NCBI RefSeq assembly: GCF_029017505.1
Contig: NZ_JAQGEI010000015.1
Location: 1-64,000, forward strand
Length of the DNA stretch: 64,000 nucleotides
DNA from: Sedimenticola hydrogenitrophicus
GTDB taxonomy: Bacteria; Pseudomonadota; Gammaproteobacteria; Chromatiales; Chromatiaceae
Direction: 5' to 3'
Position 1 is the stretch's first letter. Each line of letters opens with the position of its first letter. This document shows, piece by piece, positions 1-64,000 of the stretch. The notes beneath the pieces are model-generated. The model worked only from the letters and a program-made list of their open reading frames with translations, was not told the origin of the DNA and did no database searches. Both the position numbers and the translations under genes were made by a program.

Positions 1-292
1 GAATCTGGCGCGGCCCAAGCCCTAGCCGTTCACTTAAAGCTCTCTTGCTTGGATAAGGCTTTCGCTCTTCATCCCACCAATAATCAGCAAGTTGCAGCAG
101 CACCGCCAACTGGGTTGGATTCAGGCCCAAACGCTGTTGAGCCCTCAATAGCAGGGAGGGGATAATGCTAAAACCTAGCTTCATCACCTGTTTACCCCAT
201 TTTTTCTCTGATGTCTGCGCCGTCTTGTTTCCCGGCAACAGTCTCACGATTTCGGCAGTTTGCCCGTGCTCAGTTTCCATCTGGTTTCCCAT
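1..292 (-). CDS. HTH-domain protein, C-terminus cut by window edge
   Basis: The open frame runs from an ATG at 292 to the window edge without a stop, about 97 codons. A second in-frame ATG at 280 is also possible, and neither has a strong ribosome-binding site. Residues from about 38 onward read as a helix-turn-helix module (LNPTQLAVLLQLADYW, then PSKRALSERLGLGPRQI), the kind found at the N-terminus of small replication- or island-associated DNA-binding proteins. The stretch is visibly more AT-rich than the rest of the window, which suggests acquired DNA. The biological role is unknown, and the family call rests on the HTH pattern alone. Confidence 0.6.
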   Translation of the reverse strand, partial: MGNQMETEHGQTAEIVRLLPGNKTAQTSEKKWGKQVMKLGFSIIPSLLLRAQQRLGLNPTQLAVLLQLADYWWDEERKPYPSKRALSERLGLGPRQI

Positions 293-611
293 CACAATAT
301 ATCAATCGATGGGTGGGAAATATTCCTAAAAACAGTCAGGTACAATAAGAATCAGGAGTCAAATACGACTAGGGCCACTGGAATAATATGACCCTTAGGT
401 GGAGGCTTGTATGTCCTATTAATAAGCACGACTCTACACAGCATTACGTATACGTAGCACAAACCGAGTAACAGTTAAGGGTCTAGTCTCAGATGTCTAG
501 TGGGTTACGCCCGTTCGGTTCTTTGCATGTTGGTTTAGCTCCCGGTATCGGGGATTTCCTCATGCTTTAGCCGCCCGTGATGTTAGACGTTATCGTTATG
601 CCGCATCTCTA
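293..611. other. AT-rich intergenic stretch
   Basis: No convincing gene is seen. The stretch has low GC compared with what follows, a short palindrome ACGTATACGT near 449-458, and a GTTAGAC motif at 582-588 that resembles an integron core site but lacks a matching partner arm. It probably marks the boundary between an acquired segment on the left and the core-like chromosome starting at the methyltransferase gene. Confidence 0.4.
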
Positions 612-1259
612 TTACCTCCTCAGACAGACCGCCAGAAAACCACCCCAGGGGATTTGCCGGGGTAGCCAGGTCTCGGCAATGCGGGCGAAGCGGTCGCCCC
701 GTGGCAGGAAGATGGCGCTGCCCATACTGACCGCGACGGGGCTGGGGGTAAGCCGGGGTATCCACTCCTCTCTTATCGCTTTCGCGCTGTCCCAGCGGGC
801 ACCCCGGTAAGCGCCCCGGCCCTGTTTTTCCCGATACAGCAAGCTGTGCCGGTTGAGCAGGCCGAGCACCACGGCATGGCGGGTAACCCGCCACATCTCC
901 CGCAGGGCGACGACCGGGTCATCCACGAAACAGAGACTGGTGACGGCGCTGCTGTAGTCGAACTGGTTATCGGCAAACGGCAGTGCCCGGCCGTCACCCC
1001 GCAGGTAGGTGATGTCGCCGTCCTCGCCCGCCGCGTAGGCAAGTGCCAGAGAGTCCGGATCGAGACCGCTGACCTCCAGGCCCAGCCCGGCAAACCGGCG
1101 GCTGAAGTGGCCGGTCCCGCAGCCCACATCAAGGAGTGACGCGCCGACGACCGGGTTCAGCAGGTCACCCAGCAGCGTGAACTCCCGGTCACCGATCCAG
1201 CGCCCGCGCGGGGTGTGATACCACGCCTCGTAGGCCGCCGGATCGGTGATGCTGTGCAT
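612..1259 (-). CDS. class I SAM-dependent methyltransferase
   Basis: 215-residue protein with the class I methyltransferase signature. Motif I is LLDVGCGTGHF at about residues 41-51, an acidic residue follows the second strand (SGLDPDS), and a motif II-like DNQFDYSSAVTSLCFV comes near residues 97-112. This is the UbiE/BioC-like Methyltransf_11 fold. The substrate cannot be read from the sequence. The ATG at 1259 lies 6 bases after the stop of the upstream hydrolase gene, so the two are probably co-transcribed and translationally coupled. Confidence 0.85.
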   Translation of the reverse strand: MHSITDPAAYEAWYHTPRGRWIGDREFTLLGDLLNPVVGASLLDVGCGTGHFSRRFAGLGLEVSGLDPDSLALAYAAGEDGDITYLRGDGRALPFADNQFDYSSAVTSLCFVDDPVVALREMWRVTRHAVVLGLLNRHSLLYREKQGRGAYRGARWDSAKAIREEWIPRLTPSPVAVSMGSAIFLPRGDRFARIAETWLPRQIPWGGFLAVCLRR

Positions 1260-1265
1260 GGCCGG

Positions 1266-2147
1266 TTACTCGTTGATGAACTCGATGGCGCGCTCCACCA
1301 AATCCTCGGCGTAGAGGTCACGGAAGGAGTGGTCGGCGCCGTCCAGCACCTCCAGTTCGATGGTACCGGCCTCCGCCATGGGGGCCAGTGTCTTGTCCAG
1401 CCCCTTGACCACCTGATCCTCGGTGCCGGCGAACACCAGCACCGGCTGGCTGATCCCGGGCAGCAGGTAAGGGGTATCCTGGCGCGGCTCCGGGGCATAG
1501 TAGGAGACGAAGGCCTCGGCGGTGACGCTGGTCCCCTTGCAGTAGATGAAATCGGTCTGCTCCATCGGCATCTTCGACTGGCCGGCGGAGACCAGGGCCT
1601 GGGCCGACGCCAGCACCGGCGCCAACGGCTTGGCGTAACGCTTTTCATACTCCTCGGCGGCGTATTCCGGACTCCAGGTCTGCGGCGCGACCAGGATCAC
1701 CTTTTTGACCACCGGGTCGCCCTGTCCGGCGGCAAACCAGGCAGTCTGGTTGCCGCCCCGGGAGTGGCCCAGCAGCACCACCTGTTGCGCCCCTTGGCGT
1801 TTCAGCCACTCCAGCCAGAGCCCGATCTCGGTGACCGCATCCGCATGCTTGTGGGCGTGGGGTGTGGCGCACTCGTAGGGACCCTGCCGGTCATTCAGGC
1901 CCAGGCCCAGGTTGATCGCCAGGGAACTCAGGCCGTTTTCCTGAAACAGCGTCTGCAGGGCGGTGATGATTTCGCTCTGGTTGTGCGACAGCGTACCGTG
2001 GGTGATGAGGATCACCGGTCCGGCGGGCCAGTTTTCGGTCTTTTCAAGACGGGCATTCAGGGTCAGGCCGGCGTCGCTCAGGGTCACCTCCGCGGCCTGG
2101 GCCTGAGCAAGAAACAGTACGGCTATCAGAAGAATATAACGGGTCAC
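1266..2147 (-). CDS. secreted alpha/beta hydrolase
   Basis: 293-residue alpha/beta-hydrolase fold protein with a signal peptide (MTRYILLIAVLFLAQAQA), so it is probably periplasmic. The oxyanion-region ILITHG motif lies near residue 47, the nucleophile elbow GHSRGG near residue 128, and a late Asp (VLDGADHSF) includes the likely catalytic His. The GTG start at 2147 has AGAGGT upstream. It could be a carboxylesterase or dienelactone-hydrolase-like enzyme; the substrate is unknown. It is followed directly by the methyltransferase gene. The 267 bases upstream hold two inverted-repeat elements. Confidence 0.8.
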   Translation of the reverse strand: MTRYILLIAVLFLAQAQAAEVTLSDAGLTLNARLEKTENWPAGPVILITHGTLSHNQSEIITALQTLFQENGLSSLAINLGLGLNDRQGPYECATPHAHKHADAVTEIGLWLEWLKRQGAQQVVLLGHSRGGNQTAWFAAGQGDPVVKKVILVAPQTWSPEYAAEEYEKRYAKPLAPVLASAQALVSAGQSKMPMEQTDFIYCKGTSVTAEAFVSYYAPEPRQDTPYLLPGISQPVLVFAGTEDQVVKGLDKTLAPMAEAGTIELEVLDGADHSFRDLYAEDLVERAIEFINE

Positions 2148-2204
2148 GTGTTTACCTCTCTGGTCTGTTTTTTTATCAACTCAAAGTTTCGGAGTTCGCA
2201 GTAC

Positions 2205-2280
2205 TTGTAGGGTGGATAAGCTTGCGCATCCACCGCCATCCGATTCATGGTGGATGCGCTGATGCTTATCCACCCTACAA
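2205..2280. repeat. palindromic repeat, GTAGGGTGGATAAGC family (copy 1)
   Basis: Arms of 17 bp at 2205-2221 and 2264-2280 are perfect inverted copies, and inner arms (GCGCATCCACC with GGTGGATGCGC) extend the hairpin. The same sequence design recurs at 32364-32440, so this is a dispersed REP-like intergenic repeat and not a gene-specific terminator. Confidence 0.8.
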
Positions 2281-2312
2281 AATCAGCGATTCGGGCTTTG
2301 TGACAATCCTAT

Positions 2313-2389
2313 AGGGGTCGGAGTCAAATTTGCTGGACATTGTTGTATGAAATGTCCCGTTTCCTTGATCAAATTTGACTCCGACCCCT
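2313..2389. repeat. inverted repeat of RAYT/REP type (AGGGGTCGGAGTCAAATTTG)
   Basis: Perfect 20-bp arms lie at 2313-2332 and 2370-2389 with an inner GGACAT/ATGTCC pair. The motif GGGGTCGGAGTCAAATTTG is familiar from gammaproteobacterial repeats near REP-associated tyrosine transposases. No transposase is present here, so this is a stand-alone non-autonomous copy. Confidence 0.7.
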
Positions 2390-2414
2390 GTCCTGTCGCC
2401 ACCGCATTACCGGG

Positions 2415-2798
2415 TCAATCACAATCATCGTCCGCACTCCCGGACTGATCCTCCGCGAAGGCCTCGTTCACCAGTTGAACCTCGATCGCCACATCGTCGG
2501 CGCCAACGCCGATCCCCCGGGTCCAGCGGTTGACATAGCCGGACTTGAACGCCCCGAGATCGAAGCTGCCGCGCTCGACTGTGAAGCGGAAGCGGCCATC
2601 GGCTCCGGTGTAGACGCTGCCCAGGGTGACCCGGCTGTCCGAGTCGACCAGGATGATCTCCACCTTCGCCAGGCGATCCCCCTCCTCCGCCACGACCCCG
2701 GACAGGGTGGCGGCGTGGAGTGGCGCAAACACCAACAGCAGCGCCGCCCAGGTGCCGTGGCAACCCAACCCGAACCGTTTTTTTGTCCTATCCATCAT
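2415..2798 (-). CDS. secreted protein with carboxypeptidase-regulatory-like domain
   Basis: 127-residue protein. An N-terminal hydrophobic signal region (WAALLLVFAPLHA) precedes a single beta-sandwich of the CarboxypepD_reg type: ATLSGVVAEEGDRLAKVEIILV, then TLGSVYTGADGRFRFTV and YVNRWTRGI. It ends in an acidic tail with a final DDDCD. Such domains usually mediate binding in secreted or outer-membrane proteins. Start codons at 2798 and 2795 follow GGAGAG. It sits 28 bases after the trans-sulfuration enzyme gene and may close the same operon. The specific role is unknown. Confidence 0.65.
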   Translation of the reverse strand: MMDRTKKRFGLGCHGTWAALLLVFAPLHAATLSGVVAEEGDRLAKVEIILVDSDSRVTLGSVYTGADGRFRFTVERGSFDLGAFKSGYVNRWTRGIGVGADDVAIEVQLVNEAFAEDQSGSADDDCD

Positions 2799-2826
2799 GC
2801 GGGTCTCTCCGGCTGTCGGTCATCAT

Positions 2827-3999
2827 TTAATCCAGCGCCTGTTGCAGGTCGGCGATCAGGTCGCCGGCATCCTCCAGCCCCACCGAGAGGCGCACCATGG
2901 CACCGCTGATGCCGCGGCGCGCGCGTTCATCCTCGCTCAGGCCGTGGTGAGTGGTGGTCACCGGCTGGGTCACCAGGCTCTCCACCCCGCCCAGGCTGGC
3001 GGCAATGGAGAACAGCTTGAGCCGGTCCACCACCGCAGCCGTTCCGGCCGTGTCGGCATCGATCTCAAGGGTGAGCATGCCGCCAAAGCCGCTCATCTGG
3101 CGGGCGGCGAGTTCGTGGCCGGGGAAATCGCCCAGACCGGGGTAGAGCACGCGGCGAATGCGCGGGTGGCGCGTCATGGCGTCGGCGATGGCCTGGGCCG
3201 TGGCGTTCTGCTGGCGCACCCGCACCACCAGGGTGCGCAGGCTGCGGGCCAACTGGCTGCAGGTCTCCGGCGCCGGCATCGAGCCCAGGTTCTTGCGCCA
3301 GCCCCAGATCGGATCGAGCAGCGCCTTCGACGCCATCAGCGCACCGGCGGTGAGGTCGCTGTGACCGCCCAGGTACTTGGTGGCGCTGTGCACCGCGAAA
3401 TCGGCGCCCAGCGCCAGCGGCTGCTGGTTGACCGGTGAGGCGAAGGTATTGTCCACCGCCAGCAGGGCGCCGTGGGCGTGCACCTGTTCCGCGATCGCGG
3501 CGATATCGAACAGCTCCAGGGCCGGATTGGTGGGTGTCTCCAGGAACACCAGGCGCGCACCCGCCGCCAGCAGCCCGTCCAGGCGATCCAGTTCGGAGCC
3601 GAGGATCAGGTGGGTCGGGATGCCCAGCAGCGGCAACTGCTCGGCGATCAGCTCCAGGGTGCCGCCGTAGGCGTCGCCGATACAGACGATCCCTTGCCGG
3701 CCATGGGCCAGGAACAGGGCCGCCTCCGCCGCCATGCCGGAGGCGAAGGCAAAGGCCGCTTCCGCCCCCTCCAGGCTGGCCAGTTTCGCCTCCAGCGCCT
3801 GGATGGTGGGGTTCAGCCCGTAGCGGGTGTAGAGACTGCCCGCCTGGCGCCCCTCCACCACGTCGAGCAGCGCCGCGGTATTGGCGAACTTGAAGGTTGT
3901 CGTTGCGTAAATCGGGGTGTGCGGACTGCCATGACTATCGGCCAGTTCGCCGGCGTGGACACAGCGGGTGGCGAGTTGTTGTGCTTTTGTTTCGGTCAT
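2827..3999 (-). CDS. PLP-dependent trans-sulfuration enzyme (cystathionine gamma-synthase / methionine gamma-lyase family)
   Basis: 390-residue Cys/Met-metabolism PLP enzyme of normal family length. The substrate-side YTRYGLNPT motif is near residue 60, the cofactor-binding FASGMAA near residue 88, VDNTFASP near residue 180, and the Schiff-base lysine lies in SATKYLGGHSDLTAG around residue 210. The C-terminal LGGVESLVTQP motif is intact. Family members act as cystathionine gamma-synthase, O-succinyl- or O-acetylhomoserine sulfhydrylase, or methionine gamma-lyase; sequence alone does not decide. The ATG overlaps the TlpA stop by 4 bases (ATGA), and AGGGAG gives a ribosome site. Co-location with a thioredoxin-like protein and a cytochrome is unusual for plain methionine synthesis. 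Confidence 0.85.
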   Translation of the reverse strand: MTETKAQQLATRCVHAGELADSHGSPHTPIYATTTFKFANTAALLDVVEGRQAGSLYTRYGLNPTIQALEAKLASLEGAEAAFAFASGMAAEAALFLAHGRQGIVCIGDAYGGTLELIAEQLPLLGIPTHLILGSELDRLDGLLAAGARLVFLETPTNPALELFDIAAIAEQVHAHGALLAVDNTFASPVNQQPLALGADFAVHSATKYLGGHSDLTAGALMASKALLDPIWGWRKNLGSMPAPETCSQLARSLRTLVVRVRQQNATAQAIADAMTRHPRIRRVLYPGLGDFPGHELAARQMSGFGGMLTLEIDADTAGTAAVVDRLKLFSIAASLGGVESLVTQPVTTTHHGLSEDERARRGISGAMVRLSVGLEDAGDLIADLQQALD

Positions 4000-4532
4000 C
4001 GGTCGCTCCCTGAGAGTGGTCTATCGAAAGTAGTGTTCATGTTGCGCAGTTCGAGTACCGGTTGCAGCAATGCCGGATCGTCCCACTCGCGCCCGCCGAT
4101 GGCGCGGTAGACGATGCGTCCCTGCGGATCCACCACGAAGGTGGTAGGCAGGCCCCGGATCGGCCAGGCGCCGCTGACCGAGCCGTCGCTATCGAACAGA
4201 ATGGGGAACTCCACCGGGTAGCTGCCGGTAAACTGGAACACGCTATCCACATCCTCACCGACATTGACAGCCAGCAGCGCCACCCCTTCGGGTTGCAGCC
4301 GCTCCCAGGCGCGCTGCATGGAGGGCATCTCCTCGCGGCAGGGCGGGCACCAGGTGGCCCAGAAGTTGACGATGACCGGCCGGCCGCGCAGATCGGCGAG
4401 GCGAACAGCGTTGCCGTCCAGGTCCTGCAGGGTGAAGTCAGGGGCCATCGGCCGCGCCTCGACCGGGGTCAGGGTCTGCGCCGCCGTGGCGGTGAGCGGC
4501 AGCAGCAGTACGGCAAGCAGCAGGCGGCGCAT
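3996..4532 (-). CDS. TlpA/ResA-type periplasmic thioredoxin-like protein
   Basis: 178-residue protein with a signal peptide (MRRLLLAVLLLPLTATAA) followed by an AhpC/TSA-Redoxin-type thioredoxin fold. The redox motif WCPPC has its cysteines at residues 62 and 65, and the cis-proline region is GLPTTFVVD. The start at 4532 is preferred over an upstream ATG at 4550 because the Shine-Dalgarno AAAGGAGA lies inside that extension. Family members reduce periplasmic cysteines, for instance apocytochrome c haem-binding cysteines, which fits the pentahaem cytochrome two genes upstream. It overlaps the next gene by 4 bases. Confidence 0.88.
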   Translation of the reverse strand: MRRLLLAVLLLPLTATAAQTLTPVEARPMAPDFTLQDLDGNAVRLADLRGRPVIVNFWATWCPPCREEMPSMQRAWERLQPEGVALLAVNVGEDVDSVFQFTGSYPVEFPILFDSDGSVSGAWPIRGLPTTFVVDPQGRIVYRAIGGREWDDPALLQPVLELRNMNTTFDRPLSGSDR

Positions 4533-4546
4533 CAGGTTCTCTCCTT

Positions 4547-5122
4547 TCATAATTGACGATCAGGGGCGCACCGCATCCCCGCAAAACGCAGATGCCGCGC
4601 TGTGTTGGCTTGCCGCCAGTCGACTTCAAGATCAAAGCTGGCGCCCGGCTCGAGGTTGAAGGTCACCATGCCCATGTTCCAGTCACCGGGTTGAAAGCGC
4701 TGCCGGGTCGGAAACAGCGACCAGCGAAAGGCGACACGGGCCGGTTGGGCTACCTCCAGCCGTTGCCACTCCTGTTGCCAGTCGGCCTCCAGCCGCAACG
4801 GCCGGGGGCTCCCCCGCGCCGGCATCACCCGCCAGCCGGACAAGTCCAACTCAATGGGGGCGTCGGCGTCGTTGCGGACGACGGCCTGGAAGACGCAGGC
4901 CAGGGCCACGGCTTCCGCCTCCCCGGGCCGGAACCCCCGACCCTGAAAATAGGCGCGGGACTGGTCCGGCAGGCGCTGGTTGAAGCTGAACGAGGCGCCG
5001 CCAACCCGCCAGGACCAGCTCTCCAGGCCCGTCTCCGGATCGCGGGCGTGCTCGACGCCGGCTTGCGCGGAGGCGCCGAACAGGAGCAGTCCGAGCACAG
5101 CGCCAATAGCGTGGTTCGCCAT
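4547..5122 (-). CDS. secreted hypothetical protein of a cytochrome operon
   Basis: 191-residue protein with a signal peptide (MANHAIGAVLGLLLFGASAQA) and a mature part that looks all-beta, with Trp- and Arg-rich strands (WRVMPARGSPRPLRLEADW, WNMGMVTFNLEPGASFDLEVDW). The reading frame is open much further upstream, but the GGGAGAA ribosome site and the signal peptide fix the start at 5122. No family is recognised. It lies 28 bases after the pentahaem cytochrome gene and 14 bases before TlpA, so it is probably a periplasmic partner of that system. Confidence 0.7.
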   Translation of the reverse strand: MANHAIGAVLGLLLFGASAQAGVEHARDPETGLESWSWRVGGASFSFNQRLPDQSRAYFQGRGFRPGEAEAVALACVFQAVVRNDADAPIELDLSGWRVMPARGSPRPLRLEADWQQEWQRLEVAQPARVAFRWSLFPTRQRFQPGDWNMGMVTFNLEPGASFDLEVDWRQANTARHLRFAGMRCAPDRQL

Positions 5123-5150
5123 AGAATTCTCCCTTGCGGCCGCGCTGCGA

Positions 5151-6359
5151 TCAGCCCGCCCGCGGGTCGCCGAGGGGCAGGCGCTTGCGGTATATCTCGT
5201 AGGTGGTGGGCTCCTCGCTCTGGTAACCGATGCGTTTGAGCCGCGCCTCCTCAACCAGCCCATAGCGCACCACCGCCTCGGCGGTCCAGGCGCGGTCGAG
5301 TGCCGCGCCGCTAAATTTGAACTCCTCGCTGCGCGGACGCCCCGGCGGCAGCCGGGTGTCCCAGAGATCGACAATGAACGGCCGCCACATGACCGTCCGT
5401 TTCAGTACTTTCTCCTCCTCGGCCAGTACCGCGCCATCCTGGTCCAGCAGCCGCACGCTGAGGACGAAATGCCGGTCCGGGGTGCCGGTGGGCACATAGT
5501 GGGCAGCGCCGACGTTGGTGATGGTCAGGCGGTAGCGGTCCGATTTGCCGCTCATCCGTTCGAAGCCGACCTCCACGGCCTTGCGCACCATCTCCGGATC
5601 ATGGCCGCCGCGCCACACATGCTGCCGCGTCAGCCTCGGCTCGCCGCCGGCCACCAGCGGACGCTCCACCGCCGGCATGTGGCACTCGACGCAGCCCAGG
5701 GTGGCCGGATCGACCTGTTCCAGATCCCCGGTGTAGGTCGACGGCTCGCCCCCGCCGGTACGGATTTCGGCGACCGTGCCACAGGGCGGAAAGCGGAAGA
5801 AGGTGTCCCAACGCTCGCCACCCACCAGATGACATTGTATGCACACCTGGTTGCCGCTGCTGATTTGCCGCACCGGGTGGGCATCGCTTTCGCTGCCGTA
5901 CGGGCCGAGAATCTGTCCCTCGCGCAGGTGGCAGGCGGCGCAGGTGACACCCTGGTGTTGCAGGCCAGGGTCAAAATCCGGATTCGGCGCCAGGATCGGG
6001 TCCCACTTTTCCTCATCGCGAAAACCGAGCACCCGATGCTCCTGCTGCCGGTCCAGGGGGGTGTGGCAGTTCTTGCAGACCTGCTGGCTGCCGTCGAATT
6101 GCCAGTCCGCCTGGAAATAGGGGTCGGTCCACGCCTGGCTGTGCATGCTGGTGCGCCACTCCTCATAAAATGCCGCATGGCATTCGCCGCAGCTCTCCGC
6201 CTTGAGGTCACCAAGCACGGCGGGCGCCGCGCTGGTATCCACGGGCCGCTCGAAGGCGGGAGCGACCACGAAGATGTTCAGCGGGCGCACGAAGCGCCAG
6301 CCCAGGAAGGCGGCCAGCGCCAACAGGACAGCGCCGAGGATGATGGTCTTTCGCTTCAT
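5151..6359 (-). CDS. membrane-anchored pentahaem cytochrome c (c554-like)
   Basis: 402-residue protein with an N-terminal membrane anchor (IILGAVLLALAAFLGWRFV) and five CxxCH haem c motifs: CGECH, CKNCH, CAACH, CIQCH and CVECH. Extra histidines (MHSQAW, HVWRGGH) could be distal ligands. The arrangement resembles the cytochrome c-554 family of periplasmic electron carriers, and the last 150 residues form a beta-rich domain without haem motifs. It is first in a probable operon with a secreted protein, TlpA-type thioredoxin and PLP enzyme. Redox partners are not evident. The upstream 262 bases are full of palindromic repeats, and no clear promoter was seen. Confidence 0.85.
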   Translation of the reverse strand: MKRKTIILGAVLLALAAFLGWRFVRPLNIFVVAPAFERPVDTSAAPAVLGDLKAESCGECHAAFYEEWRTSMHSQAWTDPYFQADWQFDGSQQVCKNCHTPLDRQQEHRVLGFRDEEKWDPILAPNPDFDPGLQHQGVTCAACHLREGQILGPYGSESDAHPVRQISSGNQVCIQCHLVGGERWDTFFRFPPCGTVAEIRTGGGEPSTYTGDLEQVDPATLGCVECHMPAVERPLVAGGEPRLTRQHVWRGGHDPEMVRKAVEVGFERMSGKSDRYRLTITNVGAAHYVPTGTPDRHFVLSVRLLDQDGAVLAEEEKVLKRTVMWRPFIVDLWDTRLPPGRPRSEEFKFSGAALDRAWTAEAVVRYGLVEEARLKRIGYQSEEPTTYEIYRKRLPLGDPRAG

Positions 6360-6397
6360 GAAATTTTCCGATTCATCAAAAGGTATAACTCAGCCAT

Positions 6398-6618
6398 CGT
6401 AGGGTGGGTTAGCGGCGCACAGACACAGAACTTCCAGACCACGATAACGCTTGGGCGCCGCGTAACCCACCGAATTCTCGACCACCAAACGGTGGGTTAC
6501 GGCGCGCGTACGGTCCAATGCCAACGGCCATCCCCGGCGCACGGCGCGCCTAACCCACCCTACGGGAGCGCTGGGCCGCAACACCCTACATCTATTGGGC
6601 GCTGCGTAACCCACGAAT
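6398..6618. repeat. cluster of GTGGGTTA palindromic repeats
   Basis: Copies of a GGGTGGGTTA-(N)-GGCGC unit alternate in orientation: near 6401 forward, 6454 reverse, 6490 forward, 6545 reverse and 6600 reverse. The outer pair, 6398-6418 with 6543-6564, can form a long nested hairpin. This fills the gap between the outer-membrane protein and cytochrome genes. It is a BIME-like array of dispersed repeats. Confidence 0.7.
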
Positions 6619-6621
6619 TCC

Positions 6622-7890
6622 TCAAAAGGCATAACGCAGGGTCATGTAGACGTTGTCGTTATCCCCCAGAACGCCGAACTGGCCGCTGCGATCGCCCACC
6701 ACCAGGTTCGCCCCGACCTCGCCCCACAGGGCGTCGCTGAAGGCGTAGCGGGCGGATGGGATGAGGTAGCCGTCCCCCTCGCTGATGCCCCAGAAGGCGA
6801 ACAGGCTCAGGCGCAGGGTCTGGTGCATCTGGAACCGGGTGAGGCGCAGGGTCGCCACGCCGCGCAGCTCGTCGCGTTCGGGCTGCCCCGCCGGCAGGGT
6901 GCGCCGGTAGGCGGCGTGGTCGTGCATCCACTCCACATAGCCCTGCACCCCGAGGGTGGTGTCGGCGCCGATCTGGCGGCTGTAGCCGGCCAGCAGCCGC
7001 GTCTGGCTGTTCCCGATAGCGGGATCGTTGCCGTCACGATCATCGACCGAGTCGTAATAGCCTGCCTCCAGGCTGAGCACGCCGCTGCCCAGCGGACCCG
7101 AGAGGCTCGCGCCGACGGCGTTGAGGCGCGGAAACCCGCCTTGCCACCCGGCTCCCACTTGGCGTAACGCCGGGGCGCGGTAGTGGGTGCGGGAGAGATA
7201 CAACGCCCCGTCCCAACTGCCGACGTAGCGCGAGACCCGCAACCCGACCTCCAGCCCCGACGGCTCGTCCAGCTCGGCCTGGATCGCCTGGCCCGGGAGG
7301 ACGAAACGCTCCCGGTCCGGCAGGCGGTCCGGGCGAAAGTCGGCCAGCACCAGTTGCACATCGGCAAAGTCCGGGAACAGGTCGAGGCGCATCGCGTCGC
7401 TGCCGCGTTTCAGATACTCCAGCGGCAGGCCGCCGTAGAAGGCCGTCCAGTCCTTGGGGAAGGTGTCGTTGATGAACAGCAGGTCCGCCACCCCCCAGGT
7501 GACCACCTGACGGCCAGCGCGGACACTGTAGCGATCAGCATTGTAGTCGGCGTACAGCTCACGGACATCCGCCTCTGATTCGCCCAGTGCGGCGTCGTGC
7601 AACAGGTCGATCTTGCCGGCATAGCCCAGCGCCCCTGCAAAACCGCCGCCTTCCGCCTTGAGTTGCAGGCGCTGCTCATTGAAGGGCAAGTCGCAGGCGG
7701 TTCCCGGATCACAGTCCACGCCACCGAGGCGCGCCGCCCCGTGGGCCTGAAGGAAGCCGTGGATTTCAGGTATCTCCAGGGGGGGCGCCTCCGCCGCGCC
7801 GGCGGGAAGCCCCGCGCCCCAGGCCAGGACACCCGCCAGGGCGAAGTGAAGGATGGATGGCGTTTGCCTGGTAAGTGCCGGGCTAACCAC
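6622..7890 (-). CDS. outer-membrane beta-barrel protein
   Basis: 422 residues from a GTG at 7890, which gives a signal peptide (TPSILHFALAGVLAWGAGLPAGAAEA) followed by a barrel rich in alternating hydrophobic strands. It ends in YMTLRYAF, the aromatic-terminal signature recognised by the BAM complex. The frame stays open back to an ATG at 8049 that overlaps the LolA-like stop as ATGA, so a longer coupled form is possible, but those extra 53 codons run through an inverted repeat and look non-coding in character. It is the last gene of an exporter cluster and probably the outer-membrane component. The substrate is unknown. Confidence 0.75.
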   Translation of the reverse strand: MVSPALTRQTPSILHFALAGVLAWGAGLPAGAAEAPPLEIPEIHGFLQAHGAARLGGVDCDPGTACDLPFNEQRLQLKAEGGGFAGALGYAGKIDLLHDAALGESEADVRELYADYNADRYSVRAGRQVVTWGVADLLFINDTFPKDWTAFYGGLPLEYLKRGSDAMRLDLFPDFADVQLVLADFRPDRLPDRERFVLPGQAIQAELDEPSGLEVGLRVSRYVGSWDGALYLSRTHYRAPALRQVGAGWQGGFPRLNAVGASLSGPLGSGVLSLEAGYYDSVDDRDGNDPAIGNSQTRLLAGYSRQIGADTTLGVQGYVEWMHDHAAYRRTLPAGQPERDELRGVATLRLTRFQMHQTLRLSLFAFWGISEGDGYLIPSARYAFSDALWGEVGANLVVGDRSGQFGVLGDNDNVYMTLRYAF

Positions 7891-7894
7891 GCAT

Positions 7895-7999
7895 GTGGGC
7901 GCGTTACCCCCGGCAGAGGGCGTCTGCGGCCATGGATGGCCGCAGCGAGCCCCCAGGGATGGGTTTACGGCGTCCCTCTGCCGGGGGTAACACACCCAC
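7895..7999. repeat. nested inverted repeat between LolA-like and barrel genes
   Basis: Arms at 7895-7920 and 7974-7999 (core TTACCCCCGGCAGAGGG with its complement) enclose a second palindrome (TGCGGCCATGGATGGCCGCA) at 7925-7944. It is a dispersed-type repeat and lies between the coupled start at 8049 and the more likely start at 7890 of the barrel gene. Confidence 0.75.
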
Positions 8000-8045
8000 T
8001 TCCGGACTATTCCAGGGTGGTTGACCAGATGTTTGCATTCCCGGC

Positions 8046-8846
8046 TCATCGTATCCACTGCCGTGGTGGGCGTTGCAGATAGCGCTCGCTGAACAGGTCA
8101 TCGTTAAGCCCGACGCCGTAGTTTATCTCGTCATACACCACCTCGGTGTGGTGGCCGCTCTGGGCGTCACGCATGGTACGCTGGGTGACGGTCCAGTGGC
8201 CGTCCACCTCGCGCACCGCGTCGGCGGTGAAGGTGCGCAGCAGCTCGCCGCGGCCGTCGTAGTACTCCTCCTTGAGCGGCAGCCAGCGCTCCCGGTCGAC
8301 CCAGGAGAGGCGGCGCACGTAGTCCGCCTTGGCCTTCGGCACGCTCTCGATCCGGTAGACCGGCCGGCCATCCAGATCCGTCTCATCCAGCAGACTGTGG
8401 CTCTCGTCGCCTACCTCGCGGCCCGAGACGTCCTCGTAGGTGAAGTCCGAGCCGACGAAGGAGGAGCGCTTGTCATCGGCGGCGATGCGTCTGACCAGCT
8501 TGATGGCCGGGATGAAGATCCAGCGGTCATCCTCCCGGGCCGGGTATTTCCACACCATGAAGGTGGTGCCCTTCACGTCGGCCGGTTCGTGAAAGTAGAT
8601 GTAGTAGCGCTGCTCGCCCGCGCCGCCCAGGTCCTTGCGCAGCAGGGTCATTACCCGCCGGCGCTCCTTGCCCTGGGGATTGACCAGCCGCATGGTGGCC
8701 CGGGTACGCTGGTCGTCTCCGGAGTAGTAGAAGGTTTCCAGGGAGCGGGCGATGATGTCGTCGGCGCCGGGTTGCGCCTGTACGCTGGCCGCCGAAACGA
8801 GGGCCAAGGTCAGGATCAGCGCCAGGAATGAGCTAAGAAATTTCAT
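8046..8846 (-). CDS. LolA-like outer-membrane lipoprotein-sorting protein
   Basis: 266 residues. A signal peptide (MKFLSSFLALILTLALVSAASVQA) precedes a LolA/LolB-like half-barrel of the COG2834 type: ADDIIARSLETFYYSGDDQRTRATMRL, WKYPAREDDRWIFIPAIKLVRRI and FVGSDFTYEDVSGREV are typical. The start at 8846 was chosen over GTG 8849 because AAGGAGA is then 7 bases away. Proteins of this type regularly accompany MMPL/RND exporters and are thought to carry a hydrophobic substrate across the periplasm. That role here is inferred from context: the RND gene ends 13 bases upstream and the barrel gene follows. Confidence 0.85.
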   Translation of the reverse strand: MKFLSSFLALILTLALVSAASVQAQPGADDIIARSLETFYYSGDDQRTRATMRLVNPQGKERRRVMTLLRKDLGGAGEQRYYIYFHEPADVKGTTFMVWKYPAREDDRWIFIPAIKLVRRIAADDKRSSFVGSDFTYEDVSGREVGDESHSLLDETDLDGRPVYRIESVPKAKADYVRRLSWVDRERWLPLKEEYYDGRGELLRTFTADAVREVDGHWTVTQRTMRDAQSGHHTEVVYDEINYGVGLNDDLFSERYLQRPPRQWIR

Positions 8847-8859
8847 CACGATATCTCCT

Positions 8860-11172
8860 TCAGGCGGTCGCCGGCTGCTGCCGCCAGAGCCGGCCGTGGG
8901 TCAGTTTCAACAGTCCCGGCAACAGCCCCAGGGCGGTGAGGCCGGAAAACAGCATCAGCAGGGCGAAGAACACCCCCACCGTCTTGTAGGGGCCGAGCGG
9001 CGAGAACATCATCGGCGAGAAGCCCACGGCAATCACCCAGGCGTTGCGCGCGATGGCACGGGCGGTCTCGCCGAACACCACGCCGTTGGTTGCCGCCAGA
9101 TCCCCGCCGAGGCGCGACAGATTGAGCCGGTAACGCTGGATGAAGTGGATGGCGAAATCGATGGAGAGCCCCAGGGTCAGGGCCGAGCAGACCGCCATGG
9201 GCATGTCGTACTCCTTGCCCACGAAGGCGGCCAGGCCATAGGAGAGGGTGATGGCGAAGACCAGCGGCAGCATGGAGAGCAGCGCCAGCACTGGGGAGCG
9301 GAACAGCAGCAGCATCATGGCGAATACCGCCAGGAAGCCCCCCAGCACCGCGTTCATCATCCCCACCACCATCTCGTCCTGCCACACCTTGTTGATATAG
9401 GTGAGGCCCGACCACTCCACCTGGATACCCGGCGGTGGCGGCTCCACGCGCAGCTGGTCGTCTATCAGCGCCACCACCCGCGCCATCTCCCGGTTGTCGC
9501 CGGCGCGCATCTGTACCCAGATGTTGGCGGTGCGGTAGTCATAATCGACAAAGTTGTCCAGGTCCCCGGCATCCCCGGCGGTCTCGTACAGGAACAGGTA
9601 CTGGGCCAGTTCGTCGGTCTCGCCCGGGAGTTGCCGGGACTGCGGATCGGCATCGTGAACCACATAGTTCACCTGCTTGATGACATCCGCCAGGGAGGAG
9701 GTCTTGCCCACCTCGGGATCGGACTCCAGCACCCGCTGCAGTTTCTCGATGTAGCGCATCACCTCGGGCCGCTTCATGGCGCCCTCGGCATCGCCCTGGA
9801 TCAGCAGGTAGGCCATGTAGGTGCCGCCGAACTGGCGGTTCATCACCCGGTCGGCAATGCGGATATCGTGACTCTCGGGGAACCAGGCCACCGGGTTGTC
9901 GTTGACCACGGTACGCGACACCCCCCAGAAGCCCAGGCCCAGCACCAGGGCGGAGATCAGCGCCACCGGCACGGCGCGGCCGAAGGCGAAACCACCGAAG
10001 CCGCGCAGCACTGCGCCGAGACGCCCGCCCTCGTGGTCCAGGGCGCCGATGGCCCTCTGCAGGCGCTCCTCCTTGATCAGCATGATCGAGGCGGGGACCA
10101 GGGTGAGGGTAAGCAGCAGGGCGGCCAGGATACCGATGGCGACGAAGGCGCCGAACACCTGTACCGGCGGGATGTCGGCCAGCAACAGCGAGGCAAAGCC
10201 GGCGGCCGAGGTCAGGGAGGTGTAGAGCATCGGGGTGTAGAGCTCCTCGATGCTCTCGCGCAGGGCCGCGCGCCGGTCCCCGAGGCGCGGATAGCGGTCG
10301 TAGAAGTCACTCAGGATATGGACCGAGTCGAGCACGGCGATGGGCATCAGGAACACCGGGATCATGCTGGACATGATATGCACCGTGTAGCCCATGCCGA
10401 TCAGCAGCCCCATGCCCCAGACCACGGTGAGCATGGCCACGCCCATCACCGGCAGCACCAGGGTGAACTTGCGGAAGACAAACCACAGCAGCAGGAACAA
10501 CACGCCGCCACTGGCCGGCGAGACGATAGCCATCTGGCTGAACATCTCAATGCCGAAGCTGTCCTCGGCGATCGGTAGCCCCGCCAGATGGTAGTCCTGT
10601 TGTGAGTCGAGTTCCTCATCCAGGATGGCGCGCAGCTCACCGCCGATGCGCGCCGCCTGGTCCTTGCGCTCGATCGGGATGTAGACCGCCAGTGCGGTAC
10701 CGTCGGCGGAGGCCAACTTGTCGCTGAACAGCGGATTGTCGGCGATGGCGGCGCGTAGCGCCGCGATCTCCGCCGCGTCATCCGGGACCGCCTGCATCAG
10801 CGGGCGCACCTCCAGCAGCCCGCCCTTTGAGCGCACGTCGTCGCTGGTAGTGAGGCTGATCACATCCGCGGTGATCACCCCCTTGAGCCCCAGCAGCCGA
10901 TCCACCACCCGCGCCACCCGGGCCAGCGGGTCGGGCCGGAACATCCCCGCCTCGTCGGTGATGCCGAGCACGATCAGGTCGTTGATGCCGAAGTCCTGCT
11001 TGGCGCGGTTGTAGAGCACCCGGTCGGCCTGATCGACGGGCAGCATGTTCTCGGGATCCGTGTCGATGTGGATCTTCGGAAACTGGATACCAAAGAGAAG
11101 GGTCGCCAGCAAAACAAGACCGATGGTGGCCTTTGGAAAGTCCATCGATAACCAGATGAGCCGTTTAAGCAT
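8860..11172 (-). CDS. RND/MMPL-family exporter
   Basis: 770-residue inner-membrane protein with the RND layout. There is one N-terminal membrane helix, a periplasmic loop, helices in about residues 200-420 (GGVLFLLLWFVFRKF, VMGVAMLTVVWGMGLLIGMGY, MIPVFLMPIAVLDSVHI), then a second loop and a matching helix block at 600-750. The length matches the HAE2/HAE3-type MMPL exporters that move lipids or other hydrophobic molecules, and is shorter than the roughly 1030-residue drug exporters. The ATG at 11172 follows GGGAG. It is first in a three-gene set with the LolA-like and barrel proteins, which suggests one envelope transport system. The cargo is unknown. Confidence 0.88.
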   Translation of the reverse strand: MLKRLIWLSMDFPKATIGLVLLATLLFGIQFPKIHIDTDPENMLPVDQADRVLYNRAKQDFGINDLIVLGITDEAGMFRPDPLARVARVVDRLLGLKGVITADVISLTTSDDVRSKGGLLEVRPLMQAVPDDAAEIAALRAAIADNPLFSDKLASADGTALAVYIPIERKDQAARIGGELRAILDEELDSQQDYHLAGLPIAEDSFGIEMFSQMAIVSPASGGVLFLLLWFVFRKFTLVLPVMGVAMLTVVWGMGLLIGMGYTVHIMSSMIPVFLMPIAVLDSVHILSDFYDRYPRLGDRRAALRESIEELYTPMLYTSLTSAAGFASLLLADIPPVQVFGAFVAIGILAALLLTLTLVPASIMLIKEERLQRAIGALDHEGGRLGAVLRGFGGFAFGRAVPVALISALVLGLGFWGVSRTVVNDNPVAWFPESHDIRIADRVMNRQFGGTYMAYLLIQGDAEGAMKRPEVMRYIEKLQRVLESDPEVGKTSSLADVIKQVNYVVHDADPQSRQLPGETDELAQYLFLYETAGDAGDLDNFVDYDYRTANIWVQMRAGDNREMARVVALIDDQLRVEPPPPGIQVEWSGLTYINKVWQDEMVVGMMNAVLGGFLAVFAMMLLLFRSPVLALLSMLPLVFAITLSYGLAAFVGKEYDMPMAVCSALTLGLSIDFAIHFIQRYRLNLSRLGGDLAATNGVVFGETARAIARNAWVIAVGFSPMMFSPLGPYKTVGVFFALLMLFSGLTALGLLPGLLKLTHGRLWRQQPATA

Positions 11173-11201
11173 CTCGTACTCCCGGTAATTATTGTTGATG
11201 A

Positions 11202-11465
11202 GTAACTACTCACGAGGTGATTGGCCTGCCTTGCCGGCGACGTGAACGGATTCACTAATGCCGCGGGGGCAGGGATGCCCAGGAACGGCCTCACACGATG
11301 GCTTGTTTCCTCGAATCCGGCCCAATGGCGCTTACTTAAGGCGAATTGCAGGATTTCCGTCATTCCGGCCTGCGCCGGGATGACGGTGGTTCTTGGCTTA
11401 GGTAAGTGCCATCAAGATCGGCCAACAAGGCAGGCCTATCACTCACAGACCAAGCGAGTAGTTAC
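11202..11465. repeat. 264-bp nested imperfect palindrome
   Basis: Outer arms GTAACTACTC (11202-11211) and GAGTAGTTAC (11456-11465) enclose further inverted pairs: GGCCTGCCTTG with CAAGGCAGGCC, ATGGCGCTTACTTAAG with CTTAGGTAAGTGCCAT, and a core CGTCATTCCGGC/GCCGGGATGACG hairpin. It has no coding potential and occupies almost the whole gap between the exporter start and the DsrE-like gene. It behaves like a MITE or composite REP element. Confidence 0.75.
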
Positions 11466-11487
11466 GTTGATAATCAAATTTCACCCT

Positions 11488-11844
11488 TCAAAACACCAGC
11501 GTCCTGTCGGCGGCCAGGGTGCGCTCCGCCAGCTCCGCCATGGTGCCGCGGCGGGCCCCTTCGATGATCTCCCCGTCGCTCAGGCCGCGGGCGTCCATGC
11601 AGGTCCCGCACAACAGCACCTCGCCCTGGCGGGCCACCGATTGCACCATCAGCTCCAGGTTGTAGTAGCCCTGGGGAACCTTCTGCCCCGCCTTGGCGCA
11701 GGCCACGGCATCGGCCATCAGGAAGATCGAGACCTCGGCCTCCTTGCTGGCCCCCGTTCCAAATAGCGCCTTGGCCAGGCGCAGGCCATTGAAACTGCGC
11801 TCGGTGCCGTAGGGTGGGTCATTGAGTATGATCAGAATCTTCAT
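11488..11844 (-). CDS. DsrE/YchN-like protein
   Basis: 118-residue DsrE-fold protein: MKILIILNDPPYGTERSFNGLRLAKAL at the N-terminus, and the conserved cysteine region LLCGTCMDARGL around residues 77-88. In the family this Cys can carry persulfide sulfur (TusD/DsrE type) or serve in small oligomeric YchN-like proteins. The start at 11844 has CGGAGAT upstream; the longer open frame before it overlaps the TVP38 gene and is rejected. It is third in a row after the sterol desaturase-like and TVP38-rhodanese genes, which supports a sulfur-transfer context. Confidence 0.85.
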   Translation of the reverse strand: MKILIILNDPPYGTERSFNGLRLAKALFGTGASKEAEVSIFLMADAVACAKAGQKVPQGYYNLELMVQSVARQGEVLLCGTCMDARGLSDGEIIEGARRGTMAELAERTLAADRTLVF

Positions 11845-11890
11845 TTGTAAATCTCCGGTAATAAAAGGGGCATCATCGGAATTCCCTGGA

Positions 11891-12910
11891 TTATTCGGTT
11901 GCCTGAGCCGTGCTTTGCGACGGTGCCGTGCTTTGCATCGGCGCAGCGGTATGTACCGGCAACGCCGCCTTGTGCCACTCGGCCATGCCACCAGCCACCA
12001 CATGCACCTCGGCAAAACCCTCGCCGGCAAGGATTTGGGCGGCCTTTTTGGAGCGCCGATCGGTGGTGCAGATCAGCGCGACCGGCTGTTCCTGGTAATC
12101 GGCAAGCTCGGTCAGACGCGCTTCCAGCGCTTCTAATGGGATATTGCGGGAGCCGGCGATGTGGCCCATCTCGCCCCGGTAGTCGGCCTCGCTGCGCACA
12201 TCCAGCAACAGCAGCGGTTCGCCCTTCTCCAGGCGGTCGTTCAATTCGTTGATGCCCAGGGTCGGACCCTGCCGCAGGCGGCCGATAATCCGCGGCAGAA
12301 AGGCCACGATGGCCAGCAGCGCCAGCGCCATCAGGCCCTTCTGGATCAACCCCTCGCCACCGGCCAGCGCCTCGCGCCCGGCGTAGCCCAGCCAGGTGTA
12401 GGCCAGGGCGCCCGGCAGCATGCACAGGTAGGTGGCGACCAGGTAGTGGAGCAGGCGGATACGGGTGAGACCCAGGGCATAGTTGAGCAGATTGAATGGG
12501 AACAGCGGCACCAGGCGCACGAAGGCGACAAAGCGCCAACCCTCCTGCTCGACGCCCGCCTTGAGTTGCCCGAGCCGGCCCGCGGCCTTGTGTTCCACCC
12601 AGTGCGAGGCCAGGTGGCGCGACAGCAGGAACGCCAGCAGCGCCCCCAGGGTGGCGCCGGTGAGGTTCACGAAGGTGCCCACCACCGGCCCGAACAGGGC
12701 GCCGCCGGCCAGGGTCAGCATGGAACCAGGCAGAAACAACACCGTGGCAATGGCATAGATCGCCATGAACAGCAGCGGCGCGGCAGCCCCCGCCCCGCCG
12801 ACCCACTGCTCCAGGGCGGCGGTGTTGAAGCGGTCCCGGTAGAGGATGGCCAGGGCGATACCCGCCGCCAACAAAAGGAACAATGCCAGACGTGTGAATT
12901 GCTGTTTCAT
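11891..12910 (-). CDS. TVP38/TMEM64 membrane protein fused to rhodanese domain
   Basis: 339 residues. The first 220 are a TVP38/DedA-like (SNARE-associated) membrane domain: hydrophobic segments LALFLLLAAGIALAILY and PLLFMAIYAIATVLFLPG, the GALFGPVVGT motif, and FVRLVPLFPFNLLNYALGLT. Residues about 230-320 are a rhodanese domain (LLLLDVRSEADYRGEMGHIAGSRN) with active loop ICTTDRRS, so the catalytic Cys is present. The start at 12910 has GGAAGAG; an alternative ATG at 12979 directly abuts the upstream stop. The C-terminus is a Gln/Thr/Ser-rich tail. It probably couples membrane transport or lipid handling to sulfane sulfur. Confidence 0.85.
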   Translation of the reverse strand: MKQQFTRLALFLLLAAGIALAILYRDRFNTAALEQWVGGAGAAAPLLFMAIYAIATVLFLPGSMLTLAGGALFGPVVGTFVNLTGATLGALLAFLLSRHLASHWVEHKAAGRLGQLKAGVEQEGWRFVAFVRLVPLFPFNLLNYALGLTRIRLLHYLVATYLCMLPGALAYTWLGYAGREALAGGEGLIQKGLMALALLAIVAFLPRIIGRLRQGPTLGINELNDRLEKGEPLLLLDVRSEADYRGEMGHIAGSRNIPLEALEARLTELADYQEQPVALICTTDRRSKKAAQILAGEGFAEVHVVAGGMAEWHKAALPVHTAAPMQSTAPSQSTAQATE

Positions 12911-12979
12911 ACTGCTCTTCCCGCGACCGCGGGCTGGCCCGGCGGCGTCAATAGGTGGGACTGATTTTTCGGTATCCAT

Positions 12980-13822
12980 CTACCAGCGTCGGTTGATGGT
13001 GTATTCGCCCAGCTGGCGGACAAACGGCAGCATCAGCATGCCGGGGAGCCGGTCCACCTGCTTCGGGTCGCGAAGATCGGCCAGGCCGATCTCCATCGCC
13101 ACATGGCCCTCCGGCGGCTGCGCCACGTAGGTGCCGAACAGCCGGTCCCACCAGGGCAGGTTGAAACCGAAGTTGGAGTTGGTCAGCGGGGCGTGCACCG
13201 AGTGGTGCACCCGGTGCATGTCAGGGGTGACCACGAACAGCCGCAGCACCCGGTCGATCCGCTCCGGGATGCGGATGTTACCGTGGTTGAACATGGCGGT
13301 GGCGTTGAGCAGCACCTCGAAGATCACCACCGCCAGCACCGGCGGTCCCAGCACCAGGATGGCGGCGAACTTGATCAGCATGGAGAGGATGATCTCCAGG
13401 GGATGAAAGCGCGCCCCGGTGGTGAGGTCATAGTCGAGGTCGGCGTGGTGCACCCGGTGCAGGCGCCAGAGCAGGGGGATGGCGTGCACCATCACGTGCT
13501 GCAGCCAGATCACGAAATCCAGTGCCACCACGGCGATGACCACCGTGAACAGATCGGGCAGCCGGTACAGATTGAGCAGCCCCCAGCCGCGTTGTTCGGC
13601 CAGGGCGGCGACGCCCACAGCCGCGGCCGGAAACAGCAGCCGCAGCACCACGCTGTTGAGCACCACCAGTCCCAGGTTGCTGGTCCAGCGGACTCCCCGG
13701 GAGAGCATGAGGGCACGGCGCGGCACCAGCACCTCCCAGAGCGCTACGGCGGCAAAGATGCCGAAGAAGAAACTCAGCCGTATGCCAACCTCGTTGGCGA
13801 GAATCCAGTCATGCCAGTTCAT
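12980..13822 (-). CDS. sterol desaturase / fatty acid hydroxylase family protein
   Basis: 280-residue integral membrane di-iron hydroxylase. Several hydrophobic helices flank the histidine clusters HVMVH (about residue 110), HRVHH (about 121) and HRVHHS (about 206), the conserved eight-His metal site of the FA_hydroxylase superfamily. The substrate may be a lipid or fatty acid. The ATG at 13822 has GGAGGAAAG upstream. It is first in the leftward operon leading to TVP38-rhodanese and DsrE, and is divergent from the ArsR-rhodanese regulator across a 93-base promoter region. Confidence 0.85.
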   Translation of the reverse strand: MNWHDWILANEVGIRLSFFFGIFAAVALWEVLVPRRALMLSRGVRWTSNLGLVVLNSVVLRLLFPAAAVGVAALAEQRGWGLLNLYRLPDLFTVVIAVVALDFVIWLQHVMVHAIPLLWRLHRVHHADLDYDLTTGARFHPLEIILSMLIKFAAILVLGPPVLAVVIFEVLLNATAMFNHGNIRIPERIDRVLRLFVVTPDMHRVHHSVHAPLTNSNFGFNLPWWDRLFGTYVAQPPEGHVAMEIGLADLRDPKQVDRLPGMLMLPFVRQLGEYTINRRW

Positions 13823-13849
13823 TTGCCACTTTCCTCCGCTGCCTCATCT

Positions 13850-13893
13850 GTTATAATTTTGATTGATCTGCTATTCAATAGATTACTTGAATA
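13850..13893. promoter_or_regulatory. divergent promoter with operator-like dyad
   Basis: TATTCAA (13872-13878), 8 bases, then TTGAATA (13887-13893) form a perfect dyad in the intergenic region. On the minus strand TTGAAT (13878-13873) and TATAAC (13855-13850) are separated by 17 bases and make a plausible sigma-70 promoter for the desaturase operon, with its -35 inside the dyad. Another ATTGAAT copy follows at 13894. ArsR-family repressors bind AT-rich dyads of this kind, so the adjacent ArsR-rhodanese protein is the obvious candidate regulator. Confidence 0.6.
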
Positions 13894-13915
13894 ATTGAAT
13901 ACCAAGGACCGAGCC

Positions 13916-14578
13916 ATGTCAACCGCCAATTTCAAACACGATCTGTTCAGTCAGTTTGCGCGTATCGCCAAGGCATTAGGCAATGGTTACCGGTTGGAGC
14001 TGTTAGAGTTCCTGGATCAGGGGGAGCGCAGTGTCGATGCCCTGGCCCAGGTTTCCGGTCTCAGCGTGGCCAACACCTCTCAGCATCTGCAGCAACTTCG
14101 ACAGACGGGGCTGGTCTCCAGCCGCAAGGAGGGGCAAAAGGTCTTTTACCGACTGAGTGGCCCGGACGTATCGGCCCTGCTCAGCTCTCTGAGGGGGGTC
14201 GCCGAACGTCACCTGGCCGACGTCAACCGGCTGGTCGACGACTACCTCAAGGTCAAGGACAGCCTGGAACCGATCCCCGCAAACCAACTGCTGGAGCGCG
14301 CCCGCGCGGGGCTGGTGACGGTGCTGGATGTACGGCCGCCGGAGGAGTACGCCGCCGGACATCTGCCGGGGGCGATCAATATTCCACTGAAGGATCTGGA
14401 AAAACACCTGGATGAACTCCCCCCCTCCCGGGAGGTTGTCGCCTACTGTCGCGGTCCCCATTGCGTGCTGGCGTTCGAGGCGGTGTCCCGGCTGCGCCAG
14501 CAAGGTATGAATGCCCGGCGCCTGGAGGGGGGACTGCCGGAGTGGCGCATGGAGGGCCTGCCGGTGGAGCGGGCCTGA
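13916..14578 (+). CDS. ArsR-family HTH regulator fused to rhodanese domain
   Basis: 220 residues. Residues 1-95 are an ArsR/SmtB winged helix (FARIAKALGNGYRLELLEFL, SVANTSQHLQQLRQTGLVSS, GQKVFYRLSG). Residues about 115-215 are a rhodanese domain (LVTVLDVRPPEEYAAGHLPGAINI) with catalytic loop VVAYCRGPHC. The HTH domain has no cysteine, so any sulfur sensing would go through the rhodanese Cys. The ATG at 13916 has AAGGA upstream and is preferred to 13895. It is divergent from three genes that include another rhodanese fusion and a DsrE-like protein, which points to a persulfide-responsive local regulator. Confidence 0.88.
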   Translation: MSTANFKHDLFSQFARIAKALGNGYRLELLEFLDQGERSVDALAQVSGLSVANTSQHLQQLRQTGLVSSRKEGQKVFYRLSGPDVSALLSSLRGVAERHLADVNRLVDDYLKVKDSLEPIPANQLLERARAGLVTVLDVRPPEEYAAGHLPGAINIPLKDLEKHLDELPPSREVVAYCRGPHCVLAFEAVSRLRQQGMNARRLEGGLPEWRMEGLPVERA

Positions 14579-14736
14579 GGGAACATTGCTTCAACCAGGA
14601 TACCCCCGGAGCGCGGTAGCCTGGATGCAATGAAATGGAATGCGTATGAAATGATCAGATCAACAAGCCCCGAATTTCTCGCCTGAGTAGGCCATGAGCT
14701 GGTACCTTATCCATCTAGTCAGCGACCGGATCAACA

Positions 14737-16080
14737 ATGCTGCATCGCAACCTCAGCTCACCCTCCAGGCTGTTCACCCTGCTCAGTCTGCTGATGATCG
14801 CCCTCATGGTGACCGGCACCGGGATCACCCTGTCGGGTTTTCTGCACCAGGCGATCATCGAACGGGAGTCCCTGATCATCCGCGACTATGTACAGGCGCT
14901 GGCGGCCCAGGAAAACGATATCGAACCCGCCCGCCGCTTCGCGCCCCTGACCCGGCTGGCCGATGCGGTGCGGCTGAAACTGTACGATAAAAGCGGTGAA
15001 GTGGTCTGGTCGGACGACACCCGGTTCATCGGTACCCAGGCAAAGAGAAACCGGGAGTTCCAGGCCGCGGCGGCCGGCGACATCGGCGTGGTGTTCTACA
15101 CCGAGAAGGAGCTGCCCGGCGAAGCGGGTGATCCCAATGCCATGCCGGTGGTGGAGTTCTACATGCCGATCCGCATAGCGCGCGTCGGCGCCCCGCCGAT
15201 AGACGCGGTGCTGGCCCTGTACCGTTCCGCGCGGCCGCTCAATTTTCAGATCCGCCGGGCCATCGTGCTGCAGTGGCTGGTGATCACCCTCGGCGGGGTG
15301 TTGCTGTACGTGGCGCTGTTCGCCCTGTTCCGCTCCGTCCTGAGGCGCCAGCAGCGTGCCGAAAGCGCGCTGTCGCGGCTCAGCAGCGAGCATGAACAGA
15401 TCGTGCAGATGGAGAAACTGTCGGCCGTGGGACAGCTGGTCGGTGAGATCGCCCACCAGATCAATGATCCCCTGGTAGGGGTGATGAACCTGGCCCAGCT
15501 GGCCGAGCGCGAGGCCGACGATCCCGTCCGCACCCGCGAGATCCTGTGCGAGATCCAGCAGGCCGGCAGCCACTGCCGCGGCTTCGTGCAGCGCATGCTG
15601 GAGTTTAACCGCCTGTCCCATTTCGAGCGGCAACCGGTTGACCTGCGCCAGTTGGTCGAGGGGACGGTGGCGCTGTTCCGCCAGAGCACGCCGGGAAATC
15701 CGCAGGTACGGCTGGAACTGCCGGAGACGGCACCGGTCACCGCCGACCCCGTGCTGCTGCGCCATGCGCTGTTCAATCTGCTGACCAATGCCCGGCATGC
15801 CGGTGGCGCCGAGGCGCCGATTCATGTTCAACTGGATGAACGGGAGAAGTACTGGTCCCTGAGCGTGTCGGACCAGGGCCCCGGGATCGACGAGGCACAC
15901 CGGGAACAGCTGTTCACCCCCTTTTTCACCACCCGCGAGGGCGGCGTGGGTCTTGGCCTGTCGGTGGTACGGCACATCCTGGCGCTGCACGGCGGCACGG
16001 TGGAGGTGCATAACCTGGCCGGGGGCGGCGCCTGCTTCACCCTGGATATACCCGGCGAGACGGAGCCGGCCAATGCCTGA
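14737..16080 (+). CDS. membrane sensor histidine kinase (NtrB-like partner)
   Basis: 447 residues. TM1 is about 12-38, a periplasmic sensor domain about 39-170, and TM2 about 185-205 (IVLQWLVITLGGVLLYVALFALF). A short coiled linker leads to a HisKA domain with phospho-acceptor His near residue 240 in EIAHQINDPL, where the usual HEINN is HQIND. The HATPase has the N box LFNLLTNARHA, G1 SDQGPGID and G2 GGVGLGLSVVRHI. No PAS domain is seen. It lies just ahead of the sigma-54 activator gene and surely phosphorylates it. The signal is unknown, but the cytochrome operon downstream suggests a respiratory cue. Confidence 0.87.
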   Translation: MLHRNLSSPSRLFTLLSLLMIALMVTGTGITLSGFLHQAIIERESLIIRDYVQALAAQENDIEPARRFAPLTRLADAVRLKLYDKSGEVVWSDDTRFIGTQAKRNREFQAAAAGDIGVVFYTEKELPGEAGDPNAMPVVEFYMPIRIARVGAPPIDAVLALYRSARPLNFQIRRAIVLQWLVITLGGVLLYVALFALFRSVLRRQQRAESALSRLSSEHEQIVQMEKLSAVGQLVGEIAHQINDPLVGVMNLAQLAEREADDPVRTREILCEIQQAGSHCRGFVQRMLEFNRLSHFERQPVDLRQLVEGTVALFRQSTPGNPQVRLELPETAPVTADPVLLRHALFNLLTNARHAGGAEAPIHVQLDEREKYWSLSVSDQGPGIDEAHREQLFTPFFTTREGGVGLGLSVVRHILALHGGTVEVHNLAGGGACFTLDIPGETEPANA

Positions 16081-16081
16081 G

Positions 16082-16261
16082 AACTCAATTTCGGAGTTCA
16101 CAAGGCGTCGTTCAGGGCGGGCTATCCCCTTTCCGGGACCGTCGGAGGCAGGGATGCCGACGCGAGCTTACAGGGACGTATTCACAGCGTGTCCCGGAAA
16201 GGGGGTGGCCCACCCGGCGCCTGAAACTGAACTCCGGCAACTGAACTCCAAACCTTGAGTT
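16082..16261. repeat. nested inverted repeat between kinase and regulator genes
   Basis: Inner arms at 16115-16139 and 16191-16215 (core CCCCTTTCCGGGAC / GTCCCGGAAAGGGG) lie inside an outer pair AACTCAA...GGAGTTCA with TGAACTCC...TTGAGTT. The loop carries a GCAGGGATGCC-GGACGTATTCAC sequence common in dispersed gammaproteobacterial repeats. It starts right after the kinase stop codon and may uncouple expression of the two partners. Confidence 0.7.
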
Positions 16262-16271
16262 GAGAAAACCC

Positions 16272-17648
<1,377 letters not shown>

Positions 17649-17650
17649 CA

Positions 17651-17672
17651 ACTGTTATCGGATCGTAACAGT
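17651..17672. promoter_or_regulatory. dyad, candidate upstream activator site for the NtrC-like regulator
   Basis: ACTGTTA, 8 bases, TAACAGT form a perfect inverted repeat, with a further overlapping TAACA at 17646-17650. It lies about 75-97 bases upstream of the -24 element at 17747, the usual distance for a sigma-54 enhancer. No T-run follows, so it is less like a terminator. Confidence 0.55.
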
Positions 17673-17746
17673 CACCGGTCCGGGCGCCTTTTTATTACCC
17701 TCCGTTAGTTGTTGTTTTTATGCGCTTTTCCCGCTTTTCTCCGGTT

Positions 17747-17762
17747 TGGCACGGGGTTTGTA
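17747..17762 (+). promoter_or_regulatory. sigma-54-type -24/-12 promoter
   Basis: TGGCACG at 17747-17753, 4 bases, then TTGTA at 17758-17762. This matches the TGGCACG-N4-TTGC pattern except T for C in the -12 dinucleotide, and the GG-to-GT spacing is the required 10 bases. It sits 40 bases before the start codon of the EB_dh-type cytochrome gene and just downstream of an NtrC-family regulator gene. Confidence 0.7.
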
Positions 17763-17802
17763 ACGCCTCTACCGTGCCTATCGCACTCTTGGAGGAGAGT
17801 AA

Positions 17803-19128
17803 ATGAACAAAACCAGAACCCTGACCACCCTGATCGGCGCCCTGCTGGCCAGCGGCTCCGCGGTCGCCACCGATCTGCAATCCGTCGACTGGTCATCGAT
17901 TCCGAGTACCGAGCTCACGCTGTTCTATCCCGGCCAGTCGTCCTATGAGTGGATCGTGAATGAAAAGCACGGCCCCGGCGCCACCGAAACCCGCGCCGGC
18001 AAGACCTGTCTCGACTGCCACGCCGAGGAGGAGGCCGATATCGGTAACCTCATCGTCAGCGGCGAGAAGCTGGAACCGACACCCATCCCCGGCAAGGCCG
18101 GTTCGCTCAAGGTGAAGGTCCAGGCCGCCTTCGACCAGGAGTACCTCTACCTGAAGGCGGTGTGGGCGGCCAGGGAGGCCGGCCAGTATCACGACTACAT
18201 CGTCTACAGGGACGGCAAGTGGGAGAAAACCGGCAGCCACCGGGTGAGCGGGAAGGTCGCCGCGGGCGTGGAGCCGCCGATCTACGAGGACCGCTTCACC
18301 GTCATGCTGGGCGATGGCAGGGGGGTGCCGGAGTTCAATCAGGTCGGCTGCTGGGCCACCTGCCACAACGACATGCGCTTCATGCCCGACCACCCCGACA
18401 AGGAGGCGGTGGAGACCCACCCGGTGCTGGGCAAGGGGGGGTTGAAGAAGCATGACATCCGTAAATACCTGCTCAACTCCCGCACCGCGTCCGACCGGAC
18501 CGGCGGCTGGAACAACACCAAGTCCAGGGAAGAGATCGCCTCGCTGCGCAACAGCGGCGGGTTCCTGGATCTCTGGCAGTGGCGTGCGCACCGCTCCAAC
18601 CCGGTGGGCATGGCCGATGACGGTTTCGTCGCCGAGTACCGCCTGTTCGACGCCGGCAAGAAGATGTTCTCCGACAACTGGGACAAGCAGACCAACCAGC
18701 CCAGGTACATGTTCGACCCGGCCGGCAACGGCGGCAAGCCGCACCTGACCACGGCCGACCTGAAGCAGGCGACACCCGGCTTCTACCTGGGTGATACCAA
18801 CAAGGTCGCCTACGATCCCGGCTACGCCTGGAAGAACGGTGACGTGCTGGTACGCCGGGTGGTTACCGGCAAGGTCGAAGGCAGCGCCGGCGACAACAAC
18901 GACGTGCACGGCAGCCATGCCGGCGGCAAGTGGACCCTGGTGTGGAAACGCAAACTGGATACCGGCAACGCGGCGGACGATGTGGCCATGAAACCGGGCC
19001 AGAGCTACCCCATCGGGCTGGCGGTACATGACGACCACGTGACCGCTCGCTTCCACTATGTGAGCTTCCCGATGAAGCTGGGGCTGGGCAACGGAGAGGG
19101 AGAGATCAATGCCGTCGAGATCAAATGA
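17803..19128 (+). CDS. periplasmic ethylbenzene-dehydrogenase-related haem protein
   Basis: 441 residues with a signal peptide (MNKTRTLTTLIGALLASGSAVA). One CxxCH motif (TCLDCHAEEE, near residue 69) is followed by an EB_dh/cytochrome c-552-DMSO-reductase-type haem-binding beta domain (residues about 95-440), with VQAAFDQEYLYLKAVW, DRFTVMLGDG and the unusual GCWATCHNDMRFM, a CX3CH sequence. LAVHDDHVTARFHYVSFPMKLGL closes the domain. Such proteins carry b or c haem and pass electrons in the periplasm. The ribosome site is GGAGGAGAG. It is first in a sigma-54-type operon with the NapC-like tetrahaem protein, which it overlaps by 20 bases. Confidence 0.85.
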   Translation: MNKTRTLTTLIGALLASGSAVATDLQSVDWSSIPSTELTLFYPGQSSYEWIVNEKHGPGATETRAGKTCLDCHAEEEADIGNLIVSGEKLEPTPIPGKAGSLKVKVQAAFDQEYLYLKAVWAAREAGQYHDYIVYRDGKWEKTGSHRVSGKVAAGVEPPIYEDRFTVMLGDGRGVPEFNQVGCWATCHNDMRFMPDHPDKEAVETHPVLGKGGLKKHDIRKYLLNSRTASDRTGGWNNTKSREEIASLRNSGGFLDLWQWRAHRSNPVGMADDGFVAEYRLFDAGKKMFSDNWDKQTNQPRYMFDPAGNGGKPHLTTADLKQATPGFYLGDTNKVAYDPGYAWKNGDVLVRRVVTGKVEGSAGDNNDVHGSHAGGKWTLVWKRKLDTGNAADDVAMKPGQSYPIGLAVHDDHVTARFHYVSFPMKLGLGNGEGEINAVEIK

Positions 19129-19786
19129 TCCGGCGAAAAAGGAGGGACGGGGGCGCGCCCTGTGGCGCGCCCTCCACGACTTTTTCGAGAAGCCGCTGAA
19201 CGGCCTGCTGGCCGGCGTTGTGGTTGCCGCCGTGCTGAGCCTATCGTTCGTGGTGGCGGAGGAGCTGAACGTCCGCGCCTCATCCACCGAGTTCTGTATC
19301 TCCTGCCACTCCATGGGGGCCTACGTCTATGAGGAGTTCAAGCAGTCGAAACACTACAACACCGCCAGCGGGGTGCGCCCCCAGTGCGGCGACTGCCACG
19401 TCTCCAAGCGCTTCTGGCCGGCGGTGTGGGACCATATCATGGGTACCGAGGATCTGATCGGCGAATACTCCCACGACTGGAGCCGGCCCGAGGTGTTCGA
19501 GGAGAAGCGTCCGGCGATGGCGGAGAAGGTGCGCATGCAGATGCTCAACAACGACAGCAAGAACTGCCGCGAGTGTCATGTCTGGGAAGCGGTGCAACCC
19601 AAACGCAAACGTGGCCAGCGGGCGCACAAGGCGGCCATCGAGGAGGGCAAGACCTGCATCGCCTGCCACTATAACCTGGTGCATAAAAAGGTACCGCTGT
19701 CCGACACCTTCAAACAGGCGGTGGACCAGTACGGCAAGCCGGGCAAGGGCCTGTCGTCGGGCGTAGCGCAGACAGGAGACTCTTAG
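19109..19786 (+). CDS. NapC/NirT-family tetrahaem cytochrome c
   Basis: 225 residues. An N-terminal membrane anchor (LLAGVVVAAVLSLSFVV, about 33-50) precedes four CxxCH motifs: CISCHSMG, CGDCHVSK, CRECHVW and CIACHYN. The layout is that of NapC/NirT/TorC quinol dehydrogenases, which take electrons from the quinol pool and pass them to periplasmic reductases. The strong ribosome site GGAGAGGGAGAG lies inside the end of the preceding gene, so translation is coupled. The natural partner is the EB_dh-type protein just upstream. No terminal reductase subunit is nearby, so the final acceptor is unknown. Confidence 0.9.
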   Translation: MPSRSNDPAKKEGRGRALWRALHDFFEKPLNGLLAGVVVAAVLSLSFVVAEELNVRASSTEFCISCHSMGAYVYEEFKQSKHYNTASGVRPQCGDCHVSKRFWPAVWDHIMGTEDLIGEYSHDWSRPEVFEEKRPAMAEKVRMQMLNNDSKNCRECHVWEAVQPKRKRGQRAHKAAIEEGKTCIACHYNLVHKKVPLSDTFKQAVDQYGKPGKGLSSGVAQTGDS

Positions 19787-19798
19787 TCTGGTGGAGGG

Positions 19799-19821
19799 GT
19801 GGGCACGCCTTTTGTGCCCAC
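19799..19821. terminator. hairpin after cytochrome operon
   Basis: GTGGGCAC and GTGCCCAC (8 bp) flank the loop GCCTTTT, 13 bases after the NapC-like stop. There is no T-run after the stem, so it may be a transcript-stabilising hairpin or a weak terminator. Confidence 0.4.
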
Positions 19822-20167
19822 TGGACCGAACCGGCACAGAATCAACGATTGATCAAGGATATTCCGATATCGGCAAGTCTATAGGCAGGCCATCGAAACA
19901 GGCTACAAACTACCTGACAAAACCGCCTGGCAATCCGCCACGCACCAACCATCGGACAATCGGCGCCGATCAGGCCCCCGCCAGGGGCGCCGCAACTATT
20001 CCCACCTATAATTCCACACCAACGGCCAGACCGTCGACAAGCGTCGATCCGGGTGAGCCAGGATTGTTTTTCGCCCAAAACCAGTAATCGGTTAAATCAT
20101 TCGTCCGAACTGCCGCTAGTACTAGCTACGGTACAACCGATGAGATCCACCCAGGGGACCGAACCAA
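19822..20167. other. intergenic stretch without recognised gene
   Basis: About 350 bases between the cytochrome operon hairpin and the GGDEF/EAL gene. Open frames here have no ribosome site and an unusual composition. A CTAGTACTAG palindrome lies near 20115. It presumably holds the promoter of the downstream regulator, but no clear -35/-10 pair is seen. Confidence 0.35.
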
Positions 20168-21919
20168 GTGACTGAACGCATTCTGCTGGTAGATGACGAG
20201 CCCTTCATTCTCTCCGGTTACCGCCGTGGCCTGGGCCGGCAGTTCACGATCGACACCGCCACCAGCGGTGCCGAGGCCCTGGCGCTGTTCGACGCGGCCG
20301 GCGACGAACCCTACGCGGTGGTGGTTTCGGACATGCGGATGCCGGAGATGGACGGGGTGACGCTGTTCAAACGCCTGGCCATCGCCCACCCCAATGCCAT
20401 CCGCATCATGCTGACCGGCGATTCCGACCAGCAGACCGCCATGGATGCCGTCAATCAGGGGCATGTGTTCAAATTCCTCGCCAAACCCTGCGCCGTCGCG
20501 GATCTCAAGGCAGCGCTGGAGGAGGCGCAGGCACTGTATCGTGAGGAACGCCGGCGCGACGCCGCGGCACGGAAGGACGCGATCGAGGTGCAGCACCTCA
20601 GCGCCCGGCTTTCTCACCAGTCACGCCACGACATCCTGACCGGACTGGCCAACCGCCACGCCTTTGAACTGCGCCTGGCAAACTCCCTGGAAGCGGCCCG
20701 GCAGGAGGGGCGCCAGCACGTCTTCTGCTTTATCGATGTCGACCATTTCCACCGCATCAACGACGCCTGCGGCCATACCGCCGGGGATGAGCTGCTGCGG
20801 CAAGTGGGGGGGCTGCTGTCGCAACAGCGGCGTAGCGGCGATCTGGCGGCGCGCCTGGGCAGTGACCAGTTCGGCCTGATCCTGAGCGACTGCAGTCTGG
20901 ATGACGGCCGGCAGATTATCCAGCAGCTGCACCAGCAGATGAAACAGTTCGTGTTCCGCTGGGAGGCGGGCAGTTATGACCTGAGTGTCAGTATCGGCCT
21001 GGTGCCGGTCACCCGTGAGAGCGACAGCGTGGCCGCCCTGTTCAGCGCCGCCGAGACCGCCTGCAACGTGGCCAAGGATCAGGGCAGAAACCGTATCCAC
21101 ATAGGTGACGCCCAGGATGCCCAGCTGACCCGGCGCCTCACCGAGATCCAGTGGATCAGCCGCATCAACAAGGCCCTCGGCGAAAATCGTTTCCACCTCT
21201 ACTACCAGACCATCGAACCAATCAACCCGGTGGAGAGCGAGGGGGAACACTACGAGATCCTGCTGCGCATGGAGGGGGATGACGGGCAGATCATCCCGCC
21301 GGGCGAGTTTCTGCCGGCGGCGGAACATTACCACTTGTCACCGCAGATCGACCGCTGGGTGATCCGCAACACCATCGGCTGGCTCGATGACCATCCGGAT
21401 CAGCTGCAGGCCCTGTCGCTCTGCTCCATCAACCTCTCCGGGCTCTCGATCGGCGATGAGGAGATGTTGGGGTTCATCCAGGAGACCCTGGGGAATTCCG
21501 CGGTCCCGCCGGGCAAGATCTGTTTCGAGGTGACCGAGACGGCGGCCATCGCCCACCTGGATGCGGCGGTCAATTTCATGCAGACCCTGAAGGCGACCGG
21601 CATCCGTTTCTCCCTGGATGACTTCGGTACCGGCCTCTCCTCCTTCGCCTACCTGCGCACCCTGCCGGTGGATTTTCTCAAGATCGACGGCATGTTCGTG
21701 CGCCATATCGACCGCAATATCATCGACTGGACCCTGGTCAAGTCGATCAACGACATGGGCCAGATCATGGGCAAGCAGACCATCGCCGAGTTCGTGGAGA
21801 ATGAGGACATCTACAACCAGCTGCACGAGATCGGCGCCAACTATGCCCAGGGCTATCTGCTGAGCAGGCCGAGCCCGCTGTGCGACAAGGGGATACTGGT
21901 GCTGGAGCAAGAGTCGTAA
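20168..21919 (+). CDS. response regulator with degenerate GGDEF and EAL domains
   Basis: 583 residues. Receiver 1-120 (LLVDDEP, SDMRMPEMDG, FLAKPC). GGDEF domain about 150-310, whose active-site motif reads GSDQF near residue 231 in place of GGDEF, so diguanylate cyclase activity is probably lost. EAL domain about 325-575 with EIL near residue 363, and N (SINLSG), E (EVTET), DDFGTG, K (FLKIDG), E (IAEFVEN) and Q (YAQGYLL) retained, consistent with c-di-GMP phosphodiesterase activity. The GTG start at 20168 follows AGGGGA. It is the first member of a regulator cluster sharing closely related receivers. Confidence 0.9.
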   Translation: MTERILLVDDEPFILSGYRRGLGRQFTIDTATSGAEALALFDAAGDEPYAVVVSDMRMPEMDGVTLFKRLAIAHPNAIRIMLTGDSDQQTAMDAVNQGHVFKFLAKPCAVADLKAALEEAQALYREERRRDAAARKDAIEVQHLSARLSHQSRHDILTGLANRHAFELRLANSLEAARQEGRQHVFCFIDVDHFHRINDACGHTAGDELLRQVGGLLSQQRRSGDLAARLGSDQFGLILSDCSLDDGRQIIQQLHQQMKQFVFRWEAGSYDLSVSIGLVPVTRESDSVAALFSAAETACNVAKDQGRNRIHIGDAQDAQLTRRLTEIQWISRINKALGENRFHLYYQTIEPINPVESEGEHYEILLRMEGDDGQIIPPGEFLPAAEHYHLSPQIDRWVIRNTIGWLDDHPDQLQALSLCSINLSGLSIGDEEMLGFIQETLGNSAVPPGKICFEVTETAAIAHLDAAVNFMQTLKATGIRFSLDDFGTGLSSFAYLRTLPVDFLKIDGMFVRHIDRNIIDWTLVKSINDMGQIMGKQTIAEFVENEDIYNQLHEIGANYAQGYLLSRPSPLCDKGILVLEQES

Positions 21920-21935
21920 GGGCCGCGGAAAATCT

Positions 21936-22125
21936 GTAGGATGCGGTGAGTAAAACGAACCGCATCATCAAGGCGGATGGGTGGAGCGCCCCCTCCCATG
22001 TGGTGTCTACCGGCACTTTCCAGGCGCGTAACCCATCATGTCCCCAGACCCGAAGATGGGTTACGGCGCCACCGGTCGCCGTGGATACCTCCAACAACGG
22101 CGCCGCGCGCCTCCACCCATCCTAC
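21936..22125. repeat. composite palindromic repeat
   Basis: GTAGGATG (21936) pairs with CATCCTAC (22118-22125). Inner arms GGATGGGTGGAGCGCC and GGCGCC...CCTCCACCCATC, plus a GTAACCCATC / GATGGGTTAC pair, nest inside. It fills the space between the convergent GGDEF-EAL and HD-GYP-like genes and may act as a bidirectional stop. Confidence 0.65.
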
Positions 22126-22141
22126 TCACTATGGCGCGGAG

Positions 22142-23299
22142 TCAGGTCTCCGCCGGCATGGCGATCTTGATCGGCTCCTTGACCCGGTGCACGTCGTGAT
22201 AATTCACCAGCCGCTGGATCATGGTCTCGGTCAGCTTCTGTCCCGCGGTGATCAGGGTAAGGCCTTCCACCGTCTCCACCGGGTTGATCAGCACCGCGCC
22301 CGGCGTAAGGGCGCCGACCGCCACGTGAATCGGTGGCAGCAGCTTCTCCTCCTCTTCCGCCGCCATGAAGAACCAGCCCACCGTCTGCAGCACCTTGGGA
22401 TCATAGCGCCCGGGGTGGCCGCCCATCTGTTTCAGCGAGGCACTGGTGGCGATGCCCTTCTCCTCCTGCACCAACAGCTCATGCAGCACCTTCAGAATCC
22501 GGCTCTCCAGCGGGATCTCGTCACCGCCCAGGGTATCCTTGGGAAAGCCGCTGCCGTCAAAATTCTTGCGCTGGTAGAGAATGATCCGGGCGACCCGTTC
22601 CAGGCGCGGGATATTGGCCAGCAGGTTGCTGCTGGTCTCGGGCAGCCGCTCGATCACCAGCTGTTCCGCCGGCCCCAGGGGCTTGGAGGCGCGCACCTTG
22701 GCCAGGGTCTGGGGCGGCAGGGTGACGTAGGCGATCTTGGAGAGCATGGCCGCCATCTCGATGTCCCAGGTGGACATCAGGCGCATGGCGCGGGCGATCT
22801 CCCGCGCCGTCTCGCGCAACTCGGTCAGTTTGCCGAAGGTCTCCGGGGCCACCATGGAGAGGATGTCGGTGAGCAGCTTGATGGAGCCGTTGACCGTGCC
22901 CTCCAGCAGCTCCTGTTCGGCCTTGATCAGGCGATACTGTTGCAGGGCCGCCTCCACGTTCTCCACCAGCAGGGAGAGTGGACAAGGCTTGTTCATGAAG
23001 CGGAACACCGCCCCCTGGTTCACCGCATCGATGGCGGTCTGCTGGTCGGCATTACCGGTGAGCATCAGCCGCACGCTGTTTGGCGACAGCTCTCGGGCCT
23101 GGCGCAGAAACTCGACCCCATCCATCTCCGGCATGCGCATGTCGGAGACGATCACGGCGAACTCCTCGCTCCCCTTGATCAGCTCCAGCGCCTCGGTGCC
23201 GCTCAGGGCGGTGGCGACCACATACTGTTTTCTGAGCTGGCGCTTGATGGCGCTGAGGATGTTCTCCTCATCATCGACAAACAGGACCCGCGCCGCCAT
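22142..23299 (-). CDS. RpfG-like response regulator with degenerate HD-GYP domain
   Basis: 385 residues. Receiver 1-120 (VLFVDDEENIL, SDMRMPEMDG, FMNKPC), then an all-helical domain with the HD-GYP-type signature NFDGSGFP near residue 245. The metal-binding HD is missing: the expected position reads MLSKIAYV, with no HD pair. The usual HHE before the GYP region reads YQRKN. It probably lacks phosphodiesterase activity and works as a c-di-GMP-binding or scaffolding output. The ATG at 23299 overlaps the upstream HDOD stop (TGATG) with GGAGG nearby, so translation is coupled to that gene. Confidence 0.82.
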   Translation of the reverse strand: MAARVLFVDDEENILSAIKRQLRKQYVVATALSGTEALELIKGSEEFAVIVSDMRMPEMDGVEFLRQARELSPNSVRLMLTGNADQQTAIDAVNQGAVFRFMNKPCPLSLLVENVEAALQQYRLIKAEQELLEGTVNGSIKLLTDILSMVAPETFGKLTELRETAREIARAMRLMSTWDIEMAAMLSKIAYVTLPPQTLAKVRASKPLGPAEQLVIERLPETSSNLLANIPRLERVARIILYQRKNFDGSGFPKDTLGGDEIPLESRILKVLHELLVQEEKGIATSASLKQMGGHPGRYDPKVLQTVGWFFMAAEEEEKLLPPIHVAVGALTPGAVLINPVETVEGLTLITAGQKLTETMIQRLVNYHDVHRVKEPIKIAMPAET

Positions 23300-24510
23300 C
23301 AGCCGGCCTCCGTCAGCTGTCTGTGGTAGATTTCGCGCCACTCATCCAGCCGGTCCGCCACCCCGGAAGCCTCCAGGTAGGCCATGTCCAGCCCGGCGGG
23401 GATGACCGCCGCATCGCTGGAGTTGACCGAGGTAATGGCGTCCGCCACGTGCACCGCCAACAGCGGGGAGAACCCGAAATGCTCGGACAGTTGCGGCTCG
23501 TGGTGATAGGCCACCGCCTCCACCAAGCTGTCCGGCAACGCCCACAGGCCGAGCAGGTAGGCGCCGACCCGCCCATGGTCGACGCGGAACACCGCCCGTT
23601 CCGCCTCCAGCAGCTCGGCCTTGCAGTCATTCACCTGGTCAAAGAACTGCTGGTATTCGTTTGGCAGGCTCTGCACCAGGATCAGCTTGCCGATATCATG
23701 CAGCAGCCCCGCCAGCAGGGAGTCCTCCACCACCTGTTTCTCGGCCCCCACGGATTCGGCGATCGCCCGGGCCAGCCGCGACACCTGCAGGCTGTGACGA
23801 TGCAGCGCCTCCAGGGTGAAGCCGCCGACGTTCAAGGTCTTGGGATCGAACTGCATGAAGACCCCCGCCGACAGCACCAGCCCGCGCAGCGTCTCGGTAC
23901 CCAGCATGGTGGCCGCCTGCACCGGATTGGAGATGTGATGGCCGACCCCGAAGAAGGCCGAATTGACCATCTGCAGGATCTTCGAGACCATGGCCGGATC
24001 CTGGCCGATCACCTCGCCCACCCGCTGCACCGACACCCGGTCGGCGTTGAGCAGATTGGTCAGCTCCACATAGAGCTTCGGCAGGGTCGGCAACGAGCGG
24101 ATCTGCGACACCAGCGCCTGCATGCGCTCATCCGCCACCAGCGATTTCAGCTTGAGGGAACGGATGATGACCTGCCTGATCACATCGGCATCGCAGGGCT
24201 TGGAGAGGAACTGGTGGGCGTAGGGCACCGCCTTGAGAATCAGCGCCTCGTCCGAATGGCCGGACAGGACCAGGCGGATCATATCCGGGTAGCTGTCCGA
24301 GAGCCGCTCCAGCAGTTCCGCCCCGTTCATCCCCGGCATGCGCATATCCGACACCACCACATCAAAGTGATTCTCGGCGGCAAGCTGGAGGGCCTCCTCA
24401 GCGGAGGCGGCGAAGGCCATCTCCCAGACATCGCGCTGGCTGCGTAAGGATCTTTTCAGGCCGTCCAGCAGGTGCTGTTCATCGTCCACAAAGAGAATCC
24501 TGCTTTTCAT
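23299..24510 (-). CDS. response regulator with HDOD domain
   Basis: 403 residues. Receiver 1-120 (ILFVDDEQHLL, SDMRMPGMNG, FLSKPC) followed by an HDOD domain about 140-340: IRSLPTLPKLYVELTNLL, VGEVIGQDPAMVSKILQMVNSAFFG and SLLAGLLHDIGKLIL, where HD is retained, plus AYHHEP. HDOD proteins act as scaffolds in signalling, often with c-di-GMP proteins. The start at 24510 has AAGGA upstream; a longer frame upstream belongs to the kinase remnant region. It is translationally coupled to the HD-GYP-like gene and probably receives phosphate from the GAF-PAS kinase encoded just upstream. Confidence 0.88.
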   Translation of the reverse strand: MKSRILFVDDEQHLLDGLKRSLRSQRDVWEMAFAASAEEALQLAAENHFDVVVSDMRMPGMNGAELLERLSDSYPDMIRLVLSGHSDEALILKAVPYAHQFLSKPCDADVIRQVIIRSLKLKSLVADERMQALVSQIRSLPTLPKLYVELTNLLNADRVSVQRVGEVIGQDPAMVSKILQMVNSAFFGVGHHISNPVQAATMLGTETLRGLVLSAGVFMQFDPKTLNVGGFTLEALHRHSLQVSRLARAIAESVGAEKQVVEDSLLAGLLHDIGKLILVQSLPNEYQQFFDQVNDCKAELLEAERAVFRVDHGRVGAYLLGLWALPDSLVEAVAYHHEPQLSEHFGFSPLLAVHVADAITSVNSSDAAVIPAGLDMAYLEASGVADRLDEWREIYHRQLTEAG

Positions 24511-24511
24511 T

Positions 24512-24799
24512 TCACTGTTCCTTGTCCTTGTCCTGGCCACTCCACTTGCCCACCTCCTTGGTGGTGTACAAGGGGTCAAATACCTTGGTGATAATGTCAT
24601 CGGCTATGCCCGCGCCGTTATCGGCAATAATCACCTCCAGCCACTCCGCCCGCCGCCGGGTAGCGATGCCGAGCAACTCCCGGGCCGCATCAGACCGGGC
24701 TATGCTGTCACTTATAGCATGGGCGGCGTTGACAATCATATTCAGGAACACCTGATTGAGTCCCTGCGCATAACCCGGCGTGCCGTCCGTGCCACCCTG
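24512..24799 (-). pseudogene. histidine-kinase HATPase fragment
   Basis: The frame encodes a stretch homologous to the catalytic domain of the neighbouring kinase: GLNQVFLNMIVNAAHAI (N box) and IIADNGAGIADDIITKVFDPLYTTKEVGKWSGQ. After GQ it falls apart (DKDKEQ, stop at 24512), and upstream it is closed by a TGA at 24802. The HisKA part and the G2 box are missing. The neighbour has QVFLNLIVNAAHAI and GRIFDPFFTTKAVGKGTGQ in the same places, so this looks like a decayed duplicate or recombination remnant lying between kinase and regulator. Confidence 0.75.
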
Positions 24800-24851
24800 T
24801 CAGCCAATTTTCAGCACCTGCTCAAACACCCGGCCCGCCACGTCCGGCCGC

Positions 24852-26999
24852 TCAGTCGGCCTGCCGGGTCGACTCCAGCGGCAGGGTCACCACGAAAACC
24901 GCGCCCCCCTCGGGATTGTCCTCCACCCGCAGGGTGCCGCCGTGCTGCTCCACTACCGTGGTATAGGCGATGCAAAGCCCCTGCCCGGTGCCCTTGCCCA
25001 CCGCCTTGGTGGTAAAGAAGGGGTCGAAGATGCGCCCCTTGATCTCTTCCGGCACCCCGGTGCCGCTGTCGCTCACCCGGACCTCGACCTGGCCGTGTAC
25101 CAGGCGTGTGGAGATGCCGATGGTCCCCATGCGCTCGGCGGATGCCTCCAGGTGGTCGGCAATCGCATGGGCGGCATTGACGATCAGATTGAGGAACACC
25201 TGGTTGATCTGATCCGGCACACAGAGGATCTTCGGCAGCTCCTCGGCCAGATCGGGCTGGATCTCCGCCACGTATTTCCACTCGTTGCGGGAGACCTCCA
25301 GGGTGGTGCGGATCGCCCGGTTGATATCGGTCTCCACCTTACCCACCATTCCGGGATGGGAGAACTCCTTCATCGCCCGCACGATCTTGCTGATCCGGCC
25401 CACCCCCTCGATCGCCTGATCGATGGCGCGGGGAATCTCCTGCTCGAGAAACTCCAGATCGATCGCCGCCTCCTTCTCGCGCACCGGGGTGACCAGGTGG
25501 GTTAGACCGTCCTGGGATTCCAGCGTCCGGGCCAGTTCAGCATAGCTATCGATCAGCCCCTTCAGGTCGCTGAAGGCCTCTTTCAGAAACTGGGTGTTGT
25601 CACCGACGAACTGGGTGGGGGTGTTGATCTCATGGGAGATGCCGGCCGCCAGCTGCCCGATCGACTCCAGCTTCTGCGCCTGGCGCAGCTGCACCTCCAT
25701 CAACTGGCGCTCCTGTTCCGCCTTCTTGCGTTCCGAGATGTCGCGGATGATGCCGATCACATGCCACTGCCCCTTCAGCAGCAGCGAGGAGATGGAGAGC
25801 TCGATCGGGAACGCCGTACCGCTTTTTCTCAACGCATTCAGTTCGATGGTGCGCCCGGCGGAGCGGCCCCTGCCGGGCCGCGTGAGTTGCTCCACCAGGC
25901 TGGAAAACTGGTCCCGGCTGGCGCCCGGCTCGATCCAGTCGTCCAGCCGTTGGCCGACGATATCCTGGACCTCGAAGCCGAACATGGACTCGGAGGCCAT
26001 GTTCCAGAAGATCACCTCCTCGTCCTGGTTCACCATCACGATGGCATCCTGGGCCGAATTGGCCATGGCCGAGAACTTCTCCTCGCTCTCCTTCAGGGCC
26101 GCCTGGGAGCGCTTCTCTTCCGAGTTGTCCCAATACATGCCGAACACCCCGATCACCTCACCCCGGGCATCGCGCAGTGGTGCCTTCAGGCGGTGGTAGG
26201 AGGCCTCGTGGCCCTGGTAGGTGCGCAGCACATCCGCCGCCAGGGTCTCACCGGTGTGCATCACCCGGTGATCCTCATCAACAAACTGCGCGGCCATCTC
26301 CGGTGGATAAAAGTCACTGTCCATGCGGCCGTTGATATCACCGGACTGAATACCGAGGTCGCCCGCATAGAGCCGGTTGCAGGCGACGTAGCGGGAGTTG
26401 CGATCCTTGTAGAAGAGGCGTTGCGGCAGGTTTTCGATCAGGCTCTGGTAGTGGCTCTCCTGCTGCCCCTCGAAGCGCTTGCGCTCGATGATGCCGGCGA
26501 TCACCAGGGCGGCGGTCTCCAGGAACCGCTCCTCCTCGTCGCTGCGCACATGGCCTTCGGGCAGGTAGAGCACCATTACCCCCAGCACCGCGGCGCCGGA
26601 GATGATTGGCACGTTGTAGTGGCCGTGGGGCTTAATGCCGTCGAAGCTGATCTCGTGGCGCTCGTCGATAGCGTCGGCGTGGATGATCCGGCGCTCCACG
26701 GCGGCCCGCCCGCACAGGCAGCTGCCGAAGGGGATGCGCTTACAAAGGGTCTTCAGCGGCTCGGCCAGATGCCGCTCCACCAGCAGTTCGAGCTCGCGCT
26801 TCTCCTGATTGGCGAGAAAGATCGCCCCGGAGGGCTGCAGGGCGGAAAAGGGGGCGGTCAGGATGATGGCCAGGGCATCCCCGAGACAGTCACGCAACGG
26901 CCGATTGGCCAACTGGATCTGCAGCAGCAGCACCAACACCAAGTGCAGACCGCTCTCCCTGGCGGCGCGTTCCCAATCGGTATATTGCCCATCACTCAT
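24852..26999 (-). CDS. soluble GAF-PAS-PAS sensor histidine kinase
   Basis: 715 residues without clear membrane helices. A GAF domain (about 20-175, with the Cys-containing FGSCLCGRAA) is followed by PAS1 (about 185-300), PAS2 (about 310-430, AMANSAQDAIVMVNQDEEVIFWN), HisKA with His near 456 in SHEINTPTQF, and HATPase (about 590-712: NLIVNAAHAI, DSGTGVPEEI, GTGQGLCIAY). The HEINTPTQF box is typical of kinases that pair with RpfG/HDOD regulators. The ATG at 26999 has AAGGA upstream. It probably phosphorylates the HDOD and HD-GYP-like regulators downstream. The GAF and PAS ligands are unknown. Confidence 0.9.
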   Translation of the reverse strand: MSDGQYTDWERAARESGLHLVLVLLLQIQLANRPLRDCLGDALAIILTAPFSALQPSGAIFLANQEKRELELLVERHLAEPLKTLCKRIPFGSCLCGRAAVERRIIHADAIDERHEISFDGIKPHGHYNVPIISGAAVLGVMVLYLPEGHVRSDEEERFLETAALVIAGIIERKRFEGQQESHYQSLIENLPQRLFYKDRNSRYVACNRLYAGDLGIQSGDINGRMDSDFYPPEMAAQFVDEDHRVMHTGETLAADVLRTYQGHEASYHRLKAPLRDARGEVIGVFGMYWDNSEEKRSQAALKESEEKFSAMANSAQDAIVMVNQDEEVIFWNMASESMFGFEVQDIVGQRLDDWIEPGASRDQFSSLVEQLTRPGRGRSAGRTIELNALRKSGTAFPIELSISSLLLKGQWHVIGIIRDISERKKAEQERQLMEVQLRQAQKLESIGQLAAGISHEINTPTQFVGDNTQFLKEAFSDLKGLIDSYAELARTLESQDGLTHLVTPVREKEAAIDLEFLEQEIPRAIDQAIEGVGRISKIVRAMKEFSHPGMVGKVETDINRAIRTTLEVSRNEWKYVAEIQPDLAEELPKILCVPDQINQVFLNLIVNAAHAIADHLEASAERMGTIGISTRLVHGQVEVRVSDSGTGVPEEIKGRIFDPFFTTKAVGKGTGQGLCIAYTTVVEQHGGTLRVEDNPEGGAVFVVTLPLESTRQAD

Positions 27000-27404
27000 C
27001 GATCAATCCTTCGGCCCTCCCGTGATCCGGCGGAGGTCCATCTCCGGGCGGCCCTGATGGCGGTGTGCGACCAGCGGTCCTGTATCGCCACTACCGGGAG
27101 CCCATTACGAAGTATAAAGACCAGAAGTCCCTAATTGTCATCGGCAGTGGGATGAATTTCTGTAACTATTCGGCGGGAGATAAAGTCGTTCAATCGGCAG
27201 GCCCGCCAGGGCAATGACAGTGGGAGGCGTCGTGTAACCAAGGACCCGCGCAAGAATCCACGGCCTTGGGTCAAGTTCTTTATGCGCACCATCCCTCAAA
27301 CAGAAACGACCACCCTACATCTGCTTCGGGCCAAGTTCAGCATGAGAAACCGCGGCGAAGCAGCACGTTCGCTGCGTGGACACCTTGACTCCGACCTTCG
27401 TGGC
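27000..27404. other. intergenic stretch without recognised gene
   Basis: About 400 bases between the divergent-pointing kinase start and the thioesterase stop. The half nearer the kinase should hold its promoter, but no clear consensus boxes are seen. The remaining DNA (27240-27400) has only short low-quality frames and looks like degraded sequence. Confidence 0.35.
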
Positions 27405-27847
27405 TCAGGTGCTGGCGGAATAGCTGCCGATGAAGCGCACGGCAACGCCGCGCTCCACCAGGATCTCGGCCGTCAGCTCGATGCGGCTGCGTTTGCCGGC
27501 GCGGAGGTTTTCGATAAAGGCTTCATAGCTGCCATCCGCCGGCAGCCGGCAGCGGGCCCTGATCTCACCGCGCACCGGCAGGCGGTAGCTGATCCGGGCA
27601 TCCCCCAGGACGCTGTGGGCGTGCAGCCCCTCGTCCTCGTACTTCAGGTGCAGCATCCCCCAGCAGACCACCGCGCAGATGCTGTAGAGGCTGCCGCCGA
27701 AGGCGGTGCCGTGGATATTGATATTGGGTGCGAAGTCGGCCAGGAACACCAGCTCGCGGCCGTCATGCTCCTCCACCCGCACCCCCATGGTACGGGTCAG
27801 GGGCAGCTCACGGTGCAGGGTCTCCTGCAGCAGCGCCAGTCGCTGTT

Positions 27848-27851
<4 letters not shown>
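27405..27851 (-). CDS. YiiD C-terminal-type hotdog thioesterase
   Basis: 148 residues of the YiiD_C thioesterase family: [25 protein letters not shown], then the conserved [23 protein letters not shown] helix-strand region that forms the hotdog core. Family members are putative acyl-CoA or acyl-ACP thioesterases. The start ATG overlaps the carbonic anhydrase stop by 4 bases (ATGA), so both are made from one transcript. Its position behind a propionyl/methylmalonyl-CoA gene set makes short-chain acyl-CoA turnover a reasonable but unproven guess. Confidence 0.85.
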
Positions 27852-28489
<638 letters not shown>

Positions 28490-28513
28490 GGTCAACCTTG
28501 TGTTCAGAAACCG

Positions 28514-28541
28514 CGTTGGGGTGAGCTTGCGCACCCCAACG
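28514..28541. terminator. 10-bp hairpin between epimerase and carbonic anhydrase genes
   Basis: CGTTGGGGTG and CACCCCAACG are perfect arms around the loop AGCTTGCG. There is no T-run on either side, so it is more likely a processing or stability hairpin or a short repeat than a true terminator. Confidence 0.4.
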
Positions 28542-28597
28542 GACTACGCCGCGCGGCAAGTATCGGCAAATTCACCGCCGCGGGCAAGGGGGGTTGT

Positions 28598-28996
28598 CTA
28601 CGCCTGCTCCAGCTCCACCAGGGTGCCGCAGAAATCCTTCGGATGCAGGAACAGCACCGGCTTGTTGTGGGCGCCGATCCGGATATCCCCCAGTACCCGC
28701 GCCCCGGCCGCCCGCATCTTTTCCGCCGCCGCCCGGATGTCCGCCACCTCGTAGCAGAGGTGGTGCACCCCGCCAGCGGGGTTGTTCTCCAGAAACCTGG
28801 CGATGGGCGACTCCTCACCCAAAGGATAGAGCAACTCGATCTTGGTATTGGGCAACTCCACGAACACCGTGACCACGCCGTGCTCGGGCAGTTCCAGGGG
28901 TTCGGAAACCCGGGCGCCCAGGGTGTCCCGGTAGATGGCCGTGGCGGCCGCCAGGTCGGGCACCACGATGGCGACGTGATTCAGTTTTCCGATCAT
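28598..28996 (-). CDS. mce: methylmalonyl-CoA epimerase
   Basis: 132 residues, the normal family length, in the glyoxalase/VOC fold. The N-terminal NHVAIVVPDL gives the first metal His, VHHLCYEVADI the second, and the closing GTLVELEQA the Glu; ELLYPLGEESPI is typical of the family. It interconverts the (S) and (R) forms of methylmalonyl-CoA, the step between propionyl-CoA carboxylase and the mutase, all encoded nearby. The start at 28996 has AGAGGTGA; the open frame beyond it runs into an inverted repeat. Confidence 0.92.
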   Translation of the reverse strand: MIGKLNHVAIVVPDLAAATAIYRDTLGARVSEPLELPEHGVVTVFVELPNTKIELLYPLGEESPIARFLENNPAGGVHHLCYEVADIRAAAEKMRAAGARVLGDIRIGAHNKPVLFLHPKDFCGTLVELEQA

Positions 28997-29038
28997 TGGT
29001 ATCACCTCTGAAGAATAATGGTCTCGTGCGTCAAATAT

Positions 29039-29206
29039 GCATTCCCACGCGGAGAGACTGTGAAAGTATTCAGGCTGATCAACGCGGCAAAAAAATTGAC
29101 CGCCTGAGAAGCCCGTAGAGAGGCGATCGCCATCTCGGGAAGGGTTTGGGTACCCCCCTTTTTGCGTCATTTGGCAATTCTTTCACAGTCTCGGAGCGTG
29201 GGAACG
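29039..29206. repeat. inverted repeat split by 113 bp
   Basis: Arms at 29039-29066 and 29180-29206 pair over about 26 bases (core TCCCACGC, GAGACTGTGAAAG) and flank 113 bases of unrelated sequence. The outer CATTCCCACGC / GCGTGGGAACG motif is a common short hairpin in this group of bacteria. Here its stem appears to have been opened by an insertion. Confidence 0.65.
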
Positions 29207-29261
29207 AGGAGGATACCGGGGTCGCCGTGACATACCCTGGCGATCCGATCCGGCCAAGCCC

Positions 29262-30254
29262 TCATTCAGGCAGCCGCTCATCGCGTAGAAAGGCCCTCAG
29301 CAGCTGGGCGGCCGCCAAGGTCGGGGGCAGGGTGCCGGCGATCACCGCCTGCTCCAGTTGCGGGATCAGCCGCGCCACCCGGGCATCCGCGCGCAGGGCG
29401 CCGAGCAGGTTCTCCGCCGTTTCGCTCCACATCCACGCCTTGGCCTGCTGGGCGCGCCGCCGGGCCAGCTCGCCGCTGGCGGTGAGCAGTTCGTGAAAGC
29501 GGCACACCGTCTGCCACGCCTCGGCGATGCCGCGCCCCTCCAGGGCGGAACAGGTCTTGACCGGCACCCGCCAGTCGCGGGTGCGCGGATGCAGCAGTTT
29601 CAGGGCGTGGATATAGTCGCTGGCCGAGTGGTTGGCGGTGGCCACCAGGTCGCCGTCCGCCTTGTTCACCAGCACCAGGTCGGCCAACTCCATGATGCCG
29701 CGCTTGATCCCCTGCAGGTCGTCGCCGCCGCCCGGCAGCAACAGCAGCAGGAACATGTCTGTCATGTCGGCCACCGCGGTCTCCGACTGGCCGACCCCCA
29801 CCGTCTCGACGATCACCACGTCGAAACCGGCCGCCTCGCACAGCAGCAGGGTCTCCCGGGTGCGCCGGGTAACGCCCCCCAGGGTTCTACCCGCCGGAGA
29901 GGGGCGGATGAAGGCGTCGCGCGCCCGCGACAGCTCCTCCATGCGCGTCTTGTCGCCGAGGATCGAGCCGCCGCTGAGGGCGGAGGAGGGGTCCACCGCC
30001 AGCACCGCCAGCTTATGACCCTGCTCCAGGATGTGCAGCCCGGCGGCCTCGATGAAGGTGGACTTGCCGGCCCCCGGCACGCCGCTGATGCCGATGCGAA
30101 TCGAGTTGCCGGCATGCGGCGTCAGCCGCTCCAGCAGGGCATTGGCCTGGACCCGATGCTCGGGCCGGGTCGATTCCACCAGGGTGATGGCGCGTGCCAG
30201 CGCCCTGCGGTTGCCCGCCAGCAGCTGTTCGGCCAATTGTTCCGTGTCCGTCAT
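29262..30254 (-). CDS. meaB: MeaB/ArgK-type G3E GTPase, methylmalonyl-CoA mutase chaperone
   Basis: 330-residue P-loop GTPase: Walker A GVPGAGKSTFIEA near residue 58, switch-region VDPSSALSGGSILGDKTRM, DVVIVETVGVGQSE, base-recognition LVNKADGD. MeaB proteins load and protect adenosylcobalamin in methylmalonyl-CoA mutase, and the mutase gene is in the same cluster. The start at 30254 (MTDTEQLAEQ) is preferred to an in-frame TTG at 30287. It lies about 50 bases after the carboxylase alpha gene and upstream of the epimerase, although the split repeat at 29039-29206 separates it from the latter. Confidence 0.93.
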   Translation of the reverse strand: MTDTEQLAEQLLAGNRRALARAITLVESTRPEHRVQANALLERLTPHAGNSIRIGISGVPGAGKSTFIEAAGLHILEQGHKLAVLAVDPSSALSGGSILGDKTRMEELSRARDAFIRPSPAGRTLGGVTRRTRETLLLCEAAGFDVVIVETVGVGQSETAVADMTDMFLLLLLPGGGDDLQGIKRGIMELADLVLVNKADGDLVATANHSASDYIHALKLLHPRTRDWRVPVKTCSALEGRGIAEAWQTVCRFHELLTASGELARRRAQQAKAWMWSETAENLLGALRADARVARLIPQLEQAVIAGTLPPTLAAAQLLRAFLRDERLPE

Positions 30255-30305
30255 TTGAAATCCACTGCCTAAATTCGCGGCTAACAATCCTGCCCTCTAT
30301 GACTC

Positions 30306-32288
30306 TCACTCGAACTCGATAATCACCTGATCCACGCTCAGGCTGTCACCGACCTGGGCCTGGATGCTGCCGACCACGCCATCCTGCACGGCACGCAGCA
30401 CGTTTTCCATCTTCATCGCCTCGATCACCGCCAGCTCTTCCCCGGCCTTGACCTCCTGCCCCTCCTCCACCGACACCTTGACCAGCAGCCCGGGCATGGG
30501 CGAGAGCAGGAACCGGGAGAGATCCGGCGCCTCCTTCTCCGGCATCAGGGCATGCAGCTCCGCCGCCCGGGCGGCCATCACCAGGGCGTCGGTCTGGTTG
30601 CCGCGATGGGTCAGCCGCAGCCACAGCCCCTTGCGTTCCACCTGGAAGCAGGCCGACTCGCCATTGATGGTACTGTGCAGTAGCAGCTGGCCCAGCGCCC
30701 ACTCGGTGGTCACCGCATAGCGCTCGCCGTTGTACTCCACCTGATAACCGCCATCGGCCGGTGCCGTCAGCACATGGTGCTGTACCCCGTCGACCACCAC
30801 CACCCACTCGTCGTGGACCCTGCGCTCATGGCCGCGCAGCTGGCCGCTGAGCCGGGCGGCCCGGTCCATGTACTGGCGATGGATCATGGCGGCGACGACG
30901 ATCGCCTTGGCCGGGTCGTCCTGGGGCACGCAGGAGGCGTCGAAGCCGTCCGGGTACTCCTCGGCAATGAAGTTGGTGGTGAGCCGCCCTTCGATAAAGC
31001 GCGGGTGTACCATCAGGGCATTTAGGAAGCTGATGTTGTGCCGCACGCCGCGGATACAGTAGGCATCCAGGGCGTCCTGCATACGGTGGATCGCCTCATT
31101 GCGATCCGCCCCGTAGGTGATCAGCTTGGCGATCATCGGGTCGTAGTACATGGAGACCTCGCCACCCTCGTAGACACCGGTGTCGACCCGCACATGCTCG
31201 CCCACCGGCGGCTCGTATTTGACCAGGCGGCCGATGGAGGGGAGGAAGTTGCGGAACGGGTCCTCGGCATAGACCCGCGACTCCATGGCCCAGCCGGTCA
31301 GTTTCACATCCTCCTGCCGGAGCGGCAGCTCCTCACCGTCGGCGACGCGGATCATCAGCTCCACCAGGTCCTGGCCGGTGACCAGTTCGGTGACCGGGTG
31401 CTCCACCTGCAGGCGGGTGTTCATCTCCAGGAAATAGAAGTTGCGCTTGGCATCGACAATGAACTCCACGGTACCGGCGGAGCGGTACTCCACCGCCTTG
31501 GCCAGGCGTACCGCCTGTTCGCCCATCTGTTTGCGGGTCGCCTCGTCGATGAACGGCGAGGGGGCCTCCTCGATCACCTTCTGATGGCGCCGCTGGATCG
31601 AGCACTCGCGCTCCCCCAGGTAGATCACGTTGCCGTGGGTGTCGGCCATCACCTGGATCTCGATGTGGCGCGGCTCTTCGATGAACTTCTCGATGAACAC
31701 CCGATCGTCACCGAAACTGGAGCGCGCCTCGTTGGTGGCACGCTCGAAGCCGTCGCGGCACTCCGCCTCGTTCCAGGCCACCCGCATGCCCTTGCCGCCG
31801 CCCCCCGCGGAGGCCTTGAGCATCACCGGATAGCCGATGCCGTTGGAGATCTCCACCGCCTGTTCGGCGTCCCGCACCACGTCGGTATAGCCGGGGATCA
31901 CATTGACCCCGGCCTGCGCCGCCAAGTTCTTGGAGGTAATCTTGTCGCCCATGCTATTGATGGCCAGGGTGGCCGGGCCGATAAAGGCGATGCCCTCCTT
32001 CTCCAGCGCCTCGCAGAACACCGAGTTCTCGGACAGGAAACCGTACCCCGGGTGCACCGCCTGGGCGCCGGTATCGCGGCACGCCTGGATGATGCGCTCC
32101 ATCACCAGGTAACTCTCGGAAGAGGCGGCAGGGCCGATGTGCACCGCCTCGTCCGCCAGCTTCACGTGCAGCGCCTCGCGGTCGGCATCCGAGAAGACCG
32201 CCACGGTCTTGACGCCCATCTTGCGGGCAGTCCTGATCACCCGGCAGGCAATCTCACCACGGTTAGCTATCAGTATTTTTTCAAACAT
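30306..32288 (-). CDS. pccA: propionyl/acetyl-CoA carboxylase alpha subunit (biotin carboxylase + BCCP)
   Basis: 660 residues. The biotin carboxylase N-terminus (KILIANRGEIACRVIRTARKMG), the ATP-grasp domain with KASAGGGGKGMRVAW, HIEIQVMADTHGN and the catalytic MNTRLQVEHPVTE all lie in residues 1-450. A linker domain follows, and the C-terminal biotinyl domain has its lysine in EAMKMENVL near residue 625. It carboxylates biotin with ATP and bicarbonate for the beta subunit encoded just upstream. Propionyl-CoA specificity is inferred from the mutase, epimerase and propionyl-CoA synthetase genes around it. Confidence 0.93.
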   Translation of the reverse strand: MFEKILIANRGEIACRVIRTARKMGVKTVAVFSDADREALHVKLADEAVHIGPAASSESYLVMERIIQACRDTGAQAVHPGYGFLSENSVFCEALEKEGIAFIGPATLAINSMGDKITSKNLAAQAGVNVIPGYTDVVRDAEQAVEISNGIGYPVMLKASAGGGGKGMRVAWNEAECRDGFERATNEARSSFGDDRVFIEKFIEEPRHIEIQVMADTHGNVIYLGERECSIQRRHQKVIEEAPSPFIDEATRKQMGEQAVRLAKAVEYRSAGTVEFIVDAKRNFYFLEMNTRLQVEHPVTELVTGQDLVELMIRVADGEELPLRQEDVKLTGWAMESRVYAEDPFRNFLPSIGRLVKYEPPVGEHVRVDTGVYEGGEVSMYYDPMIAKLITYGADRNEAIHRMQDALDAYCIRGVRHNISFLNALMVHPRFIEGRLTTNFIAEEYPDGFDASCVPQDDPAKAIVVAAMIHRQYMDRAARLSGQLRGHERRVHDEWVVVVDGVQHHVLTAPADGGYQVEYNGERYAVTTEWALGQLLLHSTINGESACFQVERKGLWLRLTHRGNQTDALVMAARAAELHALMPEKEAPDLSRFLLSPMPGLLVKVSVEEGQEVKAGEELAVIEAMKMENVLRAVQDGVVGSIQAQVGDSLSVDQVIIEFE

Positions 32289-32363
32289 ATTTTATGTCTC
32301 TGTTTGTTAGCCGCGAATGAACGCAAATAAACGCGAATAGGTAAAAGGTTATCTACCCGTACC

Positions 32364-32440
32364 TGTAGGGTGGATAAGCGTCAGCGCATCCACCATTATC
32401 CGGCCTGTGGCGGTGGATGCGCAGGCTTATCCACCCTACA
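32364..32440. repeat. palindromic repeat, GTAGGGTGGATAAGC family (copy 2)
   Basis: Arms TGTAGGGTGGATAAGC (32364-32379) and its complement (32425-32440), with inner arms GCGCATCCACC and GGTGGATGCGC. It has the same design as the element at 2205-2280. It interrupts the carboxylase operon between the beta and alpha subunit genes. Confidence 0.8.
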
Positions 32441-32515
32441 TATTCAGCGCTTCGAACGTCGATAAGTGCCATCCAGCTTTCCACTCAAGCTTCGGGCTCC
32501 CCGGTACCCGATCCC

Positions 32516-34048
32516 CTACAGCGGGATGTTGCCGTGCTTGCGCCAGGGATTCTCCAGCTTCTTATCCTTGAGCATGGCCAGCGAGCGGCAGATGCGCTTG
32601 CGGGTGCTGTGCGGCATGATCACGTCATCGATAAAGCCGCGGCTGCCGGCGACGAAGGGGTTGGCGAACTTCTCCCGGTACTCCTCGGTGCGGGCGGCGA
32701 TCTTCTCCTGGTTGCCCAGGTCCTGGCGGAAGATGATCTCCACCGCGCCCTTCGGTCCCATCACCGCGATCTCGGCGGTCGGCCAGGCCAGGTTGACGTC
32801 GCCGCGCAGGTGTTTGGAGGCCATCACGTCGTAGGCGCCGCCGTAGGCCTTGCGGGTGATCACGGTGATCTTGGGCACCGTGGCCTCGGCGTAGGCGTAG
32901 AGCAGTTTGGCGCCGTGCTTGATGATGCCGGCGTACTCCTGGCTGGTGCCCGGCAGGAAACCCGGCACGTCCACCAGGGTGACCACCGGGATGTTGAAGG
33001 CGTCGCAGAAGCGTACGAAGCGGGCCGCCTTGCGCGACGAGTCGATGTCCAGGCAGCCGGCCAGCACCATCGGCTGGTTGGCGACGATGCCGACGCTGGA
33101 ACCCTGCAGGCGGCCGAAGCCGGTGATGATGTTGGCGGCGTAGTCTGGCTGGATCTCGAAGAAGTCGTTGTCGTCGACCATCTTGGTGATCAGCTCCATC
33201 ATGTCGTAGGGCTTGTTGGGGTCGGCCGGCACCAGGGTGTCCAGGGAGGGGATCTTGCGGTCGGCCGGATCGTCGGTCGGCCACACCGGCGGCAGCTGCT
33301 TGTTGTTGGCCGGCAGGAAGTTGACGAAGCGGCGCAACATCAGCAACGCCTCCACGTCGTTCTCGAATGCCAGGTCGGCCACCCCGGACTTGCTGGTGTG
33401 GGTCAGCGCCCCGCCCAGTTGCTCCGCCGTCACGCTCTCGTGGGTCACGGTCTTGACCACCTCCGGACCGGTGACGAACATGTAGGAGGTGTCCTTGACC
33501 ATGAAGATGAAGTCGGTCATGGCGGGGGAGTAGACCGCGCCGCCGGCACAGGGCCCCATGATCATGGAGATCTGCGGCACCACGCCGGAGGCCAGCACAT
33601 TGCGCTGGAACACGTCGGCATAACCGGCCAGCGACTCCACCCCCTCCTGGATGCGCGCGCCGCCCGAGTCGTTGAGGCCGATCACCGGCGCGCCCACCTT
33701 CATGGCGTGATCCATGATCTTGCAGATCTTCTGCGCATGGGCGGCGGAGAGGGAGCCACCGAACACGGTGAAGTCCTGGCTGAAGACGAACACCAGGCGG
33801 CCGCTGACGGTGCCGTAGCCGGTCACCACGCCGTCACCCGGGATTCGTTGCTTCTCCATGCCGAATTCGCTGCAGCCGTGCTCGACGAACATGTCCCACT
33901 CTTCGAACGAGCCGGGATCCAGGAACAGCTCGATTCGCTCGCGCGCGGTCAGTTTGCCCTTGGCATGCTGGCTTTCGATGCGTCTCTCGCCGCCGCCATT
34001 CACCGCGGCCGCGCGCTTCTCATCGAGCCGGCTAATCATATCTTGCAT
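32516..34048 (-). CDS. pccB: propionyl-CoA carboxylase beta subunit (carboxyltransferase)
   Basis: 510 residues, the normal PccB length. N-terminal [19 protein letters not shown], then the acyl-CoA-binding glycine loops [24 protein letters not shown] and [22 protein letters not shown]. The C-terminal half has [32 protein letters not shown] and the oxyanion-type [10 protein letters not shown]. It transfers carboxyl from biotin to propionyl-CoA, giving (S)-methylmalonyl-CoA. The start at 34048 has GGAGAG upstream, and twelve further in-frame codons upstream are rejected. It lies between the mutase gene and the alpha subunit, with a repeat after it. Confidence 0.93.
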
Positions 34049-34090
34049 GAATCTCTCCTCAAGCTTGAACGGTGGCGTTGCCACCTGACA

Positions 34091-34110
34091 CCTCCCCGTC
34101 TCGGGGGAGG
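34091..34110. terminator. GC-rich hairpin between mutase and carboxylase beta genes
   Basis: CCTCCCCG and CGGGGGAGG pair around a 3-base loop in the 79-base gap. There is no T-run in the direction of transcription (minus), so it is probably a processing or stability hairpin. Confidence 0.4.
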
Positions 34111-34127
34111 GGCGTATTCTTGTACTC

Positions 34128-36278
34128 TCAGCCGTCCTGGCGGCGTCGGATCAGGGCCAGCAGCTCCGCCGCCGAGGCCGGGATGTGGGTGCCGGGGCCG
34201 TAGACCGCGGCCACCCCCATCTCCAGCAGCAGCGGGTAATCCTTGGGCGGGATCACGCCGCCGCAGACCACCAGGATATCCTCGGCCCCCTCCGCCTTGA
34301 GGGCCGCGATCAGGGCCGGCACCAGGGTCTTGTGACCGGCCGCCAGGGACGAGACGCCGACCACGTGCACATCGTTTTCCGCCGCCTGGCGGGCCGCCTC
34401 CTCGGGGGTCTGGAACATCGGGCCGATGTCCACGTCGAAACCGAGATCGGCGTAGGCGGTGGCGATCACCTTGGCGCCGCGGTCATGCCCGTCCTGGCCC
34501 ATCTTCACCACCAGCATGCGCGGGCGGCGCCCCTGCTCCTCGGCAAAGGCGGCAATCTCCCGCTTGATCATCTCGAACCCCTCGTCGCCCTCGTAGGCGG
34601 AACCGTAGACCCCGGAGACCGAGCGGGTGATCGCCTTGTGCCGGTTGTAGACCGACTCCAGGGCATCGGAGATCTCGCCCACCGTGGCGCGGGCGCGAGC
34701 CGCGTCCACCGCCAACGCCAGCAGGTTGCCGCTGCCATCTTTGGCCGCCGCCACCAGCGCATCCAGGGCCGCCTGATGGGCCGCCGGATCGCGGCTGGCG
34801 CGGATCCGCTGCAGCCGCGCCACCTGGGATTCGCGCACCGCCGTGTTGTCGATATCCAGCACATCGATCTCCGGCTCCTGGGCCAGCTGGTACTTGTTGA
34901 CACCGACGATCACCTCTTCGCCGCGGTCGATGCGCGCCTGGCGCAGCGCGGCCGCCTCCTCGATGCGCAGCTTGGGCATGCCGGACTCCACCGCCCTGGT
35001 CATGCCGCCCAGCGCCTCGACCTCGTCGATCAGGGCGCGCGCCTCCTCCACCATGGCGTTGGTCAGGCTCTCCACGTAATAGGAGCCGGCCAGCGGGTCC
35101 ACCACCTTGGTGATGCCGGTCTCTTCCTGGATCACCAGCTGGGTATTGCGGGCGATGCGCGCGGAGTTGTCGGTGGGCAGGGCCAGTGCCTCGTCGAAGG
35201 CGTTGGTATGCAGTGACTGGGTACCGCCCAGCACCGCCGCCATGGCCTCGATGGTGGTGCGCATGACGTTGTTGTAGGGGTCCTTGGCGGTCAGGCTGAC
35301 GCCGGAGGTCTGGCAATGGGTACGCAGCATCCTGGAGCGCTCATCCCGGGGCTGGAAGTGCTGCTCCATCAGCTCCGACCAGAGCAGTCGCGCGGCGCGC
35401 AGCTTGGCCGCCTCCATGAAGAAGTTCATGCCGATGGCGAAGAAGAACGACAGCCGCGGCGCAAACTGGTCCACGTCCAGGCCCTTGGCCAAGGCGGCGC
35501 GCACATACTCCAGGCCGTCGGCGATGGTGAATGCCAGCTCCTGCACCAGGGTGGAGCCGGCCTCCTGCATGTGGTAGCCGGAGATGGAGATGGAGTTGAA
35601 CTTGGGCATGTGCGCGGCGGTGTAGCCGATGATGTCGGCGACGATGCGCATCGACGGTTCCGGCGGGTAGATATAGGTGTTGCGTACCATGAACTCCTTG
35701 AGGATGTCATTCTGCAGGGTGCCGGCCAGCTTCTCCGGCGGCACCCCCTGCTCCTCGGCGGCGACGATGTAACTGGCCATCACCGGCAGCACCGCTCCGT
35801 TCATGGTCATGGAGACCGACACCTGGTCCAGCGGGATGCTGTCGAACAGGATCTTCATGTCCTCCACCGAGTCGATGGCCACCCCGGCCTTGCCCACGTC
35901 ACCCACCACCCGCGGGTGGTCGGAGTCATAGCCGCGGTGGGTGGCCAGGTCGAACGCCACCGACAGTCCCTGCTGGCCGGCCGCCAGGTTGCGCCTGTAG
36001 AAGGCGTTGGACTCCTCGGCGGTGGAGAAGCCGGCATACTGGCGCACCGTCCACGGGCGACCCGCGTACATGGTGGCGCGCGGCCCGCGCAGGTAGGGGG
36101 CGAAGCCCGGCAGGCTGTCGATGTGCTCCAGCCCCCGCAGATCGGCGGCGGTATACAGCGGCTTGATGACGATCCCTTCCGGGGTCTGCCAGTTCAGCGC
36201 CTCCAGGGGGCGTCCGCGCAGCTCCTTCTCCGCCTGTTGTTTCCAGTCATCCAGCGTGGGTTTTGGCGATTTGGCCAT
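34128..36278 (-). CDS. scpA: adenosylcobalamin-dependent methylmalonyl-CoA mutase
   Basis: 716 residues, matching single-chain or large-subunit mutases. The N-terminal TIM barrel has [11 protein letters not shown]-like [33 protein letters not shown]-like [12 protein letters not shown] and the CQTSGVSLT region. The C-terminal cobalamin domain has [13 protein letters not shown], where His is the lower axial ligand, followed by [10 protein letters not shown] and [11 protein letters not shown]. It converts (R)-methylmalonyl-CoA to succinyl-CoA. The start at 36278 ([12 protein letters not shown]) has GGGAG; the longer frame back to 36359 adds 27 atypical residues. It is next to the carboxylase and synthetase genes. 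Confidence 0.95.
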
Positions 36279-36375
36279 GGCGAATAACTCCCGCGCAGGG
36301 ACGCCGGGCACCCCTGCTTCATTAATATCCGGCGGCTGATGCCGCCGGTCTTTTGTCACACGATATGACTGAATT

Positions 36376-38271
36376 TCAGTGCTTCTGGGCGTAGCCGATG
36401 CGGATCAGCGCCTCGGTGATCTCATCCAGGATGGCGGGGTCATCGATGGTGGCCGGCATCTTATACGCCTCGCCGTCGGCGATCTTCTTCATGGTGCCGC
36501 GCAGGATCTTGCCGGAACGGGTCTTGGGCAGGCGCTCCACCACCACCACCTTCTTGAAGGCCGCCACCGGTCCGATCTTCTGCCGCACCAGGGCCACCAG
36601 CTCGGCCACCACCTGCTCCTCGGGCCGGTTGGCACCCGCCTTGAGCACCACCAGCCCCACCGGCAGTTCGCCCTTCAACTGGTCGGCGGCGCCGATCACC
36701 CCGCACTCGGCCACGTCGGGATGGGAGGCGAGCACCTCCTCCATGCCGCCGGTGGAGAGGCGGTGGCCAGCCACGTTGATGATGTCGTCGATGCGGCTCA
36801 TGATCCACAGGTAGCCGTCGGCGTCCTTGTAGCCGGCGTCGCCGGTCAGGTAGTAGCCGTCGTTGGCGCTCAGGTAGGAGTCGACGAAGCGCTGGTCGTT
36901 CTGCCACAGGGTCGGCAGGCAGCCCGGGGGCATCGGCAGCTTGATCATGATGCGGCCGATCTCGCCGGCCGCCTCTTCGTTGCCGTTCTCGTCCAGGATA
37001 CGCACGTCATAACCCGGCACACAGACCGTGGGGGAACCCGGCTTCACCGGCAGCTCCTCGATGCCGAGGCAGTTGGCGGCGATGCCCCAGCCGGTCTCGG
37101 TCTGCCACCAGTGGTCGATCACCGGCACCGCCAGCTGTTTCTGCGCCCACCCCAGGGTGTCGGGGTCGCAACGCTCGCCGGCCAGGAACAGGGCCTCGAA
37201 ACAGGAGAGGTCGTACTTCTTCAGGTACTCCGCCTCCGGGTCCTCGCGACGGATGGCGCGGAACGCGGTGGGGGCGGTGAACAGGGTCTTCACCTTGTGT
37301 TCGGAGATGACCCGCCAGAAAGCGCCGGGATCGGGGGTTCCGATCGGCTTGCCCTCGTAGAGGATGGTGGTGGCGCCGTGCAGCAGCGGTGCGTAGACGA
37401 TGTAGGAGTGGCCCACCACCCAGCCCACGTCCGAGGCGGCCCAGAACACGTCGCCCGGATCCACGTTGTAGATGTTCTTCATGCTCCACTGCATGGCCAC
37501 GGCGTGACCGCCGTTGTCCCGCACCACGCCCTTGGGCATGCCGGTGGTGCCGGAGGTGTAGAGGATGTAGAGAGGATCGGTGGCGGCCACCGGCACGCAG
37601 TCGGCCGGGGTCGCGGCGGCAGCGGCCGAGGCCCAGTCCACGTCGCGTCCCTCCTGCATGGCGGCCGTGGCCTGGGGGCGCTGATAGATGACGCTGCGCT
37701 CGGGCTTGTGGCCGGCGATCTCGATCGCCTCGTCCAGCAGCGGCTTGTACTCGATCACCCGGCTGCCCTCGATGCCGCAGGAGGCGGAGACCATCACCTT
37801 CGGCTTGGCGTCGTCGATGCGGGTGGCCAGCTCCCTGGCGGCAAAACCGCCGAACACCACCGAGTGGATGGCGCCGAGACGGGCGCAGGCCAGCATGGCG
37901 ATGGCGGCCTCGGGGATCATCGGCATGTAGACGATGACCCGGTCGCCCTTCGCCACCCCCTGGTCGCGCAGCACGCCGGCGAATTGCGCCACGGCATCGC
38001 GCAACTCACGGTAGCTGTAGCGCTGCTGGGCCCCGGTCACCGGGCTGTCGTAGATCAATGCGGCCTGCTCGGCACGGCCTTTTTCAACGTGACGATCCAG
38101 GGCGTTGTAGCAGGTATTCAGCTCACCACCGGCAAACCAGCGGTAGAACGGCTTGCGATTCGCGTCGAGCACCTTGTCCCACGGCTTGTACCAATCGATG
38201 GCGGCCGCCTGCTCTCCCCAAAAACCCTCCGGATCCTCCATTGAACGCGCATAGATCTCTTCGTAGCTCAT
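36376..38271 (-). CDS. prpE: propionyl-CoA synthetase
   Basis: 631-residue acyl-adenylate-forming enzyme of the PrpE branch: N-terminal [34 protein letters not shown]-type start, AMP-binding motif [56 protein letters not shown], and the acetylation-type lysine in [11 protein letters not shown]. It activates propionate to propionyl-CoA with ATP and CoA. It leads the minus-strand run into mutase and carboxylase genes, so propionate can be converted to succinyl-CoA by this cluster alone. The start at 38271 has AGAGA upstream. Regulatory palindromes lie in the 444 bases before it. Confidence 0.93.
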
Positions 38272-38380
38272 AAGTCTCTTCCGCAGTTGGTGGTAAATAC
38301 TCGGCCTGAGGAAATCCCGGACCAGGCCATTATGTTAATTGCTTCGCATAGATTACGTTTGCGTAAAGGAAAAATAAACA

Positions 38381-38398
38381 GCTAAATGCTTATTTAGC
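38381..38398 (-). terminator. leader hairpin with U-rich flank
   Basis: GCTAAAT (38381-38387) and ATTTAGC (38392-38398) form a 7-bp stem. Read on the minus strand it is followed by TGTTTATTTTTCC, on the plus strand by CGGATTTTTTT, so it can act as an intrinsic stop both ways. In the prpE leader it could attenuate transcription that starts upstream. Confidence 0.45.
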
Positions 38399-38444
38399 CG
38401 GATTTTTTTCAAATAACCAGTTCTTTTTATGGTAATCCCTAATA

Positions 38445-38464
38445 ACTGCAAATTAATTTGCAGT
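38445..38464. promoter_or_regulatory. 20-bp perfect palindrome upstream of prpE
   Basis: ACTGCAAATTAATTTGCAGT is its own reverse complement over all 20 positions. TTTGC/GCAAA half-sites recall operators of short-chain acyl-CoA regulators such as RamB and PccR, but that match is only suggestive. It lies about 175 bases upstream of prpE and 250 upstream of the plus-strand gene. Confidence 0.55.
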
Positions 38465-38715
38465 CGGTGTTTTTCACTGTAAACCGAGAGAAGGGAAAAT
38501 CGGCACCGGCTTCCTTGCCAAAGTGCCTTACCAGCGGCGCGGCGTGCCGCTGCTACACCACGTGTTCTGGGGAAATATAGCAAAGATAGCCGGCGGCTGA
38601 ACCATTTTCACCCGACCTCCCCCGGGGTCGACAGATGGGCCAAACCGCCATGCGGACGCCCGCCTCCAACGGGGATGCTATGCTATACAAGACAAGAAGA
38701 CGAATTGGAGCCCTT

Positions 38716-39159
38716 ATGCACCTGCAACGACACACCGCCCCGCTGGCCGGCCTGCTGCTGATCCTCATCGCCCTGCCTTTCACCACCCAGGCCCGTGACA
38801 GCGACACCCTGATGGGCGCCGTGTTCAGTGAGATCGAGCGGCGCACCATCGCAGAGTACTACCGCGGGCGCTTCGGCCAGCCGGCCTATGAACAGCAGCG
38901 GGACAAGGCAGCGAAAAAGCAGAAGGGCCTGCCGCCCGGCCTGGCCAGGCGCGACCGGTTGCCGCCGGGCCTGGAACGGCAACTGGAGCGCAACGGTCAC
39001 CTCCCGCCGGGACTGGAGAAACGGGAGTTGCCGGAGGGGCTGGAGCGGTTGCTGCCACCCCGGCGGCCGGAGTATCAGCGGGTGGTGGTGGACAACGACG
39101 TGCTGTTGATCGAGCTCGCCACCGGGCTGATCCTGGACATCCTCCGGGATGTCTACTAA
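38716..39159 (+). CDS. secreted LPPGL-repeat protein
   Basis: 147 residues with a signal peptide (APLAGLLLILIALPFTTQA). The middle is highly charged with repeated proline-glycine motifs: GLPPGLARRDR, LPPGLERQLERNGH, LPPGLEKRE and LPEGLERL. The C-terminus YQRVVVDNDVLLIELATGLILDIL resembles the end of RcnB-like or other small periplasmic proteins. The start at 38716 has TTGGAG upstream; earlier ATGs lack one. Function unknown; a periplasmic or envelope role is inferred only from the signal peptide. Confidence 0.75.
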   Translation: MHLQRHTAPLAGLLLILIALPFTTQARDSDTLMGAVFSEIERRTIAEYYRGRFGQPAYEQQRDKAAKKQKGLPPGLARRDRLPPGLERQLERNGHLPPGLEKRELPEGLERLLPPRRPEYQRVVVDNDVLLIELATGLILDILRDVY

Positions 39160-39287
39160 GAGCTCGCGCGACAAAGATCGCACGACCGGGAAATATCTGT
39201 TTTACTTAAGAGAACCGCCCCGTTGCAGCCGCCACCCCGGCCCGTCACGGGACGACACCGAATCATAGGCCAAAGGAGGATGCGGTA

Positions 39288-39719
39288 ATGACATTGAATG
39301 ATGTATTACAGAACAAACCGGGCGGCGTCATCACCATTCCCGCCAGCATGGACCTGCTGGAGGCGATCAACACCATGTGTGAGCGCAAGGTGGGTGCGCT
39401 GCTGGTAACGGCCGCGGACGGCTCCCTGCACGGCATCGCCACCGAGCGCGACATCCTCCGCTACTGCTCCTCCAGCAAGGGCAACCTGCGCGGCGCCGTG
39501 GTCGAGGATGCCATGACCCGTCAGCTGATTGTGGTGAGCCCCACCACCAGCGTCGACGAGGCCATGACCCTGATGACCGAGCACCGCTTCAGACACCTGC
39601 CGGTACTCGAGAACGGCATCCCGACCGGCATGATCTCCATTGGTGACCTGGTCAAGGCCCAACTGTCCGACATCACGGTTGAGGCCACCTATCTGCGGGA
39701 ATACATCAGCTACTCCTGA
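39288..39719 (+). CDS. CBS-domain-pair protein
   Basis: 143 residues consisting of two CBS motifs in tandem. The first is about 10-70 (KPGGVITIPASMDLLEAINTM, GIATERDILRYC), the second about 75-135 (VEDAMTRQLIVVSPTTSVDEAM, RHLPVLENGIPTGMISIGDLVK). CBS pairs bind adenine nucleotides and sense energy or ionic state. No effector domain is attached, so it probably acts on another protein. A strong ribosome site AAAGGAGG lies before the ATG at 39288. Confidence 0.9.
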   Translation: MTLNDVLQNKPGGVITIPASMDLLEAINTMCERKVGALLVTAADGSLHGIATERDILRYCSSSKGNLRGAVVEDAMTRQLIVVSPTTSVDEAMTLMTEHRFRHLPVLENGIPTGMISIGDLVKAQLSDITVEATYLREYISYS

Positions 39720-39801
39720 GCCGACACCATTGCCCGCCGCGAGCGCGGCGCGTTCCCGCTCGCGGCAGCCGCCCACGCAGCCCACACCCCCTGTCAAGCC
39801 T

Positions 39802-40476
39802 ATGCAATATTGCAACGCCCGGATCGGCCTCGCCCTGCTCTGCCTGCTCGCGCTGTTCGCCGTCAGCCCGGCCCAGGCGGCCGGACAGCAGCTCTTCAAC
39901 GCCTACCTGGATGCCCTGCCTGTGTTCTGGGATCGCATCTATCCCGCCGGCGGCCGCACCCTCTACTGTGATGAAAAGTTCGGCGCCTATCACGGTCGTC
40001 GCTTCAATATCGAACACGTCTTCCCGATGGCCTGGGTGGTACGCGATGAGGGCTGCCGCAGCCGCAAGCTGTGCCGGGAGACGAGTCAACGCTTCAACCG
40101 GATCGAGGCGGACATGCACAACCTCTACCCGGTGCGGGCCGATATCAACAAGGTGCGCAGCAGCCTGCCGTTTGCCGAGATCGCCGGTGAAAAGCGCGAG
40201 TTCGGCCGTTGCGACTTTGAGTTCCACCCGCGCCAGCGGGTGGTGGAGCCGCGCCCGGCCAGCCGGGGCAATATCGCCCGTGCCCTGTTCCACATGCACG
40301 ACACCTACGGGCTGACCCTCTACCGGCGCCAGGGCGAGCTGATGAAGCGGTGGAACCGGGAGGATCCACCGGACGCCGAGGAGCGGCGGCGCAACGAGCT
40401 GATTGGCAAATACCAGGGGACGCGCAACCGCTTCATCGACAATCCCCAGGCGGCCGAGGCGCTGAGTTTCAAATAA
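39802..40476 (+). CDS. secreted endonuclease I
   Basis: 224 residues with a signal peptide (ARIGLALLCLLALFAVSPAQA). It has the endonuclease I (EndA/NucM/Vvn) catalytic region GRRFNIEHVFPMAW, where His is the general base. ETSQRFNRIEADMHNLYPVRADINKVRSSLPFAE is the family block with the metal-binding Asn. Cysteine pairs (YCDEKF, GCRSRKLCRE) probably form disulfides. Such enzymes degrade DNA and RNA in the periplasm or outside the cell. The start at 39802 was chosen for the signal peptide; a longer frame overlaps the CBS gene in another frame. Confidence 0.9.
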   Translation: MQYCNARIGLALLCLLALFAVSPAQAAGQQLFNAYLDALPVFWDRIYPAGGRTLYCDEKFGAYHGRRFNIEHVFPMAWVVRDEGCRSRKLCRETSQRFNRIEADMHNLYPVRADINKVRSSLPFAEIAGEKREFGRCDFEFHPRQRVVEPRPASRGNIARALFHMHDTYGLTLYRRQGELMKRWNREDPPDAEERRRNELIGKYQGTRNRFIDNPQAAEALSFK

Positions 40477-40503
40477 CGGATGTTCTCCGCCTCCCTTTGA
40501 ACG

Positions 40504-41130
40504 TCAATCCTCCGCCAGCCAGCCGGCCAGTTGCGTCAGCAGCGGCGCGGCATCCTGGTAATCGTGATTCAGCCGGTGGTAGCGCCCGCGCCGCTCCAGG
40601 ATCAGCGAAGGAAACCCCTCGGCGCCGATCGACTGGGCAAAGTCGATCTCCTGGGTCAATTGCCGGTGGGTGGCCGGATCGTTCAGCTCCCGGGCGAAGC
40701 GCGCCTGATCCAGCTCAAGCTCGCCCGCCAGGGCGATCAGGGTGGCGTCATCCGAGGGGTTCCTGGCGCGCAGGTAGTAGGCCTGCTGGATTGCCAGGAT
40801 CATTGCCGGCTCGAATTCCGCCCCCTGCTGGCGCGCGGCGATCACCGCGCGGCAGGCCGGGTAGGTGGAACGGCGCGGGCGGCAGCGGCTCCAGAAATCA
40901 AAATTGAACGACGTGCCCGGCACCCGCTGCTGGATGGTGTGCCAGGTGGTCTGCAGATACTCCTGCAGCGGTCGCGGCATCGGCTGGTCACTGTCCGGGG
41001 CCAGGCCGCCCAGCAACCTGACCAGCGGCACGCCGGCCGGCAGGGCGCCGACGATCCGGACCAGCACTGGCCGGAAGGCCCAGCACCAGGAGCACATGGG
41101 GTCATGGACATAGTAGAGCCTGCTGCTCAT
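40504..41130 (-). CDS. DsbA-family thioredoxin-fold protein
   Basis: 208 residues with no signal peptide, so cytoplasmic. The N-terminal DPMCSWCWAFRPVL has the CSWC redox pair, and the DsbA helical insert has PACRAVIAARQQGAEFEPAMILAIQQAYYL, with a cis-Pro region EGFPSLIL. It resembles the FrnE/2-hydroxychromene isomerase-like branch of DsbA-family proteins, which act in cytoplasmic thiol redox or isomerisation. The substrate is unknown. It is convergent with endonuclease I across 27 bases. Confidence 0.88.
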   Translation of the reverse strand: MSSRLYYVHDPMCSWCWAFRPVLVRIVGALPAGVPLVRLLGGLAPDSDQPMPRPLQEYLQTTWHTIQQRVPGTSFNFDFWSRCRPRRSTYPACRAVIAARQQGAEFEPAMILAIQQAYYLRARNPSDDATLIALAGELELDQARFARELNDPATHRQLTQEIDFAQSIGAEGFPSLILERRGRYHRLNHDYQDAAPLLTQLAGWLAED

Positions 41131-41218
41131 CTGTTACTCCTCCGCGCTCACGAACGGCCAATGCTTCAGTCTGTGGACGACCGCCCGGCCACGCCCAATC
41201 CTGTCACTCCCAATCCTG

Positions 41219-42508
41219 TCACTCCCAGCGCAACACCTCTGCCCGGCGAATTTTTCCCAGCGGGATATACAGTGTCATCTTGCCGCCATGCATTCGCTGC
41301 TCCAGTTCGAGTTGCTGGTCACGCAGCGCCATCATTATGCCCTGTTGGGGCTCGGCCTGGTCGGCACCGAAGATCCGCGCCTCACGCCCGAGATAACGCG
41401 GCAGCTGGCCCAGCGGGGTGGCGATGTAGCGCGCCCGGGGGGATTTCGGCGCCGGGACGGATGGGGCTGCTCCCTCGCCCGGCACGGCGGCACCCTGCGG
41501 AGCGCTACCGCCGAACAGGGGGCTCAGTCCGGCATCGCCCCGCGCCAGGCGGAAGCCCAGATCAGTCACCGGCTGATCGTTGACACTGAGTTTGATACCC
41601 AGCAGCCTGACCAGCTCCGCGGCCGTATACTGCTGCAGCCGGGCGGGGTTGAAGCGGCTGTCGGGTACCGCGGTGATCAGCAGCTCACCGGGCCGGCTGA
41701 TCAGCCGGTGCAGACCCGCCTGCAGATCCGTGCCCGGGATGAAGCCCAGATTATTGGCAAAATAGTCCGCGCCGCGGGAAAACAGCCCGTCGACAAAGGC
41801 CGCCGGTTGCAGACCCGCCTGCCCGGCGCAGTACCCGACCGCACGGCGCATGTAGTCCGGGTCTATGCGGTAGTGCAGCGAAAAACGGCCCAGTGTCGGC
41901 AACGACTCCATCCCGGGGCCGGGCAGATTGCCGAGCACCATCTCCAGACTCAGCGCCGCCAGGCCATCCAGGGCGAACTCCAACCCCAGGGTGAGTACTC
42001 CGGAGCGCCGGTCGTGGTCGTAACGCAGCCGCGCGTCGGCCAGCCGCTGGCGGAAACCCAGGCGCTCGATCTCAGTCTGGCCCAACAGGCCGCCGAGGCT
42101 GCAGAGATCCGGGGTGGTAGCCGCCGCGGACCCCCAGGCCGGCAGATAGTCGCTCCCCAGAGGTATCCCCATGCGGCTGACGGCGAGCCGCAGCCGTTGC
42201 GGCGGCCGCTGTCGATCGAAGCCACCGAGCAGCTCCAGCAGGAATTCCGGCCCGTCACCCCGCAGTTCGACCCGCTCGATCCGGATTCCCGCCGGCGCCC
42301 CGGCCGGCATCAGCGTGATGCCGGTTACCGCCACACTGCCCCTGAGGCTCGACGCGATCCCGTCATAGGTGAGCCTGGCGACTGGCGCCACCTGGGAGGC
42401 CAGCCGGTCCAGTTCGCTCTTGACCTGGTAATAGAGCACCCCCTTAACGGCCGCGTAGGCCAGCAGGCCGACGACCACGGGGATCAACAACACTGTTTTC
42501 AATCTCAC
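41219..42508 (-). CDS. membrane-anchored hypothetical protein (YdgA/DUF945-like)
   Basis: 429 residues from a GTG at 42508 with AGGAG 8 bases upstream. One N-terminal membrane helix (TVLLIPVVVGLLAYAAVKGVLYY) precedes a long periplasmic part with repeated beta-rich segments (ARLTYDGIASSLRGSVAVTGITLMP, LTLGLEFALDGLAALSLEMVL). The overall plan resembles DUF945/YdgA or AsmA-like envelope proteins, but the match is by architecture only. A C-terminal region near residues 335-365 is Pro/Ala-rich and probably disordered. It lies 31 bases downstream of the tyrA stop and may share its transcript. Confidence 0.6.
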   Translation of the reverse strand: MRLKTVLLIPVVVGLLAYAAVKGVLYYQVKSELDRLASQVAPVARLTYDGIASSLRGSVAVTGITLMPAGAPAGIRIERVELRGDGPEFLLELLGGFDRQRPPQRLRLAVSRMGIPLGSDYLPAWGSAAATTPDLCSLGGLLGQTEIERLGFRQRLADARLRYDHDRRSGVLTLGLEFALDGLAALSLEMVLGNLPGPGMESLPTLGRFSLHYRIDPDYMRRAVGYCAGQAGLQPAAFVDGLFSRGADYFANNLGFIPGTDLQAGLHRLISRPGELLITAVPDSRFNPARLQQYTAAELVRLLGIKLSVNDQPVTDLGFRLARGDAGLSPLFGGSAPQGAAVPGEGAAPSVPAPKSPRARYIATPLGQLPRYLGREARIFGADQAEPQQGIMMALRDQQLELEQRMHGGKMTLYIPLGKIRRAEVLRWE

Positions 42509-42539
42509 CCGGCAGCTCCTGTCATCACAATTTCGGCCC

Positions 42540-43643
42540 TCACGGCCGGTCCTCCGGACGCCGGGCAAGAAATGCCTTGCCCTGGGCCATCAGCTCGACA
42601 AAGCCCTGCTCGTCGCCGTCCAGCACCCGCCCCGCCACCTGGGTGACCGCGTTGAGCAGGGTCACCAGGGCACGCGGGCTGTGGGCGTTGAGGGACTGGA
42701 TCTCGAAATAAAGGTAGGGATTCTCTTCCGCCACCCGGCTGGCCACATCCATCTGGGCGTCGAAGGTGCTGCTGGAGAGGGTCGCCAGCGCCTCCGCCTG
42801 CTCGCCGCTCTGGGAGAGGGCGTTGAAAAAGGCGATATTGACGGCATGGGAGAGGCCCAGCACATAGGCCATGGCCCGGTCATGCCCGTCCAGTGACATG
42901 CTCACCTGCTCCACCATGGTGGAGGCGAACAGCGCCTGCACCGTGGCGGTAGCGGCGGCATCACCCAGATCCACGAACACCACATTGCGCCCGGAGAGCA
43001 GCTCGGTATCGGGACCGAACATGGGATGGATGGAGGTGACATGGCAGCCGGCGGCACGCAGTTTCTGCAGGGCGTCGGCCAGTGGCCCCTTGAGGGAGCT
43101 GATATCGAATATGACCCCGCCCGGCCGGCGCTCGGCCAGCTGCTCCAGCAGCCGCACCGTCTGCTGGATCGGCGCGGCGATGACTATCAGGTCGTGGCTG
43201 AGATCGCTCTCCTCCAGGGCGAGGTGACGCCGATGACCGGAACGGGCCGGCAGCGGATCACAGATCTCCACCGCGTAGCCCTGGGCGTCGAGGAAGCGGA
43301 CAAACCACTGTCCCATCTGACCGGCGCCGCCGATCACCAGCGCCCGCTGGCCGCTGCCGAATCCGTGGGAGGCGACCTTGTCCAGCTCCTGGGCCGCCAG
43401 CGAGGCACGGATCAGCAGCCGGAACATCTCCTCGCCGATCTCCTCATCCAAGCCGACCCGGCGGGCGGTGCGCCGGGCCAGATCCAGCACATCCTTCTCC
43501 CGGGCATAGTCCCGCGTCCCCCTCCCGGCGGAGGATTTGACCCGGCCGATCTCGGCCACGATCTCCTGGCGGCGCGCCACCATCTCCAGCAATTCTACAT
43601 CGAGCCGGGAGAGTCGCTCCCGCAGCACCTGCAGATCTTTCAT
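42540..43643 (-). CDS. tyrA: bifunctional chorismate mutase / prephenate dehydrogenase
   Basis: 367 residues. Residues 1-85 form an AroQ chorismate mutase (LRERLSRLDVELLEMVARRQEIVAEIGRVK, DYAREKDVLDLARRTA). Residues about 98-360 are prephenate dehydrogenase with the NAD-binding ALVIGGAGQMGQWFVRFLDAQG, FDISSLKGPLADAL, SIHPMFGPDTELLSGRN and the catalytic DGHDRAMAYVLGLSHAVNI. The fused T-protein converts chorismate via prephenate to 4-hydroxyphenylpyruvate for tyrosine. The fused form is typical of gammaproteobacteria. The ATG at 43643 has AGGTGA. Confidence 0.95.
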   Translation of the reverse strand: MKDLQVLRERLSRLDVELLEMVARRQEIVAEIGRVKSSAGRGTRDYAREKDVLDLARRTARRVGLDEEIGEEMFRLLIRASLAAQELDKVASHGFGSGQRALVIGGAGQMGQWFVRFLDAQGYAVEICDPLPARSGHRRHLALEESDLSHDLIVIAAPIQQTVRLLEQLAERRPGGVIFDISSLKGPLADALQKLRAAGCHVTSIHPMFGPDTELLSGRNVVFVDLGDAAATATVQALFASTMVEQVSMSLDGHDRAMAYVLGLSHAVNIAFFNALSQSGEQAEALATLSSSTFDAQMDVASRVAEENPYLYFEIQSLNAHSPRALVTLLNAVTQVAGRVLDGDEQGFVELMAQGKAFLARRPEDRP

Positions 43644-43746
43644 CTTGCCATCACCTGTCTGGGCCGACCGGAGGCCGGTCCGCTGATGCCGTTATCACAA
43701 CCGGCGCAATTTTGTCATGAATCTCTCGCAATGGGTTCGCGTCCGC

Positions 43747-44361
43747 TCAAGCCGGCCTGGGCAGGGTGATCGCCTCGCCACCGGCGAAATACTCCCCGGC
43801 GCCCAGGCGGCCCAGCGGGTTCAGGCGCTCGGCATGGATCTTGAGCCGGCCCTTGGGGTCCCGCTCCGCCACCCCGTCGTCGATGTAGAGGTGGGTCAGG
43901 CGACCGAAGATCAGCGCCTGGGGCGCCGCACCCAGCTCCATCACCTCGTACAGTTCGCAGGCCATGGCCAGGCGGCTGCCGGCCAGGCGGGGCAGCCGGG
44001 AGCCGGGGAAGTCGGCCAGCTCCAGCCCCAGATGGGTGATCTCCGACTCCCCGGCGGGCAGGGTTGCCGAACTGGCGTTCAGCTGATTGATCTGATCGAC
44101 CCCGGCGATATGCACCACGAAGGAGCGCCGGGCCTCGATGTTGACCCGGGTGTCCTTGGGCGCACCGTCCGGTTTCTTGCCCAGCGAGATCATGATCAGC
44201 GGCGGATCGCTGCAGACGGCATTGAAATAGGAGAAGGGGGCCAGGTTGTAGTCGCCCGCGTCGTTCTCGGACAACACCCAGGCAATGGGTCGGGGGACGA
44301 TCGCCTGGGTCATGGCGAAATAGGTCTCGGAGCTACTCAGGTCATCAAGGTCGATAATCAT
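43747..44361 (-). CDS. flavin reductase-like FMN-binding protein
   Basis: 204 residues of the flavin reductase-like split-barrel family: AIVPRPIAWVLSENDAGDYNLAPFSYFNAVCSDPPLIMISLG is the FMN-binding signature, followed by KDTRVNIEARRSFVVHIAG. C-terminal segments LIFGRLTHLYIDD and LNPLGRLGAGEYF are typical. It probably binds FMN and may reduce flavin with NAD(P)H; the partner enzyme is unknown. The start overlaps the alkaline phosphatase-like stop by 4 bases (ATGA), so translation is coupled. Confidence 0.88.
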   Translation of the reverse strand: MIIDLDDLSSSETYFAMTQAIVPRPIAWVLSENDAGDYNLAPFSYFNAVCSDPPLIMISLGKKPDGAPKDTRVNIEARRSFVVHIAGVDQINQLNASSATLPAGESEITHLGLELADFPGSRLPRLAGSRLAMACELYEVMELGAAPQALIFGRLTHLYIDDGVAERDPKGRLKIHAERLNPLGRLGAGEYFAGGEAITLPRPA

Positions 44362-45527
44362 GCATTACAGTCCAGGCTGATCAGGGGGACATACATCTCG
44401 TGGGACGAGAGGCCGCCATGTACGCCGATATGGCTGAGCGGCCGCTCTCCGGGCAGTTCGCTGGTGATTATATAGTTCTCTTTCATTAGCAGGGCATAGT
44501 GACCAATGCGGTCGTGCAGCCGTGGATGCGCCACGCCCAGGCCGAAGCGCCCCTCGTTCAACAGCTGCGCGCTACGGCACAGGGTCGCCGCCTCGCCCAG
44601 CCGGTCGGTGACATAATGCTCGAAATGCCCGGTCCGGTCCGGATGCACGTAACAGAACGCCAACCGGGGTTCGCCGCACAGCGGCATCATCAGGGTCTCG
44701 GCCAGCTCCGGGTGGGCCGACAGCCGCAGGGTCCGCTCCGGGGTGGTATCGACAAATCCGTGATCCGCCGTCACCAGCAGTTGGGTGTCGGTCCCGCGCA
44801 GATTCTCCACCAGCCCGGCGAAGGCCTGATCCAGTGCGGCCAGGTGTACCGCCACCTCGGCGCTCCCCACCCCATGCTGATGGGAGAGACTGTCGAATTC
44901 CGGCCAGTAGGCATAGATGAAATTACGCCCCTTGCCCGCATCCACCGCACCGGCGATGCCCTGGAACATCCCCTGCAGCCCTCCCCGGTAGGGACGAAGC
45001 CGGCCCGCTCCGGTGAACGCCCGGTTGAAGGTGGTACCGGCGATCCAGTCCGGTATCACCAGATGGCTCTGCGCCGCCAGCCGGTCATAGAGCGGCGGCA
45101 CCCCGCTCAGCCGGCGCGGATTCAACTCCCGGTCATCGATCGGCATGCGCCCCAGCCGCGTGGTGTAGGGGAGCACGGTGAGGATGGTGCCCACTTCGGC
45201 GAAATAGGTAAACCAGCCGGTCAGTCCATGCTGCTGCGGCGGCAGGCCGGTGAGAAAGGTGGGTATCGCGGTGGCCGTGGTGGACGGGCAGACCGAGGTC
45301 AGCGAGTCCACACAGTGGCGGAACAGCACGCTGTGCGGGGCCTGCCCCTTGAGATGCAGATAGCCCAGTCCGTCCACCACCAGCAGCACCAGGTTGCGCA
45401 CCCGGCCCAGCCGCTCGCGGTCCAGCCGGGCGAGCGGCAGATACCCGGTCTCCCAGCCCCCCATCGCCAAGGCGATGGAGGACATGAGATTGGCAATGCT
45501 GCCGCCATGATAGTCGGGAAAGATCAT
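44358..45527 (-). CDS. alkaline phosphatase superfamily phosphodiesterase
   Basis: 389 residues of the type I phosphodiesterase/nucleotide pyrophosphatase family. Metal Asp in LVLLVVDGLGYLHL, nucleophile Thr in SVCPSTTATAIPTFLTGLPPQQHGLTGW, second site YWPEFDSLSHQHG and LLVTADHGFVDTTPERTL supply the conserved Asp/His ligands. No signal peptide is evident, so it may be cytoplasmic. The substrate could be a phosphodiester or phosphonate; there is no further clue. It is coupled to the flavin reductase-like gene by a 4-base overlap. Confidence 0.85.
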   Translation of the reverse strand: MIFPDYHGGSIANLMSSIALAMGGWETGYLPLARLDRERLGRVRNLVLLVVDGLGYLHLKGQAPHSVLFRHCVDSLTSVCPSTTATAIPTFLTGLPPQQHGLTGWFTYFAEVGTILTVLPYTTRLGRMPIDDRELNPRRLSGVPPLYDRLAAQSHLVIPDWIAGTTFNRAFTGAGRLRPYRGGLQGMFQGIAGAVDAGKGRNFIYAYWPEFDSLSHQHGVGSAEVAVHLAALDQAFAGLVENLRGTDTQLLVTADHGFVDTTPERTLRLSAHPELAETLMMPLCGEPRLAFCYVHPDRTGHFEHYVTDRLGEAATLCRSAQLLNEGRFGLGVAHPRLHDRIGHYALLMKENYIITSELPGERPLSHIGVHGGLSSHEMYVPLISLDCNA

Positions 45528-45630
45528 CCTGGATTCCTCAGTTGACCGCTTCGAGCTGCATGTAAGCCATTAACATGCAAAAAGTTACTCTGCAATCGTC
45601 GATACACCCATCGGGTGAAGGCCGCTGCGA

Positions 45631-45654
45631 CCGCCAGTGCACGCACCCTGGCGG
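45631..45654. terminator. hairpin between FKBP and phosphatase genes
   Basis: CCGCCAG and CTGGCGG form a 7-bp stem around a 10-base loop, 30 bases after the FKBP stop (minus strand). It has no T-run. Confidence 0.35.
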
Positions 45655-45684
45655 CCGTCCAACTGAGGATACTAGGATCATGGA

Positions 45685-46116
45685 TCAGGCGGCGATCTCC
45701 ACCAGCTCCAGCTCGAACGTGAGGGCCTTGCCGGCCAGCGGATGGTTACCGTCCAGGGTGACGCTGCTCTCCGCCAGTTCGGTCACCACCAGGCGAAACA
45801 CCTGGCCTTCCGGCCCCTGGGCCTGCAGCTGCACGCCGACGGCCAGCTCGATTTCGGCCGGGATCTGTGCCCGATCCACCTGCTGCACCAGCTCCGGCTG
45901 ATGCTCGCCATAGGCCTGATCGGGCGGGATATGCACGGTGCGGGATTCACCCTCCTCCATCTCCGCGAGCGCCTGTTCGAAACCGGGGATCACCTGCCCC
46001 TCCCCCAAGGTGAACTCCAGCGGCTCGCGGCCGGCGGATGAGTCAAACTGGGTGCCATCGTCGAGGATGCCGGTGTAATGGACTTTGACCGTCTGGCCAG
46101 GTTGTGGTGTGGACAT
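45685..46116 (-). CDS. FKBP-type peptidyl-prolyl isomerase (SlyD/SlpA-like)
   Basis: 143 residues. N-terminal FKBP half VKVHYTGILDDGTQFDSSAGREPLEFTLGEGQVIPGFEQAL, an IF (insert-in-flap) domain about 65-120, and the closing NHPLAGKALTFELELVEI. It has the SlyD/SlpA architecture but lacks the His/Cys-rich metal-binding tail, so it is closer to SlpA/FkpB. It catalyses proline isomerisation and has chaperone activity in the cytoplasm. The start at 46116 has AGGAGA; the longer frame upstream has no support. Confidence 0.92.
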   Translation of the reverse strand: MSTPQPGQTVKVHYTGILDDGTQFDSSAGREPLEFTLGEGQVIPGFEQALAEMEEGESRTVHIPPDQAYGEHQPELVQQVDRAQIPAEIELAVGVQLQAQGPEGQVFRLVVTELAESSVTLDGNHPLAGKALTFELELVEIAA

Positions 46117-46219
46117 GGATCGTCTCCTGGTATCTGCGTCGATTGAACTGGCGGGCAGGGCACGGGCACCCGGACCGCCCTGAAGGATTGCCACCACGCA
46201 CAAGTACACGGCTAACAAA

Positions 46220-46295
46220 CCGTAAGGAGTCTACCGGACTCCTTATCCCCTGAGGATAGGGGAACAATGCCATTTTATCATGGCATGATTTCAGC
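46220..46295. other. cluster of short hairpins upstream of FKBP gene
   Basis: Three consecutive stem-loops: TAAGGAGTC/GACTCCTTA (46225-46247), TCCCC/GGGGA (46246-46263) and TGCCAT/ATGGCA (46268-46285). Together with the inverted-repeat element at 46357 they make up most of the 454-base gap between FKBP and the sensor gene. No gene is seen in the gap. Confidence 0.4.
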
Positions 46296-46356
46296 CCCGT
46301 TGCCCAGCCAACGCTGTCATGCCGTGCCGCCCCAGCGTGAGCTACGGGTTTGTGCC

Positions 46357-46574
46357 TTAGGGCTCGCGCAAAAATAAGTTCCGGTATTCGGTCGCCACTG
46401 GACCCCGCCGCCGGCGTTAGGCTTTTTGGCGAGGGAACAGGTTTGTCCATGGATGGACTTATGCCGCGGAGGCCATGGAAGGCCGGGAGCGGCCATCGCC
46501 TGCAAAGCGTGCCTTGCCGGCATGGTCCAGTGACGCCCTCGGTACTACGAAATTATTCTTGCGCGAGCCCTTAG
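46357..46574. repeat. inverted-repeat (MITE-like) element at the 3' end of the sensor gene
   Basis: Arms GGGCTCGCGCAA (from 46360) and TTGCGCGAGCCC (to 46570) are extended by AATAA/TTATT pairs, and inner arms CCACTGGACC and GGTCCAGTG nest inside. It is about 218 bp without a transposase. The stop codon of the sensor gene (46571-46573) lies in the right arm, so the element seems to have cut off the end of that gene. Confidence 0.65.
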
Positions 46575-48190
46575 CCGGCACGGGCCGGCCGGAAGATCAC
46601 CACCGCGCCGGGCAGCTCGCCGTTGGCGATCGGATAGGCCGAGTACTCCACCGCGAACGGCGCGCCTTCCGCATGCCAGAACACCCCGACCAGCGGGTGC
46701 GTCCGCCGGCCCTGACGGTAGGCACCATACACGGGCGACTCCTCTTCGGGGAAGGCGGTCTCATCGGCCCGGGTGTGCTGCACCAGATCGTGAAACTTGC
46801 TGCCGGTCAGCTCTTCGCGGCTGTAGCCGAGCAGCTCCAGGGCGGCTGGATTGGCAAAGGTGCAACGCCCGATGCCGTTGAGGCCGCAGATGCCGTCGCC
46901 GGCGGACTCCAGCAGCAGCTCCAGCTGCTGGTGCAGGTGGCTCAGCTCCCGTGCCGTCTCCTGCTGGGCGGTCACATCGAGTCCGATACCACCCACCATC
47001 TCCATTTCACCAGAGAGTCCGGTAATGGGAAAGCGGACCATCTGCCACTGAGTCGGACGATCGCCCCAGGGATGGATTTCGGTGCTCTCCACCACCTCGC
47101 CAGCCTCCAGCACCCTGCGCTCCTCCTGCAACCGCGTCGCCAGATCCCGTTCCGGCCAGATATCCGCGGCGCTACGGCCGAGCACCGCCGCCTCGCTCAG
47201 GTGATTGGTTCTTTCCCAGGCCGGATTGACGAACAGATATCGCCCGGAGGCCGACTTCATGTAGGCGATGCCCGGCAGATGCTGCATGAAGGCGGTAAAC
47301 CGCTGGTTCATCTCGCGGATCTCTCCGGTTTGCACCCTTACCTGACTGCGCAGCAGCAGCACGCCAATGGCCAGCATCAGCATCAGCAGCATCAGGAACA
47401 GCAGCACCCAGATCAGCCATTCCGGGATCTCCAGCGTCGCCGTATCGCCGAACCAGCGCTCCTGCAGCTGGTAGAAAGAGGATTCCCGATCGCCCTTCAG
47501 GCGGGTCAGGTGATAATCCAGCCGCTGGATGCGCTTGGCGTTGGGGATCTGGCCATTGAACGGGGAGAGGGCGACCCGGATCTCGGCCGGGTTGAAGATC
47601 ACCGACGACTTGATCAGCGGGTACTGACGGAAGCCGGCCAGATCGAACGAACGCGGCACCAGCCCGGCATCCACCGGCCCCTGGTCGACCCAGGCGAGCA
47701 CCGACTCGTAGTCACTCACCTCGAGGAACCGCACATTGATGTCGAAACGGGCGGCCAGCTCCTTGAGATCGGCGAAGTGGGGATCGCTGGAGAGCGCCAC
47801 CACGGTCTTGTTCGCCAGGTCCAGGGGGGACTTGATCACATCCTTGCCCGCCATCACGATCTGCCCCCAGTTCACGTAGAGGCTCTCGCGGTTGTAGTCG
47901 AGGCGGCGCTGCTTGGCCTCGTTGGAGGAGATCGGCGACAGCATCGCGATATCACCCAGCGCCAGCCGCTGGTTGCACTCATCCCAGTCGCAGGGGACGT
48001 ACTCCAGCTCCCAGCCCTCGGCCGCGGCGATCAGATCCAGCAGGTCGATGACAAACCCCCGCGCCACCCCTTGACTGTCGACCAGCGACAGGGGGGGATT
48101 TTCGTGAATACCGACCCGGATGGTTTCCGCTGCCGCCGGGCCACCGAGGAAAAGCAACAACAGCAATGGCAACAACCGCTTGAAAAGCAT
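46571..48190 (-). CDS. SBP-PAS-PAS membrane sensor lacking an output domain
   Basis: 539 residues from an ATG at 48190; earlier in-frame ATGs (48223) are possible. Signal peptide (FKRLLPLLLLLFLGGPAAA), then a periplasmic solute-binding family 3 domain about 20-245 (TIRVGIHENPPLSLVDSQGVARGFVIDLL), a membrane helix (WLIWVLLFLMLLMLMLAIGVLLL, about 270-292), PAS1 about 305-415 and PAS2 about 430-535. Such sensors normally continue into a kinase or GGDEF domain. Here PAS2 breaks off at AVVIFRPARAG, where FRDIT would be expected, at the edge of an inverted-repeat element. It is probably truncated and possibly non-functional. Confidence 0.8.
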   Translation of the reverse strand: MLFKRLLPLLLLLFLGGPAAAETIRVGIHENPPLSLVDSQGVARGFVIDLLDLIAAAEGWELEYVPCDWDECNQRLALGDIAMLSPISSNEAKQRRLDYNRESLYVNWGQIVMAGKDVIKSPLDLANKTVVALSSDPHFADLKELAARFDINVRFLEVSDYESVLAWVDQGPVDAGLVPRSFDLAGFRQYPLIKSSVIFNPAEIRVALSPFNGQIPNAKRIQRLDYHLTRLKGDRESSFYQLQERWFGDTATLEIPEWLIWVLLFLMLLMLMLAIGVLLLRSQVRVQTGEIREMNQRFTAFMQHLPGIAYMKSASGRYLFVNPAWERTNHLSEAAVLGRSAADIWPERDLATRLQEERRVLEAGEVVESTEIHPWGDRPTQWQMVRFPITGLSGEMEMVGGIGLDVTAQQETARELSHLHQQLELLLESAGDGICGLNGIGRCTFANPAALELLGYSREELTGSKFHDLVQHTRADETAFPEEESPVYGAYRQGRRTHPLVGVFWHAEGAPFAVEYSAYPIANGELPGAVVIFRPARAG

Positions 48191-48372
48191 GGTGATTTTA
48201 TTTTGTTGGGCCAGCCAGGTCATAGGCAAAAGTGTATCCCTTTCCCGGGTAAAAATGGATCGTTTTCTTGTACTGCGCCCATAGAGCGGCCCGATGTCGA
48301 TACTTTTTCCAGCAACAACAACGACTAACCGGGTCCCGCCCGCGGCGTTTCCCCTGCACCCCCGGAGCACCC

Positions 48373-48378
48373 TATAAT
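48373..48378 (+). promoter_or_regulatory. candidate -10 box of metH
   Basis: A perfect TATAAT lies 36 bases before the metH start. The -35 region about 17 bases upstream (TTTCCC) is weak. No cobalamin or SAM riboswitch was recognised in the short leader. Confidence 0.4.
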
Positions 48379-48413
48379 AGGCCGCTCTATCTCTCTAGCA
48401 ATCGAGTTGATCC

Positions 48414-52121
<3,708 letters not shown>

Positions 52122-52351
52122 ACCGTCCCCCGCATAGCCCGGTACAGGCGCGCCCTATGGGCGCCATCATCGGCGGGCACCACCCGCCCTGTGGGCCACC
52201 GAAAAATCGCACAGAACGGAGCGCCATTCGCCCGCCGGCGGAGAATCCTGTGCCACTATTACAGTAACAAACCAGAGGTTGACGCGCCCCGGCAACGTCA
52301 ATAGATTCAGTAGCCATAACTAGAGAGAGTCACGACACCTGAGGAGGAGTC

Positions 52352-52816
52352 ATGCTGAAAGTCGGTGATCAAGCGCCGGATTTTGCCCTGCCCAATGCGG
52401 ACCTGGAAAAATCCGAGCTCGGAGACTATCTGGGCAAGCGCAATCTGGTGCTCTATTTCTATCCCAAGGACAGTACCCCGGGCTGCACCATCGAGGCCCT
52501 GGAATTCTCCGATCTGATGGATGATTTCCAGGCCGTGGAAACCGATGTGCTCGGGGTCAGCATGGATAACTGCCTCAGCCATGGCGATTTTCGCGACAAG
52601 AACGGGCTGACTATCGGGCTGCTGGCCGATATCGACGGTACCCTGTGCCAGGACTATTACGTGTGGAAGGAGAAGGAGGCGCACGGCGAGAAACGCATGG
52701 GCATCCAGCGCTCCACCTTCGTCATCGACAAGCAGGGCGTCATCCGCCACGCCCTCTATGACGTGAAGCCTAAGGGCCACGCCCAGGTGGTGCTGGAACT
52801 GGTCAAGGCACTCTGA
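52352..52816 (+). CDS. bcp: Bcp/PrxQ-type peroxiredoxin
   Basis: 154 residues. Thioredoxin-fold peroxiredoxin with YFYPKDSTPGCTIEALEFSDL; peroxidatic Cys is residue 45. The resolving Cys expected five residues later is Leu50, so this is not the standard alpha-2 two-Cys type. Cys74 (SMDNC) and Cys98 (GTLCQD) are possible resolving partners. C-terminal RSTFVIDKQGVIRHALYDVKPKGHAQVVLE is typical. It reduces peroxides with thioredoxin. The ribosome site is GAGGAGG. Confidence 0.9.
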   Translation: MLKVGDQAPDFALPNADLEKSELGDYLGKRNLVLYFYPKDSTPGCTIEALEFSDLMDDFQAVETDVLGVSMDNCLSHGDFRDKNGLTIGLLADIDGTLCQDYYVWKEKEAHGEKRMGIQRSTFVIDKQGVIRHALYDVKPKGHAQVVLELVKAL

Positions 52817-52925
52817 CCCCCGGCCCGGACAGACTCCCGGGGCACTCGAAAAGACCCGCCACGCTTTGCGGATATCCACCGCCTGGGTTAATGTGCCTGC
52901 ACCGGTAGCCGTTTAGCAACCTGAT

Positions 52926-55250
52926 GTGAAACTCCGCACCCAGATACTGCTGTTCTTCTTCGCCTTCGCCTTCACTCCGCTGCTGATCGCGGTAGCGATC
53001 AATCTGCCGTTGGTGCTGGAGCGCATGGACCTGTTCTATCAGAAGGCGCACCTGCAGAACCTGCGCGCCGACTTCCGTGATCTCGACCAGCACCTGGCCA
53101 GTCGCCACGAGATGGTACGGCTGCTGGCCAAGCTGCCGGAACCGGGCACGCTGCTGGGTGAAGAGGAGGCGGGTGACAGCGACACCATCGATCTGGCACG
53201 TACCCGCTACATCCAGTGGATCAACCAGATCCTCCAGGAACAGCTGGATATCGTCCAGATTGTGTTCCTCGACGCCCGGGGCGACGAGCGGTTCTGGCTC
53301 GACCGGGACCCTGAGAACCAGTCCTGGCAACCCACCGTCCGGCGTCCCGGCAAGGCCCCCGAAACGCTGGTTAGCGCCGCGCTGCAGGCGGAGCCGGGGC
53401 GGGTGCTGGTGAGCGCGCTCAGCCTCAATCCGGTCGCGGGTGCCCTGGACCCGCGCCGCTTCATGACCCTGCGGCTGGTGACGCCGATCCTGGGCCGGGA
53501 GAACCGCCCGCCCATCGGCGCCGTGATGCTGAATATCGATGTGGGCGGCATCGCCCGTTTCTACCGCGATACCCTGTGGGTCAACAATGACGGCAGTTTT
53601 CTGCAGATTCCCGCCCCCGACGCCCCGACCGGCAATGCCTTCGCACGGTACCCCGGACTGGCGGCGCTGTTCGCGGAGGAGCAGCCGGTGCTCTGGAAGG
53701 GGGCCAACGAGCAGATCATGTGGGTGCCGATGTTCCGCACCGAGCGGTCGCGCTCGCTCTGGGTCGGTCGGCGGGTGGATCCCTCGCCCATCGCCGAGTT
53801 CCGCAACGCCCTCACCCTGCGGGTACTGAGCATTATCTTCCTGCTGATGCTGGCCACCTGGCTCGCCTCGCGCTGGCTGGCGAAACGGGCGGAACGCCTG
53901 AGCCGCGAACTGATCGACGGCATTCAGCAGATCCTCGAGGAGGAGACCCCGGTCAGCTTCGACTGGAAAGGCCCCCAGGAGCTCAAGCGCCTGGGCATGA
54001 ACCTCTCCCGCCTGGCCGAGGAGCATGGCCGCACCTCGCGCCACCTGCGTGCCCACGCCCGGGAACTGGAGGAGTCCAACCGCTACAAGTCGCAGTTCCT
54101 GGCCAATATCAGCCATGAGCTGAAGACACCGCTCAACTCCATCCTGCTGCTCTCCAAACTGCTGGCCGGCGCGCAGCATGGTCTGAGCGATGATCAGCTC
54201 AAACAGGCGCGGGTCATCCACGAGGCGGGCCGCGACCTGCAGGCGCTGATCGACAACATCCTCGATCTCTCCCGCATCGAGGCGCGGCGCACCCCCCTGC
54301 ATCCGCAAAGCGTTGCCGTGATCCCGCTGCTGCAGGGCCTGGTGGAGCTGGTCCAGCCGCAGTTTGACGCCAAGGGGCTGTCACTGCGCCTGGAACTGGG
54401 CCGGACGGCGCCGGCACAGATCACCAGCGACCCGGACAAACTGCGCCAGATCCTGAAGAATTTCCTCTCCAACGCGGTCAAGTTCACGGAAACGGGCGAG
54501 GCGGTGCTGCGGGTGGCCGCCGCTGACCCGGCGGATGCGGACAGTTACGCCCTGCAGATCAGCGTCAGCGACAGCGGAATCGGTATTCCGGCGGAGCAAC
54601 ACGCGGAGATCTTCGAGGCGTTCAAGCAGGCCGATGGCGCGACCAACCGCCGCTACGGGGGCACCGGCCTGGGCCTGACCATCAGCCGCCAGCTGGCCCG
54701 GCTGTTGGGCGGGGATATCCGCCTGCGCAGCCGCCCGGGGCAGGGCAGCCGGTTCACCCTGCTGCTACCCGCTGAACTGGGGCCCGCTCTGCGCGCGGCG
54801 GAGTCGGCGGCCCCGGAGCAGGAGAGGCCCCCCCCCAGCACCCCGGAAACCGTGAACCCCGATCCCTATCTGGGCCGGCATTCGGTGCTGGTGGTGGATG
54901 CCAATCTGCATCACCTCTTGCAACTGACCCCGCTGCTGGAACAGGCCGGCCTGCGGGTCACGGCGGCGGAAAGTGCCGGCGAGGCGGCCGAGCTGATGGC
55001 CGACGAACCATTCGCCCTGGTGTTGATCGACGTCATACCCCCCGGTGACAACGGCTGTGATACGATCAAACGCATCAAACAGGCCCAACCGCTGCCGGTG
55101 CTCGCCATCCTCAGCGAAGCGGAATCCGAGACCGAGGCGGCCTGTCTGGCGGCCGGCGCGGATGCCCTGATCCGGCGACCGATCGACCCGGGCGCGCTGC
55201 ACCAATTGTTAGGACAACTTCTTCCAGCGGAAGCCGTAGACACCGAATAA
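52926..55250 (+). CDS. hybrid sensor histidine kinase with degenerate receiver
   Basis: 774 residues. TM1 (ILLFFFAFAFTPLLIAVAI), a large periplasmic Cache-like sensor region about 30-295, TM2 about 302-318, a linker coiled coil, HisKA with His about 396 in FLANISHELKTPLNS, and HATPase (NFLSNAVKFTETG, DSGIGIPAEQ, GGTGLGLTISRQL). A C-terminal receiver (about 660-765) reads VVDANLHH, LVLIDVIPPGDNG and ALIRRPIDP, so the second acidic residue and the conserved Lys (here Arg) are lost. GTG start at 52926. It is followed 73 bases later by a response regulator-PAS gene that is its probable partner. Confidence 0.88.
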   Translation: MKLRTQILLFFFAFAFTPLLIAVAINLPLVLERMDLFYQKAHLQNLRADFRDLDQHLASRHEMVRLLAKLPEPGTLLGEEEAGDSDTIDLARTRYIQWINQILQEQLDIVQIVFLDARGDERFWLDRDPENQSWQPTVRRPGKAPETLVSAALQAEPGRVLVSALSLNPVAGALDPRRFMTLRLVTPILGRENRPPIGAVMLNIDVGGIARFYRDTLWVNNDGSFLQIPAPDAPTGNAFARYPGLAALFAEEQPVLWKGANEQIMWVPMFRTERSRSLWVGRRVDPSPIAEFRNALTLRVLSIIFLLMLATWLASRWLAKRAERLSRELIDGIQQILEEETPVSFDWKGPQELKRLGMNLSRLAEEHGRTSRHLRAHARELEESNRYKSQFLANISHELKTPLNSILLLSKLLAGAQHGLSDDQLKQARVIHEAGRDLQALIDNILDLSRIEARRTPLHPQSVAVIPLLQGLVELVQPQFDAKGLSLRLELGRTAPAQITSDPDKLRQILKNFLSNAVKFTETGEAVLRVAAADPADADSYALQISVSDSGIGIPAEQHAEIFEAFKQADGATNRRYGGTGLGLTISRQLARLLGGDIRLRSRPGQGSRFTLLLPAELGPALRAAESAAPEQERPPPSTPETVNPDPYLGRHSVLVVDANLHHLLQLTPLLEQAGLRVTAAESAGEAAELMADEPFALVLIDVIPPGDNGCDTIKRIKQAQPLPVLAILSEAESETEAACLAAGADALIRRPIDPGALHQLLGQLLPAEAVDTE

Positions 55251-55303
55251 TGAAAAATTGGCAGGAGAGACTATTTTCACGGCCGAAGGCCGCCCGCCAG
55301 GGT

Positions 55304-55323
55304 GCGGCACAGGGATGTGCCGC
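55304..55323 (+). promoter_or_regulatory. hairpin abutting the start codon of the RR-PAS gene
   Basis: GCGGCACA and TGTGCCGC are perfect 8-bp arms around GGGA, ending one base before the ATG at 55324. The only Shine-Dalgarno-like bases (AGGGA) sit in the loop. The structure could limit or tune translation relative to the upstream kinase. Confidence 0.45.
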
Positions 55324-56199
55324 ATGAACCGCTATAGTGGATTTACCCTCCTGGCCGTGGACGACCACGAGCACAACCTGTTCACCCTGCGCACCTTGCT
55401 GCGGCAGCATATGGACGTCGCCATCCTGGAGGCCACTGGCGGGCAACAGGCACTGGACATCGCCCTCGGTGAATCCCACATCGACCTGATCATTCTCGAT
55501 GTGCAGATGCCGGAGATGGACGGCTTTCAGACCGCCTCCATGCTGAAGATCCGCAAAAAGACCCGGGACATACCGATCATCTTCCTCACCGCCGCCTTCA
55601 AGACCCGGGAGTTCCAGCAGAAGGGCTATGAAGTGGGGGCGGTGGACTATCTGCTGAAACCGATCGACGACAACCAGCTGATCAACAAGATCAGCACCTA
55701 TTTCCGCCTGATCGAGAAAGAGCGCCAGCTCAACCGGGTACTGGAACAGAAGGTGGCCGAGCGCACCGCCGCACTGGCCCAGGCCAAACAGCACCTGGAA
55801 AACATCATCCACTACATGGGTGAGGCGCTGCTGGTGTTGAGCCCCGAAGGAAAGATCCGCGAGGTCAACCCGGCGCTGCGGCAGATGCTGGGCTACAGCG
55901 ACGAGGAGCTGCTGGGAATGGGCATCGGTGATATCTTTGAAGAAGAGGGTGACGAGCAGGCCGGGGCCTTTATGGGCACCTGGCTGGAGGCGCTGATCCG
56001 GGTCGGTGCCCTGAGCCAGATCGAGGCCCGCTTCATCACCCGTGAGGGACGGCGCATTCCGATTCTGTTCTCGCGGAGCGCCGTAACCGACTCGTGTGGG
56101 GAGATTACCGATATTTTATGTATCGCCAAGGACATGAGCGGCTATATCCGGCAGGATGTGCCGGCAGCGGACACCTCCGCAGCCGGCATGCCTTCCTGA
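55324..56199 (+). CDS. response regulator with PAS domain
   Basis: 291 residues. A canonical receiver (LLAVDDHEHNLFTLRTLL, LIILDVQMPEMDGFQ, YLLKPIDDNQL) is followed by a coiled-coil linker (RLIEKERQLNRVLEQKVAERTAALAQAKQ) and a PAS domain about 165-280 (HYMGEALLVLSPEGKIREVNPALRQMLGYSDEELLGM). There is no enzymatic or DNA-binding output. It probably transmits signals by protein contact, with the hybrid kinase just upstream as phosphodonor. The start at 55324 is preferred to an in-frame TTG at 55258, which lacks a ribosome site. A hairpin touches the start codon. Confidence 0.85.
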   Translation: MNRYSGFTLLAVDDHEHNLFTLRTLLRQHMDVAILEATGGQQALDIALGESHIDLIILDVQMPEMDGFQTASMLKIRKKTRDIPIIFLTAAFKTREFQQKGYEVGAVDYLLKPIDDNQLINKISTYFRLIEKERQLNRVLEQKVAERTAALAQAKQHLENIIHYMGEALLVLSPEGKIREVNPALRQMLGYSDEELLGMGIGDIFEEEGDEQAGAFMGTWLEALIRVGALSQIEARFITREGRRIPILFSRSAVTDSCGEITDILCIAKDMSGYIRQDVPAADTSAAGMPS

Positions 56200-56218
56200 G
56201 CCGTAACAGGAGTTAAAC

Positions 56219-56560
56219 ATGAACGATCAAGGCCAACCACCTCTGGAATATGAAGACACCACGCTGACGGCCAATGCCCTCAAGGCGATGGCCCATCCGC
56301 TGCGCTGGAAGATTCTCTGCTCCCTGGGCGATGACGAGTTGTCGGTGGGCGAGATCGTGGAGCGCACCGGCACCTCCCAGAGCAATATCTCGCAACACCT
56401 GGAGCAGCTGCGCAACAAGCATATCGTGGTCGCAAGGAAAGAGGCCAACCGCATCTATTACCGGATTCGTAACGGCCAGTTGCTGACCCTGATCGGCACC
56501 ATGCGCAGCGTGCTCTGTCCGGCCAATCTGGACGAGCGCTATTCCGGGGACAAGGAGTAA
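56219..56560 (+). CDS. ArsR-family regulator with SqrR/BigR-type cysteine pair
   Basis: 113 residues, a single ArsR/SmtB winged helix: ALKAMAHPLRWKILCSLGDDELSVGEIVERTGTSQSNISQHLEQL and the wing IVVARKEANRIYYRI. Its only cysteines are Cys34 (WKILCSL) and Cys100 (SVLCPA), 66 residues apart. That is the spacing and helical placement of the sulfane-sulfur-sensing cysteines in SqrR (Cys41/Cys107) and BigR (Cys42/Cys108). No metal-binding CVC motif is present. It stands 19 bases after the RR-PAS gene. Its targets are not evident in the neighbourhood. Confidence 0.85.
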   Translation: MNDQGQPPLEYEDTTLTANALKAMAHPLRWKILCSLGDDELSVGEIVERTGTSQSNISQHLEQLRNKHIVVARKEANRIYYRIRNGQLLTLIGTMRSVLCPANLDERYSGDKE

Positions 56561-56564
56561 CAAA

Positions 56565-56732
56565 CTAGGAGCCTGTCGGTTTTGACCGACCGTAGCGAGG
56601 GAAAGCCGATTTGAGCCAGATTTTTCGATCTTTCGAGGCGAATAGTGGACCTATTTAACGAGAAAGATCGAAAAATATGGCCAAATTCGGCTTTTCCGCA
56701 GTAGGTCAGTGTTAAATCCGACAGGCTCCTAG
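56565..56732. mobile_element. CTAG-flanked MITE-like element
   Basis: 168 bp with perfect 15-bp ends CTAGGAGCCTGTCGG (56565-56579) and CCGACAGGCTCCTAG (56718-56732). Inside, AAAGCCGATTTGAGCC pairs imperfectly with GGCCAAATTCGGCTTT, and AGATTTTTCGATCTTTC with GAAAGATCGAAAAATAT, so the whole element folds on itself. The CTAG at each end may be a duplicated target. No transposase frame is present, so it is non-autonomous. An IS5-type parent is only a guess. Confidence 0.7.
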
Positions 56733-56766
56733 GCAATCTCCTGCCTGTTCCGGTATTCTTGCGCGG

Positions 56767-57870
56767 ATGACACCCGAGCAATATTACCGGCAACAGTTGC
56801 AACAGGACCTTGTGCTGGCGGACCCGGATCAGGCCGCCGTGGTCGCTGAACTCCAGACGCTCTACCAGCGGCTGATCCGGCCGGCGCCGCCGCCGGCGGA
56901 AGCGGATCTCTTCAGCCGCCTGTTGAAGCGTAGGCAGCGTCAGGAAATCACCCCCGAAAAGGGCATCTACCTGTGGGGGGGTGTCGGCCGGGGCAAGACC
57001 TGGCTGGTGGATATCTTCTTCAACCAGCTCCCGTTCGATGCCAAGCTGCGCATCCATTTCCATCACTTCATGCGCGACACCCATGAATCGCTGAACCGCC
57101 TCAAGGGGGTGAGGAATCCGCTGGAGCAGGTCGCCGAGGGGCTGGCCGCCCGCACCCGCATCCTCTGCCTGGACGAATTCATCGTCACCGATATCGGCGA
57201 TGCCATGATCCTGGCACAGCTGCTGAAATACCTGTTCAGCCGCGGTGTCACCCTGGTGACCACCTCCAACACCGCACCGGACCACCTCTACCGCAACGGC
57301 CTGCAGCGGGCCAGTTTCGTGCCCGCCATCGAGCTGATCAAACAGCATACCCGGGTGATCCATCTGGATAGCGCCACCGATTACCGCCTGCGCTATCTGG
57401 AACAGGCCACGGTCTACCACACCCCCCTGGAAGCGGCCGTCAGCGAACGCCTCGATGAGGAGTTCGATCAGCTGGCGCCGGAACCGGGACGGCGCGGCGG
57501 CAGCATCACCCTGTATGGGCGGGAGATAGCGGTCGAGCGGCTGGCCGACGATCTGGTCTGGTTCGACTTTTTTGCCATCTGCGGCCCACCGCGCAGTCAG
57601 GCCGACTACCTAGAACTGGCGCGCTGTTATCATACCGTGATCATATCGGATATCCCGCTACTGACCGGCGAACTGGATAACGCCGCCCGGCGCCTTGTCT
57701 ACCTGGTGGACGAGTTTTACGACCGCGGGGTGAAACTGATCATCAGCGCGGCGGCCGGCCCGCGGGAGCTGTATCAGGGGGAGCGACTGCAGGCCGAGTT
57801 TGAGCGCGCCGTCAGCCGGCTGCAGGAGATGCAGTCAATCGAATACCTGTCCCGGGAGCATAAGGCATGA
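56767..57870 (+). CDS. zapE: cell division protein ZapE (AFG1-like ATPase)
   Basis: 367 residues of the AFG1/ZapE P-loop ATPase family: N-terminal MTPEQYYRQQL, Walker A GGVGRGKTWLVDIFF, RIHFHHFMRDTH, Walker B ILCLDEFIVTDIGDAMIL, VTLVTTSNTAPDHLYRNGLQR (sensor 1) and VDEFYDRGVKLIISA. E. coli ZapE acts at the division septum during low oxygen and late division. It is the first gene of a two-gene unit with slyX, which it overlaps by 4 bases. The preceding MITE-like element separates it from the ArsR gene. Confidence 0.94.
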   Translation: MTPEQYYRQQLQQDLVLADPDQAAVVAELQTLYQRLIRPAPPPAEADLFSRLLKRRQRQEITPEKGIYLWGGVGRGKTWLVDIFFNQLPFDAKLRIHFHHFMRDTHESLNRLKGVRNPLEQVAEGLAARTRILCLDEFIVTDIGDAMILAQLLKYLFSRGVTLVTTSNTAPDHLYRNGLQRASFVPAIELIKQHTRVIHLDSATDYRLRYLEQATVYHTPLEAAVSERLDEEFDQLAPEPGRRGGSITLYGREIAVERLADDLVWFDFFAICGPPRSQADYLELARCYHTVIISDIPLLTGELDNAARRLVYLVDEFYDRGVKLIISAAAGPRELYQGERLQAEFERAVSRLQEMQSIEYLSREHKA

Positions 57871-58061
57871 ACAACGAAATCATCGACCTGCAGAGCCGCG
57901 TCGCCTTCCAGGAAGACGCCATTCATCAGCTCAACCTGACCGTCAGCCAGCTGCAGAACCAGCTCACTACCCTGCAGCAGGCGATCAGGGAGCTGCACCA
58001 GCAGATGCGCAACCTGTCACCCGCCGAGGATGGCGGCAACGAGATCCCGCCGCATTATTAA
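57867..58061 (+). CDS. slyX: SlyX family protein
   Basis: 64 residues with the SlyX pattern: IDLQSRVAFQEDAIHQLN, a long coiled coil (LTVSQLQNQLTTLQQAIRELHQQM) and the conserved ending NEIPPHY. Its function is unknown in the family. The ATG overlaps the zapE stop by 4 bases, so both are translated from one message. Confidence 0.92.
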   Translation: MNNEIIDLQSRVAFQEDAIHQLNLTVSQLQNQLTTLQQAIRELHQQMRNLSPAEDGGNEIPPHY

Positions 58062-58097
58062 TGTTTGTCCCGCCTGCAAGAAAGAATCCATCGCATC

Positions 58098-58129
58098 TTG
58101 ACATGCGAATGATAATGATTATCATCGAT
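58098..58129 (+). promoter_or_regulatory. sigma-70 promoter overlapped by Fur box
   Basis: TTGACA (58098-58103), 16 bases, TATCAT (58120-58125) form a plausible promoter. GATAATGATTATCATCGAT (58111-58129) matches the 19-bp Fur box GATAATGATAATCATTATC closely and covers the spacer and -10. Iron-replete Fur would block transcription of the two genes that follow. Confidence 0.8.
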
Positions 58130-58154
58130 CTCCAAGTCACAAGGAGACAAACAG

Positions 58155-58373
58155 ATGCGCTGTGTCATAGATGCCTGGCTGGAACGTAGCGATCCCTGCC
58201 TGCGCCTGCTGGATGCCGAGACAGGTCAGGAGATTTTGCGCTGCGGCGCCGCCTGGATCATCCCCCTGCTGGAGAGTGGCGAATTGAGCCTGGAGGATAT
58301 CCAGGACGAGGGGCTCAGCTATGCCGAGCGTCTGGGATTCACCGCGGGAGAACCGGCACCGTGTGCGATCTGA
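58155..58373 (+). CDS. small Fur-controlled hypothetical protein
   Basis: 72 residues: CVIDAWLERSDPCLRLLDAETGQEILRCGAAWIIPLLESGELSLEDIQ. It is acidic, with four cysteines and no membrane segment. No family is recognised. A very strong ribosome site (AAGGAGA) lies before the ATG, and a Fur box with a promoter lies 26 bases upstream of that ATG. It overlaps the DUF2325 gene by 13 bases. An iron-starvation role is inferred from the promoter only. Confidence 0.8.
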   Translation: MRCVIDAWLERSDPCLRLLDAETGQEILRCGAAWIIPLLESGELSLEDIQDEGLSYAERLGFTAGEPAPCAI

Positions 58374-59551
58374 CCAAGAAACGTTTTGCGCCCCCCCGGG
58401 CACCCGCATCCAGACGGCTGCGGCTCTGGGAGGTTGACCGGCGCTTTCACTGCGCCATCCTCGGCACCTGCCTGACCCTGCAGGAACTGCATAAGGTGAT
58501 CCGCCAGGCCGGCCTCATCCTGGAGCCGAAACACAGCGACTATGACGCCCATAACGCCCTGGTCGCCAGTGCCGGCCAGGAGTGCCATGCCGCCCGGCTG
58601 CTGACCCGCCTGCTGGACAGAAAATACCGCACCCCCATCAGCCAGCTGGCCAAGGGCGACGACAAGGCGCTGCGCAGCCATTGGGCGCAGGCCCTGCAGA
58701 CGGGTGATATCGCTGGTCCCTTCTGGGGCCTGGTGACGCTCCCGCACACCAGTCCGGAGCTGATCCAACGGGTCTATGGCGACGTGCATATGCTGTCGCA
58801 CCTGGCCGGGGCCTCCAATCGTGCGGACCTGAGGCGCCTCGCCACACTGGAAGCCGGCATGGCCGAATTGAGGGAGTCGGCGCTGCACACGGCCCGCCAA
58901 CAGCGGCAGCAGCTGGCGCAAAAAGACGCGGTGATCGCAGAGCTGGAGGCGCAACTGCTGCGCCGCCTTGCCCGGGACAAGCAGGCGTCCGCGCCCACCG
59001 AGGCCGACCTGAGTGAGCAGCTCTGCGCCAGCCGACGCGAGTTGACCCAGTCACTGCGGCAGCTGGAGCGGACCCGGCGCCGACTCATCAGCCTGAGCCG
59101 GCGCAACGACCATCTGCAAGAACAGCTGGAGTCCGCGCGGACGGCACTCCGCGAGGCCGAAGCGGAACAGCAGGCCGCCGAGCTGGCCTTCCATCAGCTG
59201 TTGGTCACCGATCAGGCAGCCGCCGCACCGGCAACCGACCTCTGTGGGCGACAGATCGTCTACGTGGGCGGCCGGACCTCGCTGTCCCCCCACTTCCGCA
59301 CCCTGGTGGAAAAATGCCATGGCCGCTTCGAGCACCATGACGGGGGCGTGGAGGAGAGCCGGGCCAACCTGCACTGCCTGCTGAGCAAGGCGGACATGGT
59401 GTTCTGCCCGATCGACTGCATCAGCCATGATGCCTGCCTGAAGGTCAAACGCTTCTGCAAACAGAACGCCAAGGCCTTCATACCGCTGCGCAGCTCCGGC
59501 CTTTCGGCCTTCGCCAAGGAGCTGTCCCAGCTGAGCCGGACGGATACTTAA
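58361..59551 (+). CDS. DUF2325 domain protein, iron-responsive operon
   Basis: 396 residues from a GTG at 58361. The N-terminal half is helical (RRLRLWEVDRRFHCAILGTCLTLQELHKVI). A long coiled coil follows (about 170-290: RESALHTARQQRQQLAQKDAVIAELEAQLL). C-terminal DUF2325 is about 303-395: RQIVYVGGRTSLSPHFRTLVEKCHGRFEHHDGG and MVFCPIDCISHDACLKVKRFCK, a Rossmann-like domain with several cysteines. The biochemical function is unknown. It overlaps the small upstream gene and is therefore under the same Fur box, which suggests a role in iron limitation. The last 40 residues end in a SGLSAFAKELSQL helix. Confidence 0.85.
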   Translation: MCDLTKKRFAPPRAPASRRLRLWEVDRRFHCAILGTCLTLQELHKVIRQAGLILEPKHSDYDAHNALVASAGQECHAARLLTRLLDRKYRTPISQLAKGDDKALRSHWAQALQTGDIAGPFWGLVTLPHTSPELIQRVYGDVHMLSHLAGASNRADLRRLATLEAGMAELRESALHTARQQRQQLAQKDAVIAELEAQLLRRLARDKQASAPTEADLSEQLCASRRELTQSLRQLERTRRRLISLSRRNDHLQEQLESARTALREAEAEQQAAELAFHQLLVTDQAAAAPATDLCGRQIVYVGGRTSLSPHFRTLVEKCHGRFEHHDGGVEESRANLHCLLSKADMVFCPIDCISHDACLKVKRFCKQNAKAFIPLRSSGLSAFAKELSQLSRTDT

Positions 59552-59574
59552 GCCCAATTGGGCCGCCAATCACC

Positions 59575-59715
59575 ATGCTAATGAATATCACCACCCAAAC
59601 GCCCGCCCGGTCCCGCCGGAGTTGGGCCCTGAGCGGCATCTCGACCGGACTGCTCTGGGCAACCGCCCTGGCGGCGCTGTTGCTGGCCGGCCTGAGCGGA
59701 TTCGCGGGGGGCTAG
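59575..59715 (+). CDS. small membrane peptide
   Basis: 46 residues (MLMNITTQTPARSRRSWAL...), with a positively charged N-terminus and one hydrophobic helix (LLWATALAALLLAGLSGFAGG). Starts at 59575 or 59581 are possible; neither has a good ribosome site. It follows the DUF2325 stop by 23 bases and could be the last gene of the Fur-controlled unit. The evidence is only the coding-like composition and position. Confidence 0.4.
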   Translation: MLMNITTQTPARSRRSWALSGISTGLLWATALAALLLAGLSGFAGG

Positions 59716-59841
59716 CGTGATCCGAGGGCGGTACCACCGCGGCATGAAAATAAGTGAAACGACGACGACCCGGCCCAAGGGGCGGGTTGCCGGCAATCGG
59801 CAAGATCTTTAACAAGCCATCAGTAGATACAAGGGGAACAC

Positions 59842-60933
59842 GTGAAAAAGCGATATCTTGGCGTAGCGATGCTGTCGCTACTGGGCATGCACAACGTACA
59901 GGCCGATACCCTGGCCGACGCATTCAAGAACGGCACCGTCAGTGGCGATCTCAATCTTTATTACAATGGGATAGACAACCGGAGCGCCGCCGATAGCGCC
60001 TACGGCACCGGTTTTCTCGGGCTGAAATATGAGACCGCGCCACTCAACGGCCTGCAGCTCGGGCTCGCCCTGCGCCACGGCAGCGAGGTTTACGAGAAGA
60101 ATTCAGACGACTCGGACGAGGGCGTCGGCACCCTGGTGACCGAGGCGTATATGAGCTACCGGGGTGACGGGTTCGGTGCCGTGCTGGGGCGCCAGGAGAT
60201 CGATCTGGAGTGGGTCGCCGATTTTCATGAGGCCCTGACCCTGACCAGCGACACCCTGCCCAACACCGAACTCACCGCCGGTTACAGCCGCAGCCTGGCG
60301 GTGGCGGACGAGGACGACCTGCAGGACAGCTTCACCGACATCGGCGACGACGGCGCCTGGTTCCTGGATGCGAAGATCGCACCGGCCGAGGGGCTGCTGC
60401 TCAATCCCTACTATATCCATGAGGACGAGGTATTCGACGGCCTGGGCCTGAAGGCCGATTTCGAACACGGCTCCGGACTGGGCCTGACCGCCCACTACGC
60501 CACCTCGGATGTGGATGTGACGGGTGAGGCGGACGGCGCCATCCTGCACCTGGAGCTGCGCGGCGCCCTGGGTGAACTAGCCCTGGCGGCCGGTTATATC
60601 CAAACCGACAAGCAGGGCGGTGTGGGCCATCTGGATGACCTGGGTGAAAACATCAATCCCTTCGAGGAGGGGAACCAGGTTTATGAGGCCGATGCCCAAA
60701 CCTGGTACCTGGGCGCCGAGTACAGCCTGGGCCACGCCACCCTGGGGCTGCTGGTCGGCAACAGCGACTACGCCGGCAATGCCGAGGAGCGGGAGATCAA
60801 TCTGACCCTGGGCTATGACTTGGCGGAGATCGCCGAGAACCTCAGCGTTGACCTGGTCTATGCCGATATCGATGCCGACGCCGCCAGCGACGACTATGAG
60901 AAACTGACCCTGATGTTGAGCTACGCGTTCTGA
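59842..60933 (+). CDS. outer-membrane porin (Opr-type)
   Basis: 363 residues from a GTG start with AAGGGGA upstream. A signal peptide (RYLGVAMLSLLGMHNVQA) precedes a 16-18-strand barrel: GDLNLYYNGIDNRSAADSAYGTGFLGLKYE, AVLGRQEIDLEWVADFHEALT, LLLNPYYIHEDEVFDG. It closes with a LMLSYAF terminus recognised by the BAM complex. The strand pattern resembles OprD/Opr-type substrate-specific porins. Substrate unknown. It follows the Fur-controlled genes and is ended by a strong terminator. A direct Fur site in front of it was not seen. Confidence 0.82.
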   Translation: MKKRYLGVAMLSLLGMHNVQADTLADAFKNGTVSGDLNLYYNGIDNRSAADSAYGTGFLGLKYETAPLNGLQLGLALRHGSEVYEKNSDDSDEGVGTLVTEAYMSYRGDGFGAVLGRQEIDLEWVADFHEALTLTSDTLPNTELTAGYSRSLAVADEDDLQDSFTDIGDDGAWFLDAKIAPAEGLLLNPYYIHEDEVFDGLGLKADFEHGSGLGLTAHYATSDVDVTGEADGAILHLELRGALGELALAAGYIQTDKQGGVGHLDDLGENINPFEEGNQVYEADAQTWYLGAEYSLGHATLGLLVGNSDYAGNAEEREINLTLGYDLAEIAENLSVDLVYADIDADAASDDYEKLTLMLSYAF

Positions 60934-61014
60934 TCCACGCACCGGGGCAGGCATAAGAGCCTGCCCCTACGCCGATTGGTGTTTGGGCCAAATCGGCTAC
61001 TACGAAATAAAAAA

Positions 61015-61045
61015 CCCCGACCGGTCTCCCGGTCGGGGGTTTTTT
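61015..61045. terminator. strong bidirectional terminator
   Basis: CCCCGACCGG (61015-61024), a 4-base loop, CCGGTCGGGG (61029-61038), G and six T (61040-61045). On the other side AAAAAA (61009-61014) gives U's for the minus strand. It separates the convergent porin and hemE genes and should stop transcription in both directions. Confidence 0.9.
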
Positions 61046-61071
61046 ATGCGCCCGTTCAAGCGGCCGATGAA

Positions 61072-62169
61072 TCAGTCGCTGCCCCAGCTTTTCCCCTTCA
61101 CCCCGGGACTGTGATAGGCCTGGCTCAGCTCATGCACCGCCTCCACCAGCACCCCGGCATGCTCCGGATTCACATCCGGGTGGATGCCGTGGCCGAGATT
61201 GAACACGTGCCCGGGACCGTGACCGTAGCTGGCCAGCACCCGGCCCACCTCTTCACGGATACGCTCGGGCGCGGCATAGAGAATGCTCGGATCGACATTG
61301 CCCTGCAGCGCCACCCGGTCCTTAACCTGGATGCGGGCATCCGCCAGGTCGGTGGTCCAGTCCACCCCCAGGGCATCACAGCCGGTGCGGGACATGGCAT
61401 CCAGCCACTGGCCACCACCCTTGGTGAACAGGATCACCGGCACCTGGCGGCCCTCGTTCTCGCGCACCAGGCCCTTGACGATCCGCTCCATGTAGGCAAG
61501 CGAGAAGAGCTGGTAATCACGCGGACTGAGTACCCCGCCCCAGGTATCGAACACCATCACCGCCTGGGCACCGGCGGCGATCTGCGCATTGAGATAACCG
61601 ATCACCGACTCCGCCACCTTGCCCAGCAGGCTGTGCATCAGGTCGGGCCGGTCGAACATCATCTCCTTCACCTTGGCGAAATTCTTGGTACTGCTCCCCT
61701 CCACCATGTAGGTGGCCAGGGTCCAGGGACTGCCGGAGAAGCCGATCAGCGGTACCCGCCCATCAAGCTCGCGGCGGATGGTGCGTACCGCGTCCATGAC
61801 ATAACCCAGATCATCCTCCGGATCGGGCACGCCGAGCGCGGCGACGGCCGCCTCGTCCTGCACCGGGTTCTTGAACTTCGGCCCCTCACCCTCGGTGAAA
61901 TAGAGCCCCAGGCCCATGGCGTCGGGAATGGTAAGGATATCGGAAAACAGGATGGCGGCATCGAGGGGAAAACGCTCCAGCGGCTGCAGGGTCACCTCGC
62001 AGGCCAGTTCCGGGTTCATGCAGAGATCCATGAAGCTGCCCGCCCTGGCCCGGGTGGCCCGGTATTCCGGCAGATAACGACCCGCCTGGCGCATCATCCA
62101 GACCGGGGTCATGTCGACGGGTTCACGAAGCAGGGCACGGAGAAATCGATCGTTTTTCAAGCTGGACAC
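61072..62169 (-). CDS. hemE: uroporphyrinogen decarboxylase
   Basis: 365 residues. The N-terminal substrate-binding [16 protein letters not shown] motif, then [34 protein letters not shown] and the conserved [12 protein letters not shown], plus [16 protein letters not shown] at the end, are all present. It decarboxylates uroporphyrinogen III to coproporphyrinogen III for haem. The GTG start at 62169 has AAAGGA at 8 bases; the longer frame upstream is not supported. Many cytochromes elsewhere in the window underline the need for haem. Confidence 0.96.
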
Positions 62170-62312
62170 AGCGGGTTTCCTTTGTTGACACCGAGAGACA
62201 ACCGGCCCGTAATGCCGGTAAGGGGGCGAGTTTACACCGAAACCGCCAACGACACACGGCGCCAGTGGCAATCCATGGCGCCGTGCGTACCTGTCAGGCC
62301 GTGACCGTGCGA

Positions 62313-62837
62313 TCAATAGTCGCCTTTCTTCCCCACGCCGACAAAGGCAAAATCCCACTCCAGGTCAAACGGTGCCCACCAGGCACCGACGCCGGTCTCC
62401 TTGTCGGTATGCCGATAGAAACCATTATAGGCCGGTGGCTTGATGTGGTATTTCAGGTGATATTTGCCGGGGCCGTTGAGCTTGATGTTGTCCGCATAGT
62501 GGGGGCCGTCGGAGGCTACCATGGGCATGAAGCTGCCGGTGGTCGACCAGCCGTCGCCCTGCTTGGTGATGGTGTAGCTGATATCCAGATAGGGCATCCA
62601 TTCACCCTCGCCGAAACCGTTCTGGTTGCCCTTGATGGCGTGGATGTCCGCCTCCAGGTGGATATCGGTATTGCCCATGCCGGGCAGCATCGGCTCCATC
62701 TTGGTCGGCTGCAGATAGACCGCGGCAATCTCCATGCCGTTCAGCTCCACCGGATCACCGATCGGCTGTTCGCCGGCGCTGACGACGGCACTTCCCAACA
62801 GACCCGCCAGGGCCAGACTCAATGCACCTCTTTTCAT
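62313..62837 (-). CDS. P19/FetP-like periplasmic iron-binding protein
   Basis: 174 residues with a signal peptide ([19 protein letters not shown]). The mature part matches the Tp34/P19 family: [41 protein letters not shown] carries the conserved Glu, Met and His copper/iron ligands, and [43 protein letters not shown] and [11 protein letters not shown] complete the Ig-like fold. Family members assist ferrous iron uptake, often with an FTR1-type permease. The start at 62837 has GGAGAG. It follows the 4Fe-4S membrane gene and probably forms one uptake system with it. Confidence 0.9.
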
Positions 62838-62923
62838 ATAACTCTCCAGCATTATAATACGACTCATTCGCGTTACTGAGCCAAAAAAAACCCGCCAGGA
62901 GATTCACCCCCGACGGGGCGTTA

Positions 62924-64000
62924 CTAAATTCCGAATACGGCCGGCCACCAAGCCAGGCCAACCAACATGCTTCCTGTCACGCCTGGTAGCAGGGGCACCC
63001 ACAATCCGTGGCCCCGCAGCCCTTGATGGATCAATATCTGCCGTCCGAGATAGAGGCTCCAGAACAGGCCGAGACTGAACAGCCCCCCTTTCACCAGGCC
63101 GACCATGGCGGCCGACATACCCAGGGTGGTGAGGGGTGAAAAGAGCTCCCCCCCCAGGCCCAGCACCAGGGAGACCATCGCTACCGGCGCGTACTGATAG
63201 CCCAACTCAACAAACCGCTCCGCCAAACCGCGATCCGCGCCCAGCCGCCCGGCCAGCCAGGCAGACAACCCGGTGGTTAATGACAGCAGCAGGCTTAGGA
63301 GCAGCATGACAGCCAGCATGAAACCGACAATCAGGGTGAAATCGAGCCAGTTGAACACCTCGCGCCGTTCCGGATGCACACTCATCAGCCACCAGGGGCC
63401 GGATTCGCCGATCCAGTACCAGCCGCGCTCGATGAACCAGCCACCGACCGCCTGGCGCAGCTGCTGATACTGGGGCAGTACCAGCCAGAGAAAGCCGCCC
63501 AGTGCAATCCCGGTACCCAGGAACAGAAAGCCCACTTCGTAGGGATTGGGATGGTGCCGGCGGATCTGCTCGATCTCCTCGCCCGGCCGTCGCAAACGCA
63601 GGAACAACCCCCCTTGCGACTGGGGATTGACACAGCGGAAGCACTCGATGCAGTGGCGCGACTCCTCCTTGCGGGGGATATCGATCATGGTCGGACAGAC
63701 CCCCTTCTCGGTAAACCGGTCACCGCCGGATTTTTTCCTTTTCGGGGCGAACTGCACGGCACCGATGCGCGAGAACACCCCCAGCAGCAGGCCGATCGGA
63801 CACATATGCCGACACCAGGCGCGCTTGTTGCGCCCGTAAACGAAGCCCAGCACGATCGCTGCCAACAGGGTGCTGCCAAACACCTCGGCCACCGCCTCCG
63901 GGTGATCACGCACACCCACGGTCTGTCCCAGCAGGGTGATGAGCAGAAAACTGATAATGGGCGTCCCCTCCCAACGCACCCAGGCCGGGATCGGTCGCTG
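62924..64000 (-). CDS. 4Fe-4S membrane protein of an iron-uptake cluster (5' end outside window)
   Basis: At least 358 residues; the frame is open to the window edge (QRPIPAWVRWEG), so the N-terminus is missing. It has multiple membrane helices (ISFLLITLLGQTVG, LLAAIVLGFVYG, FLFLGTGIALGGFLWLVL, LIVGFMLAVMLLLSLLLSL). Polyferredoxin-type cysteines fall in WCRHMCPIG and HCIECFRCVNP, resembling NapH/NosR-like electron-transfer proteins. Downstream lies a P19-type protein, so it may supply electrons for iron reduction during uptake. No FTR1 permease is visible inside the window. Confidence 0.82.
   Translation of the reverse strand, partial: QRPIPAWVRWEGTPIISFLLITLLGQTVGVRDHPEAVAEVFGSTLLAAIVLGFVYGRNKRAWCRHMCPIGLLLGVFSRIGAVQFAPKRKKSGGDRFTEKGVCPTMIDIPRKEESRHCIECFRCVNPQSQGGLFLRLRRPGEEIEQIRRHHPNPYEVGFLFLGTGIALGGFLWLVLPQYQQLRQAVGGWFIERGWYWIGESGPWWLMSVHPERREVFNWLDFTLIVGFMLAVMLLLSLLLSLTTGLSAWLAGRLGADRGLAERFVELGYQYAPVAMVSLVLGLGGELFSPLTTLGMSAAMVGLVKGGLFSLGLFWSLYLGRQILIHQGLRGHGLWVPLLPGVTGSMLVGLAWWPAVFGI

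Follow-up and report, generated by a model that had tools for sequence, protein, structure and literature searches.

The window analyzed here, a 64,000-nucleotide stretch of the genome of Sedimenticola hydrogenitrophicus, carries a regulator gene (13916..14578, plus strand) that lies divergently from an operon on the minus strand. The regulator fuses an ArsR-type HTH to a rhodanese domain (henceforth ArsR-Rhd): Pfam recovers both HTH_5 (34.8 bits, cut-off 22) and Rhodanese (PF00581; 67.7 bits, cut-off 22.2), and, besides HTH_5, the NCBIfam model NF033788 (79.7 bits, cut-off 55) places it in the broad ArsR/SmtB assemblage. It spans 220 amino acids from a conserved ATG, or 227 if the upstream TTG at 13895 is used. 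The facing operon is headed by a di-iron membrane protein of the fatty-acid-hydroxylase/sterol-desaturase family (FAH; 12980..13822, minus strand; FA_hydroxylase, PF04116, 95.3 bits, cut-off 31), whose stop codon abuts the start codon of a TVP38 (VTT)-rhodanese fusion (TVP38-Rhd; 11891..12979, minus strand; VTT 89.3 bits, cut-off 33.9; Rhodanese, also above cut-off, 63.0 bits). Forty-six nucleotides beyond the stop codon of the latter begins the gene for a YchN-like DsrE-family protein (11488..11844, minus strand; DsrE, PF02635, 79.9 bits, cut-off 22.7). An earlier note on this DNA had read the locus as two different rhodanese fusions, each keeping its catalytic cysteine, together with a leading di-iron hydroxylase and a DsrE-like sulfur carrier. 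The profile searches and alignments bear out both fusions, their cysteines and the hydroxylase; of the carrier, the DsrE-family assignment stands, but the protein is YchN-like rather than TusD.

In the FAH protein, H109, H113, H122, H125, H126, H140 and H206 are retained in 105 of 105 aligned sequences, H180 and H207 in 104 and H203 in 103 of them, and we take this set to be the iron ligands. The family and its conserved histidines are shared with OlsE and Scs7p; however, the OlsE model NF052566, with its cut-off of 475, gives only 79.3 bits, and that identity was rejected. A fold search with the predicted FAH model yielded nothing at E 0.001 or better, the matches to Scs7p being weak (E above 4), and a sequence search against solved structures gave no match up to E 1. 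In TVP38-Rhd, the catalytic cysteine is C304, which is invariant in all 92 aligned proteins, that of the window included. Its AF2 model has a mean pLDDT of 80, and the 50 of 284 fold matches listed comprise rhodanese-type domains and one mitoribosome chain, with no assignable match among them for the VTT part. While the VTT domain is supported by Pfam, the name TVP38 (COG0398) comes from the earlier note and is presumptive. A TVP38 without a rhodanese domain occupies the equivalent place in several loci, which indicates that the rhodanese on TVP38 is not essential. VTT-domain membrane proteins with a second domain have precedents in COG0398 and COG0586 (DedA): a published paper on DedA subfamilies notes DedA-rhodanese fusions for COG0586, gives a pyridine nucleotide-disulfide oxidoreductase, not rhodanese, as the commonest COG0398 fusion partner, and suggests lipid scrambling as the function of COG0398 (PMC10127716). 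TVP38-Rhd differs from these described fusions in being tied to one regulator and operator. The DsrE-family protein has YchN as its closest solved structure by sequence (PDB 1jx7, E 4e-23, residues 2-118 of 118), with C79 conserved in 40 of 41 sequences; a TusD identity was rejected (TIGR03012, 30.1 against a cut-off of 89.25). Unlike E. coli YchN, which it resembles over nearly its whole length, it is encoded in a predicted regulated operon with rhodanese fusions.

The extent and conservation of the neighborhood were examined in 180 ArsR-Rhd loci: 80 named loci, the top-ranking 80 among 311 matches and related to each other; 80 of the 87 copies in genomes of the class, covering 34 of the 35 copies with neither FAH nor TVP38 divergent within 6 kb and 46 of the 52 with a partner; and 20 out-of-class loci. 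As the last were picked among ArsR-Rhd-positive genomes, most of them also TVP38-positive, their frequencies are those of a non-random sample. Genes were called by a longest-ORF rule, with survey score thresholds of our own setting.

The unit had been delimited in the earlier note as 11488-14578; it is larger, for the operon probably runs on beyond 11488 to about 5150. Beyond the DsrE gene, a 315-nt gap containing an imperfect hairpin (11358..11385), as against 51 nt in S. selenatireducens (L356), is followed on the minus strand by three probable extensions of the operon recognized by Pfam, namely an MMPL/HAE3-like RND transporter (8860..11172), a LolA-like periplasmic carrier (PF17131; 8046..8849) and a DUF1302-like outer-membrane barrel (6622..8058; 24.2 bits, cut-off 23.2), and then by a multihaem cytochrome c that Pfam identifies as C554-like (5151..6359). 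The MMPL gene order is the same in L057, L082, L233 and L356; the remaining 177 of the 180 surveyed loci showed none of MMPL, LolA and the barrel within their limited flanks. Relatives of the C554-like cytochrome are divergent from ArsR-Rhd in 6/80 named, 11/80 class and 0/20 out-of-class loci. Next comes a protein that neither Pfam nor NCBIfam matched (4547..5374, minus strand; the true start probably lies inside the ORF), relatives of which occur on either side in 10/80 named and 1/80 class loci. For the remaining minus-strand genes, membership is uncertain or weak: a TlpA/ResA-like thiol-disulfide protein (3996..4550), which co-travels with the preceding gene; a PLP enzyme of Cys/Met metabolism (2827..3999; 4/160 loci, any side); an alpha/beta hydrolase (1266..2147; divergent-strand relatives in 7/80 named and 3/80 class loci); and a methyltransferase (612..1259; 11/80 and 5/80, respectively).

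Among 274 genomes of the class, ArsR-Rhd is present in 87 copies, with FAH divergent in at least 49; this partner figure is a lower bound, as it used 107 of the 136 FAH genomes (matches down to about E 1e-80 and seven weaker ones). The gap between the two genes is 72-220 nt in 48 of the 49 divergent pairs, and all 46 class copies of TVP38-Rhd lie near ArsR-Rhd or FAH. The co-occurrence of the two fusions, which the earlier note had offered as a check, is borne out: 44 genomes have both, 1 has TVP38-Rhd alone, 34 have ArsR-Rhd alone and 195 have neither (Fisher p = 3e-28, a value that overstates the evidence because the genomes are related). Copies of ArsR-Rhd divergent from FAH, TVP38 or both come from 38 families, and the same core recurs in a second class. 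Divergent FAH, TVP38 and YchN genes are seen in 62, 49 and 23 of the 80 named loci, respectively; FAH is divergent in 43/80 class loci (by tblastn) and in 13/20 out-of-class loci, where TVP38 reaches 17/20.

The intergenic region contains the palindrome ATTCAA-N8-TTGAAT (13873..13892), 23 nt before the regulator ATG, which by sequence places a predicted operator at the regulator's own promoter, as in the ArsR/SmtB family. It is present with at most one mismatch in 70 of 81 regions upstream of ArsR-Rhd and is conserved amid flanks that are little conserved. The exact palindrome has a single copy in the 5.1-Mb genome of the window; across 160 loci, once the 220 nt upstream are set aside, the remaining 1.75 Mb contain 4 copies. 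For an extended form, the 274 class genomes gave 41 sites, in 39 genomes, and 29 of these sites are within 300 nt of ArsR-Rhd; such a site is found in 31 of 78 genomes with ArsR-Rhd versus 8 of 196 without a match to it. One of these eight (G132) has the site next to an FAH gene where a contig ends; in another genome (G279) the FAH promoter retains the operator with ArsR-Rhd 1.38 Mb distant; and in a third (G116) a site unlinked to the regulator immediately precedes a TauE/SafE gene (PF01925, 169.5 bits). A regulon search of the window's genome at two mismatches gave 152 sites, compared with 33 when the pattern was reversed, and was unusable, since many of the listed sites stem from a dispersed repeat. 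Regulation of the divergent operon had been proposed in the earlier note from gene position; the conserved palindrome in the intergenic region puts it on a broader footing, and ArsR-Rhd very probably controls the FAH-TVP38-Rhd operon. The family appears to have other targets or sites too, given the partnerless copies and the loci lacking the operator: with FAH presence judged by ORF clustering and one locus omitted for its short upstream sequence, no site at up to one mismatch was found in 26 of the 43 class loci where FAH was not called and in 7 of the 36 where it was. For the divergent operon, a sigma-70-like promoter is possible at 13850..13878 (minus strand; TTGAAT - 17 nt - TATAAC), with the operator half-site as its TTGAAT; 81 of 115 regions have a TATAAT-like element (at most two mismatches) on the side facing FAH and 24 of 115 have one on the opposite side, within AT-rich DNA, making this assignment suggestive only.

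The loop of the ArsR-Rhd rhodanese reads CRGPHC (CX4C; C178-RGPH-C183). Both cysteines are invariant in all 81 aligned ArsR-Rhd proteins, that of the window included, and are the sole cysteines in 57 of them; in the window protein, the ArsR domain has none. Thus, the sensing dithiol probably sits in the rhodanese loop. This loop departs from the standard rhodanese length, being two residues longer than those of TVP38-Rhd and of three other rhodaneses of the same genome; a fourth (L006, Rhodanese 47.9 bits) equals it in length. Rv0324 is presumably also an ArsR-rhodanese fusion, and a literature search for it together with rhodanese found no paper. An ArsR-fold repressor with probable dithiol sensing recalls BigR, SqrR, SoxR and sHdrR. 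A polysulfide bridge between two cysteines is reported to abolish DNA binding by BigR and to change that of SoxR (PMC5823870, PMC10451225), and TauE, PDO, rhodanese or SQR are among the target genes encoded close to these repressors (PMC5823870, PMC9774590, PMC10451225, PMC12423496). In contrast to ArsR-Rhd, whose only pair is in the fused rhodanese, the pair lies inside the ArsR protein itself in BigR (Cys42/108), SqrR (Cys41/107) and SoxR (Cys50/116); further, the curated BigR model NF040642 gives ArsR-Rhd 42.4 bits, below its cut-off of 155, and the operon content (FAH, TVP38-Rhd and multihaem cytochromes) differs.

We consider the chances about even that the locus is a membrane module derepressed by sulfane sulfur. 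In such a system, an ArsR-Rhd dimer would bind the palindrome between its own gene and FAH, blocking both promoters. On a rise in sulfane sulfur (persulfide, polysulfide or thiosulfate-derived), C178 would take a sulfur atom and C183 would close a disulfide or polysulfide bridge with it; the change in the rhodanese might then reach the winged helix and free the DNA. The derepressed operon would equip the inner membrane: C304 of TVP38-Rhd may hold or move sulfane sulfur at the membrane, the YchN-like protein may relay it, and electrons may be carried by multihaem cytochromes, C554-like in the window and HAO-like octahaem proteins with a NapH/GltD-like reductase in relatives. Together, FAH, MMPL, the LolA-like protein and the barrel could hydroxylate a lipid and export it, and this lipid would adapt the envelope. 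Support for this scheme is stronger on the regulatory side than on the effector side. What the sequences show directly is the palindrome, how well it is conserved, and a cysteine pair that never varies; from family knowledge, we infer sulfane sulfur as the signal, persulfide on the rhodaneses and the sulfur-driven lipid modification. The 'disposal of sulfane sulfur linked to membrane lipids' suggested in the earlier note is only one of several readings, because relatives have in addition multihaem/HAO-like cytochromes and the NapH/GltD-like reductase, and at times also TauE, SQR-like or arsenosugar genes.

Against a sulfur-centered function, named sulfur genes occur in a minority of loci: type-III-SQR-like genes near 7/160 (the protein scoring below its model's cut-off, 271.5 versus 525), TauE near 15/160 on any side and ETHE1/PDO-like MBL genes near 7/160. 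The commoner divergent-strand NapH/GltD-like (20/80 named, 6/80 class, 16/20 out-of-class; 42/180 overall) and HAO-like octahaem genes (17/80, 5/80 and 16/20; 38/180) also fit nitrogen-oxide or general electron-transfer chemistry. The HAO-like proteins (PF13447), homologues of a known cytochrome family here linked to rhodanese fusions and an ArsR-Rhd repressor, have a hydroxylamine oxidoreductase-like solved relative (PDB 6t5e, E 6e-56), with the HDH model at 165.2 against a cut-off of 900. Together with the use of O2 by FAH-family enzymes, which is established family knowledge, they favor a view in which the CX4C loop is a general thiol switch for redox or nitrogen oxides (oxygen, nitrite, NO, hydroxylamine). 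The operon would then serve electron transfer, with HAO-like and C554-like multihaem cytochromes at its center, and sulfur would be incidental. We regard this as unlikely: it sits poorly with two separate rhodanese domains of invariant catalytic cysteine beside a YchN/DsrE protein, with the SQR-like, TauE and PDO-like neighbors, few as they are, and the unlinked operator at TauE, and no HAO-like gene was recognized in the window's operon.

FAH is the most frequent partner in the named and class loci, TVP38 outnumbering it out of class, and MMPL, LolA and barrel genes come next in the window, L057, L082, L233 and L356. With the scramblase role proposed for COG0398 in PMC10127716, this could describe an envelope lipid module in which FAH hydroxylates a lipid, the MMPL, LolA-like and barrel proteins export it and TVP38 scrambles, leaving the rhodaneses as signal input and regulatory tail only. 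We judge this likewise unlikely, since the three export genes are near only 3 of 180 loci, in limited flanks, and the retention of C304 in 92/92 proteins is unexpected for a passive tail. An arsenic-sensing ArsR-Rhd directing arsenosugar or arsenolipid synthesis is quite improbable. Some loci do encode ArsS (TIGR04167, 453.3 bits, cut-off 300) and a TIGR04283 glycosyltransferase (248.7, cut-off 182), and PMC5525254 links rhodanese loops extended by one residue to arsenic or phosphorus, the ArsR-Rhd loop being longer by two. Nevertheless, ArsS is absent from most loci (divergent in 13/80 named, 10/80 class and 0/20 out-of-class; 23/180 overall), and the window protein's ArsR domain has no cysteine for metal binding. 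The phosphatase motif CX5R has an Arg at C+6, and its absence from the ArsR-Rhd loop ruled out a phosphatase-like arsenic loop. Finally, synteny among the related named loci may persist by descent, but the 38 families, the narrow spacing, the palindrome amid poorly conserved flanks, the recurrence in another class and the site kept after the regulator relocated in G279 make neighbors without functional linkage very improbable, and the conserved neighborhood is not chance.

Returning to the sulfane-sulfur reading, no description of the ArsR-Rhd and FAH/TVP38-Rhd assembly was found in the literature searched, in keeping with the earlier note, which knew of none; searches on sterol desaturase with rhodanese and ArsR, and on rhodanese with fatty acid hydroxylase, DedA and persulfide, found no paper. 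Being recurrent in many related bacteria and apparently undescribed, the set offers a testable new sulfur-response system, and its predicted 20-bp operator and two-cysteine loop could be tested with a single protein and a single DNA fragment. Tentatively, it may even represent a widespread undescribed regulatory class, in which the ArsR dithiol has been relocated to a fused rhodanese loop (CX4C), so that enzyme-like sulfur transfer is the signal, controlling a membrane sulfane-sulfur electron-transfer pathway of TVP38-rhodanese, YchN-like carrier, HAO-like/C554-like multihaem cytochromes and lipid hydroxylase. If true, this would add a second sensor design among sulfane-sulfur regulators, provide a named operator and regulon for sulfur-oxidizing and symbiotic bacteria (Sedimenticola, Thiodiazotropha and tubeworm endosymbionts), and give the first functional handle on the TVP38-rhodanese proteins and the adjoining HAO-like octahaem cytochromes.

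The ArsR-rhodanese regulator (13916-14578, + strand) and, divergent from it on the - strand, the fatty-acid-hydroxylase-family gene (FAH; 12980-13822), the TVP38-rhodanese fusion (11891-12979) and the YchN-like DsrE-family gene (11488-11844) are all confirmed as claimed in the earlier note, with the FAH and TVP38-rhodanese genes directly adjoining. A sequence search returned E. coli YchN as the nearest solved structure to the DsrE-family protein; its identity as TusD was rejected, the score being far under the TusD cut-off. The window also holds a further ArsR-like match (56270-56512), which shares 35% identity with the DNA-binding domain of the regulator. Elsewhere in the same genome, besides the TVP38-rhodanese, TVP38 is fused to a pyridine nucleotide-disulfide oxidoreductase (G000:C37:41178-42797, L355; about 720 aa), which is the commonest COG0398 fusion according to PMC10127716.

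The co-occurrence of ArsR-rhodanese with TVP38-rhodanese, which the earlier note had proposed to look for across genomes, is indeed conserved: 41 of the 46 TVP38-rhodanese copies lie near an ArsR-rhodanese gene, at least 44 near an FAH gene and all 46 near one or the other, and divergent FAH and/or TVP38 partners accompany the regulator in 38 families. In the named set, which takes the best 80 of 311 matches, divergent FAH is present in 62 loci, TVP38 in 49 and YchN in 23, counts that are lower bounds because some contigs end early. Across 274 genomes of the class Gammaproteobacteria, ArsR-rhodanese is found at E 1e-30 in 78 (87 copies). FAH lies divergent within 6 kb in at least 49 of these copies, a lower bound as 107 of the 136 FAH genomes entered the count, with the intervening gap being 72-220 nt in 48 of them and 2569 nt in one; at least 38 copies with divergent FAH also have TVP38-rhodanese, and at least 3 have, besides FAH, TVP38 only. 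Among the FAH matches listed, 3 of the 87 copies have TVP38 without FAH and 35 have neither on the divergent side. The 55 near relatives comprise 13 with ArsR-rhodanese and a strong TVP38 match, 4 with ArsR-rhodanese alone, 2 with TVP38 alone and 36 with neither, while in the phylum sample of 388 genomes ArsR-rhodanese is found in 46 and a strong TVP38 match in 36.

This linkage is accompanied by a predicted operator, ATTCAA-N8-TTGAAT, 5' of the regulator, which 54 of 81 regions carry in exact form and 70 with at most one mismatch; in 68 of these 70 it lies 15-28 nt before the start of the regulator gene. At that stringency, it was not found in 11 regions (L077, L079, L088, L102, L103, L105, L107, L110, L117, L124 and L128), five of which (L102, L103, L110, L124 and L128) have another neighbourhood in common. 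Only 4 exact copies occur in 1.75 Mb beyond the 220-nt windows upstream of the 160 named and class loci, and the exact palindrome is single in the window's own genome. Mismatch searches in that genome give inflated counts because of a dispersed repeat with AAACAAGGGCAGGCTTGAAT, many copies of which are spread across many contigs. TATTCAA-N8-TTGAATA, the extended form, occurs at 41 sites spread over 39 of the 274 genomes (its reversed control pattern is found in 2); 29 of the 41 lie less than 300 nt from ArsR-rhodanese, and it is present in 31 of the 78 genomes with the regulator versus 8 of the 196 others. Two unlinked sites are informative cases: G279 keeps one at its FAH-TVP38-rhodanese operon though the regulator, whose own promoter (L167) bears the predicted operator with one mismatch, is 1.38 Mb distant, and in G116 one lies directly 5' of a TauE/SafE gene (L264; PF01925, 169.5 bits, cut-off 32.6). 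Alignment limits the conservation to about 25-30 bp, in which the core columns are conserved by the selection of the site set, and columns 6, 8-10, -1 and 20 are independent of that selection. By inspection, 14 of 20 out-of-class loci have a site with at most one mismatch in the divergent region, and L337, L339, L344, L345, L346 and L351 lack it there. In the window, a possible FAH promoter (TTGAAT-17-TATAAC) could use an operator half-site as its -35 element, a reading that is only suggestive because the region is AT-rich. The architecture, the invariant Cys and His, the palindrome and the co-occurrence constitute the established part of the module.

C178 and C183 in the regulator's rhodanese loop, CRGPHC, are present in all 81 proteins, and in 57 of these there is no further Cys. 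The loop exceeds by two residues those of the TVP38-rhodanese and of three more rhodaneses encoded in this genome, and is similar to those of BH2092 (3nhv) and one further rhodanese of that genome (L006). In BigR, SqrR and SoxR the Cys pair lies within the ArsR protein itself, according to PMC5823870, PMC9774590 and PMC10451225, whereas here it lies in the fused rhodanese loop. By the two sequence features tested, the regulator is not a member of the BigR/SqrR subfamily, though its sensing may resemble theirs. A second ArsR of the genome (G000:C23:16758-17018; L002, L358) has Cys in the ArsR domain, at positions that we take to match those of BigR, and may be a BigR/SqrR-type sensor.

The earlier note had ended the operon with the DsrE-family gene; the core genes stand, but the end at 11488 probably does not, as the order from FAH through TVP38-rhodanese, YchN, MMPL, LolA-like and barrel to a C554-like cytochrome in the window is the same as in S. 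selenatireducens (L356). The YchN-MMPL gap is 51 nt there versus 315 nt in the window, where it contains an imperfect hairpin (28 nt, 11358-11385) that is single in the window. Given this shared order and the recurrence of MMPL, LolA-like and barrel genes in L057 (with C554), L082 and L233, the operon probably runs to about 5151, an extension with few loci behind it; the genes from there down to 612 are weaker candidates for membership. 3' of the regulator (14737-19128), a histidine kinase, an NtrC-type response regulator and an ethylbenzene-dehydrogenase-family haem protein look unrelated to the module, because none reached the score thresholds applied to the 180 loci; weaker two-component matches came up in another scan.

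Elsewhere among the relatives, a NapH-like/GltD-like reductase, an HAO-like octahaem cytochrome and a pentahaem cytochrome come next in the operon. The divergent strand carries the HAO-like gene in 17 of the 80 named loci (best 80 of 311), in 5 of the 80 class loci and in 16 of the 20 out-of-class ones; for the NapH/GltD-like gene the counts are 20, 6 and 16, respectively. The out-of-class loci were picked from genomes with an ArsR-rhodanese match, most of which also had a TVP38 match. In L336 and L343, both out-of-class, FAH, HAO-like octahaem, TVP38-rhodanese and a further multihaem gene stand behind a single predicted operator; the out-of-class L340 has this arrangement with a TVP38 without rhodanese. 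On the divergent strand, multihaem genes (four or more CxxCH, within 7 kb) are present in 21 of the 80 named loci (best 80 of 311); among the class loci, 13 of the 44 with FAH have them there, as do 2 of the 36 that lack FAH. Within 7 kb downstream on the co-directional side, none was found in either set. On the opposite strands of the named loci, there are three upstream and one downstream.

Other neighbours recur as well. Type-III-SQR-like genes (271.5 bits against NF049943, under the cut-off of 525) are on the divergent or co-directional side in 2 named (best 80 of 311) and 5 class loci, and ETHE1/PDO-like MBL genes in 6 class loci; NCBIfam gives the latter only a sub-threshold GloB match, and PDO is presumably the right name, going by the motif. 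On the divergent side, the named loci (again the best 80 of 311) include 7 with TauE and 13 with ArsS, the class loci 5 and 10, respectively. Arsenosugar genes (ArsS, a TIGR04283 glycosyltransferase and, elsewhere, an ArsM-like gene) lie 3' of the divergent genes in L091, L201, L202, L213 and others. In L188, L189, L193 and L195, which have a more distant ArsR-rhodanese, genes for an MBL-fold (ETHE1/PDO-like) protein and an MFS transporter come next on the regulator's strand and may form a second type of target operon.

We propose that sulfane sulfur would be the signal for the regulator, which would act by repression, with a C178-C183 bridge forming in its loop, and that TVP38-rhodanese, YchN, the cytochromes and FAH would have roles in the module. 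By analogy, a membrane sulfur role is possible because phospholipid scrambling has been suggested for COG0398 proteins (PMC10127716, section 7) and YedE1E2 offers a precedent for a membrane protein that imports sulfane sulfur in a Cys-dependent way (PMC10812762). The regulator also fits a remark in PMC12423496 that other modes of action may exist among ArsR regulators located near sulfur genes. The module is real and conserved and, in keeping with the earlier note, which knew of no such described system, neither an ArsR-rhodanese regulator nor its TVP38-rhodanese pairing was found described in the open-access papers searched. Its effector half could be more novel than a variant on a known theme.
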